Below, one piece after another: positions 1-64,000 of a stretch of DNA of 64,000 nucleotides. The notes beneath the pieces were generated by a model. It was not told the DNA's origin, made no database searches, and was given only the letters and a program-made list of their open reading frames with translations. The stretch is taken from positions 143,056,303 to 143,120,302 of the forward strand of contig JAHLJT010009436.1 of NCBI GenBank assembly GCA_031308135.1, written 5' to 3'. This DNA is from Acheta domesticus (taxonomy: Eukaryota; Arthropoda; Insecta; Orthoptera; Gryllidae). Both the position numbers and the translations under genes were made by a program. The stretch's first letter is position 1; every line of letters begins with the position of its first letter.

Positions 1-1258
1 AATTGTCGCTGTTCTACTTTAATCCTAGTAAAATGCGAAAGAACGTCTTTAGAGTGTGAACTGATCTAAACACGAAGAAATTGAACAAACAACATCAAAA
101 TATTGTCACTGGATAGAAGAAATTTAACCGTCGTGTTTCAGCGACAGAATGTCATTTTTTATTAATTTTCATTGTTGCTTTGAACACTATCTTTCCTCAA
201 CACATCTAGCAGGCAGCATATGGACCGTGAAGAAAAAAAAAGCACTTCCTTTCTGAGTAGTTTAAACAGTTTGATATCTTAAAACACTTGCCTTTAGTGT
301 TAATCCGACCAACTTGTTCTACTGTTGAATCTACTGTTCATGCCATGAACAAATTAGAATTGGTGCGAAAGCGGTTTAGTTCGAAGTGGTATAGTTCAGT
401 AGCTATGATATGTTTAAAATGCATTTTTACTACGTTCCCATTTATTTCAAACTGTAAAATCTACAATGTTTAATATTTAGTAAAATTCCGTTACAATGTG
501 ACAAACCAAAAAAGAGGTGCCCGGATAATTTTTAAATTCAGAATCCCAGAACCGACTAACACGTGGCGAAACCACGAAATTTGTTATAGCTCAGTCGAAA
601 TACAAAAATGAAAATGAATTCAAAACAATAGCATGATTTGGGTCTTGAAACTTTCAGTCGGTATTATTTAAACAAGCAGTAAAAGGAAATGTTAAATATC
701 AGTCGTCAAAACGGATAGAAAGGAGTAAACAATTCATTAAAGAGAGCACGGTGAAATATTCAAAGAAAAAAGCGAAAATGTAAAATGTATGATTTTACCT
801 GAATGTCTACAGGAATTGTTACACGCTTCTACTATATTATTTACAAGTTTTATACAGTAGGATTCCCTACGAGAATGTTTATGCTACGTTACACCAATAA
901 TTTATTGTATATTAAATAATTCTTCTACAGCATTAAATGGAAATGTAGTGCACAACTAATAAGGGAAGTGTTATACTATTTTTGTTGGATCATGTTAAAT
1001 ACAATCTTTATATCTCCATTGACTTTCATCAGGAAATGAGAAAGGAAGGGATTTAATATTTCATTTTCCGGAAATCCAGCTCGCCCTCATCCATTGTTTG
1101 GATTAGAAAGGAGAAGATCCCTGTTGAAAAACAAATCTTGGAATAAAGTCTGCTTTTCCATCTATTCGATTTCTCCTTCCCTGTAAACAACAAGAAAAGA
1201 ATAATAGTTTTCATTTAATGTTTTGCTAGAATGTAGCAAAGCACGCGGACTCGAAATG
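1..1258. other. AT-rich sequence, no gene recognised
   Basis: No open frame of convincing composition, no splice-linked exon pair and no recognisable transposon protein was found on either strand. The short open frames are AT-driven. Confidence 0.5.
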
Positions 1259-1261
1259 CCA

Positions 1262-1395
1262 CACCATAAACACAACATAAAACATGAATGCCTTACATAG
1301 GTTTCGAACCCACAGACATAGTGCCCACAAAGGGTGTATCCGCCCCAAGAGCCATAGCCACATAGCCTACTGACTTCACCACAGAATTTATAAGT
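1262..1395 (-). repeat. tRNA-derived SINE-like relic
   Basis: Read on the minus strand, this piece carries GGTTCGAAACC (plus 1300-1310), a good match to the RNA polymerase III B box (GGTTCGANNCC). A possible weak A box lies some 50 bases upstream. There is no cloverleaf good enough for a functional tRNA. A SINE remnant or decayed tRNA is the simplest reading; without a second copy in the window the family cannot be defined. Confidence 0.35.
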
Positions 1396-1413
1396 TATGT
1401 TACGATTAGGTAA

Positions 1414-1458
1414 AATAATAATAATAAGAAGAAGATGCAGACGAAGAAGAAAAAGAAG
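1414..1458. repeat. TAA/GAA trinucleotide tract
   Basis: Degenerate run of TAA then GAA/AAG triplets immediately upstream of the truncated LINE copy. It is consistent with insertion of that copy into a triplet repeat. Confidence 0.6.
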
Positions 1459-1657
1459 AAGAACTTGGCTAAACTTCCAGGTCATTCAAAGGACTGGGAA
1501 GTGCAAGAAATTGCTTTATTTGGAACAGCTCAGATTTTGCGCAAAGTATTGTAGAGGCACCGACAGTCCCTGGATCTGCTCCTTAGGTAGCTGGTTGCAA
1601 CCTGGAGTAGATTTTATACTCAGCCGACTCATAACATCTTTAGTCGTGATATGGAGC

Positions 1658-1658
<1 letters not shown>
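1459..1658 (+). mobile_element. 5'-truncated copy of the R2/R4-group LINE (3' end only)
   Basis: This 200-bp piece aligns with the last codons, stop codon and 3' UTR of the large element that follows (about 5825-6020). Both share the GGACTGGGAAGTGCAAGAAAT-type coding end, the TAG stop and the UTR ending in TCGTGAT. It is directly followed by (TAA)n. A 5' truncation is the normal product of incomplete target-primed reverse transcription. Several substitutions separate the two copies, so they come from independent insertions and not from a recent duplication. Confidence 0.85.

Positions 1659-1702
<44 letters not shown>
1659..1702. repeat. (TAA)n microsatellite
   Basis: Uninterrupted AAT/TAA triplets at the 3' end of the truncated LINE copy. 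The tract can be remaining target DNA or part of the element's 3' tail. Confidence 0.9.
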
Positions 1703-1706
<4 letters not shown>

Positions 1707-1815
1707 TAATATTATATTATATTAGATTGATATCAACTCAACTGTTATACAATACGTCTTGAATCTCAATTCCGACGTATTGTCTCATGTCCAACAGTGT
1801 TAAGATTTTGTATCT

Positions 1816-1816
<1 letters not shown>

Positions 1817-1859
<43 letters not shown>
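1817..1859. repeat. (TAA)n microsatellite, 5' flank of the LINE
   Basis: About 14 TAA units end exactly where the unique 5' UTR of the next element begins. With the matching tract at 6021 it brackets the element. Confidence 0.9.
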
Positions 1860-1860
<1 letters not shown>

Positions 1861-2322
1861 TCCACCTAGGGAGTACACGACCTTGCAGTTGGTGGTGGGG
1901 CTTGAGTACCCCATGAGCCTTAAAGCTATGTCAGTGGTAGCCTAGCTACCGGTAGGGCCTCCATTGCTGAATAGGTCGAAGGTGAGGGGTCAGACGAAGA
2001 AGTACTCCATTTTGAGGAGAGTGGGAAGTAAGTAGAGAGGGAAGGGTCATGAACCTTTGGACTTCCTGTTGTCGGCCCCATAGAGGGTACAGGAGAGAAA
2101 CTGGGTTGGCACACCAGGCCACTGATTAGAGTGGAGGCCCGAACCTTGCATTAGCCAGCGAAGGAGGCTGCCTTCAGCAGTCAGTGAAAATCCCGTAGGG
2201 TTTAGTAATGCCGACTGGCGATCGGAGGGACCCCTTGCTGGACCCTGCGAGGGGATGCCCCGAGGCCACTGTGGGTCGCAGTAACGGATGGCAGGAAACA
2301 ACCCGAAGGTTAAGTGTGATCT
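1860..2322 (+). other. 5' UTR of the Dong-like LINE
   Basis: Clearly GC-richer than its flanks and begins directly after the TAA tract. Short self-complementary segments are visible, for example CCACC (1862-1866) with GGTGG (1891-1895), and GGGG/CCCC around 1897-1912. No long open frame crosses it. It could hold the promoter or a 5' ribozyme, as in some R2-type elements, but no fold was computed. Confidence 0.6.
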
Positions 2323-3676
2323 GTGAACTCGAACTTGCATCCTGCGAATCTTCAATTCAAACCAATGAGCAAAATGGATAGAACAAGCAATGTAATGAAC
2401 CTTAACGTGCCTTGTTCTACCAATGTCCCATACCTGCTCAGAAACCGAGCTAATGTCACCTTGTCGACGTCTGGCCATCCCACGGATGTTAGTCCCAGGG
2501 ACCCAGAGCCGGCAGTAGCTCGAAGCCATCGTCAGAGATGGACCCGGGATGAATTAAAGGAGGTGATGTGGTGCTTTTACTACGCAAAAGCGAAAAATGG
2601 GGGCTCAGAAATAGAAGTTTTCAAGATATGGAGAGAGCGGAACCCAGATATCAGACCTACCCTAGACTCAAAGAAGGTTGCCAGTCAACGACGATACATA
2701 CTCAGCAGTGGAAAATTCACAGCAGAAAAACTTGCTGACATTGAGAGAAATGCGGAGTATGTACTTCGCTCGAACAACCCACATGACGAACATGTAGAAC
2801 TTGAAAATGATGATCCCGTGGAAGGTTCATCTCTTTCCAGTGAAACACACGTCAGTGGTGAAAACTCATCTGGCAATGAATTACACGAATGCGAAATCTC
2901 CTTCGGCGCGAGATAGAAAGAGTTAGTCTACTTCCGTTTGAATCTCGCGAACCGTTGAGGAGAATATAAGAAACTGCCAAAGCTAAAAGAGTGATAGAAA
3001 CCGTGAATTCTGTCTTAAATGAGGTGGTAGAGACCCCAGGCAGAGATCTAGATATTACTGAAATCAATCACATCATATATGCAACTGGATATGTAGTATC
3101 TCAGATAATTTTGGGGCCAGCCAAGAACACCGACGGCCGACAGCAAAACAGAGTAAACAGCTCTGTACCCCCATGGTTGAACAGAATTTGGAAACGGATA
3201 GCCGACACCCGGCGCGAAATATCACTCTTAGCTGAGGCATCTTCTAAATCAATGCACACCTCTAAAGTTCAACGAAAAATATTCAATGTTGAACAAAAAT
3301 ACCAAATTGAAATGACACCAGCAGGCTAATGGTAGTTGAAAAGCTAAAAGAGAAAATTCAAGAATGAGCTCAAAGAATTAGACGTTACAAACGTAGAATA
3401 GATTTCCGTGTACAGAACCGGTTGTTTGAAACAGACGCGAAGAGATTCTATCGCAATCTGACTGAAAAACCGAATGGCAAAGCTGTCACTCCTTCAAAAG
3501 AAGACGTCGAAGCGTTTTGGGCAGGAATCTGGGAGGAGAGCAGATCCTACAACAAAGACGCATCATGGCTTCAATCTGAAGTTGATGCTGCCGATGAACT
3601 TGTAGAAACAGTAGAAGATGTTCACCAATTCTCGGAAGAGGACCTCTTCCAAGCAATTAAGAACATGGGAAACTAG
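2323..3676 (+). pseudogene. Disrupted N-terminal half of the LINE polyprotein
   Basis: The reading frame runs 2323-2916, then needs a shift at about 2885 to a frame ending at 3329, and another shift at about 3327 to the frame of the RT. There are in-frame stops at about 2967 (TAA), 3365 (TGA) and 3674 (TAG). Residues 68-90 of the first part (RQRWTRDELKEVMWCF...) look like the Myb-type DNA-binding motif that sits upstream of RT in R2-like proteins. The last stop falls in the sequence NMGN*KSPGIDK, where a Trp is expected, so TGG to TAG is likely. The middle section (KAKRVIETVNSVLNE... and AQRIRRYKRR...) is the usual R2-like linker. Together these five lesions make the copy non-autonomous unless some are sequencing errors. 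Confidence 0.8.
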
Positions 3677-5917
3677 AAGTCCCCCGGGATTGATAAAATC
3701 CAGATTTATTGGATTAAGAAATTAACAGCAATACATTCTCATCTAGCAAAGGCTGTTAATAAAATTTTTGAAAACCCAAAGGAAATCCCGGAATGGCTCA
3801 CACGCGGCATCACGTATTTGCTACCCAAAGCGGGAGACAGCTCTTTGGCGAAGAACTACAGGCCAATTACTTGTCTGCCAGTACTGTACAAAATTATAAC
3901 TTCAGCCATAGCTGACAAAATGTACAGACATCTAGATAAGAGTCATCTAATGCCAGCTGAACAAAAAGGATGTTGTAAAGGCTCTTATGGCTGTAAGGAA
4001 ATCTTGCTCCTGAATAAAGTCATCTTGAATGATGTAAAGAAACGCAAACGTAATTTGAGCATGGCTTGGATTGACTACCAAAAGGCCTTTGATAGTGTAC
4101 CACACGATTGGATTTTGAAGACCCTGGAGATCTATCGGTTTCATCCTAGACTTATTGAATTTTGCAAGGCTAGTATGAAGTCGTGGAGTACCAGGTTACT
4201 AGTCCACAGCGGAAAGGAAGCAGTAGAAACCAGAAGTATTCAGATTAACAGGGGTATTTTTCAAGGAGATTCACTATCCCCTCTGCTGTTTTGCATTAGT
4301 TTGATCCCACTATCGAGACAGTTGTCGCAAGCTGACTTTGGTTTTAAGCTCCATGGTGATGAAAGGCCAGTATCACATTTGTTTTACATGGATGATCTTA
4401 AACTGTTTGCTAAGAATGAAGCGATTCTCTCCCAAATGCTGTCTGTCGTGAATGACTTTAGCAATGACATCTGCATGAAGTTTGGTCTTGACAAGTGTGC
4501 AAAAATCAATTTAAAAAGAGGGAAACTCACAACGTCTGAGAATACTGAAATTGATACGCACACTGTGATTCAAGATCTTGAGCCAGGTAAAACTTACAAA
4601 TATCTGGGCATTGAAGAATGTGAAACCATCTCGAATGACAGAATGAAAGAGAGAATTCGTAGGGAGTATTATAGGAGAGTGAGACTGGTCCTGCAGTCCG
4701 CTCTGAATTCCAGGAATAAAATTTCTGCAATAGGTAGTTTGGCGGTACCTGTAGCCGAATACAGTTTTGGACTAGTGGACTGGACTGAGCAGGAAATTCG
4801 CACCATGGATCGAAAAACCAGAAAACTGCTAACAATGCATCATGTTGCCCACCCTCGAGCTGATATACATAGACTTTATGTGTCACGTAAGGAAGGAGGA
4901 AGAGGCCTCAGACAAATTGAAGCCTCCTGGCACAACGCAATAGTCGGGATGGGAAAGTATGTAGTCAGCCATCAAGATGACCCTCTAATGATGCAGGTCA
5001 TGAAATCTGACCGAAGAATGGGAAACAGAGGCATTGTTAGTGTAGCTAGAAGCATTGCGAAGAAAACTAGGCAAGACACGTCGAATAACACAGACACTGA
5101 ACTTCTGATGCTGCTAAACATGAAGTGTGAAACACAAAAAATGTTAAAGAAATCGTGGAGAGACAAACCACTCCACGGACAATACCTAAAAAGAATGGAC
5201 AAGGTGCAGATCAATAAAGATCAATCATTTATGTGGCTTAAAAGGGGAAGAATGAAGCCAGAATCGGAAGCACTTGTAATAGCTGCCCAAGATCAGGCCT
5301 TGAGAACACGACATTATGATAAAGCGGTTCTCAAAATTTCCCAAGACGATAAATGCCGCATTTGCCTGGAGCAAGTAGAAACCATTGATCATATTGTCTC
5401 AGCTTGTCCAATCCTAGCAAAGACGGAATACCTGAAAAGACATGACAGGGTGTGTATCTACCTCCACTGGCAGATCTGTACCGCCCTCGAAGTTCCAAAC
5501 ACATGCCCCAAGTGGTACGAACACTCACCAAAACCGGTGACGTCTGTTGGATTGTGTACGATATTGTACGACCAACAAATTCAAACTGATCGCACGATAG
5601 CGGCAAACAAACCGGATATAGTTATCCGGGATTTGTCGAAAAAATCGTGTTTACTTGTCGATGTTGCTGTACCTTGCGATCAAAACGTCGTTACCAAGGA
5701 GGCAGAGAAACGTCTTAAATACAAGAGTTTGGAAATCGAGATCAGCCGAATGTGGGGCGTAAAAGCACAGGTCGTCCCGATAGTTATCGGAGCTCTGGGA
5801 TTTGTTCCGCAAAATTTGTGTAAGAACTTGTCTAAACTCCCAGGTAATCCAAAAGACTGGGAAGTGCAAGAAATCGCTTTATTTGGAACAGCCCACATTT
5901 TGCGCAAAGTATTGTAG
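3677..5917 (+). CDS. Reverse transcriptase and PD-type endonuclease of the Dong-like LINE (open part)
   Basis: This stretch is open for 746 codons from the stop at 3674 to the TAG at 5915; the first Met is at 3818, but the true protein begins upstream. Numbered from that Met, RT motif A is WIDYQKAFDSVPHDW (84-98), motif B RGIFQGDSLSPLLF (145-158) and the catalytic box FYMDDLKLF (189-197). A zinc motif C513-x2-C516-x8-H525-x4-C530 follows. The restriction-like endonuclease is PD (599-600) with the second acidic residue D615 in LLVDVAVP. All catalytic residues are present. The family cleaves target DNA and primes cDNA from the nick. Conservation of this half against the broken N-terminal half suggests fairly recent death. 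Confidence 0.88.
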   Translation, partial: KSPGIDKIQIYWIKKLTAIHSHLAKAVNKIFENPKEIPEWLTRGITYLLPKAGDSSLAKNYRPITCLPVLYKIITSAIADKMYRHLDKSHLMPAEQKGCCKGSYGCKEILLLNKVILNDVKKRKRNLSMAWIDYQKAFDSVPHDWILKTLEIYRFHPRLIEFCKASMKSWSTRLLVHSGKEAVETRSIQINRGIFQGDSLSPLLFCISLIPLSRQLSQADFGFKLHGDERPVSHLFYMDDLKLFAKNEAILSQMLSVVNDFSNDICMKFGLDKCAKINLKRGKLTTSENTEIDTHTVIQDLEPGKTYKYLGIEECETISNDRMKERIRREYYRRVRLVLQSALNSRNKISAIGSLAVPVAEYSFGLVDWTEQEIRTMDRKTRKLLTMHHVAHPRADIHRLYVSRKEGGRGLRQIEASWHNAIVGMGKYVVSHQDDPLMMQVMKSDRRMGNRGIVSVARSIAKKTRQDTSNNTDTELLMLLNMKCETQKMLKKSWRDKPLHGQYLKRMDKVQINKDQSFMWLKRGRMKPESEALVIAAQDQALRTRHYDKAVLKISQDDKCRICLEQVETIDHIVSACPILAKTEYLKRHDRVCIYLHWQICTALEVPNTCPKWYEHSPKPVTSVGLCTILYDQQIQTDRTIAANKPDIVIRDLSKKSCLLVDVAVPCDQNVVTKEAEKRLKYKSLEIEISRMWGVKAQVVPIVIGALGFVPQNLCKNLSKLPGNPKDWEVQEIALFGTAHILRKVL

Positions 5918-6020
5918 AGGCACCGACAGTCCCTAGATCTACCCCTTAGGTAGCTGGTTGCAACCTGGAGTAGATTTTATATTCAGCCGACACATAACAT
6001 CTTTAGTCGTGATTTAGAGG

Positions 6021-6048
6021 AATAATAATAATAATAATAATAATAATG
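6021..6048. repeat. (TAA)n microsatellite, 3' flank of the LINE
   Basis: Nine TAA units directly after the 3' UTR, mirroring the tract at 1817. Confidence 0.9.
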
Positions 6049-6675
6049 TAATAAAATAACAATATAAATAAAATTGATCTTTTGGACAGATACATACGAT
6101 GCGTGTAATGTGCTTTGCAGCATTGAATCGATGTATATCAATGGCATTCGTTACCATTCATTGCTCTACCAACAATGAAAACAGTTAATATACCTTTAGA
6201 AACTAAAGATATCACACTCAGGGAAGAACGAATTTCTCATAATTAAATAACTTTACAAAAGAGTAAAAGGAAATTTTTAGTGGCGATTAACACAATGGTT
6301 TAGTTTTCTTTCCTAAAGTATTTACAATGAGGAAGATGTGTTTCATGAAAAATCACTTACTTTTGCTACTATTTTTTCGATTTTTCAAACCTCTAACCTA
6401 GGGAACACGATGTTCCAGGAAGGTGATGTGCGCAACGTTCTCAATTTTATGCGTAGATTACGAAAATACATCATATCGCGTCACAGTGTTTAAATATACC
6501 GTATCAAGTCGTATTTTGCTATGAATGCAAATACATTTAAAATGCTCCTGTAAGAAATGTAGAATAAATACGCAAAAAATACATTTAAAAATAAAATATT
6601 TGTTCAGTTGATCTATGTCTATCGACTTTTATCACCAAAATTAGGCTTTTGTGTTTGTCTGTTTTTTATTTCCCC
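6049..6675. other. AT-rich spacer, nothing recognised
   Basis: No open frame, repeat match or motif that I can support. Confidence 0.4.
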
Positions 6676-6783
6676 CTATACGTACTATATACGGAGTAAT
6701 ATACGTAGTATAGGGAAAGTTATGTAATGCTGCGCGAAAAAATGGCCAATTTTCGCCAGAAAAAAAATCGTTGCCGGGCCGTG
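6676..6783 (-). repeat. Repeat A, 3'-terminal fragment
   Basis: Reverse-oriented copy of the terminal part of repeat A. It has the ACTTTCCC/GGGAAAGT-related palindrome with TATACG motifs, then the segment containing GCGCGAAAAAATGGCC. It matches 34310-34430 and, inverted, 21940-22045. Confidence 0.75.
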
Positions 6784-6832
6784 ATAACGAATTATATTCT
6801 CTTTTTACGAAGTATTCGTAAGGCGAAACAGT

Positions 6833-7380
6833 AACTAGTGGTGCTACAGACTGGCACAGAATTTCCCGTATTAGTTTTCTATTTCCTTGCGTCTGCGCTA
6901 GTTATACGGAATTGCCACATACTCATTCCACCTGCCATCTATTGCCCAAATTACATTTTTTTGATATTTTCTTAATTTTTCGGTTTCCTAATGGTAGAAC
7001 GGAAATATTCATTTTACAATATTAAAGAACACAAAAACCTAATCCTAAATGGCAATTTTCTTGCAAACATTTTGTGCCGTTTCACAGAAAATGGCGTTTT
7101 AGCGCAACTAAATACGCAAAATTTGAAGCTCTACTTCACAGATAATTTTCGAGTTTTCAAAATACTTCATTTACACTCCCAAATATAATAATGTTTACAA
7201 ATTGCTGGTAATGTGCATATTAAAGATGTGGGAGATCTTCGAAAAAATTACATTTGTATAATTTTTTAAAAAACTAAAAAATAACTCAATATAAGCTTTA
7301 CGTCATATTAAAGAGTGTAATTAGCGCTATCCGTTACAAAAGTTTGAAGAGAAAAATTGGCAACCATATATGAGAAAATG
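6833..7380 (+). repeat. Repeat A, 5' fragment
   Basis: Starts with ACTAGTGGTGCTACAGA, a border shared with the copies at 12673, 19168, 22043 and (inverted) 35838. It is AT-rich, with no coding capacity and about 85-90 percent similar to the others by eye. Confidence 0.8.
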
Positions 7381-7542
7381 TTCTGTATACATCCCCTTGT
7401 GAGTGCATCTGTCCATATCTCGGACCCGCGAGTGAGATTCGTGCAATGTGATGTGAGACCGTAGACTGAGTTATTAAAGACGAATAGTAGCCGTTCGATC
7501 TCGGTGCTTCCTCATTTGCAATGAGCTTGGTTATTGCTCCCG
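7381..7542. other. Unassigned spacer between repeats
   Basis: Not shared with the inverted locus near 37 kb; no feature seen. Confidence 0.4.
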
Positions 7543-8190
7543 GTCACTCGTAAAACTTTATCTGCCACCTATCGAATAAGTTCACCAAATGCGAGTTGGA
7601 TGTCGAATGTGATGCTCACATGTTTCACGAAAGGCTGTGTCCCGATGACGTCTGTATCGTCAGCCATAAGGATCAACGTCGGTGTCTGTTTTCTTGTCAA
7701 GAAAGCGAGACCGAGTTCGTGATTTTCCATCCATGCTCGTACATGCCGTATGACTTGATTGAGTTTCCACTGAACCTCTATCGTAGAGTGTGCTTGTACG
7801 ATCGCTGCGATGTGGGCATACCCTAGGCTGCGTGTTCTGGCATTTTTATTTACATGTCTATGTTGTCATATACGACATTCTATGAGCTTAGGTCCTAAGA
7901 TCGATCGTTGCACTAATCGGCAAAGGTGGCTCAGGGCAACAATTGATGTCAATGCAGTCCCTCTGGCCGGGAGGTTCTGTGATTCGAGTTCTGACGGTGG
8001 CAGGATTTTCGACTTGTTAGCTAGGTCGAATTCAGCCGTCTGGAAGAGAATTCTAGCGGACATCTGCTCTGATCGGTAGTTTTCCGTGGTTTCTCCGATC
8101 CGACACTAGGCGAATGCCGAAGCACTTGCCTAACGGGCCACGGAACGCGCGCGATCTTTCCTTCCTCTTTCTTGACCTATCCGCACCCCT
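7543..8190. repeat. Block B repeat (648 bp)
   Basis: Nearly identical to 36714-37361 in inverted orientation. One end carries the dead R1-type RT fragment; the remainder is GC-richer and of unknown origin. It abuts a repeat A copy at 8191 in the same relative order as at the inverted locus, where 870 bp separate the two. Confidence 0.85.
7545..7830 (-). pseudogene. R1/Jockey-type LINE reverse transcriptase fragment
   Basis: On the minus strand this reads GYAHIAAIVQAHST, then LNQVIRHVRAWMENHELGLA, then FLTRKQTPTL, and stops at ELIR. The pattern is the YADD-to-KTE...YLG segment downstream of the catalytic box of R1-like non-LTR elements (family consensus about YADDIA..., LNQVMxRVxxWM). The catalytic DD is replaced by AH, and residues between LA and FLT are missing. 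It is therefore a dead fragment. The same lesions occur at 37078, so decay preceded copying of the block. Confidence 0.65.
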
Positions 8191-8688
8191 ACAGAAAGGC
8201 ACAGACTTTCCCGTATTGGGTTTCTATTTCCTTGGGTCTTCGCTAGCTATTCGGAATTGCCACAAACTCTTTTTTGCCAGCTGTCATCTATCACCTCCAA
8301 AAGTACATTTTTTTGTCATTTTCTTAATTTTTCGGTTTCCTATTGGTAGAACGGAAACATTAATTTTAGAATATTAAAGAACATGAAAACCTAGTCATAA
8401 ATGGCAATTTTCTTTTAAAAATTATGTGTCGTTTAAGAGAAAATGGCGTTTTAGCGCTACTAAAAGTGCGAAATTTGAAGCTCATTTTCAGAGAAACTTT
8501 TTGAGTTTTCAAAATACTATATTTGAAACACTTACACTCACAAATATAATGTTTACAAATTGCTGGTAATGTGCATATTAAAGATGTGAGAGAACTTTAA
8601 AAAAATTACATTTATATAATTTTTGAAAAAACAAAAATAAACTCAAAATAAACTTTACGCTGAACTAAAGAGTGTAATTAGCACTATC
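8191..8688 (+). repeat. Repeat A, 5' fragment
   Basis: Begins ACAGAAAGGCACAGACTTTC, directly joined to block B. It ends where similarity to 12673-13200 stops, at about GTAATTAGCACTATC. No coding capacity. Confidence 0.8.
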
Positions 8689-9048
8689 AAGCTTATATTT
8701 TACCCTGGCAAGCTTATATCATGACGAAATAATGTATTTGGTATTGTTTAAAAATTTGTAAATAAATAAAACAGTCGATTCTCTTTCTTATGTCGTTATT
8801 TCTACTATCTTTAGAGATTGAACTTGAGATTGAAAAAAATCTGTACGTGATAGAGAAAAACTGACTTCATTTTCAGTTTCAGGACACTAAAAAAACATTA
8901 GATAAGATGATATTATCAAATCAAATTTCGAAAAGTTTTCTTCTGTAGACCTATGTAATTTTAATAAGTAATGTATATGCTACATTTACATTATTGATTA
9001 ATTACAGAGCTTCAATGAAAATCATACAAGTTAAATTAATTGTCTTTA
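8689..9048. other. AT-rich flank, duplicated at 15306
   Basis: No gene. From about 8800 the sequence is repeated at 15306 onward, the start of the contig right of the N gap. The last five bases (CTTTA) may be the target-site copy of the copia element. Confidence 0.5.
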
Positions 9049-9261
9049 TATTAATTTGTTTTGTATAAATGTTATTTATTACTGAACTTAAATATACAAG
9101 GTAACAGTATTCACAAACGTCCGTAACAAAACAAGTCCGAGCACGCACTCACTGGCACTGCACTGCCTCGACAGACGAACTTGACCTCTTCTCAGTTCAA
9201 AGAGTTCTCAGATACGTACACAGATGGCGTTGCTGTCTGCATTTTTCTTTTCATACTAACA
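9049..9261 (-). repeat. 3' LTR of the copia element
   Basis: 213 bp; read on the minus strand it begins TGTTAGTATG and ends near CAAATTAATA. The terminal CA has mutated to TA. It differs from the 5' LTR at many positions and by an internal indel, so the insertion is old. Confidence 0.85.
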
Positions 9262-9272
9262 CTTCCTTCAAA
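9262..9272 (-). promoter_or_regulatory. Polypurine tract of the copia element
   Basis: The minus strand reads TTGAAGGAAG directly before the TGTTAG start of the 3' LTR, the expected position of the plus-strand primer. Confidence 0.5.
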
Positions 9273-9319
9273 AGAAAAAATCAAATGAATACAAACTATA
9301 CAAAATCAACTATATTTAA

Positions 9320-10110
9320 CAGTCTGTGGACGCCATCTTCTTAATCCCAATCCTCTCACGTAGCATCTCCAATCTAACCCTCCCCAGAGATATAGTCAGT
9401 AGATCAGCAAGCTGATTAGTTCCGTCTATTTGCTCCAATTCCAGATCTCCATCCAAGAATCTCTCCCTTACATAGAAATCGCGAACTTCGATGTGCTTTG
9501 ATCTGCAATGATATTCAAGGTTTCAGATAGTTCTAGAGCACTAACATTTTCGATGTAGAGCGTAGGAGATTTTTCCACCGTTTCCAGCAATTCAGATAGT
9601 AATATTTTCAGCCAGATTAAATCCTTAGCTCCTTCACTTGCTGCTATTATTTCAGCTTCTGTAGTTGACGTTGCTCCAGACTTCTGCAACTGACGTCCAC
9701 GAAACTGTTCCATCATTGAAGGTTGCAATGACACCTGTCGAACGTCTTGTCTTCGTGTCACCGGCGTAGTCAGCATCACTGTATACCTTCAAACCTTGAC
9801 CGTGCCTGAAGACGATTTCATAGTTTACAGTGCTCTTCAAATATCTAAATATTCTTTTCACTTGATTCCAGTCATGATTTGTAGGATTTTCCATGGCCCG
9901 AGCTGCTTGATTAATTGCGAAAGCAACATCAGGACGTGTAGCTGTATTCGGGTACATTAAAGAACATACTGCCTCACGATAAGGTATCGTGACGTTTTCT
10001 CCTTCATCGTTGTTCTCGCGCCCAATTGGAGTAGACACTCCGTTCGACTCGGCCCTTCCAAATCTTTCCAAAACCTTTCGTGTGTAGTCTTCTTGATCAA
10101 TTGTTATAGA
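9320..10110 (-). pseudogene. Copia RNase H and C-terminal end of pol
   Basis: Recognisable segments in order are MYPNTATRPDVAFAINQAAR, then YSDADYAGDTKTRRSTG (the RNase H YxDADWAGD-like motif), then STTEAEIIAASEGAKDLIWL, then the tail ending KKMASTDC with a stop near 9322. At least two frameshifts separate them. RNase H degrades the RNA strand during reverse transcription. Intact copies would carry the catalytic D and E residues in one frame. Confidence 0.85.
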
Positions 10111-10125
10111 TCCTTCTTCATTTTG

Positions 10126-10660
10126 CTATATTCTCATGCCCAAGAAGTTTCTGAGAGATCCTCTTGTTGTATAAAGTTCCTGCTGTAACATTTCCATAAA
10201 TTCCTCAAGTTCTTCTATATCAGTTGAAACAATCACACCGTCATCAACGAAAATTGCAACATACACATGTTTCCCATCTCTCTTGCGGTAGAACAGACAT
10301 GGATTAGCATCACTGTTTTTAAATCCAGCATTCTTCATAAACTTCTCAAATAGTTTGTTCCAGCAGCGCGGCGCTTGTTTTAGGCCATACAAACTTTTCT
10401 TCACATAACACACTCGTTCAGTATTGTCCTCAAAACCTTCCGGTTGTTCCTATACACTTCTTCTTCAAGCATGCCGTTCAAAAAAGCGGTTTTGACATCA
10501 AATTGAGCGAGCGTCATTCCAAATGCAGCAGCCACCGCCAACAAGATCCGAATGGTTTCATATCGTGCAACAGGGCTGAATGTCTCTTCATAATCAATTC
10601 CCTGTGTTTCTACGAAAACTTTTGTGACCAATCGAGCCTTGAAGCGGATCTTTCCGCTGT
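10126..10660 (-). pseudogene. Copia reverse transcriptase
   Basis: Canonical copia RT motifs are present: [20 protein letters not shown] and [17 protein letters not shown] (motif A), SLYGLKQAPRCWN (motif B) and YVAIFVDDGVIVS (catalytic box). A break near 10410 puts the two halves in different frames, and a stop follows FLGMRI at 10126. The residues needed for catalysis are all present, so loss of function comes from the frame breaks. Confidence 0.9.
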
Positions 10661-10884
10661 ACCAATAGTTTCTAACAGAAGACCCAGCGATTCTTCAGGA
10701 TTTGCACATCTTTTGGACGTACGACGAACACCCAGCTATCATTTTGCTTTAATCCAGTTCTTCTTTAAGGGCCTTCAACTACTCTTCTCTATCAGGAAAC
10801 TGCAGTCTTCAATGTAGGAATTTGGATTCTTGTTTTCAGTGATCGATGATCCGGCCATGTAACTAAATCTCCGCTGGTCATCCA

Positions 10885-11460
10885 CTATGGTTTCTTCGAT
10901 TCATTTTTTTCTTTCAATTCATTTCGTTTGTTTTTCCTTGTTGTCTCTTCTTTGACATCTTTTTCAGCTGGAACATCACTTCCCCCGGAGCGTGACACTG
11001 GTACAAATTCTTCAGCTTTACTCCATTCTTCTTCCTTTTCATCGTCGACTTCTGGTTTTTTGTACATCGGATGAAGCAAGTTTTCACATGAATTTTCAAG
11101 TTTGTCGGTATTGACGCGCACATTGCAGACAACTTCAGGCTTGAATCTCACATAGTGGTCAGGACTATCTTCCTTTGAGTCTGAATCCAGACCCTCCATC
11201 CCTGTCGTTCACGTATCCAACCAGATGTCCATGAACAGCGTTATCGTCAAAATTAGAGTGGATGTTCGTGTGGATGTGCACGTTGCATTCTGTTCCGAAA
11301 ATCTTCAAATGATTGAGACTTCCTACTGGTCGTCCATGCCACAATTCATAAGGAGACTTAGTTTCAATGGAAGACGCGATTCAGGAGGTATGTGGCAGTA
11401 TTGCATGCTTCTGCCCACAGTTCTTTTGACAACTTGCACGCGGCTTCAGTAAAGTTATCG
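10885..11460 (-). pseudogene. Copia integrase C-terminal region and linker
   Basis: The minus strand encodes KLSKELWAEACNTATYLLNR (the typical copia integrase tail), then SPYELWHGRPVGSLNHLKIF, then HVRFKPEVV-like and acidic/lysine-rich linker sequence ending ELKEKNESKKP. The catalytic DDE core of the integrase is absent because of the internal deletion. The linker remains open for 104 codons. Confidence 0.8.
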
Positions 11461-12322
11461 ACTGAGGCACCCATGACATGCGTCATAAACGCTACACTTG
11501 CAACAGACTGGCTTCTGTTTCCACCAGCGCCATCTGTCTTCTTCTCCGGACACTCTGCTGCCCAATGACCCAACTGCTTACATTTGGGGCATGGAAACTT
11601 CTGTTTTGCACATTGAACATTCTTCTTTGATTTTTCCCCGGTGTCACTTTTATGACAAGGATTTTTGTTAGGACCACCGTGTGCAACAAATGCAAGGGAA
11701 TATCGATTCGATATTCCCTTGATCACGCAATTCAATCGCGCACAATTTTTCAATCAACAAATTCACAGTTTGATTTTCCGACGAAATCGTGTCCCACAAG
11801 TTTTTAAAATTGTCATATTCTTTTCTCAGGATACATAAGATACGGCCATTCAAAATTCTCTCGGACAAAGTATTTTCTTTGTTCTTCGTCAGTTCATCAT
11901 TCAAATCCAAGAACAACTTCTGCAGTTTCGCGACATGCTTACTGATTTCTTTGTCGTCACGCGGAAAATGACTCGATCATCATATTTAGCCGTTGCGTAG
12001 TGCTGCGTTCAAACCGCGCACTCAGTTTTGTCCAAATCTCTGCAGCACTGGTGCAATTCAACACAAGCTCGGCAATAGTTTTTCCTAGCGCATCTGCTAA
12101 CAAACTTGCCGCTTTTACGTCGTCCTTTTTCCATTGCTGATGAATTGCTTTCTGTGCCGCAGTTGCATAAACTCCCAAATCAGGACACGCTCGCGAACCG
12201 TTAACAATGTCTTCGAGTTAATATGCACGCAACACCATCGAAATATGCCACTTCCACTTTTCCCAGTCTTCAGGTCCTTCAAGCTTATCCACTTGTATTT
12301 TGTAGTCATTCCCGGTAGCCAT
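11461..12322 (-). pseudogene. Copia gag with zinc knuckle
   Basis: The likely start is the Met at 12322 (MATGNDYKIQVDKLEG...). Codon 35 is a TAA (12218-12220). The frame then continues as the copia gag (UBN2-type) core, KSWKTKLSARFE-like (here AAEIWTKLSARFERSTTQRL). A shift near 11957 leads to LFLDLNDELTKNKENTLSER, and another precedes the zinc knuckle CPKCKQLGHWAAEC (CX2CX4HX4C) near 11560. Both duplicated copies share the TAA, so that lesion is real rather than a sequencing error. Confidence 0.85.
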
Positions 12323-12438
12323 GTTTGTTGTTTACACGCAAGGTTCCAGTTCAACCGTATATAAAAAATCCAGCACGTTTTCTTCAGACGTTCAATTTCG
12401 GCTCCACTCACTAGAGAATGCAATTCACACGTGGCCTT

Positions 12439-12449
12439 GGCCCATAACC
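12439..12449 (-). promoter_or_regulatory. Primer-binding site (initiator tRNA-Met internal type)
   Basis: Immediately inside the 5' LTR the minus strand reads GGTTATGGGCC, complementary to the anticodon region of initiator tRNA-Met (GGCCCATAACC). Drosophila copia is known to prime from such an internal tRNA-iMet fragment. Confidence 0.75.
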
Positions 12450-12667
12450 TGTTAATTTGTCTTGTATAAACGTTATTTATTACTGACCTAAAATGTACAA
12501 GGTGACAGTATTCACAAACGTCCGTAATAAAACAAGCCCGAGCACGCACTGGCACTCAGCTGCCTCGACAGATGAACTCGCCCTCTTCTCAGTTCAAAGA
12601 GTTCTCAGATACGTACACAGATGGCACAGATACGTGCACAGATGACATTTTTCTTTTCATACTAACA
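12450..12667 (-). repeat. 5' LTR of the copia element
   Basis: 218 bp with TGTTAG...TTAACA termini, i.e. the usual TG...CA ends inside a 5-bp inverted repeat (TGTTA/TAACA). Compared with the 3' LTR it carries a short internal duplication of an ACAGATG-containing motif. Confidence 0.85.
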
Positions 12668-12672
12668 CTTTT

Positions 12673-13992
12673 AACTAATGGTACAGAATGGCACAGACTT
12701 TCCCGTATTAGTTTTCTATTTCCTTGGATCTTTGCTAGCTATTCGGAATTGCCACATACTCTTTCTTGCCAGCTACCATCTATCACGGCGAAAAGTTCAT
12801 TTTTTTGACATTTTCTTAATTTTTCGGTTTCCTATTCGTAGAATGGAAATATTAATTTTAGAATATTAAAGAACATAAACTAGTCCTAAATAGCAATTTT
12901 CATTTAAAAATTATGTGCCGTTTTTAAGAAAATTGCGTTTTAGCGCTACTAAAAATGCAAAATTTAAAGCTCATTTTCACAGAACATTTTTGCGTTTTCA
13001 AAATACTTTATTTGAAGTCATTTCAAGCACGTATACTCACAAATATAATAATATTTACAAATTTCTCGTAATGCGCGTATTAAAGATGTGAGAGAACTTT
13101 CAAAAAATTACAATTATGTAATTTTTGAAAAAAACAAAAAAAAGCTCAAAATAAACTTTACCCTATACTAAAGAGTGTAATTAGCACTATCCGTTACAAT
13201 AGTTTGAAGAAAAAAATTGCTGCCATTTATTAGAAAATGGCGTTTGAGCGTTTCTGAAAATGCGAAATTTTGAGCTACTTTTCACAGAAAACGGTTGTGT
13301 TTTCGAGACATTTTCTTGACATTATTTAAAGCACATGTACTCGTAAATATAATAATGTGAAAGAATCGCAGCTAAGGTAAATATTATCGACGTGAGAAAC
13401 ATGGGAAACAATTTACATTTTTGTAATTTTTGAAAAAACCAACCAATAGAGCAATATGGCTTTTATGTCATTTGATAGAGTACATTTACCACTATCCCTA
13501 CCAAAAGTTTAAAGAAAACATTTGGAGCCGTTTTTGAGAAAATCTAGTTTTTGTACTTTTTTAAAATTGCACATATTGCACGCAATATTGCGCGAAAACT
13601 ACTAAAATTTTCAAAAAAATGTACATGACCTTAAACAAAGAACTCACTTTGGAGAACACATTTTATTTGAAGAAAAATCTCTATCTTCAATTTTGTAGTT
13701 GGAGAAAGACTCCGAAAAAAAATTTCAAACTTTTACAATTTTCGAAAATTCAGAGTTATCCGTGAAAATCGGACCTATGCCATGTTAATAAGTGTATGTT
13801 ACTCTATTCATACAAGAAATTTAAAGAAAACATTTGGAGCCGTTTTTGAGAAAATTTCGAAAATCCCCAGGGGCTTCATGTAAAGTACCCCCAAATTTTG
13901 AAGAATCTTTTTTCAAAATCTCAAAGCTTCGACTAGAACCAGATCATTTGGGAAATATCCATTTTGGAAGAAATCGTACGTATGGTTTAGGC
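12673..13992 (+). repeat. Repeat A, long copy interrupted by hAT
   Basis: Runs from the ACTAATGGTACAGAATGGCA border to GTTTAGGC, where a hAT element is inserted. It is duplicated at 19168-20486. No supported coding capacity; short open frames here are shared only with the duplicate. Confidence 0.8.
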
Positions 13993-14305
13993 CAGACCTG
14001 CACAACACCTGCTCCCGCGGGCATTCTGCACTTGCGAGCTGATCGTCTGCCCATGGCAGCGCCGAAAGTGCAAGTAGTAAGGAGTAGGAAGCTTTGCGGG
14101 GAGGGGAGAAGTCTGACGTAGCACGACGCGGCGCGTACATTGAATGCCTGGGCGTCTAATAATGATCCATGCTTCAAATTAAATGCTCATTTCTTTAAAT
14201 GGATTATGTCTAGTATTTTAAGTTACCAGGGTCATAATTCACTGTTTACGTTCTGTGCACTACTGTATATCCACCTTTTTATCCATCACTGTATGTATTT
14301 TCATT
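13993..14305 (+). mobile_element. hAT element, cut off by the assembly gap
   Basis: Starts CAGACCTGCAC after GTTTAGGC (13985-13992) exactly as the complete copy at 20487. It ends at the N run, so only its first 313 bp are present. Confidence 0.85.
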
Positions 14306-15305
14306 NNNNNNNNNNNNNNNNNNNNNNNNNNNNNNNNNNNNNNNNNNNNNNNNNNNNNNNNNNNNNNNNNNNNNNNNNNNNNNNNNNNNNNNNNNNNNNN
14401 NNNNNNNNNNNNNNNNNNNNNNNNNNNNNNNNNNNNNNNNNNNNNNNNNNNNNNNNNNNNNNNNNNNNNNNNNNNNNNNNNNNNNNNNNNNNNNNNNNNN
14501 NNNNNNNNNNNNNNNNNNNNNNNNNNNNNNNNNNNNNNNNNNNNNNNNNNNNNNNNNNNNNNNNNNNNNNNNNNNNNNNNNNNNNNNNNNNNNNNNNNNN
14601 NNNNNNNNNNNNNNNNNNNNNNNNNNNNNNNNNNNNNNNNNNNNNNNNNNNNNNNNNNNNNNNNNNNNNNNNNNNNNNNNNNNNNNNNNNNNNNNNNNNN
14701 NNNNNNNNNNNNNNNNNNNNNNNNNNNNNNNNNNNNNNNNNNNNNNNNNNNNNNNNNNNNNNNNNNNNNNNNNNNNNNNNNNNNNNNNNNNNNNNNNNNN
14801 NNNNNNNNNNNNNNNNNNNNNNNNNNNNNNNNNNNNNNNNNNNNNNNNNNNNNNNNNNNNNNNNNNNNNNNNNNNNNNNNNNNNNNNNNNNNNNNNNNNN
14901 NNNNNNNNNNNNNNNNNNNNNNNNNNNNNNNNNNNNNNNNNNNNNNNNNNNNNNNNNNNNNNNNNNNNNNNNNNNNNNNNNNNNNNNNNNNNNNNNNNNN
15001 NNNNNNNNNNNNNNNNNNNNNNNNNNNNNNNNNNNNNNNNNNNNNNNNNNNNNNNNNNNNNNNNNNNNNNNNNNNNNNNNNNNNNNNNNNNNNNNNNNNN
15101 NNNNNNNNNNNNNNNNNNNNNNNNNNNNNNNNNNNNNNNNNNNNNNNNNNNNNNNNNNNNNNNNNNNNNNNNNNNNNNNNNNNNNNNNNNNNNNNNNNNN
15201 NNNNNNNNNNNNNNNNNNNNNNNNNNNNNNNNNNNNNNNNNNNNNNNNNNNNNNNNNNNNNNNNNNNNNNNNNNNNNNNNNNNNNNNNNNNNNNNNNNNN
15301 NNNNN
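14306..15305. other. Assembly gap, 1000 N
   Basis: Exactly 1000 undetermined bases, a conventional scaffold-gap size. Open frames running through it are meaningless. The flanking sequences overlap (see the finding on duplication). Confidence 0.99.
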
Positions 15306-15553
15306 TTCTACTATCTTTAGAGATTGAACTTGAGATTGAAAAAAAATCCTTGACGTGATAGAGAAAAACTGACTTCATTTTCAGTTTCAGGACACTAAAA
15401 AAACATTAGATAAGATGATATTATCATAAAATATTCGAAAAGTTTTTCTCTGTAGACCTATGTAATTTTATAAGTAATGTATATGCTACATTTACATTAT
15501 TGATTAATTACAGAGCTTCAATGAAAAATCATACAGTTAATTAATTGTCTTTA

Positions 15554-15759
15554 TATTAATTTGTTTTGTATAAATGTTATTTATTACTGAACTTAATATA
15601 CAAGGTAACAGTATTCACAAACGTCCGTAACAAAACAGTCCGAGCACGCACTCACTGCACTGCACTGCCTCGACAGACGAACTTGACCTCTTCTCAGTTC
15701 AAGAGTTCGCAATACGTACACAGCTGCGTTGCTGTCTGCATTTTTCTTTCATACTAACA
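15554..15759 (-). repeat. 3' LTR, duplicate copia
   Basis: Matches 9049-9261 with several single-base deletions. Confidence 0.8.
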
Positions 15760-18700
15760 CTTCCTTCAAAAGAAAAAATCAAATGAATACAAACTATACA
15801 AAATCAACTATATTTAACAGTCTGTGGACGCCATCTTCTTAATCCCAATCCTCTCACGTAGCATCTCCAATCTAACCCTCCCCAGAGATATATCAGTAGA
15901 TCAGCAAGCTGATTAGTTCCGTCTATTTGCTCCAATTCCAGATCTCCATCCAAGAAATCTCTCCCTACATAGAAATCGCGGCTTCGATGTGCTTTGATCT
16001 GCAATGATATTCAAGGTTTTGTATATAGTTCTAGAGCACTAACATTTTCGATGTAGAGCGTAGGAGATTTTTCCACCGTTTCCAGCAATTCAGATAGTAT
16101 ATTTTCAGCCAGATTAATCCTTAGCTCCTTCACTTGCTTCTATTATTTCAGCTTCTGTAGTTGACGTTGCTCCAGACTTCTGCAACTGACGTCCACGAAA
16201 CTGTTCCATCATTGAAGTTGCAATGACACCTGTCGAACGTCTTGTCTTCGTGTCACCGGCGTAGTCAGGCATCACTGTATACCTTCAAACCTTGACCGTG
16301 CCTGAAGACGATTTCATAGTTTACAGTGCTCTTCAAATATCTAAATATTCTTTTCACTTGATTCCAAGTCATGATTTGTAGGATTTTCCATGCCCGAGCT
16401 GCTTGATTAATTGCGAAAGCAACATCAGGACGTGTAGCTGTATTCGGGTACATTAAAGAACATACTGCCTCACGATAAGGTATCGTGACGTTTTCTCCTT
16501 CATCGTTGTTCTCGCGCGCCCAATTGGAGTAGACACTCCGTTCGACTCGGCCCTTCCAAATCTTTCCAAAACCTTTCGTGTGTAGTCTTCTTGATCAATT
16601 GTTATAGATCCTTCTTCATTTTGCTATATTCTCATGCCCAAGAAGTTTCTGAGAGATCCTCTTGTTGTATAAAGTTCCTGCTGTAACATTTCCATAAATT
16701 CCTCAAGTTCTTCTATATCAGTTGAAACAATCACACCGTCATCAACGAAAATTGCAACATACACATGTTTCCCATCTCTCTTGCGGTAGAACAGACATGG
16801 ATTAGCATCACTGTTTTTAAATCCAGCATTCTTCATAAACTTCTCAAATAGTTTGTTCCAGCAGCGCGGCGCTTGTTTAGGCCATACAAACTTTTCTTCA
16901 CATAACACACTCGTTCAGTATTGTCCTCAAAACCTTCCGGTTGTTCCTATACACCTTCTTCTTCAAGCATGCCGTTCAAAAAAAGCGGTTTTGACATCAA
17001 ATTGAGCGAGCGTCATTCCAAATGCAGCAGCCACCGCCAACAAGATCCGAATGGTTTCATATCGTGCAACAGGGCTGAATGTCTCTTCATAATCAATTCC
17101 CTGTGTTTCTACGAAAACTTTGTGACCAATCGAGCCTTGAAGCGGATCTTTCCGCTGTACCAATAGTTTCTAACAGAAGACCCAGCGATTCTTCAGGATT
17201 TGCACATCTTTTGGACGTACGACGAACACCCAGCTATCATTTTGCTTTAATCCAGTTCTTCTTTAAGGGCCTTCAACTACTCTTCTCTATCAGGAAACTG
17301 CAGTCTTCATGTAGGAATTTGGATTCTTGTTTTCAGTGATCGATGATCCGGCCATGTAACTAAATCTCCGCTGGTCATCCACTATGGTTTCTTCGATTCA
17401 TTTTTTTCTTTCAATTCATTTCGTTTGTTTTTCCTTGTTGTCTCTTCTTTGACATCTTTTTCAGCTGGAACATCACTTCCCCCGGAGCGTGACACTGGTA
17501 CAAATTCTTCAGCTTTACTCCATTCTTCTTCCTTTTCATCGTCGACTTCTGGTTTTTTGTACATCGGATGAAGCAAGTTTTCACATGAATTTTCAAGTTT
17601 GTCGGTATTGACGCGCACATTGCAGACAACTTCAGGCTTGAATCTCACATAGTGGTCAGGACTATCTTCCTTTGAGTCTGAATCCAGACCCTCCATCCCT
17701 GTCGTTCACGTATCCAACCAGATGTCCATGAACAGCGTTATCGTCAAAATTAGAGTGGATGTTCGTGTGGATGTGCACGTTGCATTCTGTTCCGAAAATC
17801 TTCAAATGATTGAGACTTCCTACTGGTCGTCCATGCCACAATTCATAAGGAGACTTAGTTTCAATGGAAGACGCGATTCAGGAGGTATGTGGCAGTATTG
17901 CATGCTTCTGCCCACAGTTCTTTTGACAACTTGCACGCGGCTTCAGTAAAGTTATCGACTGAGGCACCCATGACATGCGTCATAAACGCTACACTTGCAA
18001 CAGACTGGCTTCTGTTTCCACCAGCGCCATCTGTCTTCTTCTCCGGACACTCTGCTGCCCAATGACCCAACTGCTTACATTTGGGGCATGGAAACTTCTG
18101 TTTTGCACATTGAACATTCTTCTTTGATTTTTCCCCGGTGTCACTTTATGACAAGGATTTTTGTTAGGACCACCGTGTGCAACAAATGCAAGGGAATATC
18201 GATTCGATATTCCCTTGATCACGCAATTCAATCGCGCACAATTTTTCAATCAACAAATTCACAGTTTGATTTTCCGACGAAATCGTGTCCCACAAGTTTT
18301 TAAAATTGTCATATTCTTTTCTCAGGATACATAAGATACGGCCATTCAAAATTCTCTCGGACAAAGTATTTTCTTTGTTCTTCGTCAGTTCATCATTCAA
18401 ATCCAAGAACAACTTCTGCAGTTTCGCGACATGCTTACTGATTTCTTTGTCGTCACGCGGAAAATGACTCGATCATCATATTTAGCCGTTGCGTAGTGCT
18501 GCGTTCAAACCGCGCACTCAGTTTTGTCCAAATCTCTGCAGCACTGGTGCAATTCAACACAAGCTCGGCAATAGTTTTTCCTAGCGCATCTGCTAACAAA
18601 CTTGCCGCTTTTACGTCGTCCTTTTTCCATTGCTGATGAATTGCTTTCTGTGCCGCAGTTGCATAAACTCCCAAATCAGGACACGCTCGCGAACCGTTAA

Positions 18701-18946
18701 CAATGTCTTCGAGTTAATATGCACGCAACACCATCGAAATATGCCACTTCCACTTTTCCCAGTCTTCAGGTCCTTCAAGCTTATCCACTTGTATTTTGTA
18801 GTCATTCCCGGTAGCCATGTTTGTTGTTTACACGCAAGGTTCCAGTTCAACCGTATATAAAAAAATCCAGCACGTTTTCTTCAGACGTTCAATTTCGGCT
18901 CCACTCACTAGAGAATGCAATTCACACGTGGCCTTGGCCCATAACC

Positions 18947-19162
18947 TGTTAATTTGTCTTGTATAAACGTTATTTATTACTGACCTAAAATGTACAAGGT
19001 GACAGTATTCACAACGTCCGTAATAAAACAAGCCCGAGCACGCACTGGCACTCAGCTGCCTCGACAGATGAACTCGCCCTCTTCTCAGTTCAAAGAGTTC
19101 TCAGATACGTACACAGATGGCACAGATACGTGCACAGATGACATTTTCTTTTCATACTAACA
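18947..19162 (-). repeat. 5' LTR, duplicate copia
   Basis: Matches 12450-12667 with two one-base deletions. Confidence 0.85.
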
Positions 19163-19167
19163 CTTTT

Positions 19168-20486
19168 AACTAATGGTACAGAATGGCACAGACTTTCCCG
19201 TATTAGTTTTCTATTTCCTTGGATCTTTGCTAGCTATTCGGAATTGCCACATACTCTTTCTTGCCAGCTACCATCTATCACGGCGAAAAGTTCATTTTTT
19301 TGACATTTTCTTAATTTTTCGGTTTCCTATTCGTAGAATGGAAATATTAATTTTAGAATATTAAAGAACATAAACTAGTCCTAAATAGCAATTTTCATTT
19401 AAAAATTATGTGCCGTTTTTAAGAAAATTGCGTTTTAGCGCTACTAAAAATGCAAAATTTAAAGCTCATTTTCACAGAACATTTTTGCGTTTTCAAAATA
19501 CTTTATTTGAAGTCATTTCAAGCACGTATACTCACAAATATAATAATATTTACAAATTTCTCGTAATGCGCGTATTAAAGATGTGAGAGAACTTTCAAAA
19601 AATTACAATTATGTAATTTTGAAAAAAACAAAAAAAAGCTCAAAATAAACTTTACCCTATACTAAAGAGTGTAATTAGCACTATCCGTTACAATAGTTTG
19701 AAGAAAAAAATTGCTGCCATTTATTAGAAAATGGCGTTTGAGCGTTTCTGAAAATGCGAAATTTTGAGCTACTTTCACAGAAAACGGTTGTGTTTTCGAG
19801 ACATTTTCTTGACATTATTTAAAGCACATGTACTCGTAAATATAATAATGTGAAAGAATCGCAGCTAAGGTAAATATTATCGACGTGAGAAACATGGGAA
19901 ACAATTTACATTTTTGTAATTTTTGAAAAAACCAACCAATAGAGCAATATGGCTTTTATGTCATTTGATAGAGTACATTTACCACTATCCCTACCAAAAG
20001 TTTAAAGAAAACATTTGGAGCCGTTTTTGAGAAAATCTAGTTTTTGTACTTTTTTAAAATTGCACATATTGCACGCAATATTGCGCGAAAACTACTAAAA
20101 TTTTCAAAAAAATGTACATGACCTTAAACAAAGAACTCACTTTGGAGAACACATTTTATTTGAAGAAAAAATCTCTATCTTCAATTTTGTAGTTGGAGAA
20201 AGACTCCGAAAAAAAATTTCAAACTTTTACAATTTTCGAAAATTCAGAGTTATCCGTGAAAATCGGACCTATGCCATGTTAATAAGTGTATGTTACTCTA
20301 TTCATACAAGAAATTTAAAGAAAACATTTGGAGCCGTTTTTGAGAAAATTTCGAAAATCCCCAGGGGCTTCATGTAAAGTACCCCCAAATTTTGAAGAAT
20401 CTTTTTTCAAAATCTCAAAGCTTCGACTAGAACCAGATCATTTGGGAAATATCCATTTTGGAAGAAATCGTACGTATGGTTTAGGC
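19168..20486 (+). repeat. Repeat A, long copy interrupted by hAT
   Basis: Same as 12673-13992; here the continuation of the repeat is visible beyond the hAT, at 21780-22042. Confidence 0.85.
20479..20486. repeat. Target-site duplication GTTTAGGC (left)
   Basis: Perfect 8-bp direct repeat with 21772-21779, on the two sides of the hAT element. Confidence 0.92.
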
Positions 20487-21771
20487 CAGACCTGCACAAC
20501 ACCTGCTCCCGCGGGCATTCTGCACTTGCGAGCTGATCGTCTGCCCATGGCAGCGCCGAAAGTGCAAGTAGTAAGGAGTAGGAAGCTTTGCGGGGAGGGG
20601 AGAAGTCTGACGTAGCACGACGCGGCGCGTACATTGAATGCCTGGGCGTCTAATAATGATCCATGCTTCAAAATTAAATGCTCATTTCTTTAAATGGATT
20701 ATGTCTAGTATTTTAAGTTACCAGGGTCATAATTCACTGTTTACGTTCTGTGCACTACTGTATATCCACCTTTTTATCCATCACTGTATGTATTTCATTT
20801 TCTAATATTTTTTAAAGAAAATAACATGCTCATTGTGACTATTAAGCATTATTTTAAAGCAATAGCTTTAAAATATATGCTTATATGTAAGAAAAAAATA
20901 TTATTTAATTCTATCTAACAAAAATTGCAATTTAATAATTGATTGTTCACCACGAATGTTATAATCTCCAAATCCTAGGAAAATGAACAAAATCATGAGA
21001 GCAATCTCTCACATCAAGATTGACATAAAAATATAATATGTGGCAATTCCAAGAAGGGTAATGTTTAATAGCACATTTGTGACCATTTTTCCCATTATGA
21101 AACTGAATAAAAGAGATCAACGAGCAAACTTCTGTGACGATATGTTACGAACAATCATAGGGTAATTATGGGCATTGGTTAAATAGAATGCGAAGGGCTC
21201 TATATTTTATACGATGTCGTAAACGACTCTACACTTGTCAGAAATTAGAACAGAAAATAATCATGACTTTTTTTAAGAACAATATGTTTTTGCTTAGAGA
21301 GAACAGTCTTATTCAATTAAACATAGTTAATAAAAAATAGTTTATTGCTGTCATCATCAAACAAAAACAATTCAGTATCAAAATTTTGTATTTAGAACAA
21401 CACTAAATTTGTGATTACATCGTAGCAAAGCGATTTACATTGTAAGCCCTAAAAGCAATTATAATACTTGGTGTCGAAATCTAATATGTATAATTCGTTG
21501 TAGTTTCATATTTCGCCCTGTCATGTAACGAGAACAAACATTTGCAATATAATACAAAAGGCAATATTTCTTGAACTGTATATGACCGTCATGTTCTTGC
21601 CGATTGCTCTTTAAATTTACGCGCTATCTTTCGAATTGCACATTCTGATTGGTGGTCCCCACTCCTAGATTGGGTCTCATCCCCACCCACCATCGAATTT
21701 CTCATTTGCTTCCGAGTTGCCCGCACGCAGCTCCTGAGGTCAGTGAAAGTGCAAAATGATGTGCAGGTCTG
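20487..21771. mobile_element. Non-autonomous hAT transposon, complete
   Basis: 1285 bp, bounded by terminal inverted repeats CAGACCTGCAC and GTGCAGGTCTG (11 bp perfect) and by the 8-bp duplication GTTTAGGC. CAG...CTG ends with 8-bp duplications are diagnostic of hAT. The subterminal parts also hold related motifs (CCCGCGGGC near the left end, GCCCGCACGC near the right). No transposase frame is present; the interior is AT-rich. It interrupts repeat A: joining 20486 to 21780 restores GTTTAGGCGCTAGCAGTGTT, as seen uninterrupted at about 34556-34570 inverted. Confidence 0.92.
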
Positions 21772-21779
21772 GTTTAGGC
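21772..21779. repeat. Target-site duplication GTTTAGGC (right)
   Basis: See the left copy. Confidence 0.92.
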
Positions 21780-22042
21780 GCTAGCAGTGTTCGCAGACGG
21801 ACGGACGTTTTATTTCAATTGGGTTTTCGGTATCAAGGACCTAGAAAACAGGGTTTCTGGCTACACCATGTGTTAGGGGACATTTTTTCTTAATTTAGCA
21901 CCTGGTTTTATCCACTTTTTCGTTTTCACGTCCCGGCAATGAATTTTTTCCGCCGAAAATTGGCCATTTTTTCGCGCAGTATTACTTAACTTTCCCTATA
22001 CTACGTATATCACTCCGTGTATACGTACGTATACGGGAAAGT
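21780..22042 (+). repeat. Repeat A, 3' end after the hAT insertion
   Basis: Matches the 3' third of the full copy at 34301-35838 and ends with a terminal palindrome, ACTTTCCC...GGGAAAGT, rich in TATACGTA. Confidence 0.85.
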
Positions 22043-22185
22043 AACTAGTGTTGCTACAGAATGGCACAGACTTTCCCATATTAGTTTTCTATTTCCTTGG
22101 GTTTTCGCTAGCTATATGGAATTGCCACATACTCTTTCTTGCCAGCTGCCATCTATCACCGCCAAAAGTACATTTTTTTGTATAC
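22043..22185 (+). repeat. Repeat A, next unit's 5' end
   Basis: The 5' border (AACTAGTGTTGCTACAGAAT) follows directly on the 3' end of the preceding unit, giving a head-to-tail junction. The similarity breaks off after about 140 bp. Confidence 0.8.
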
Positions 22186-22490
22186 CAGTATTATAAACAA
22201 CCCTTTTACATTAAGAAAATCGTTCATAGTGTGGCATATTTTTGCACGAATCATTACGTCATCGCTATTTCTGCACGAAATATTAGTATTATCCATCACT
22301 GACGTAATAGTCACGGCCCCTATATATTTTCATTTATATACATTTCATACTATACATTTCATTTATATTTCCTTCATAAAGAAGGCAGTGGTACCATATA
22401 AATAGATTGCAGTGTTCACAGTATAATCAAATACGTTATGAAAAAACTTACTTTTAAAAACTGATTTATTAATTTATTACTCCTTTAAAA

Positions 22491-23165
22491 TTATGTTTTG
22501 TTTTTATTTGGTAATATAACAAGAACAACGTAATAAGAACAAAAACATGAAATTAATTCTTGTGAACATGTACATTTATTGTACAATTTGATAAATTGTT
22601 CAGTGACACTCCAGAACATGCATTTATATCTAAAATGCTTGTTTTTTTCTTTGCTTTCTGCACTAACCAATATCTTGTTAGCTATTTGAATCTTGTTATT
22701 CACCGATTCTTCGATGTATGAATCGGCTACACTTGTAGACCGCCATCCTCCATGACGTTTAAGTGTAGTGGTATCACCACCGTTATCTGCGAGAAACGTC
22801 GCGGATGTTCTCCTAAACGAATGGCCAGAGTACTTTTCTGCATTTGGTAATTTTAAAAAATTTGCTATATTTTTTGGTATTTTCGCAAATATATTGATAC
22901 CAATTGGATTGCAGGTGCATTTGCCATGATTGTAAAACAAAAACGTTTTTTTGTGTTTAACATGTAAGGGTATTAAGGAAATGTATTTTTTACAGACTTC
23001 AACATAATTAAATTCTTCACTGGATACGATAGTAAATATTCCGGGCTTGTCATTTTTTGTCGCTTTAATGTTTACTATCAAAACAGAACCTTCTTCTTTT
23101 ACATCGTTGATGCACAAATTGTACAATTCGACACGTCTACCAAATATGCCAAAAATAGCAAGAAC
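22491..23165 (-). CDS. Catalytic exon of the tyrosine recombinase
   Basis: Open for 224 codons from the acceptor at 23166 to the stop at 22491. It holds all four catalytic positions of the family, with the Tyr about 60 residues from the end of the conserved core. The C-terminal tail is Cys- and Lys-rich and not conserved-looking. Two residues usually present before the first catalytic Arg (GAxRR) appear deleted. Confidence 0.65.
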   Translation of the reverse strand, partial: VLAIFGIFGRRVELYNLCINDVKEEGSVLIVNIKATKNDKPGIFTIVSSEEFNYVEVCKKYISLIPLHVKHKKTFLFYNHGKCTCNPIGINIFAKIPKNIANFLKLPNAEKYSGHSFRRTSATFLADNGGDTTTLKRHGGWRSTSVADSYIEESVNNKIQIANKILVSAESKEKNKHFRYKCMFWSVTEQFIKLYNKCTCSQELISCFCSYYVVLVILPNKNKT

Positions 23166-23740
23166 CTGAAAATCATACCAGTTATAATACAATACACCAG
23201 TTAATAAATAAAACCTATTTTTGCCACTGTCATTATTATACCTTCATTAAAAGAAAAGTTTCATCATCAGCTTTTGTAAGAAGTGTGTTTACATCTTGTT
23301 GGGAAAATACCATTGCCTTTATAAGTTGATATCCACACTTACTTGTTTTATAAGTAAACTTACTTTATGAAAAGTTCCAATATCAATATTCTCTTTGATC
23401 TTTAGCATTTCCTTTAATTTGGAATAAGTGCACCATAGTGTCGACGCGTTACATGCTGTGGACTTAATGTTTAAAGAAGCATTAAATTAACAAACGCCTT
23501 TATTCTAGCATGTGCATTATACTAACTTAACCAAACTGCTCCGAAAGATACGAAAGAACAGCAGCTTTGCATAATAAATTTGCATATTTTCTATCCATCC
23601 ATTTCCTTAACTTTAAGTACTCTTTCTCATAGAGTTTGCAAGACTTTTTCGGTATCATAGCTTTTTCTGCCTTTGCAGCTTCTTCCACAATTTCTCTAGA
23701 CAAATTATGTTTGAATTTGAAAAAGAGATCGACTTCAGAT
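22491..23740 (-). pseudogene. Crypton-like tyrosine recombinase with introns
   Basis: Three coding blocks on the minus strand: 23532-23740 (SEVDLFFKFKHNLSREIVEE to LSEQF, donor GTTAAGT), about 23242-23486 (STACNASTLWCTYSKLKEML to ETFLLMK, donor GTATAAT) and 22491-23165 (VLAIFGIFGRRVEL onward, acceptor TTTTCAG). The 76-bp last intron is in phase 0. Catalytic residues are visible: Arg in GRRVEL, H-x-x-R in GHSFRRTSATF, His/Trp in KRHGGWRS, and the nucleophile Tyr in DSYIEES. This is the R-H-R-H/W-Y set of tyrosine recombinases as found in Crypton elements. A one-base shift near 23340 and an unclear first splice acceptor suggest a decayed copy. No reverse transcriptase is nearby, which argues against DIRS. 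Family assignment is from motif recognition only. Confidence 0.7.
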
Positions 23741-23759
23741 AAAATTTAGTTTTGTTGAC

Positions 23760-24521
23760 ACACAAAGTACAATTTGTTTAGGTTTTTTTGGAATGAAATT
23801 TCATATTATGAATATTTACTTCAAGCTAATTTTAATTTACATTTAAGGAAACACTTGAAATAATGTATTTTCATTGAATGTCCAGAAAATCTAATGTTAT
23901 AAATAGTTTGCTATACTTTTATGACATGTTAATAATTAGTTCATAAAATATGGCCTTAAATCAATCGTCCGTTTACACTAAATATGTCATTTTATACATA
24001 ACTAGGGTTTATCGATTTTCAAAATTGATTTATTTACTTGGAAAATGAGTTTGTGTGCAAAACAACGTATGTTCGAATCGGTCCTAACCTTCAAGTCGTG
24101 GAACGAAAGCCCTACATGTGCTGACGTCAGAGAAGCAGTTGTTAGGCCTGTAGTAATAGAAGGTTTTGCTGCAGCCGTGGCTAATGATCCAGCGCCGATT
24201 AATATAGTTGGTACTGGATAATATCGATAAGCCCCGGTCCAGCAATAATATAATGTTCAAAAGTATCTCACCTTGTAAATTATGGAGTGATTAACGTTTC
24301 TTTGAGACCTTTGGCCTCAAAGTTTTAATTTTTAAGGCTCTAGTACGCTTTATTTAGGAGTTATTTAACTACACAGATCTTGACATGGTGTCATGTGATG
24401 CGGGTTGCATTTAGTGGCGAAGCTTGAGGTTAAAGTTTGGATGAAGTTAGTCACGAACGTATTATAAAAACACATACTTAATTTGTGAAATATCGAATAT
24501 AGAGATCAGAAGACTACAAAT

Positions 24522-24522
<1 letters not shown>
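23760..24522. other. AT-rich spacer with one small open frame
   Basis: Apart from the open frame at 24045 no feature is seen. Confidence 0.4.
24045..24221 (+). CDS. Unrecognised 58-aa open frame
   Basis: ATG-to-TAA frame in locally GC-richer sequence, reading MSLCAKQRMFESVLTFKSWN and later AAAVANDPAPINIVGTG. Residue composition is protein-like, rich in Ala, Val and Glu, unlike the Lys/Asn/Phe-rich noise of the flanks. No domain, signal peptide or neighbour explains it. It could be a small gene, a terminal exon, or a transposon relic. I do not recognise it. Confidence 0.2.
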   Translation: MSLCAKQRMFESVLTFKSWNESPTCADVREAVVRPVVIEGFAAAVANDPAPINIVGTG

Positions 24523-24552
<30 letters not shown>

Positions 24553-24581
24553 GTATTATTATTATTATTATTATTTCAACC
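24523..24581. repeat. (AAT)n-(ATT)n palindromic microsatellite
   Basis: About nine AAT units followed by GT and then ATT units. The two halves are reverse complements and can form a hairpin. Confidence 0.85.
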
Positions 24582-25130
24582 ATGCAACAATACTCAGATC
24601 AAGAATAAGCCTACTCCAGAATTGAAAAAAAATGTAAAGAGAACTGCGTATTTATAATTGATGTATAATCCTTGTTTTCAACAGTTTACTGCTCTCTGAA
24701 TTGTTTGACAGTTTTTTGTAAATCAATTCTAAATGTCTGGTTTTTTCACAAAAAATTCAACTCTGTCTTTGATCATAGCATCTTGCGAACACTTACACGA
24801 AAGGTTATTTTCTATTAAAATAGTAGCAAAGTTAAGAATCTGTTATTTGACTTAGAATTACGTGCATGAGTTTTGTTTTCACAGTGCTCATTGTCAATGA
24901 GACACAGCGACATGTAGTTGCAGGTCAACGACATTTCACTTGTAACCTACACACGAATACGCTATTCAGTCAACGTACGAAATGAAATTACACTGATCAG
25001 AGCCTGTTTGATCTTTCCAGAACACAATACTACTGGGGGATTCACACACTCGCCGCGATACCAACCCATAAATGCTCAAAATCAACGTTTTTTAAATGAT
25101 CTTGTTTTATTAAAAGTTAACCCAATACTA

Positions 25131-25364
25131 TACTTCCGTTTTTCTTTCTTGGTGAACGGGGGGGGGTGTCAATAAAATGGAATATCTCACGGTATCTTGC
25201 GTCGTTCTCTGTTGTGCCGCCAGGAAGGGCATGTTCGCCAGCACTTCTCGATGCAGTTGCGATCATGCGATCCCTAGCCGCATAACGGAGAACGACGCGA
25301 AATACAGTGCGATATTCCATTTTATTGACACCCCCCCGTGCGCCAAGAAAGAAAAACCGAAGTA
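25131..25364. mobile_element. Palindromic MITE, possibly Tc1/mariner-type
   Basis: A 234-bp element whose ends are long imperfect inverted repeats (about 75-90 bp each): TACTTCCG...TTCTTTCTTGG at left, its complement at right, then G8/C7 runs and TGTCAATAAAATGG arms. It is flanked by TA on both sides. TA target duplications and long inverted ends fit a Tc1/mariner-derived MITE; no transposase is encoded. Nearly the whole length can fold back. Confidence 0.7.
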
Positions 25365-25606
25365 TAAATAATGTGCGAGAAAAAAAGTGAACATTCTCAA
25401 TGTTGTATTTAATGAATTAGCGACAGAGGAGTTTCAATACTGAAATTTGGAATAAATAAATGTTTTGCTTTAGTTAGTAGTGATATTTGATGTTGCTCAA
25501 TGATCTCTAGTGGACATTTTCGGAAGTTCCACGCAAAAACCCACATGCCCACGCAAAAGCCCACAAAAGCATGCTAATGTTCGTCGCATGTAATTCAATC
25601 GTACGA

Positions 25607-25718
25607 ACAGAAATGGTGCATTTCAGCCAATGATGTATATAAATACCACTAGATGGCTGACTCCGCGCTTTCCCAATAGGCGGAGGTGAGGCCGTACAGG
25701 GAGCCATGTTGCACGGCA
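25607..25718. repeat. Inverted repeat arm, left (pair with 26691-26789)
   Basis: Contains AATGATGTATATAAATA, CTAGATGGCTGACT and the inner end GCACGGCAAAAG. It is about 70 percent complementary to the right arm by eye. Confidence 0.6.
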
Positions 25719-26690
25719 AAAGCTTTGAATGTCAATTGCAGCCCATGACAGTTCGTCAGATTTTTACGAGTGTAACACGTATACATTGTATTTATTAACA
25801 TGGTTCTGTTCCATCATAAGGAAGTAAAGCTGTAGGCAACAACACATTGTCAAAATATATTTTATAATTTACATAAAACTACGAACAGCATTGACATAGT
25901 GTTACCGGAGACTTGCAAAAATGAGGACTTGTTTTTTATGATGACTTACAGGTACAAACTTCTTATAATACTTCAGAATAGATCAATTTATATGTTAATA
26001 CTGCACGTGACAGTAAATTATTATTACTACGGCTGCTTTATTATTAAGGATTCTTTCTCTGTTTCAATATTCCGTTTTCAAATATAAGAATAAGACGTAC
26101 TTATTGTTCATGTGATTAGAAAAACTGCGTTTCACTCCAAATATCCCTTTTTTTTCTCTCTCAATGGATGATTGTAAATAACTGCTGGATTTGGGAGGTG
26201 GCAGAGAGATTTAAAATGAAAACACGTAGAAAAATATAGTACATATGTACTTTTTATGGGCAGACATTTTTATTTGCATATGAATACAAACCTTTTTGCA
26301 GGAACAAACATTCAAATAATACCTTTCACCATTGAAAGAAAATATTCACCAATAAATAATGTTTCTTTTCATTTTACGTAACACGAAATAGAACAAAACA
26401 TACATTTATAGACTAAATGAATAGATTAAAATATATGTTCAAAACATGAACACTTAAGACTAAGATTCCACTACATGATATTGTTGTGAAACCCACCTCA
26501 TAGTGGTAAAACATGGATAAAACAAAGGCAAAAATAATTGATTTCCTGGGCCAATTTTGAAAATAACAATTACATTAAGTAAAGATCAAAATGAAAACAT
26601 TTAAAAAATCAAAACAAAAAATGTTTCACTAATCAGTCAAGAGAAAACTCACTACAACACACCGCTTTCGGCAATACGAACAAGGTTTTT
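25719..26690. other. AT-rich sequence between inverted arms
   Basis: About 970 bp without a supported gene. If the arms belong to one transposon, this would be its interior. Confidence 0.4.
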
Positions 26691-26789
26691 GCCGTGCAAA
26701 ATGGCGCCTTGGGTGGCCTCACCGCCAAGGCGACAGTCATCCATCTAGGAGTTTATGTATACATCATTGATTTCAGCGTACCATTCTGT
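26691..26789. repeat. Inverted repeat arm, right
   Basis: Complement of the arm at 25607, with CATCCATCTAGGAG and TGTATACATCATTGA matching inverted. The inner end GCCGTGCAAAATGG mirrors the left one. Confidence 0.6.
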
Positions 26790-27615
26790 ATATTTTGTTT
26801 GCCTGATGCCGTGAACGTAATAGCATTTGATGCAATGTATTTCTTATGTATGTTGGCAGCTTGGCTGAAACTTGTTTTTAAAATACAACAATCCCGAAGG
26901 TTGAAAATTAGACTTTTTGTTGAAAAACTACAGAAACAGTGTTCGAACAGAAATGGTGCAGGAAACGGAGGAAGTGTGTGAGCGCGCACTTTGTTATCGT
27001 TTTATCATTTGGATTATATAATTCTAAAGAACCTGTAAACAAGTATTGTACCACAGTTTGTGAGTTGATGGCCCCCATCTCGATTAGGTTTCTCGGCCAG
27101 TTTCCCTGATCCTTGAGCAAATGCTGAGATGGTCCCTTGTTTTGCTTCTGCACATAAATGTAACTACATTATTTGTGCACGTCTTCTGAATTTCAGTGGG
27201 AAATATAGTTATTCAAATTATCGTTTTCCATATTGTCGCGGGGAAAAGTATTATTCTTTCATGAAGAACATGATAGGGGTAAGGGCACAATTTTATAGCT
27301 AATTTACCTTTGAAAATATATTTTATTATATAGGAGCGAATTTCAAACAAAACTTGAAAAAAACCCGCTCTTTTTCTGTATTCAAAATTCGACTAGAATA
27401 TGGTTTAGGAATTATGAAAACGTGCAAAAATTTCACTTTTCCCCATAGCTCGTCACACACAGTTTTAAACTGTTTTTGACGTAAATAAATAAATCAATAA
27501 ATCGTCAGATGCTTTTAGTTGTAAAATAATTCAGCAGATGGCGCTAAGGGTACCTGCTGTGTCAAAGGAATTGTTTGGCCGTACCGGGCGCTCGGTCAAA
27601 TGATTGTTTGACCGT
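26790..27615. other. No gene recognised
   Basis: Open frames are short and mutually overlapping. A second CGAACAGAAATGGTGCA motif at about 26944 repeats one at 25603, hinting at more of the same decayed element. Confidence 0.35.
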
Positions 27616-27832
27616 ATATTAACATTCATCCATGGTTTGGCGGAGAAAAATTAGAAGTATTTTTCCTGATCGTTCTCTAACATGCTTTAAAAAAAGCTTG
27701 TCATTTAAAAACTACTCTTTTGAGTAATGTTCGTGTACAGACAAAAACACATAAAAGTAACTATAAATTATTTTTCTATGCTTGATTTCCCAAGGCGAAC
27801 AGTTTAAGTGCTAGAGCGCGTGGAAACTGAGT
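27616..27832 (+). repeat. Repeat C, single arm
   Basis: Matches 29514-29735 at roughly 90 percent, from ATATTAACATTC to GTGTACTGTT. Confidence 0.75.
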
Positions 27833-28635
27833 GTACTGTTTTTCTATCATTATTATTTATTATTTTTGATTATATTGAAATGGTGACCGCTATCAGCGTG
27901 TGTGGGATCTTTCACCACATTTCACCTATCTTTAAAATTCAGCTTTAGAAGATATTACACGCAACCAGTTTCCAAATTTATAAATAATTTGGGCGCCAGG
28001 AAATGGTTACAGTTAAAGCCCTGATTATTTATTATCATTTCTGATAAATAAAAATCCTGCTAGCTCGGTCGATTGGGTTCTTATAAAATAATTGTTGCCT
28101 CTTACTCCGCAACCAATTACTCAATCTGCCGTTCATTCGAAGTGGTGAGGAATCTGAAATATCTACTCTAATATTGCAATGAATGACAAATGAGAATCAG
28201 CTTTCTTTCAACTATGAATTATAGTTTATTAAGCATGAAAGATCAATCATTTAACTTATAATGGGTTGTTTCAAATTAGCATTAGGCCATGAGCATCTTT
28301 TTTTTTTAATTTGTTTATTTTAAGTCGCATCAACTGCTATGGTTATTAGAGACTACCAATTTGTACAATACATAATATTTTCTTTAGTTATAAAAACAAT
28401 GATAATTGATGATACACAATGACAAAGATAATAACACAATGACACAATACTCTCACAATGACAATGATAAATAAACAGGAAATAATAAACAGAAACAATA
28501 AACAGAAACAGAAACAACAAACAATAAATAAACAGAAAAATTATACAGAAAAATTTAACAGTTTTGAATCATATTTAAAAGGATTATATGTCATTTAGGA
28601 AATTACAAGATTTACAGAAATGTAGTATTTTTTTT
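27833..28635. other. AT-rich sequence with CAATAAACAG-type low complexity
   Basis: 28400-28560 is a degenerate run of ACAATGA, AACAATAAACAG and similar short words. No gene seen. Confidence 0.45.
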
Positions 28636-28765
28636 GATAATCCTCGGATGTTAGGATTAGTTCTTCATCATGTTCATCAATATTCTGCTCGCGTCTGTTG
28701 TCCTGAAATAGATTACAGTAGTATAGCAAATGATGGATGTTGAGAGAGGTATTGCAGGGCACACA
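28636..28765 (-). pseudogene. C-terminal end of a non-LTR retrotransposon ORF2
   Basis: The minus strand reads CVPCNTSLNIHHLLYYCNLF, followed by QDNRREQNIDEHD. The C-x2-C-x7-H-x4-C spacing with hydrophobic HHLLYYC is typical of the C-terminal zinc motif of Jockey- and R1-type LINE proteins. Nothing of the RT is visible, so it is a short remnant. A direct duplication overlaps its 5' edge. Confidence 0.55.
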
Positions 28766-28797
28766 GATCTTTTGTTGAGAGAGGTATTGCAGGGCAG
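28739..28797. repeat. 38-bp direct tandem duplication
   Basis: GTTGAGAGAGGTATTGCAGG occurs twice, 38 bp apart, each followed by GC and a CTTTTGTT-containing stretch. Confidence 0.85.
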
Positions 28798-28799
28798 CA

Positions 28800-29513
28800 T
28801 CTTTTGTTATTGCAATAACAGCGTTATAGAACCTTTATCCGTTCTTCCTTCTTCGCGCGCACGATGCTTCACGTTCGACGTCGCCACGAAGAATCTTGTC
28901 GTCGTTGTAGTCCAATCTGTATTCTTGTTGAAGTCCACGAGGATCCAAGACCAAGTCGAAACTTTTTCTAATCACATTAAAAACACCACCTACACACTTT
29001 GTCTTGCGCCTCAGGTGGACACCTATTTCCAACTAATTACTTTCCCCAAAACAGAATAATATCCCTCTCACCTAGCCTTGTAACCCACAATTCAATGATA
29101 ATTATTTTTAAGTCCACACTTGTAGCTCCACCGCGAAAATATTGTAAGTTCACTTTTCAGCATTCACTCCCACGAAAAATCACAAGTCTCAATATGCATC
29201 ACTCGAACTTCACAGCGTTCAGCGATCCGTTCACCACCACGACACGAGACCGAATGAACTAATTTCCTCTGGTCAACCCTTCAAACCTCCTATTGTTCGC
29301 ATTGCTACGGTGCCACCTGCGAGTTTACACCCCAGCATTATGCAGTAACTGGGGTGCATCCCTCACATGTCTCAGAATGAACTCGCGTATTTTACGTTTC
29401 TACGGTACCATCCGCGTACCTGCACCATAGAAACTCCAAGTTTTTTGGTGATATCTACAATGTTTCATTCTTTGTTTGCTTAAATAAATGTATGTCATTT
29501 ATGGTATGTCACA
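28800..29513. other. Moderately CpG-rich unassigned sequence
   Basis: Less AT-rich than its flanks, with TCGTCGTTG, TTCGACGTCG and similar words. No convincing open frame. It may be a regulatory or LTR-like piece of an old element; I cannot say more. Confidence 0.35.
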
Positions 29514-29881
29514 ATATTAACATTCTTCCATGATTTGACGGAGAAAAATTAGAAGTGTTTTCCCCGATCGTTCTCTAACATGCTTTAAAAAAAGCTTGTA
29601 ATTTAAAAACTACTCTTTTGAGTAATATTTCTGTACATACAAAAACAGACAAAAGTAACTATAAATTATTTTTCTATGGTTGATTTCCTAAGGCGAACAG
29701 TTTAAGTTTTAGAGCGCGTGAAAACGGAGTGTACTGTTCTGCTTGTTTTCTGATACCTTCGTTTATCTCAAACCTGCTCAGTTCTTCGTTGCTCGGAAAA
29801 TGACCGTGGCATCGCCAGGACCCCTCACCCATCTCCCCTTCCTTTTCCCCTCGGCAGTAAGCTTTCGAAACTTAGTCGAAG
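29514..29881 (+). repeat. Repeat C, left arm of an inverted pair
   Basis: 29581-29881 is the inverted match of 30757-31071. The arm ends with a GC-richer part, CACCCATCTCCCCTTCCTTT to AGCTTTCGAAACTTAGTCGAA. Confidence 0.8.
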
Positions 29882-30756
29882 ATGCTGCTCCTGAATATCT
29901 AGAATGCGAACGTGCTTTAACGACATGTGAAAAAGAACATTAACCCGCCGTTACATGCGCTGTGTTTGTGACGCGAGTACACACGCGCGGACTGAGAGTC
30001 CTTCTTCGAAATTTAATTGCGTATTTTTACAGTAATTTTCGTGAATATCAAGTAGATCTTGTGTTGCAATATTATCATTCACTTATTGGATTTTTTGGTA
30101 TTTGGATTAATATATATTAAATGAATTTTTTTGATTTATGATGACTAAAGACCGGATTCCTGTGCAACTGTATCTTTTTTTTGCTAACTTGAAATTGAAT
30201 GACACCTTGACATAAATTTGAATCATGGAACGGACGATATTTTGCATGATATTGCACATTTTAGATAAAGCTGCCTGAAAACTACATTTTGTGAATTTAC
30301 TGGGCGAATTTATAAGATTCATAGTTTTCTTGTATAAAATATAATTTTTATATTCTCAACTTTTCATTTATAATTTATTTTTTCATTTATCTTTTTAAAG
30401 GTTTCATTTAAGAAAACACTTTTTATGACTAACCCACTAGGTCTGTGAAACCGTTTGTGTTTAATATGTATCTATTCTGCATTTTGTTGCCCAACGAACT
30501 GAGAGTTCAATTTTTCTTGATTCTTATTGTCTAATTAAAATTTCTGAGTTATAGCAACAGGAATATGCGGTGGTACCATGAACTAGGTCCGTGGCCCTTG
30601 GTCATGGCAACTCAATCAATACTACATGTTTGGCGTATCACTCGTATATCCAATCGTATCACTCGTATATCCGTTTTGTCAGTCTTCGCTGAACTTAACT
30701 AGCACGAGACTCATGTGCGAGTCACATTTGACCTTACGTCCGCACGCGAGGCTTAG
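29882..30756. other. Interior between repeat C arms
   Basis: About 875 bp without a supported open frame, so no transposase. A short direct repeat (TATCACTCGTATATCC) occurs near 30637 and 30656. Confidence 0.45.
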
Positions 30757-31071
30757 TTCGACTAAGTTTCGAAAGCTTACAGCCGAGGGGAAAAGGAAGG
30801 GGAGATGGGTGAGGGGTCCTGGCGATGCCACGGTCATTTTCCGAGCAACGAAGAACTGAATAAAGCCTTTTGGGCAAATTTGAGATAAACGAAGGTATCA
30901 GAAAACAAACAGAACATTACACTCCGTTTCCACGCGCTTTAGAAACTAAACTGTTCGCCTTGGGAAATCAACCATAGAAAAATAATTTATAGTTACTTTT
31001 ATGTGTTTTTGTGTGTTCAGAAACATTACTCAAAAGAGTAGTTTTTAAATTTCAAGCTTTTTTTTAAAGCA
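30757..31071 (-). repeat. Repeat C, right arm of the inverted pair
   Basis: Reverse complement of 29581-29881 with scattered mismatches and one 11-bp insertion; about 1.49 kb in total with 300-bp arms. This could be a foldback or long-TIR DNA transposon. Confidence 0.8.
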
Positions 31072-31650
31072 CCTCACATCCTCATCTGCTTATTTCTTGC
31101 CCCTTTCTCATTCACAGCAGCATGCGAATGTCCCTTGCACGCCGCAAATGATTAACTAATGCGTATTTGCGTAATTCGGGCGTACGCGTAGCACTCAATA
31201 GCACAGTTCTAATTAACGCCTCTGATTGCAAGTGATTGCTTCTTCACTACACATATTGCTGTCCCTTCTTTACTACCTACTATATCACTTTGAACGATAT
31301 AATCTGAATTACTTACTCCCGTCCTTATCTGACGAAAAACTCTCCTCCGGTAATTTTCTAATGAATTCGTTCGCGAATACTATCTATACGTCTCTCTGAT
31401 GTCCAGAAACTCCTACCTAATCTCTTGCTGAATCTATGTCGATGTTGCTGCTTGAACGGCGAACGGAACCAGAGGAAGGAATGTTCAGCGGCTCGCCGTT
31501 TTTATGTGTCCGCCCTTCTCGTAGGGATTGCGGCGCGTCATCTCCCTTTCCCCAGTTTGACCACTTACACGTCATCTTGTCTGCGCCGCGCCGCGGGCAT
31601 CGCGCGCAACAGTATCGAAGGCAGCGGCTACCCGTGGGCATTCGCGTTCG
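31072..31650. other. Unassigned sequence, becoming GC-richer
   Basis: No gene that I can support. Arg- and Cys-rich short open frames come from the CpG-rich composition. Confidence 0.35.
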
Positions 31651-31728
31651 ATATATATATATATATCAATATGTGTGTGTGTATATATATATATATATAT
31701 ACACACACACATATATATACATATACAT
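31651..31728. repeat. (TA)n/(TG)n/(AC)n compound microsatellite
   Basis: Includes a perfect 42-bp palindrome at 31671-31712 (ATGTGTGTGT-TA tract-ACACACACAT). Confidence 0.95.
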
Positions 31729-31730
31729 AT

Positions 31731-33240
31731 TGTAACGATTGGTACAGGTACCAGTCGTCCCAGACGTCCCGGCGGTCGAAAAGACATTTAAAATGCGCGG
31801 GCTAGACGCAGGCGACGAGCGGCGGTGGCGCGAGCGCGCCCTGGTATCGCCTTCACGGAAGGGGAAAGTTCGCATAAATAAAGCGAACGGAAGGAAAAAG
31901 CTTCTTTCTTGACCAGACCACGCGGGCGAACAGTTTGACTAGACCACGGGAGTGAATAGTTTTCGTTAGCAAAGGAGGCGATGTCGCCATTTTCTGCGGC
32001 GAGTATGCGTGGATGTATGGCGCAGAAAAGTTCAGTATTTTGAGAACGCCTAGTAACATTTTGAACAGTGGAGTAATGCAGAAATAGTGGAAACGGTAGT
32101 TAAATCCAACGAGAAGTAATAGGCGACGTAATCAGATTCGGCGGTTTAGTGGACTGTATTAGAACACCGGAATTAGTCGACCAGATTCGAGAGAGGGCAA
32201 GAAACCGCGCTAGGAGACAGAAAAAAACATAATTTTTCTGAAGTGCATGAACTATGTGCATGACCCGCATGAACTATGAATATGTGTGCATGAGAATAAA
32301 GACGAACGAGGAACATACGAGAGAAGGACGTGGTGAATTGCTGTAGTGGAACGAACGGGAGAAGGGTGTGGACGAACGGGGAACGTACGAGAGAAGAGGA
32401 TGGTCAATAGAACTGCAATTTCACGGCAAACGAGGCAGGACGACAGGCCACGAGACTTCGGCGACCAGCGTGCGCCGGAGTCGGCGCTGCGCCTAGCAGA
32501 GCGCTCCAAGGGCACTTCTAGCTACCCCGAATGCCAACGAGGTGGTTAGATCCACGCGCCGTCAAGGTAACAAAATCAATTTTCCAGCAAAATTCGAAGT
32601 GTAGGACAGTCGTGAGGCGGACTGTAGGAAATTGTGTAGAAGAACAAGAACGGAACTGTGCGAATAACTGTGTTGCGGCGCGTGAATTGTTCCGGCGAAA
32701 TCAAGCAATGAAAAGTTTGAGAGCAGAACAAGGTTCGAAGAAATGATGTACATTTTAGTTTGTGAAACCTTGTAACTTCCATAACACGTGCTTAAAATTT
32801 TGACGGTGGATTATCATCCCCCAATTACTCATGTGTAAAGATAGTAATGTAAAGGAAAAGTTTTGTGTAACTCGACGAGTGCAGAAACAATTTTTGTAAA
32901 TTTTAATTAACAGGGTTGTACATAAATGTGTAATGTTCTTTGTTCGTAGATTAATAGGTATAGTACATCTTGAAAGAGGCTAATTGCATGAGTAACAAAT
33001 GTTTAATGTTCGAAAATTTATTGTGAATCAAAAGGTAATAACCGTGCACGGAATAAGTCAACAAAGTAATGTAGAAGAACGGGCAGAAAAAGCGTTTGAT
33101 TAATTTGTGTCCTTTTTTGCCAAGTGTTGATTTAGATGTTATTTTTTTAAAACATCGTCTCTGTATTCTAAGCCAAAAATATACGACCAGTGAATTGAAT
33201 TGTATTCGGGTTTACTTTCTCACCCTATAAAGATACTGCC
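31731..33240. other. CpG-richer block, LTR- or promoter-like, unassigned
   Basis: Begins TGTAACGATTGGTAC, the kind of start seen in gypsy-type LTRs. It has internal tandem motifs: GACGAACG-GGGAAC-GTACGAGAGAAG at 32302 and again near 32369, and GACCAGACCACG / GACTAGACCACG near 31911 and 31937. No coding frame with recognisable protein is present, and no second copy in the window would prove an LTR. Alternatives are the 5' region of a gene outside the window or a decayed retroelement leader. Confidence 0.3.
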
Positions 33241-34300
33241 CCCTGAGATATCAAAGCTTGCAAGAGCATTCGATCTACGCCTCCCATGAACCGCTAATTA
33301 TTATTATTATTATAATTAAAGTAGGGTAAGGCGTTATATATACCCACATACAAAAGGAATGGCGGTTTTTGAGAGTCTATAAGAAATCATCACAAAATCC
33401 CGTAAATGTATTATTGCTAGATACTGCATCAAATATATTTAAGACGAATAAAAGCTCGCAGATTATGGCAAACTTGGTTAATGAGGCGCATAGGCAACCC
33501 GCAATACACGCTACACTGCATCACACTTATCTATCGCGTAATCTTGGAAAAAATTAGTTCTTTAGTCCTTTTTGAGACTTTCTATTACGTATTTTGAAAG
33601 TCCCTTCATAATAACACGGAAAGCTAGAAACACCGAGGGTTGAATTTAAATGCGAAGCTCGTTTCACTTTTCAAGCAATGATTTAAAAAGTGTTATGTTG
33701 ACGTCTTTGGGACCTTTCTGTATCTTTATTTTGGGTTTCAGCTCGTCTGAGCAATCTCGGCTATTCAGAACTTACCTTTCATCCGGCAGCCATATTACTA
33801 TCCGTCGGCATAACATACACAATTATTTCATAATAATAATAATCCAAAAAAAGACTTTCTCTTATATGTAGCATTGCTCCAAAAGACGATTTTTCTATCG
33901 AATAATTCGTTTTGTGGGATCCTGATAACGAAAATGTAGATTTTTCTTGTTCTTACGGAAGTGAATTACCTTCTCGAAAACATAACGTATTCAAAATCCA
34001 CGGACATCTTTAAACCATCCATTGATATATAAAAAATACTTTTAAGTTTCAAGGATTCGTGTGGAATCTTGATACCTAAAAACTGGTTTTCAATGAAACG
34101 TCTATCCGTCTTATTGTGAGCAACATAGTGGCTAAATCTCATCCCAGGATTTTCTCGAAAACGTTATTCTCCAGTCGATCTGGTCGCACCCTGAGAATTT
34201 GAAATGGATATTTTCATTATTTTTTGGGGTGAGGGAGTACTTGTATGAAGCCCCCGGGACATTTTCAGAATTTTATCAAAAATTGCTCTTGTCTTTTTTT
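33241..34300. other. AT-rich sequence with distant similarity to repeat A
   Basis: 34150-34280 shows CAGTCGATCTGGTC..., GTACTTGTATGAAGCCCCCG and TTTTCAGAATTTTATCAA, resembling the GATCTGGTTC/TATGAAGCCCTCCGGGG/CTCAAAAACG section of repeat A at 34600-34700. It may be a diverged relative placed next to the full copy. No gene seen. Confidence 0.35.
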
Positions 34301-35838
34301 ACTTTCCCGTATACGTACGTATACACAGAGTGATATACGTAGTATAGGGAAAGTTATGTAATGCTGCGCGAAAAAATGGCCAATTTTCGGCAGAAAAAAT
34401 TAATTGCCGGGCCGTGAAAAGTGGATAAAATCAGTTGCTAAATTAAGAAAAAAAATCCCCTAACACGTGGTGTAGCCAGAAACTCTGTTTTCTAGGTCCT
34501 TGATACCGAAAACCCAATTGAAAGGAAAACGTCCGTCTGTCCATCTGTGAACACTGCTGGCGCCTAAACCATACGTACGATTTCTTCCAAAATGGATACT
34601 CCCCGGTCGATCTGGTTCTAGTCGAAACTTTGAGATTTTAAAAAAAGATTCTTCAAATTTTGGAGGTACTTTATATGAAGCCCTCCGGGGATTTCAAAGT
34701 TTTCTCAAAAACGGCTCCAAATGTTTTCTTTACATTTCTTGTATGAATAGAGTAAAATACACTTATGAACATGGCATAGGTCCGATTTCCACGGATAACT
34801 CTGAATTTGCGAAAATTGTGAAGTTTGAATTTCTTTCGGCGTCTTTCTCCAACTACAAAATTGAAGATAGAGATTTTTTCTTCAAATAAAATTTGTTCTG
34901 CAATTGAGTTCTTTCATAAAGGTCAAGTAAATGTTTTTCAAAATTTTAGTAGTTTTTGTGCAATATGTGCAATTTTAAAAAAATTACAAAAACAAGATTT
35001 TCTCAAAAACGGCTCCAACTTTTTTTCTTTAAACCTTTGGTAGGGATAGTCGTAAATGTACTCTATCAGATGACATAAAAGCCATATTGCTCTATCGGTT
35101 GTTTTTTTTTCAAAAATTAAAAAACGTGAATTTTTTCACGTTTCTCACGTCGATAATATTTACATTAGCGGCGATTTTTTCACATTATTATATTTACGAG
35201 TACATGTGCTTAAAAAAATGTGAAGTAAAGTTTCACGGAAACACAAGCGTTTTCTGTGAAAAGTAGCTCAAAATTTCGCATTTTCAGAAACGCTCAAACG
35301 CCATTTTCTCATATATGGCAGCAAATTTTTTCTTCAAATTTTTGTAACGGATAGTGCTAACTAATTACACTCTTTAGTTTAGCGTAAAGTTTATTTTGAG
35401 TTTTTTTGTTTTTTCAAAAATTACATAATTGTAATTTTTTGAAACATCTCTCATATCTGTAATATGCACATTACCAGCAATTTGTAAACATATTTGTGAG
35501 TGTAAGTGTTTCAAATATAGTATTTTGAAAACTCAAAAATGAGCTTCAAATTTCGCATTTTTAGTAGCGCTAAAATGCCATTTTCTCCTAATATTTTTCA
35601 AAAGAAAATTGCCATTTATGTCTAGGTTTTTGTGTTCTTTAATAATCTAAAATTAATGTTTCCGTTCTACCAATAGGAAACCGAAAAATTAAGAAAATGA
35701 CAAAAAAATGTACTTTTGGCGGGGATAGATGACAGCTGGCAAGAAAGAGTTTGTGGCAATTCCGAATAGCTAGCGAAGACCCCAAAAAATAGAAAACTAA
35801 TTCGGGAAAGTATGTGCCATTCTGTAGCACCACTAGTT
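34301..35838 (-). repeat. Repeat A, full-length inverted copy (1.54 kb)
   Basis: Uninterrupted unit: read on the minus strand it runs from AACTAGTGGTGCTACAGAAT to the terminal palindrome ending TATACGGGAAAGT. The CACATACTTTCCCG near its start and CGGGAAAGT at its end form a weak inverted pair (ACTTTCCCGTAT). No coding frame is supported; poly-A and poly-T runs and CTCAAAAACGGCTCCAA motifs recur internally. The family is unnamed; candidates are a large non-autonomous DNA element or a dispersed satellite unit. Confidence 0.8.
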
Positions 35839-36713
35839 TATGTGTATAGTGCAACTGTTCATGTATTGACCGTCTTGTTTCTGTGAACATTTTGTGATAT
35901 AACCTACGATACTCATGCACTAGGAATGGTTAATCACTAACCGCTCATGTTATTCTTATTCAAAATATTTTTGTCCATTTTTATCGCTCACCCCTCAAAT
36001 TTCAAATTCTGTTAATTTCAGTCAATATGCATTCATAGACTTCAAGAAGGGATTTTTTTAAAATCATGAATTAAAAATGAAATTTGATGGAAGCATAGGC
36101 CTATATTTCTTTCATAATATTGTTTATGTTTTCTAGTGTGGTTGACTTTACAGAGTTAACATAACTCATTTAAGAGAAATAATTGTTTTACCTTGTTTAT
36201 TCGATCTCCTTATGCTAAGATGAAAAGTCACGAAATGAGCTACAGTGTACTATGAGACGACGGAGTCTCAAGGAAGAAACCACGAAATTGCCAGGGCGTT
36301 CTGCGCGCGAATCCAAAAGATAAGGCAGAAGGCTTAAGAAAATTTGAGAAGGGCATTATCAGAGAGTTTAGAGAGTAACTTAAACTATGATGGAAAAAGA
36401 GCTCTTACACCTTGTGATGCTCTTCGGAAAAAAAAAAAAAAAAGCAAAGAATGCAGCACGCTTGTGTACAATGAAGAGTGAAGACTGTGTCTTGTTACAA
36501 TTGGATTCTGTTTTACCTGTGCCAGTATTTTCTTTATCAGCAGTGATACGGTGAAATTTTTAAGTCAACGTGTTCAGTCGTGGTATTGCATTGAAAAAGT
36601 TGGGATTTTTCCTCAATCGGGTAGGTATCTCCCACCAAAGTGACACTGGCTCAGCCGGGACTGCCTAAGGTCCCGACTGGTCGCCCGACATGTGAGGAAG
36701 TGTAGTGTAAATA
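35839..36713. other. Unassigned spacer with a poly-A run
   Basis: Separates repeat A from block B at this locus. It includes a run of about 17 A at 36429. Nothing else was recognised. Confidence 0.4.
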
Positions 36714-37361
36714 AGGGGTGCGGATAGGTCAAGAAAGAGGAAGGAAAGATCGCGCGCGTTCCGTGGCCCGTTAGGCAACTGCTTCGGCATTCGCCTAGTG
36801 TCGGATCGGAGAAACCACGGAAAACTACCGATCAGAGCAGATGTCCGCTAGAATTCTCTTCCAGACGGCTGCATTCGACCTAGCTAACAAGTCGAAAATC
36901 CTGCCACCGTCAGAACTCGAATCACAGAACCTCCCGGCCAGAGGGACTGCATTGACATCAATTGTTGCCATGGGCCACCTTTGCCGATTAATGCAATGAT
37001 CGATCTTAGGACCTAAGCTCATAGAATGTCGCATATGACAACATAGACATGTAAATAAAAATGCCAGAACACGCAGCCTAGGGTATGCCCACATCGCAGC
37101 GATCGTACAAGCACACTCTACGATTGAGCTTCAGTGGAAACTCAATCAAGTCATACGGCATGTACGAGCATGGATGGAAAATCACGAACTCGGTCTCGCT
37201 TTCTTGACAAGAAAACAGACACCGACGCTGATCCTTATGGCTGACGATACAGACGTCATCGGGACACAGCCGTTCGTGAAACATGTGAGCATCACATTCG
37301 ACATCCAACTCGCATTTGGTGAACTTATACGATAGGTGTCAGATAAAGTTTTACGAGTGAC
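36714..37361. repeat. Block B, inverted copy
   Basis: About 97 percent identical to the reverse complement of 7543-8190, including the dead RT fragment. Confidence 0.85.
37078..37335 (+). pseudogene. R1/Jockey-type LINE RT fragment, second copy
   Basis: Reads GYAHIAAIVQAHSTIELQWK, then LNQVIRHVRAWMENHELGLA, then the FLTRKQTPTL section, and stops at ELIR. It carries the same lost catalytic DD and the same internal deletion as 7545-7830, so this is a passenger copied with block B. It does not encode an active enzyme. Confidence 0.65.
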
Positions 37362-40300
37362 TAATTTTTGCTGCTTTAATTTTTATTATACATTCATAAT
37401 TTGAATTTAGAAATTACATTTCAGTCATTCGATGGATGTGCAACCTCCAATCTATTGGGGTACCAGCCGCCACTGACTGTCACAAACAAGTACAAGACGC
37501 CAAGCACTCTTGCTTCACCTGCAAAAGATGAGCCAACCACAGAAAGTTGCTAGAACAATGGGCTGTAGCAGTAAATCTTGACAATATAATTGAGAACTAC
37601 GAAAAAAATTGATGAACGATAACAAACTACCGCACACTGGAAAGGTACTCCAGCCTAAGTAGTCAGAGGAAAACTCGCATCTTTAGCTTCTGGTTTGAAG
37701 AAAATGAAGCAGTAACAACGAAAAAAGATATCCAAAGACAAAAGACAAGATGAAATAATGCCAAAGCAGTTTAGAAATGGATCTCAGTCTAAGGAAAAGG
37801 GTTCATGGTTTTGGTGAGTAAGTCACACTTATTCAGATGTGCAGCTTGCCTGAATTTCATTAAAATTTCCTCAGTTTTCCTCGTAAAAATAACTAATAAT
37901 TATTATTATAAAGAAGGATTAGAAATTAAAATTACAAAACTATTTAATTGTAATTACACCTTTCAATGATATCCTATATTAAACAATTTGGGCATTGATA
38001 TTTTTTGTCACAATAGGTTCTTGTTCAGTTCTCATTATTAATTATATAATTTATTCTTCCATAAATTCATTTCCATGATATGAATCCTTTTTCATCCATT
38101 TAATTCTTTTATGACTACTTTTGAATGTTCATTGAAGAAATTGCAAAGGAAGCGAGATGTTTTTATCAGAATGAGCTCATGTTACAAGCAAATTAGATCA
38201 GGAAGGTTATTATATGAGAACTTCGCTGCCAAATCTGTAAATGGAAATAAACTTTCAACTCAATCAAAAATTTCCAAGGTTTCAGAAGCGATGCTTCATT
38301 GAGCTGACACAATAAAAACTTTACTGGAGAAAGTAAGATGTTTGAGTCAAGTTTGTTTGGATTTTTTTAAACATATTAAATTAACAAATCAAGTGCAATG
38401 AAACAAAAGATTAAATAATCTTTAGATTTTTACAAAAACACCAGTGTCCCTGAAAAACCACCTTGCTAGAGATCATGAAATAGGAAGACTTCAAAATTGT
38501 AACATATGATTGTGATTCAACAGTGCATGCCAAAAATAACAAGCATATTTATTATTAGCATGTGAACAACATGAAATAAAAATACTTCTACAATCATGTT
38601 AAATACAATGACCTACAAAAGCACTGTCTGCTGGCAACATCTTTACAAATGTTCAGTGTTTGCTGACAATGTATTTAACATTGAAAGTGCTGTAACAACT
38701 ACTCTAAGATATTATCTGTGTCAAACACATGTAGCCTCCTCAATATTCTTATAAATATCAATGTTTTCAGAATTTTAAAACTATATTTGAGTTTATGTCA
38801 GTCAAATCACTGCATGTGTAAATGTAGTCAGCAGAGTTTTTAACAGACACTTCTGAGGAATTTCAAGCATATACTAAAAACAGAAAATATTCGACTAGGT
38901 GTTTACCAGGTAATAAAAATATATTAGTAGTATTTTCTGAAACTGCATAAAATAATGTTATCCTTCATTACTTAATATCAATTTTTCTTATTAGAATACA
39001 AAGGGAACCATTATATTCAAACTTGTATCTATTTAATTACTTTGAATAAATTTCTTACTACATCTTTCCAAGCTATTTTCCACTTATAAACAGTAATTTA
39101 AATAGGGTAACATATTTTAGACAATCCTGAGTCTACTTCCCAAAAAATCCCAGAACCAACACAACGAATTCAATAAAACCAGCAACCCATACTTAGTGCA
39201 ATCTACTAAAAAGTTGTGTTGGAAGGTTAAGTATTCTTAAGAGTGCACAGAAACAGTACCACAAGTCAAATGGCACTCAACTCAGTCTTGTTACTAATCC
39301 ATTATTTCACTACCTTATTGGTTCATCAGTAGGAAGATGAAGGCTCAATTGGAGTTTGCTCTAAATGCCACAGAAAACAAGAGCAAAACTCCTTTATACT
39401 CACAAAACCAGCTGAACTTACTAGTGCATTTCTCTTGCATGATATATTACAATCACAGTAATATTATTGTTCAGAAATATGTAGCAATCAGTATTCAAAT
39501 AACAAGAAACATGAGCTCATGTACCACCCTGTTCCTAACACTTTTCTTCAGTGCAACTATAAAACAACTATGAGGATTCATGCAAAATAGCATTGTTTCT
39601 TGGCTAAACATCCCACACAATGATATTTCTTTAAGTACACGTAAACAAAGCTGGTATTATTCACCTAACATTTTATTCTGTCAAGTTTTGCATGATACCA
39701 ACCAATTTAAAGAACTTCAAACAGCATATATTATGATTACCTCATTCTTTCAATTTCTATCCTTTCATCAAAATCAGCTATTTCAAAAACTTTTATTCAG
39801 AAAAACAGAAAAAGGATAGTTTACATCAGGGAATGTGAATCAATACTGTTTAATCACACTTATGTAGCACAAAGACAAAATGTCCAGTCATGGATTCAAT
39901 ACAAAAATCTTACCATCACAAGAAGTCTCAAATTGGGGATACTAGAAAGTTAAGTCATACTTCTTGAAATACACATTCAAAATAATAGAACATTCAGGAA
40001 TAGAAAGTAAATAAATTATTTAATTTTTTGATACATGTACCTACTAGTTAATAAAATAATTGAGACCCCCATTTGGGGAAGAGGATTTTAAATGAAGTTA
40101 AGCGTGTTATCATTGTCAAATAACCCCAATAAAATTGTATCCTAGAAAGAATAATGGAACAGGTATATTGAATGCATGTACTAATTTAACTAGGCAATAT
40201 TTTGGAAGAAGCTATTAGAGTGCAGCACCATAAATTTAGAAAAAAACATTAATCACAAATATTTGAAGTTCAATGTTGAGATGTTAACCCCTCATCTGAC

Positions 40301-42966
40301 TGAACCAATTAAGTAGTGATAGACTGACAGAAGGATATTATGAAGAATAAGTATAGTGACTATGAGGGGAAACTACAGAAAAAAAACCCTTTACAAAATT
40401 TTAACTAACTGATCCTTGAATGGTATGGCACATAACATAATATGAATCTTAAACATAACCATTCTTATATCAATTAAGGAAAAGATAATCAAAAGCAATC
40501 AACTTTTTCTTTCAAATTATTGCCTATTTATTGTGATAAGACACCTTTATGGTTATTTTCCTACAGTCTTTTGCAGGTAACATATTTCATTATCGACAGT
40601 AATATATACTCTTACACACACAAAATCATGAAATTTGATTTCATTTCAAACATTAAAGAATCTAACAAATCATATACTGTGTATGAAACATACCATATAC
40701 TTCTTGAATTATGTACATATACATCTTTCATCTAGGTTTTCAATCTACTCATAATATACTGTGATGCTAAGAAAACAAAAATATATAAATATGAATATGC
40801 ATTAAATTATGAGTTTTGCTCTTTTCTTTCTCATTTCATTATTGTTTTGTGCTAACTTTACACAATATAACATCAATCTACACAACATAAATTATATAAC
40901 ATAAAATCCTAACATTCTAAACAACATTTTTGAAAATATTTAACACAGCAAATGGAAAACGGCTACTATATAGTAAGAATTACAGGGAGAAAACATGATA
41001 GCACCAACATGGTTCCACCATTCATTTTGGAAAGTTGAGGAAACCCTCCAAACTCCTCTCAATGAACTATGTATTTCTCTTTGTATTCCCAATACATCAC
41101 AATGTAGCAAATAGTTTAACACATTACAATATATACTACATTTATTACCTGTATTCCAAAGAAATATTTTCTATGAAGTGTACAGATTGTTCCAGCATTC
41201 TCACATTGTTTTCTTTGGCCAGTATATTTATTGTCTACTTTACAACTAGAATTACCACAGCATTTCTGTTCTTAGTTCATTAAGGTATATTATCCTAATA
41301 TGCTAATATACACATTTATATACAATGAGATGCCTTAAATCACAGATGAAAGTAAACTATGAAGTACTATACACACTACCTGACAGCAGAATAAAAATTA
41401 GGCATTTGTCAAAACCATCTCTAAATCCCACATTTATAAAAGAGAAATTGATCTAAAAATGTCATAAGAAATGCAGTCAGAATGAGCAAACAAACCTATT
41501 CTTATGGCTATCCACCCTGAACATCCTTATTTACAATATTACATCTCATAATTTTTACAAAACGTTATACCAGAAATTGAACTATAACAGGAATTTGGAA
41601 TGATTTTGAAAGAAAAAATGGTTATTGATTAATCTTAGGGAATAATGTTGAATATATAGTTGTTACTTTAAATTCTTTTCTACCTCATCAGCCAAATAAA
41701 GGTGTCCAAACGTTTCTAGTTTGGGCATAAAAAATATCTTCAAGTTTGGTATGCCAACAGCCATCAAAAACAATTTTAAAATAAACATATTTTCCTCTTT
41801 TTTTACCAACACCAAATTTCCATCAGAGAACAAACTATTTACCTCAAGAGTATTTTAATATTTTGCAACAATTATTCATGTACACTTCAATTCTGAGTAT
41901 TATGTTACAAGAGCTGGAGAATGCAACGCAAGGATTCACACCTAAAAACATTTTGCTCCTGTTTTAATTTTCATGTAATTTGTTTAATGCTTTGAATGCT
42001 TTGAATTTACTGACAATGGTATAAAATTTACCGAGTAAATTTCTAAGAAGCCAAAAAAATCTTATAGTAATGTATCAAATTACTGTAGGAATACTTTTAG
42101 TTACAGAGAAACTTATCGGGTATAAGTGAACACGAACAAATAAAAAATACAAACTCTACATAATAACTACCATTTTAATGTATTAATCACTGTGTAGTGC
42201 ACTAATTAGCATATATCAATTCCAACAAAAGATAAGATCATTAAATAGAGCAAATAATTTACACAAAATTAAAAAGAAAAATATCTGAAAGTAATCCAGA
42301 ATGAGGAAAACAAAAGAGGGTAAAATATTTTTCTGATTACTCACAATTAAACTATTGCATAAATTGTTCACATTTTCAATTCAGTTTATATTGATAAAAT
42401 CACTAACTTGCAAAAAATGCATCTTTGTACACATTACCGTTCACATATTACAGAAGTCCCCATATAGTTATGTGAAGGATAATTTGGTCAAAGACTAATT
42501 TTTGTAGTTACATGATTCTTATCTATACAAACTGAATGTGTAAGCCAATAACATCATGACATAGAATAAAAGAGTCAGCTGATTTCCTTTCCTAATTCCA
42601 CAAAATCAGTTTCTTTGAAATTGAATATTTATTCTTTCATTTCGTTCCCTTGAGCAATTTATAAAAAAAAGAGGCTATAAGAAAGATGCATTGCTCCACA
42701 AATATGTCATGTTTATTAAGAGCATTAGACTTATGAAAAAAGGAGAAAAAAAGGAGGGGAAGACAGTATGATATTCTGTTTTCAAATGAATCTATGCATC
42801 TCATGCACTCTTAACAAAACAAGAAACATAAATTTGTAAACTATTCACTATTGACTTCAATATTTGTTTTCTGAGAACATAACTCACATAAAGAACTTCT
42901 TGCAAGAGAACAAAAATGTGTTCAATTAATTGTGAGGCAGATTGGAATACTAACTAAATACTATTT

Positions 42967-42999
42967 GAAAGGAATTAGAATCTGCTTCTAATTCCTTTC
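42967..42999. repeat. Perfect 14-bp stem hairpin
   Basis: GAAAGGAATTAGAA, a 5-base loop TCTGC, then the exact complement. Confidence 0.9.
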
Positions 43000-43482
43000 A
43001 TTCAATTCCCTAATTCTTATCTGGAGAGTGAGGAGGAATCCACCCCAAAAAGTCAAATCTGACGTGTGCAATGATTAAATAGACATCCATCAACTTTAAT
43101 AGACAATAACTGCTTTTAAAGCATATTCATTTAACTATTAGAAAATTTACTAATGTCAGGAATTATTTTTTTATTCTTTTGTAGGAAGAGGATATCTGTA
43201 ATTATCCTCATGCATCTGTTTATGCTTGTTTTTTCTACTTTTCTGAATAAACTTGAAATGGCATTATACAAGAAACTACAATAAAATATAATGTTCTCTG
43301 GGTGATTTTGGAGAAAAAGAAAATTTTGGAATGTCGAAAGTGAAGTCACTCAACAATGTCAAATTGTCTCTAAATTCACCAAAAATTAATGTTATGTGAT
43401 GTTAAGAAATCTTAACAATGGAGTAAACACAATTTCATGGTTTCTCAATAAAATATATTTTTTGTTAAAATAAACATTATAT

Positions 43483-43490
43483 GCAATAAA
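43483..43490. repeat. Degenerate 8-bp target duplication (left), GCAATAAA
   Basis: Matches GTAATAAC at 46282-46289 at six of eight bases. Confidence 0.55.
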
Positions 43491-43847
43491 TAAGGCCCAG
43501 ATAATTATGTAGTAACATATTTTCCTAACTGAAATCTGTCAAGTCAAATCAATGATGCTTCTCATCAGTTAGTATTTAAAAACATTGGCTTTTACTGACC
43601 CGAAAGTACATATATTTAAATACTACTGAATATTTCCATTTTCCTATAACTTTTTTTGTATAATTCATTATTCCTATTCATTTTTGATAAGGTATCACCT
43701 AGACAAACAATTCAGCATTGTCAAACATTTTTTCAGTAGTCACCTCTCTAAAACTCTCCATCACATTAAAATCAGTACGTCCATAAATAAGGGAGGTATT
43801 GCAAAACAAAAGGGCAAGGCAACAACATAAGGCTGTTAAGATTTAAA

Positions 43848-45000
43848 TCATGATTTAAATCAAATGATTTAAAAAAAAAATCAATGATTTAAATTACAAA
43901 GTTGATGTAAAGAATATATTTCTTCTAAACTTTTCACATACTAAGTGAACTTATTTGGGAAAATAAAATACAATATAATATACAATAAAACGTATGAAAC
44001 AAAGAACAATAAACAATTTGTAGCAAAGTTATGTACGAACAAATTTAGATGGCTGATTAGTTCTTATCCAGCATTTAATTGTCTGTAGTTAAAAACTAAT
44101 TTAGCACCAATCCTCCCCCCACACACCCTGAACTAGTTTAGAGAAAAACATGTTTCAATCTTCCATGGTGTCCATAATTCTAGATTTGTATTAAAATGTT
44201 TGCAAAAGCCACTTAAAGTACATCTTAAAAATGATGTGAATTAATAAAAATGGAATTTTATTAATACTCATTTAAAGAAGAAAATTAATATTGGTAAAAC
44301 TAATGAAAATTAGTTTTAATACTAGTTAATCTCACTAGTGTTAATAATATTAACTTTTTCCTTTGTGTACATTGATAAAATTCCATTTCAGGTGGCAGCA
44401 CACTTCAGGTGGCAGCACACTTCCCACTGGCAGTTAAAGTGTTAATGGGAGGGAGTGCAAATAACAACCATTATATCCCATATTTTTTATAGCAGGACAA
44501 CTATGAGGTAAAACTTCAAACTTAAAAAAATATTAAGTACTTCAAAACTAACACTGTTACGTTTTTCAATGAATTCAGGTGTTTTCAACAATAAGTTTTT
44601 TTTTTATTACGGTGGTATTGCACAAAACAACGGTAAAATTTCTTTGAACGAAGAATGCCTTCTTTCTAAATCATGCCAATAGATAGTGCCACACGCTTAT
44701 TTGGTAACATGGACACAAGAGAAGTGATTCAAGAGCATGAAACTATAAGTAAATCAAATTTAAAGATTTTGTGGGGTAGGGCAGTATTACACCGAATCCC
44801 TCGAACATGTAGTAACTTTTCATTTTTGTATAAAATTATATCAATTTAATTATAAATTTAAAACCTGAGGTTTTATTAAACTTTTTTCCGCTTTTAAAGT
44901 AATTAAGGATAAATAAATCACGAAAAATTTTGGTTTAGAGTAAAAACATCTAATACAATTTTAAAAAATCTTATTTAAATCAAAAAATCTGATTTTACGA
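43848..45000. mobile_element. ATTTAAATC-ended insertion nested in the hAT
   Basis: This stretch is absent from the related hAT at 53843. The left end is full of GATTTAAATCATGATTTAAA-type palindromes, and the right end has ATTTAAATCAAAAAATCTGA. No transposase frame. A 17-bp tandem duplication (TTCAGGTGGCAGCACAC) lies at 44389-44421. Exact borders and family are uncertain. Confidence 0.5.
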
Positions 45001-45782
45001 CAATGTAATCCATAGCTTCTGGTGTGTTAGTTTTCAGCCCGAGTGTCATAAGAAAGAAAGTCTGGTGTGTGAAAATGAAATGTCTAGCAAGTAATATTGC
45101 ACACTTAGATTCTTTCAGAGGTCTCCCTTAACCTTCATACCCTTCGTTAGAAACTACATGCACCAATGCAGTTGAGGAGGTGCCGTTGACATTTTCTTTC
45201 CCTTTTTGTCACACAGGAGTCTCCACTGTTATTTGTAAATTATCTGTTTGCACCAAAAATTGGGAGGAAAATGACAATACAACATTAATTCATTTGGACA
45301 AGAAAAGGACAATGTATTATTCAAGGCGATTGGATTAAACGTTGTGGAGAGGTAATAATGCAGAGTGAGAATTTGGCACAGGCAAAGTATGATGTATCTT
45401 TCCAGAGTAGTCTAGTGATAGCATTTCAGGCAAGGAATCATTAAAGAGCTTCTTCTGGGAGTGTCTCTTCCTTCTCAACTTACATTTACGAAAAGGACAC
45501 CTGGTTTGATACTGTGAGCTACTTTGTGCAAAATTTTGTCATACAAGTTATACACCAATTTGTTTCTGAAGCTGTAGCATCCATAGGCACATCAAAGCAA
45601 GTAATACTGAAAAGCTGAAAAATGATATTGCCTATATTAAGGCCAATTTTTGACCTCTAACACTAGGCACTACAATTAAATATTTAGAGACATCATCCCT
45701 TAACTTCCCAAGAACCTTGGCTTCTTTAAAATGTGTTTGAGGATCAATAGGGGACCTAGGCAAGAAAAAGGTATCTTCAGTT

Positions 45783-46025
45783 TTGGAGAAAAACCCAAGT
45801 TTCAAAAAAATGTTTGCTATTAGTGCAGCTATTAACGCAGCGTTTTTGCTACGCTTGCTATGTGGGGACAGTTCCGTCACAGTGGATATTGACTATTTTT
45901 CAGAGGATTTGTTCAAGTTTAAATATGTCCCAGTGACTTTGTGCAATTTGAAACACTCTTTTGGTCAGTACAAGGCCCTCTTGCAAAATAATAGGAACAT
46001 TTTCATTGCTGAATATTTGAAATGA
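45783..46025 (+). pseudogene. hAT transposase, C-terminal dimerisation end
   Basis: An 80-codon frame ending just inside the right terminal repeat. Its last third, FKYVPVTLCNLKHSFGQYKA then LLQNNRNIFIAEYLK, follows the pattern of CGBP1-like hAT transposases (about KYxPVTSxxVERSFSxYKxxLxxNRxxF...NLxKxL). The usual VERSF box is degraded to NLKHSF. The first half of the protein is not recognisable upstream. In the family this region mediates transposase dimerisation. Presumably inactive. Confidence 0.6.
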
Positions 46026-46801
46026 ACATTCGTTTTTTTTTTTTTGTTATGTAGATCATAATAAAAACATGATTATGAGAAGTATTATGTTAAATTTTGG
46101 ACTTAAATGTTAAGTCTACATAACAATATATAAGATAAAAGCATTTCAATAAAAAATTATTTATGTAATGAGAATTAATTTGCTACATATACCTTACTTT
46201 TTAGAACATATTTCTGTATATTTTAATTCATATGTATGTACATATTTCTCCGATTTTTAGTAAATAATTATCTGGGCCTTAGTAATAACCATTATCAGAA
46301 ATGTCCTGAAAAAATTACACAATCCATCCTCGAAAATGACTCACAATAAAATTTAAAATGCAAAACTGCTGTAATAAATGCAAACATGTTTCTCAGGTAA
46401 TAAATAGTATAAGTAATTCAATTCCGTGTGTTTCATGAGATATCATGAAAAGAAATTTTACTCCCTCCCCCATTTATACAATTTTAAAAACAAATACAAA
46501 TCTTGACTAAACTTAAAACATTATGAATTCATATTTTGAAGAATATAACGAACTCACCACTATTTGCTCTTATCAATTAATTGGTGAGTTGATTATCTTT
46601 TTCATATATAAAAAAATGTGAATCAAATTTCCCAATAGTATGCAAATCCTTTTTCTATGGACATGCATTTTGCAGGCAGTTTATATTCTAAATCTGGACG
46701 AAGGAGCCAAACAAATATATAGACCCTAATGTTACCAATATCTACAAATAAATGTTATTATCCAAACAACATTAAAACCAAATTAAATTAGTTCAAAGAA
46801 T

Positions 46802-46858
46802 TGTCACCCCGACTGGGATTTGAACCTGGGTCTCCTGTGCCCAGTTGCTCTAGTGACA
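46802..46858 (-). repeat. tRNA-derived SINE-like piece with B box
   Basis: The minus strand contains GGTTCAAATCCCAGTCGGGG (B box GGTTCAAATCC) and is closed by a perfect 7-bp pair, TTGTCAC/GTGACAA, like an acceptor stem. The D arm is missing and the T stem does not pair. Flanking AAATTAGTT motifs are also inverted around it. Confidence 0.45.
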
Positions 46859-47238
46859 ATTATATTAAAACTAAACTAATTTAACCATTTTCTTTGATAA
46901 CCAATCTATTATTTTCAGAATTGGATGCATGAAACCACATCTTTTGTGCAATTTTTTTAATAAATCAAAATTAATATATTAATTAAAAATTCCATTGCAA
47001 ATGCTAATTTGTGCACTACATACCCAATCATATCCAGATATTTTATGAATGGCTGTAAAGAAAGTAATGAATAATGCACTACAAATACTGAAATTGGGCT
47101 GCATGTATAAATTTTAAGATTTGGCACACTCACAATCCATTTCAAATAATGTACTGTATCCAAACAGCATTAAACAGAGTAGTAGGTAACTGATACCATA
47201 TTTTCAGAGCCACACAAAAATGTAGTTTTAAAAATGGC

Positions 47239-47282
47239 TAAAATGTGACAAATAATATATAAATATATTATCTGTCACATTT
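47239..47282. repeat. Hairpin AAATGTGACA...TGTCACATTT
   Basis: A 10-bp stem encloses an AT palindrome (AATAATATATAAATATATTAT). Confidence 0.8.
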
Positions 47283-48419
47283 ATTTATTGATATATTTAT
47301 TGATCATTTCAACTCTCAACATCTTGAGTATTTGCCTGGAACAAGGTTGTTATTACTGTTAGGCTACTTAGGATTTGAAAATTATGCAAATAAAGTTTAT
47401 TACATTTACAATAACCCATCATTTTCACATTGGTTGTTTTATAAAAGACAAAAAGAAATTCAAGATTCTGTATACATTAAACAATTAGAAACAAATGTTT
47501 CTTTCCTTGTTTTTTGACTAGCTTTCTGGTGACAATATGGATCTCTGAATTAAAACCAACATGTATAAGAAGAATTAATCCTTGCACCAAAAACAAATCT
47601 TTAGCTCTTTTAGGTTCAAGAAATTTTTTAAGTCTATTTGAAGCAAAATATGGCATGTAATTCACAGATGAGAGTAAAAGCCATTCATCATGAAAATGTC
47701 ATGGAAGTGCATCAAGATGTTTTTATTGTTATCCTCCATGAGTACGATATGTTAAGATCTGTGTGTGACAGCACAAGAGACTTAATCACCCAAATGAATA
47801 AAACTCTGTATAATCCAATAACATATGAAAAGTTTTATTTTACTACCTTCTTTCCACAATTTTATTAATAAAATTTGGTATGAATATGGAAGTTATTCAA
47901 TTCTTGTGATAGAACTGTTGGTGCTGTAGGATTGAAATTTAACTAGCTTGTCTTCCTGGCAGGTTCATGGACTGCATTTGCCCAATTAAATTACAATTAT
48001 AATAATAAAATAATTGTAATTTTGATATTTAACTTATTAAAATTAATCATTTTCTTCTAAAATGAATTACACAATCTTTTTTTTATGTTGGTGTAGATTA
48101 AAGAACACCTCACTAACTCCTTATGGAGTAAAAGTTTTCTTAAATTTCCATGGGTAAAAAAGTCTTTTTAGCTTCATAAAACAATAATTCAAGTTGGGGT
48201 TTGGTCTGTTGCACCAGAGAATACAATTGAGCCAGTTGCAGTATACATTTCTCCAAACCAAAGAACTAAAAACACATTTCATTTACAAAATTTTGATGAA
48301 ATTTACTTTGATGGAACGGCATTGTTATCTAACAATTTTTTTTTACTGCCAATGATCCAAGGAGGCGATTTTAATATTATGTTGAGAGTGAATTTCCTGG
48401 CACTATCTGATTTTCTTAA

Positions 48420-48775
48420 AGACAAATTGTTATTGACCATGAAAAACTACCATATGTACAAAGTGATAAGCTCAGGATCAATTTCACAAGTGGTTTTTAC
48501 TAGATATCTTTGTAAAATCAACTCTAAAATGTCTTATTGCATAATCAATATCTTATTGCAGTAATCACAAACCTATTATAAACATTGTTGAACCATTGTT
48601 CTATAGACAAATTGTCACTGACCATGAAAAACTACCATACTTAAGAAATAATAAGCTCACGATCAATTTCACAAGTGGCTTTTACTAGATATCTTTGTAA
48701 AATCAACTCCACAATGTTCACATCCTATTGCAGTAACCATAAACCGATCATAAACATTGCTGAACCACAAAGCAA
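48420..48775. repeat. Tandem duplication of about 180 bp
   Basis: Two adjacent copies (about 48420-48605 and 48606-48775) share GACCATGAAAAACTACCATA, GGTTTTTACTAGATATCTTT-type and CCATTG/GAACC segments, with about 85 percent identity and small indels. Confidence 0.8.
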
Positions 48776-49856
48776 TATAGAAACTGAATAGCATTGTGTT
48801 TACAGACTTGAAAAAAAATTCATGAACTTCATGTGTTTAATAAAAAAAAAGTAAAATAGGAGCTTCTTTACACAATATGAGTAGTTGGGTTGTGTTAATA
48901 TAAACAAATATTTTCATTACATTCATTAAACAGAGGAAAACAATTATTTCACTACATTGCCATTCTATTGAGAAAACCATGAAAGTCAAAAATCTTTAAC
49001 ATACCAATATTACAGTAGACACAAAATACAGTTTTTTCTTCCTCCAAGGACTTCAATTTTATAAGAGTTTTATATGGTCTTTGGTGTGTTTGCACTAAAG
49101 CAAATGGAATTTTATAAAATTAAAATACAATAATAACAATAAAAATTAAAGGTTTTCTCTCTCACAGAGGCAGTACTTTGACTTATGTGATTTCATTTTT
49201 CATGGTCAATGGATCTCTGGAGCAATTAAGTGTCCAGTTTTACTATCTTTTAGCATCGGATATAGGTGACCAACAAGATTTTCATCTTAAACTGAAAAGA
49301 AAAAAAAAAGGGGAAAAAAAAAATTTTGAAAACTTTTAACTTACGTGACTCACACTACGAAACAATATACTCTTTTCAGTACAAATATTCAAAATATAAT
49401 GCAGTACTGTTAAAAATTTTCAATAAATTTGACTTCAAATTCATTTTTCAATATACCACCTTATGTAAAATATTAATTCATGTACACAGAATTCAGTTCA
49501 CAAAAATTCAATTCAAAGAAGTTTCATTTCGATCATACAATTAGCCCTTTTTTAAAACTTCTACATGATGAATGGTTCAATGGGCTTTGTTTAAAATAAC
49601 ATGATTGTGATTTTTATGATATCATTGCAAGCATCCAAATGCAAGCTAATTACTTGCAAATGGACTGCATCTGAATGCAAGCAAATTGTTTTTCCAATAA
49701 AGGCTACAGCATTATTATATTCAATAAATTTGTAATAGTCATATTTTAATTCAAAATATTTAATTTTTGAAGAAAAGAACATCAAACATGTTATTACAAA
49801 TATGAGTATAGTAATTTTGGAAAAGGAGGTATAGGCTATGTACTGATAAGGTAAAA

Positions 49857-49966
49857 TTATTTCTCTGTCAGATAGTTACTGCCAAGAACATTTCTTTTCT
49901 CTTCGACCATTTTGACTGCATCAACTGAACCTGGGCTATGAATATCTGTGTATGGCTCTGAACCCA
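49857..49966 (-). other. Possible alternative terminal exon downstream of phtf
   Basis: On the minus strand a pyrimidine-rich tract ends in TATATGTAG, a good 3' splice site, followed by 36 open codons (GSEPYTDIHSPGSVDAVKMV then EEKRNVLGSNYLTEK) and a TAA. The composition is protein-like. Exon 50507-50656 contains a strong donor, AA|GTAAGT (50510/50511), just before its stop. But joining the two gives a different frame that ends after GFRAIHRYS. It may be an alternative phtf end or chance. Confidence 0.25.
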
Positions 49967-50506
49967 CTACATATACGAAAAATCAATTAAAGAACAAAAA
50001 ACATTTGTGTAACTTATTCAACCTTCCATGAGACGAAATACCTTTCTTTACATACTTCATAATGCCAATTACCCGACATACTCCAAATACCTTAGAAGTA
50101 CTTGTATAACAACTAATATGCTGAGACATGAAGAAACATCAAGGCTACTTTTCATAATTCAATATAAATTACAATGATAAACCAAATACAATTACAAAAC
50201 AAACCTTCAAACAGTTATCATTGAATACTAGTTACTCAATGTAATAAATACAACAGTAATTCACTTTCATAATACAAATACTGGAAGGTATTAAATATTT
50301 TCACACAAAAAATTCAAAACAGTCAACAATAAACAAAAATATTCTTCTACATTAAATATTTGAAAAAAATTACACAATTTCTATGATTTCATTAGAGAAA
50401 ACTTTCCACCTGATTTCTAATATAAATAAATAATTGTACTAAGTAAACAGGTTTACCCTGTCACAGTCTTAAATCTACCAATTTATTACACATCAAGAGA
50501 AGAAAC

Positions 50507-60782
<10,276 letters not shown>

Positions 60783-61449
60783 CTGCAGCAAAATACACAC
60801 TCTCAATAATTCTTTGTTTCCAGACAGGACAATAATTACATGGTTACAAATAAATAGACTTCAAGTTTGGGTGTGGTGGGATTTCAGATCTGCCACTAAG
60901 GGGATGGGAGGTAATTCAGACTTCTGAGGAATTTGAAAATATAGTTTGCATTTAGTTACAAACTGAGAACAATTTTTCATTATATTTTTTTCCCCCCAAC
61001 AACTACCAACTCTTGCCCACCATTCAGTTTGAGATATTTGCTTGTAGAGCTGTCACAATGTGGATCAACGAGTCAACATTTTGTTCAAGTTAAAAAATGA
61101 TATTTATTTATACATTAACAAGATAACACACTCAAATGTTACTCTTCTAGATCCAGCAGGAATTTTAATGTTAAAATTTTTATTGGATAGGCACATAGTA
61201 GAAAATTACATGAAAAAGTGCTGATAGAAATAGTTTTTAAGCATTTATGATTAATTAAAAATAGATTATTGTCCATCTGATGAATCAAGTGACGATGAAT
61301 CAGTTTATGCCAGAAAGGCAATTCACAGTTTCTGTAGGAACCAACCTCAGCATACTTCATTACATTAGTTCACAGTTGTAAGTATGGAGCTAACCAATGA
61401 TGGGGATGAATATGCTGTTTAAAAGCTGATTAAAAATGATATATAGATG
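60783..61449. other. phtf intron sequence upstream of the first visible exon
   Basis: No phtf N-terminal exon motif was found here or up to the end of the window. Confidence 0.45.
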
Positions 61450-62200
61450 GTTCTCCAAAATCTTGGAAAAAAATTGAGGTATTTAAAAATCCTGGAGACC
61501 ATGATTTTGAAGATCGTGTTAAGGTCAGTTTTATAGCTCACAAACATGGCGTTTTAGCTGGCACAGCTCATAGCACCATCCATAGAGAATTGATGTCAAA
61601 GGTCAGTTCAGACTAGGTGCCAAGAATGTTGACTCTTGAACAGAAAGCATTTCACCATCAACTTTGCAAAGAGAATTTGAAGATTGTTTAGAGAAATTCA
61701 GATAATTTTTACTCACAAACTACAACAGTGGATGAAACATAGGTTCACAATCGTGATCCTGAAAGCAAATAAGAATCTATGCAATGAAAGTACAAGCGTT
61801 CTCCAACACCCAAAAAATTTGGTGTGCATATGTCAGTCGGAAAGATCATGGCCACTATTTTGGGACACAGAAGATGTTCTGCTTGTAGAATTCATGCCAC
61901 ACAAAACAACCATCACCTGGAGACACCCATTCTTCAACTATAAGGGCTTTATGTGAGTCTGTCAAACAGAAGCGCCATGGGAAGTTGTCTACTGTTGTGT
62001 TGTTGCCACGACAATGCACCTGCAAACAGGTCTCGCAAACCACACACAGCTGCTGTGAAGGACTGGGGCTTCGTACTGCTTAATCATCCAGATCTGGCCT
62101 CCAGTGACTACTTTCTGTTTCAAATCATGAAAAAATTTCTGCTTGGGTGATGACTGCCTGACAATGAAGCAGTTAAGGAAGATGTAGTGGGGGTATCTGG
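61450..62200 (+). pseudogene. mariner-type transposase remnant
   Basis: Pieces in order: AGTAHSTIHRELMSKVSS (helix-turn-helix end), VPRMLTLEQKAFHHQLCKEN, TVDET (first catalytic Asp region, VDESW in the family), SPTPKKFGVHMSVGKIMATI, FWDTEDVLLVEFMPHKTTIT, HDNAPANRSRK (second Asp) and PDLASSDYFLFQIMKKFLLG (third Asp). This is the D,D34D order of mariner elements. Three residues (PYS-like) before the last motif are deleted, so the 34-residue spacing is lost. Multiple stops and frameshifts make it inactive. It lies in phtf intron sequence. Confidence 0.82.
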
Positions 62201-62879
62201 CCAGTCAAGTGTTTCCTTCTATTCTAAGAGTATTTGATCCCTGGTGACTAAATGGACCAAAAGTATGATGAAGTGAAGGGAGAGTACATTTAAAAGTAAT
62301 GAGGGACTTTATTATCAAATTTCATATTCATGCTCAGGTAGATAACTTACTGAATGCCCTCCACATTTATAAGTTCTAGTGATTCTTCATAATGTTCCTT
62401 TTGCCTTGTAATTTTCCAATGTATAGAGTATTGGGAATAGAAATTGTAATTCAATACTTTCTCTATACTATCTAGTAGTATACTAGAGAGCAAAATCACC
62501 TTTTCAGGTATCAGAGACACACAAAAAGTGCATTTCTGTCAAAATATCGACATTGATTTCTAGCAGCATTACATATTCTGTATACTATACAAAAAAGAAA
62601 ATAAAGTAAACATCAAGATGTTGGCACATTGATAACTTCATCTTGTATGTTACATATCTTGAAAGACTTTTCTTTAAGCATCAGTTGCTGCATTAGGGCA
62701 TGACCCCTAAAAGTTGTCCACGAGACCTACAAGTATTGGTAAACAATGATCAGGCATCTCAACATGGAGCACATATTCTTGTAGCCACTCAACCAAGAAG
62801 TGTTTGGTCATGATATGTGACATCAAATAACTAATTTCATGTATTATTTACATACAAATGACTCTGGGCAATGCACCAG
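62201..62879. other. No gene recognised
   Basis: Probably includes the 3' end of the mariner element; terminal repeats were not identified. Confidence 0.4.
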
Positions 62880-63391
62880 TTTAGTTCTTGTGGTACTACA
62901 AGGAGTGATACATCAAAATATACAAACATCTTTTCCACCCTAAACTCATTTGCAACCCAAAAAAAGTATATTACTTACATTAGACCCATTTATGCGAATG
63001 TTGTATGGTATCCATATTGTCATAAAGACATCGAACACCTAGAAATGGTAGAAGAAAGGTCAGAAAAATTCCCAGAAACTAGTGACAATTTTAATTCGAA
63101 GACAGAAGTTGAGAAATGTCACGACCCACTAGAACAGAGAAGAGGCAGAACTGATAATTTCAAAATTATGGAAGGATTGTACAACACCCATTAACTTATC
63201 CTGTTTATAAAATCCATGACTCAAAGGACACTTTTTGAAACTGAGGAAGGAGAAAACCACATTAACAATGATACCATTTCATCACCAAATGTGCTGTCAA
63301 TACATGGAATACTCTTCCAGCAAATTGTATTGAAGCAGTAATTATTGGCTCATTTAAGCATTACCTTGATAATTACATACAACATAATTTA
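62880..63391 (+). pseudogene. CR1/Jockey-type LINE, C-terminal remnant of ORF2
   Basis: Reads YYLHYIRPIYANVVWYPYCH-like (RPILEYASPVWSPY in the family), KDIEHLEMVEERSEKFPE (K-I-xxLExVQRRATK), PLEQRRGRTDNFKIMEGLYN (LExRRxRGDLIETFKI), then in another frame VNTWNTLPANCIEAVIIGSF KHYLDNY, stop at 63391. This is the conserved tail after the RT domain of CR1-, Jockey- and L2-type LINEs. A frameshift between 63194 and 63275 and many substitutions show decay. Confidence 0.75.
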
Positions 63392-63499
63392 TAACCACAT
63401 GTCATTAGTGGTTAAATTGATATAATGTAAAACGTCATATGTATGTTAAGTGATATAATACAAATTTAATACATGATCTAAAACTTTCCCATTGCAGAC

Positions 63500-64000
63500 A
63501 TGAAGAATGGAGAGAGGAGAGCGAGAGAACAAGAGAGTGAAAGAGGGCGAGGGAGAGGGAAGGCGAGGGAGGGGAAGGGCGAGAGAAGGGGAGGGGGATG
63601 GCGAGACAGGGGGAGGGAGAGAGGGGGAGGGCGAGAGAGGGACTAGAGAGGAAGAGAGAGAGAGCGAGAGAGGACGAGGGCGGGCGAGGGCGAGAGAGGG
63701 CGAGGGCGAGAGAGGGCGAGGGCGAGAGAGGGCGAGAGAGGGCGAGAGAGGGCGAGAGAGGGCGAGAGAGGGCGAGAGAGGGCGAGGGCGGGCGAGGGCG
63801 GGCGAGGGCGGGCGAGGGCGGGCGAGGGCGGGCGAGGGCGGGCGAGGGCGGGCGAGGGCGGGCGAGGGCGGGCGAGGGCGGGCGAGGGCGGGCGAGGGCG
63901 GGCGAGGGCTCGCGAGGGCTCGCGAGGGCGGGCGAGGGCGGGCGAGGGCGGGCGAGGGCGGGCGAGGGCGGGCGAGGGCGGGCGAGGGCGGGCGAGGGCG
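63500..64000. repeat. 10-bp GC-rich minisatellite, running off the window
   Basis: After a GA-rich lead-in, the sequence becomes an array with 10-bp period: first GCGAGAGAGG units (63680-63780), then GCGAGGGCGG units to the end. Two variant units with CT (GGGCTCGCGA) lie at 63907-63926. The array is strongly strand-asymmetric, purine-rich on the plus strand. Confidence 0.93.

What the first reader, a model, noticed from the sequence alone, without database searches (positions are those of the whole stretch)
8800..20800. The 1000-N gap joins two contigs that overlap by about 5.5 kb: a false duplication
15306-20800 repeats 8800-14305 in order and orientation, down to the same copia insertion, the same in-frame stop in gag and the same hAT at the same base. 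The left contig ends inside the region, and the right contig starts at its beginning. Differences are mostly one-base indels concentrated next to the gap, as at an unpolished contig end. The simplest reading is one locus counted twice; a recent tandem duplication or two haplotypes are the alternatives.
Basis: partly seen in the sequence, partly recalled or inferred. Interest (0 to 1): 0.75.

Follow-up and report, generated by a model that had tools for sequence, protein, structure and literature searches.

The report
One locus counted twice by assembly
About 5.5 kb of an animal chromosome appears twice around a gap, most likely because two overlapping pieces of the assembly were laid end to end instead of merged; it is an ordinary assembly error rather than a real duplication.

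Summary
8800-14305 (end of the left contig) repeats as 15306-20799 (start of the right contig) across a 1000-N gap. The overlap is dovetailed to the first and last base and is 99.0% identical.

The window lies in an unnamed 2.33-Gb assembly. An independent unplaced contig, C5121 (14,091 bp), runs from window 1608 through ONE copy of the region and on to 22222 without a break.

At 35 sites where the copies differ, C5121 sides with the left copy at 33, with the right at none, and ties at 2. The differences therefore belong almost all to the right copy, and they crowd its first 1.1 kb.

At all 86 positions in the overlap where C5121 differs from the left copy by a substitution, the right copy agrees with the left. 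So the copies carry the same haplotype. This points to a 'false homotype duplication at a contig boundary', a published error class (PMC8081667, passages seen). A very recent true tandem duplication with its junction in the gap is not formally excluded without reads, but is unlikely.

The parts
8800..14305 (+). first representation of the locus (3' end of the left contig); the better consensus
   Evidence: aligned end to end with 15306-20799 at 98.99%; backed by C5121 at 33 of 35 difference sites, 2 ties, 0 against
14306..15305 (.). 1000-N scaffold gap
15306..20799 (+). second, redundant representation (5' end of the right contig), with private differences, mostly one-base, crowded in its first 1.1 kb
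9051..12670 (-). degraded copia-type LTR retrotransposon (LTR-like repeats 9051-9264 and 12452-12670, 84.8% alike) inside the left representation; its counterpart is about 15556-19165
   Evidence: LTR pair; RVT_2, SH3_retrovirus, zf-CCHC, Retrotran_gag_2 on minus-strand pieces
12673..13992 (+).
   Evidence: other full or partial copies at 34562-35838, 6832-7380, 8190-8688 and 22043-22181; no inverted repeat at its ends found; divergence

Best explanation
The left and right contigs overlap by about 5.5 kb of the same haplotype. The assembler did not merge them, and the scaffolder placed them side by side with an arbitrary 1000-N spacer. Shown: the dovetail overlap, the same haplotype in both copies, the private error load at the right contig's start, and an independent contig that joins both flanks through one copy. 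Inferred: that these private differences are sequencing or consensus errors; that the break was caused by the 1.3-kb repeat, where the alternative sequences diverge by 4-7%, which would make the assembly graph branch; and that the overlap is about one read long.
For: End-to-end dovetail. C5121 aligns from window 1608 through a single copy to 22222. At the 35 difference sites C5121 backs the left at 33, the right at 0, tie 2; C603 backs the left at 31, the right at 2, tie 2. The right copy shares the left's base at 86 of 86 sites where C5121 differs from the left, and at 61 of 62 for C603. Left/right differences in 9700-13900 are 17 indel events; the single substitution column that one search counts there is an alignment shift at 13279, which reads as one indel. 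Left/C5121 differences in 12600-13900 are 76 substitutions to 6 indel events (Fisher p about 2e-14 for 0:17 against 76:6). In-window relatives, read by eye from the alignments (the other LTR and other copies of the repeat), put 13 of 14 differences on the right copy. The query 8800-10300 matches full length at only four places: left, right, C603 and C5121 (40 of 893 candidates scored).
Against: No reads, depth or k-mer counts are available. Three different sequences (window, C603, C5121) exist at this locus, more than one diploid individual should have, so C5121 could be a paralogue rather than an allele; that would weaken it as a bridge. No other 1000-N gap was seen in the 120 kb of neighbouring sequence fetched, so whether such overlaps are usual in this assembly is unknown. 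At 13279 and 13673 C603 sides with the right copy, and at 13673 the repeat copy at 34562-35838 does too.
Confidence: 0.95

Rival explanations
1. A very recent true tandem duplication on this haplotype, whose junction lies in the gap.
For: It gives the same dovetail geometry, and the near absence of substitutions would fit a very young event.
Against: The differences are mostly one-base changes, largely of run length, that belong to the right copy and crowd at its contig end, not an ordinary mutation pattern. C5121 shows a single-copy arrangement. Of the four full-length matches, none shows a junction: C5121 runs on into the right flank and C603 ends inside the region.
Confidence: 0.03
2. Heterotype false duplication: the two copies are the two parental haplotypes placed in tandem.
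For: Alternative haplotype-like contigs do exist at this locus (C603, C5121).
Against: The right copy carries the left's base at 86 of 86 C5121-diagnostic sites, and at all 36 sites where C603 and C5121 agree against the left. There is no substitution between the copies over 4.66 kb. Two alleles that are identical here could not be told from one.
Confidence: 0.01
3. Two separate insertions or gene conversion between repeats gave two similar loci.
For: The region is rich in repeats.
Against: The match includes about 230 bases before the first LTR that, among the 40 scored of 893 candidates, were matched at these four places only, and both copies share the same gag frame breaks.
Confidence: 0.01

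Closest known systems
[quoted passage not shown] passages seen)
   Same: Same-locus sequence dovetailed at two contig ends, tandem copies with a gap between them after scaffolding, unequal consensus quality.
   Different: Read depth and k-mer copy number, also used there, could not be tested. That 5.5 kb is about one read long is assumed.
False heterotype duplication (same paper, passages)
   Same: Tandem copies separated by a gap in one scaffold.
   Different: Here both copies carry the same haplotype.
False duplications surveyed in PMC9516828 (passages seen)
   Same: A gap between the duplicated pair is one of the listed marks.
   Different: Depth and linked-read criteria not testable here.

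Membership tests
False homotype duplication at a contig boundary (PMC8081667) | duplicate copies end exactly at contig ends and dovetail, with a scaffold gap between | tested here: met
False homotype duplication at a contig boundary (PMC8081667) | no haplotype-specific variants between the copies | tested here: met
   86 of 86 and 61 of 62 diagnostic sites shared; the one exception sits at the indel site 13279, where the alignment shifts. Tested on contigs, not on reads as in the paper
False homotype duplication at a contig boundary (PMC8081667) | consensus quality differs between the copies | tested here: met
   C5121 sides against the right copy at 33 of 35 sites, 2 ties
False homotype duplication at a contig boundary (PMC8081667) | anomalous read depth; k-mers with more copies in the assembly than expected | not testable with these tools
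   no reads held
False homotype duplication at a contig boundary (PMC8081667) | overlap often about as long as a corrected read | not testable with these tools
   overlap 5.5 kb; read length unknown
False heterotype duplication | the copies carry different haplotypes | tested here: not met
True tandem duplication | sequenced junction between the copies | tested here: inconclusive
   the junction would lie in the N gap; C5121 shows a single-copy arrangement

The most novel reading that the evidence does not exclude
A real, very recent tandem duplication carried only by this haplotype, absent from the version in C5121, that broke the assembly at its own junction.
Probability: 0.03. Interest if true: 0.15.

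Novelty: not a real feature. Interest (0 to 1): 0.08.

Why it matters
It matters only for the quality of this assembly. The copia element and flanks here would be counted twice in a repeat or gene census, and the scaffold is too long by the 5.5-kb overlap plus the part of the 1000-N spacer that stands for nothing. The unplaced contigs C603 and C5121 add further versions of the same locus, which suggests (inference) that the assembly was not fully purged of duplicates.

Tried and rejected
Two haplotypes: set aside because of the diagnostic sites. Separate insertions: set aside because of the shared flanks. Geometry as sole proof: rejected, since a tandem duplication with a gap at its junction looks the same. 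A base rate of overlaps at other 1000-N gaps was attempted, but 120 kb of downstream chromosome (12 stretches of 10 kb) held no run of five or more N. A paper search for the gap-size convention found 896 papers with at least 5 of 6 terms and listed 20; the term '1000 Ns' had 0 occurrences in each of the 20, and none was opened. A search for false duplications listed 4 papers; of two of them passages were seen, of the other two only the listing. The organism was not identified. For C603, 4 of 35 sites do not back the left copy: 2 favour the right copy, 2 lie beyond its end. The script also printed a binomial on an illustrative 49 of 51; that figure is not used. The column tally (83 columns) includes alignment artefacts at the trimmed end and is superseded.

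Full report
Observation. The window has a single N run, 14306-15305, of exactly 1000 bases. The last 5506 bases of the left contig (8800-14305) align with the first 5494 bases of the right contig (15306-20799) at 98.99% identity, from the right contig's first base to the left contig's last base. The other same-strand matches between the two contigs among the 120 longest rows are dispersed repeats, at most 575 aligned columns long and under 92% identical.

Differences. An affine alignment gives 51 events: 44 indels (29 gaps in the right copy, 15 in the left; 40 are one base; 36 of those lie in runs of at least two equal bases, against 48% of bases in such runs) and 7 substitutions. All 7 substitutions lie at 8922-9643, and none in the remaining 4.66 kb. 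Density is 32.7 per kb in the first 1.1 kb of the right contig and 1 to 6 per kb elsewhere; 36 events in 1101 bases against 15 in 4405 gives Fisher p about 6e-15.

Which copy is odd. Inside the window, and read by eye from the alignments, the partner LTR puts 11 of 11 LTR differences on the right copy, and other copies of the 1.3-kb repeat put 2 of 3 there and 1 on the left. The left copy has 9 stop-to-stop frames of at least 100 aa, the right 4. From the whole genome, the query 8800-10300 matches at full length in only four places: the two copies in the window and two unplaced contigs, C603 (20,827 bp) and C5121 (14,091 bp) (42 matches listed, 40 of 893 candidates scored). Grouped into 35 sites, the 51 events were checked against both contigs. 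C5121 supports the left at 33, the right at 0, tie 2; C603 supports the left at 31, the right at 2 (13279 and 13673, inside a block where C603 itself diverges), tie 2 where C603 does not reach.

One copy bridges both flanks. C5121 aligns with the left side from window 1608 to 14305 and with the right side from 15306 to 22222, with one representation of the shared region in between. Its right flank matches window 20500-22040 at 98%, while the other genome places listed reach 94% at most (40 of 6355 candidates scored), so this flank looks like the same locus and not merely the same repeat.

Same haplotype. Against the window, C5121 and C603 show 19-34 substitutions per 500-base bin in 12500-13900 and up to about 4% in parts of the flanks (more in the first, poorly aligned bin), but hardly any across 9000-12500. 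At the 86 positions in the overlap where C5121 has another base than the left copy, the right copy has the left's base at 86; for C603, at 61 of 62, the exception being at the indel site 13279. Divergence between versions here is mostly substitutions (76 to 6 indel events between left and C5121 in 12600-13900), whereas left and right differ over 9700-13900 by 17 indel events; the single substitution column counted there is the alignment shift at 13279, which reads as one indel (p about 2e-14). The copies are therefore the same haplotype, most likely read twice with unequal quality. Two alleles that are identical over this stretch could not be told from one.

What it is. This matches the published class 'false homotype duplication: overlapping sequences at contig boundaries', described in passages of PMC8081667 as dovetailing sequence that scaffolding turns into tandem copies with a gap between, told apart by differing consensus quality among other marks. 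PMC9516828 (passages) lists a gap between the copies among the marks of false duplications. Mechanism inferred: the 1.3-kb repeat with diverged alternative versions made the assembly graph branch near 12.6-14.0 kb; the left contig ends about 0.3 kb past this repeat, and C603 also ends within it.

Limits. There are no reads. Dovetail geometry alone does not exclude a true tandem duplication whose junction lies in the gap. Three distinct versions of the locus suggest pooled individuals, or a paralogue among the unplaced contigs. No second gap was found in 120 kb of neighbouring chromosome, so the assembly-wide rate is unknown.

Noticed in passing
G000 C603 and C5121 against window 1600-14305: Three mutually different versions of one locus (60 substitutions between C603 and C5121 in 12600-13900), more than one diploid individual should give: pooled individuals, a paralogue, or poor consensus.
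   Followed up: partly
window 6000-12500: C5121 has 2 substitutions against the window over 6.5 kb, but about 1-3% before (5% in the first bin) and up to 7% after: sharply bounded identical blocks between versions.
   Followed up: no
window 3677-5917: 746-codon open frame with RVT_1 reverse transcriptase and a zf-RVT match below its cut-off: a non-LTR retrotransposon or remnant (inference).
   Followed up: no
window 22491-23243 (-): Open frame matching the Phage_integrase family (tyrosine recombinase), possibly from a DIRS- or Crypton-like element (recalled, not tested).
   Followed up: no
window 7543-8190 and 36714-37361: 648-base inverted pair 98% identical: two closely related copies of an unidentified repeat.
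   Followed up: no
window 63510-64000: G+C-rich tandem array with a 10-base unit running to the window end.
   Followed up: no
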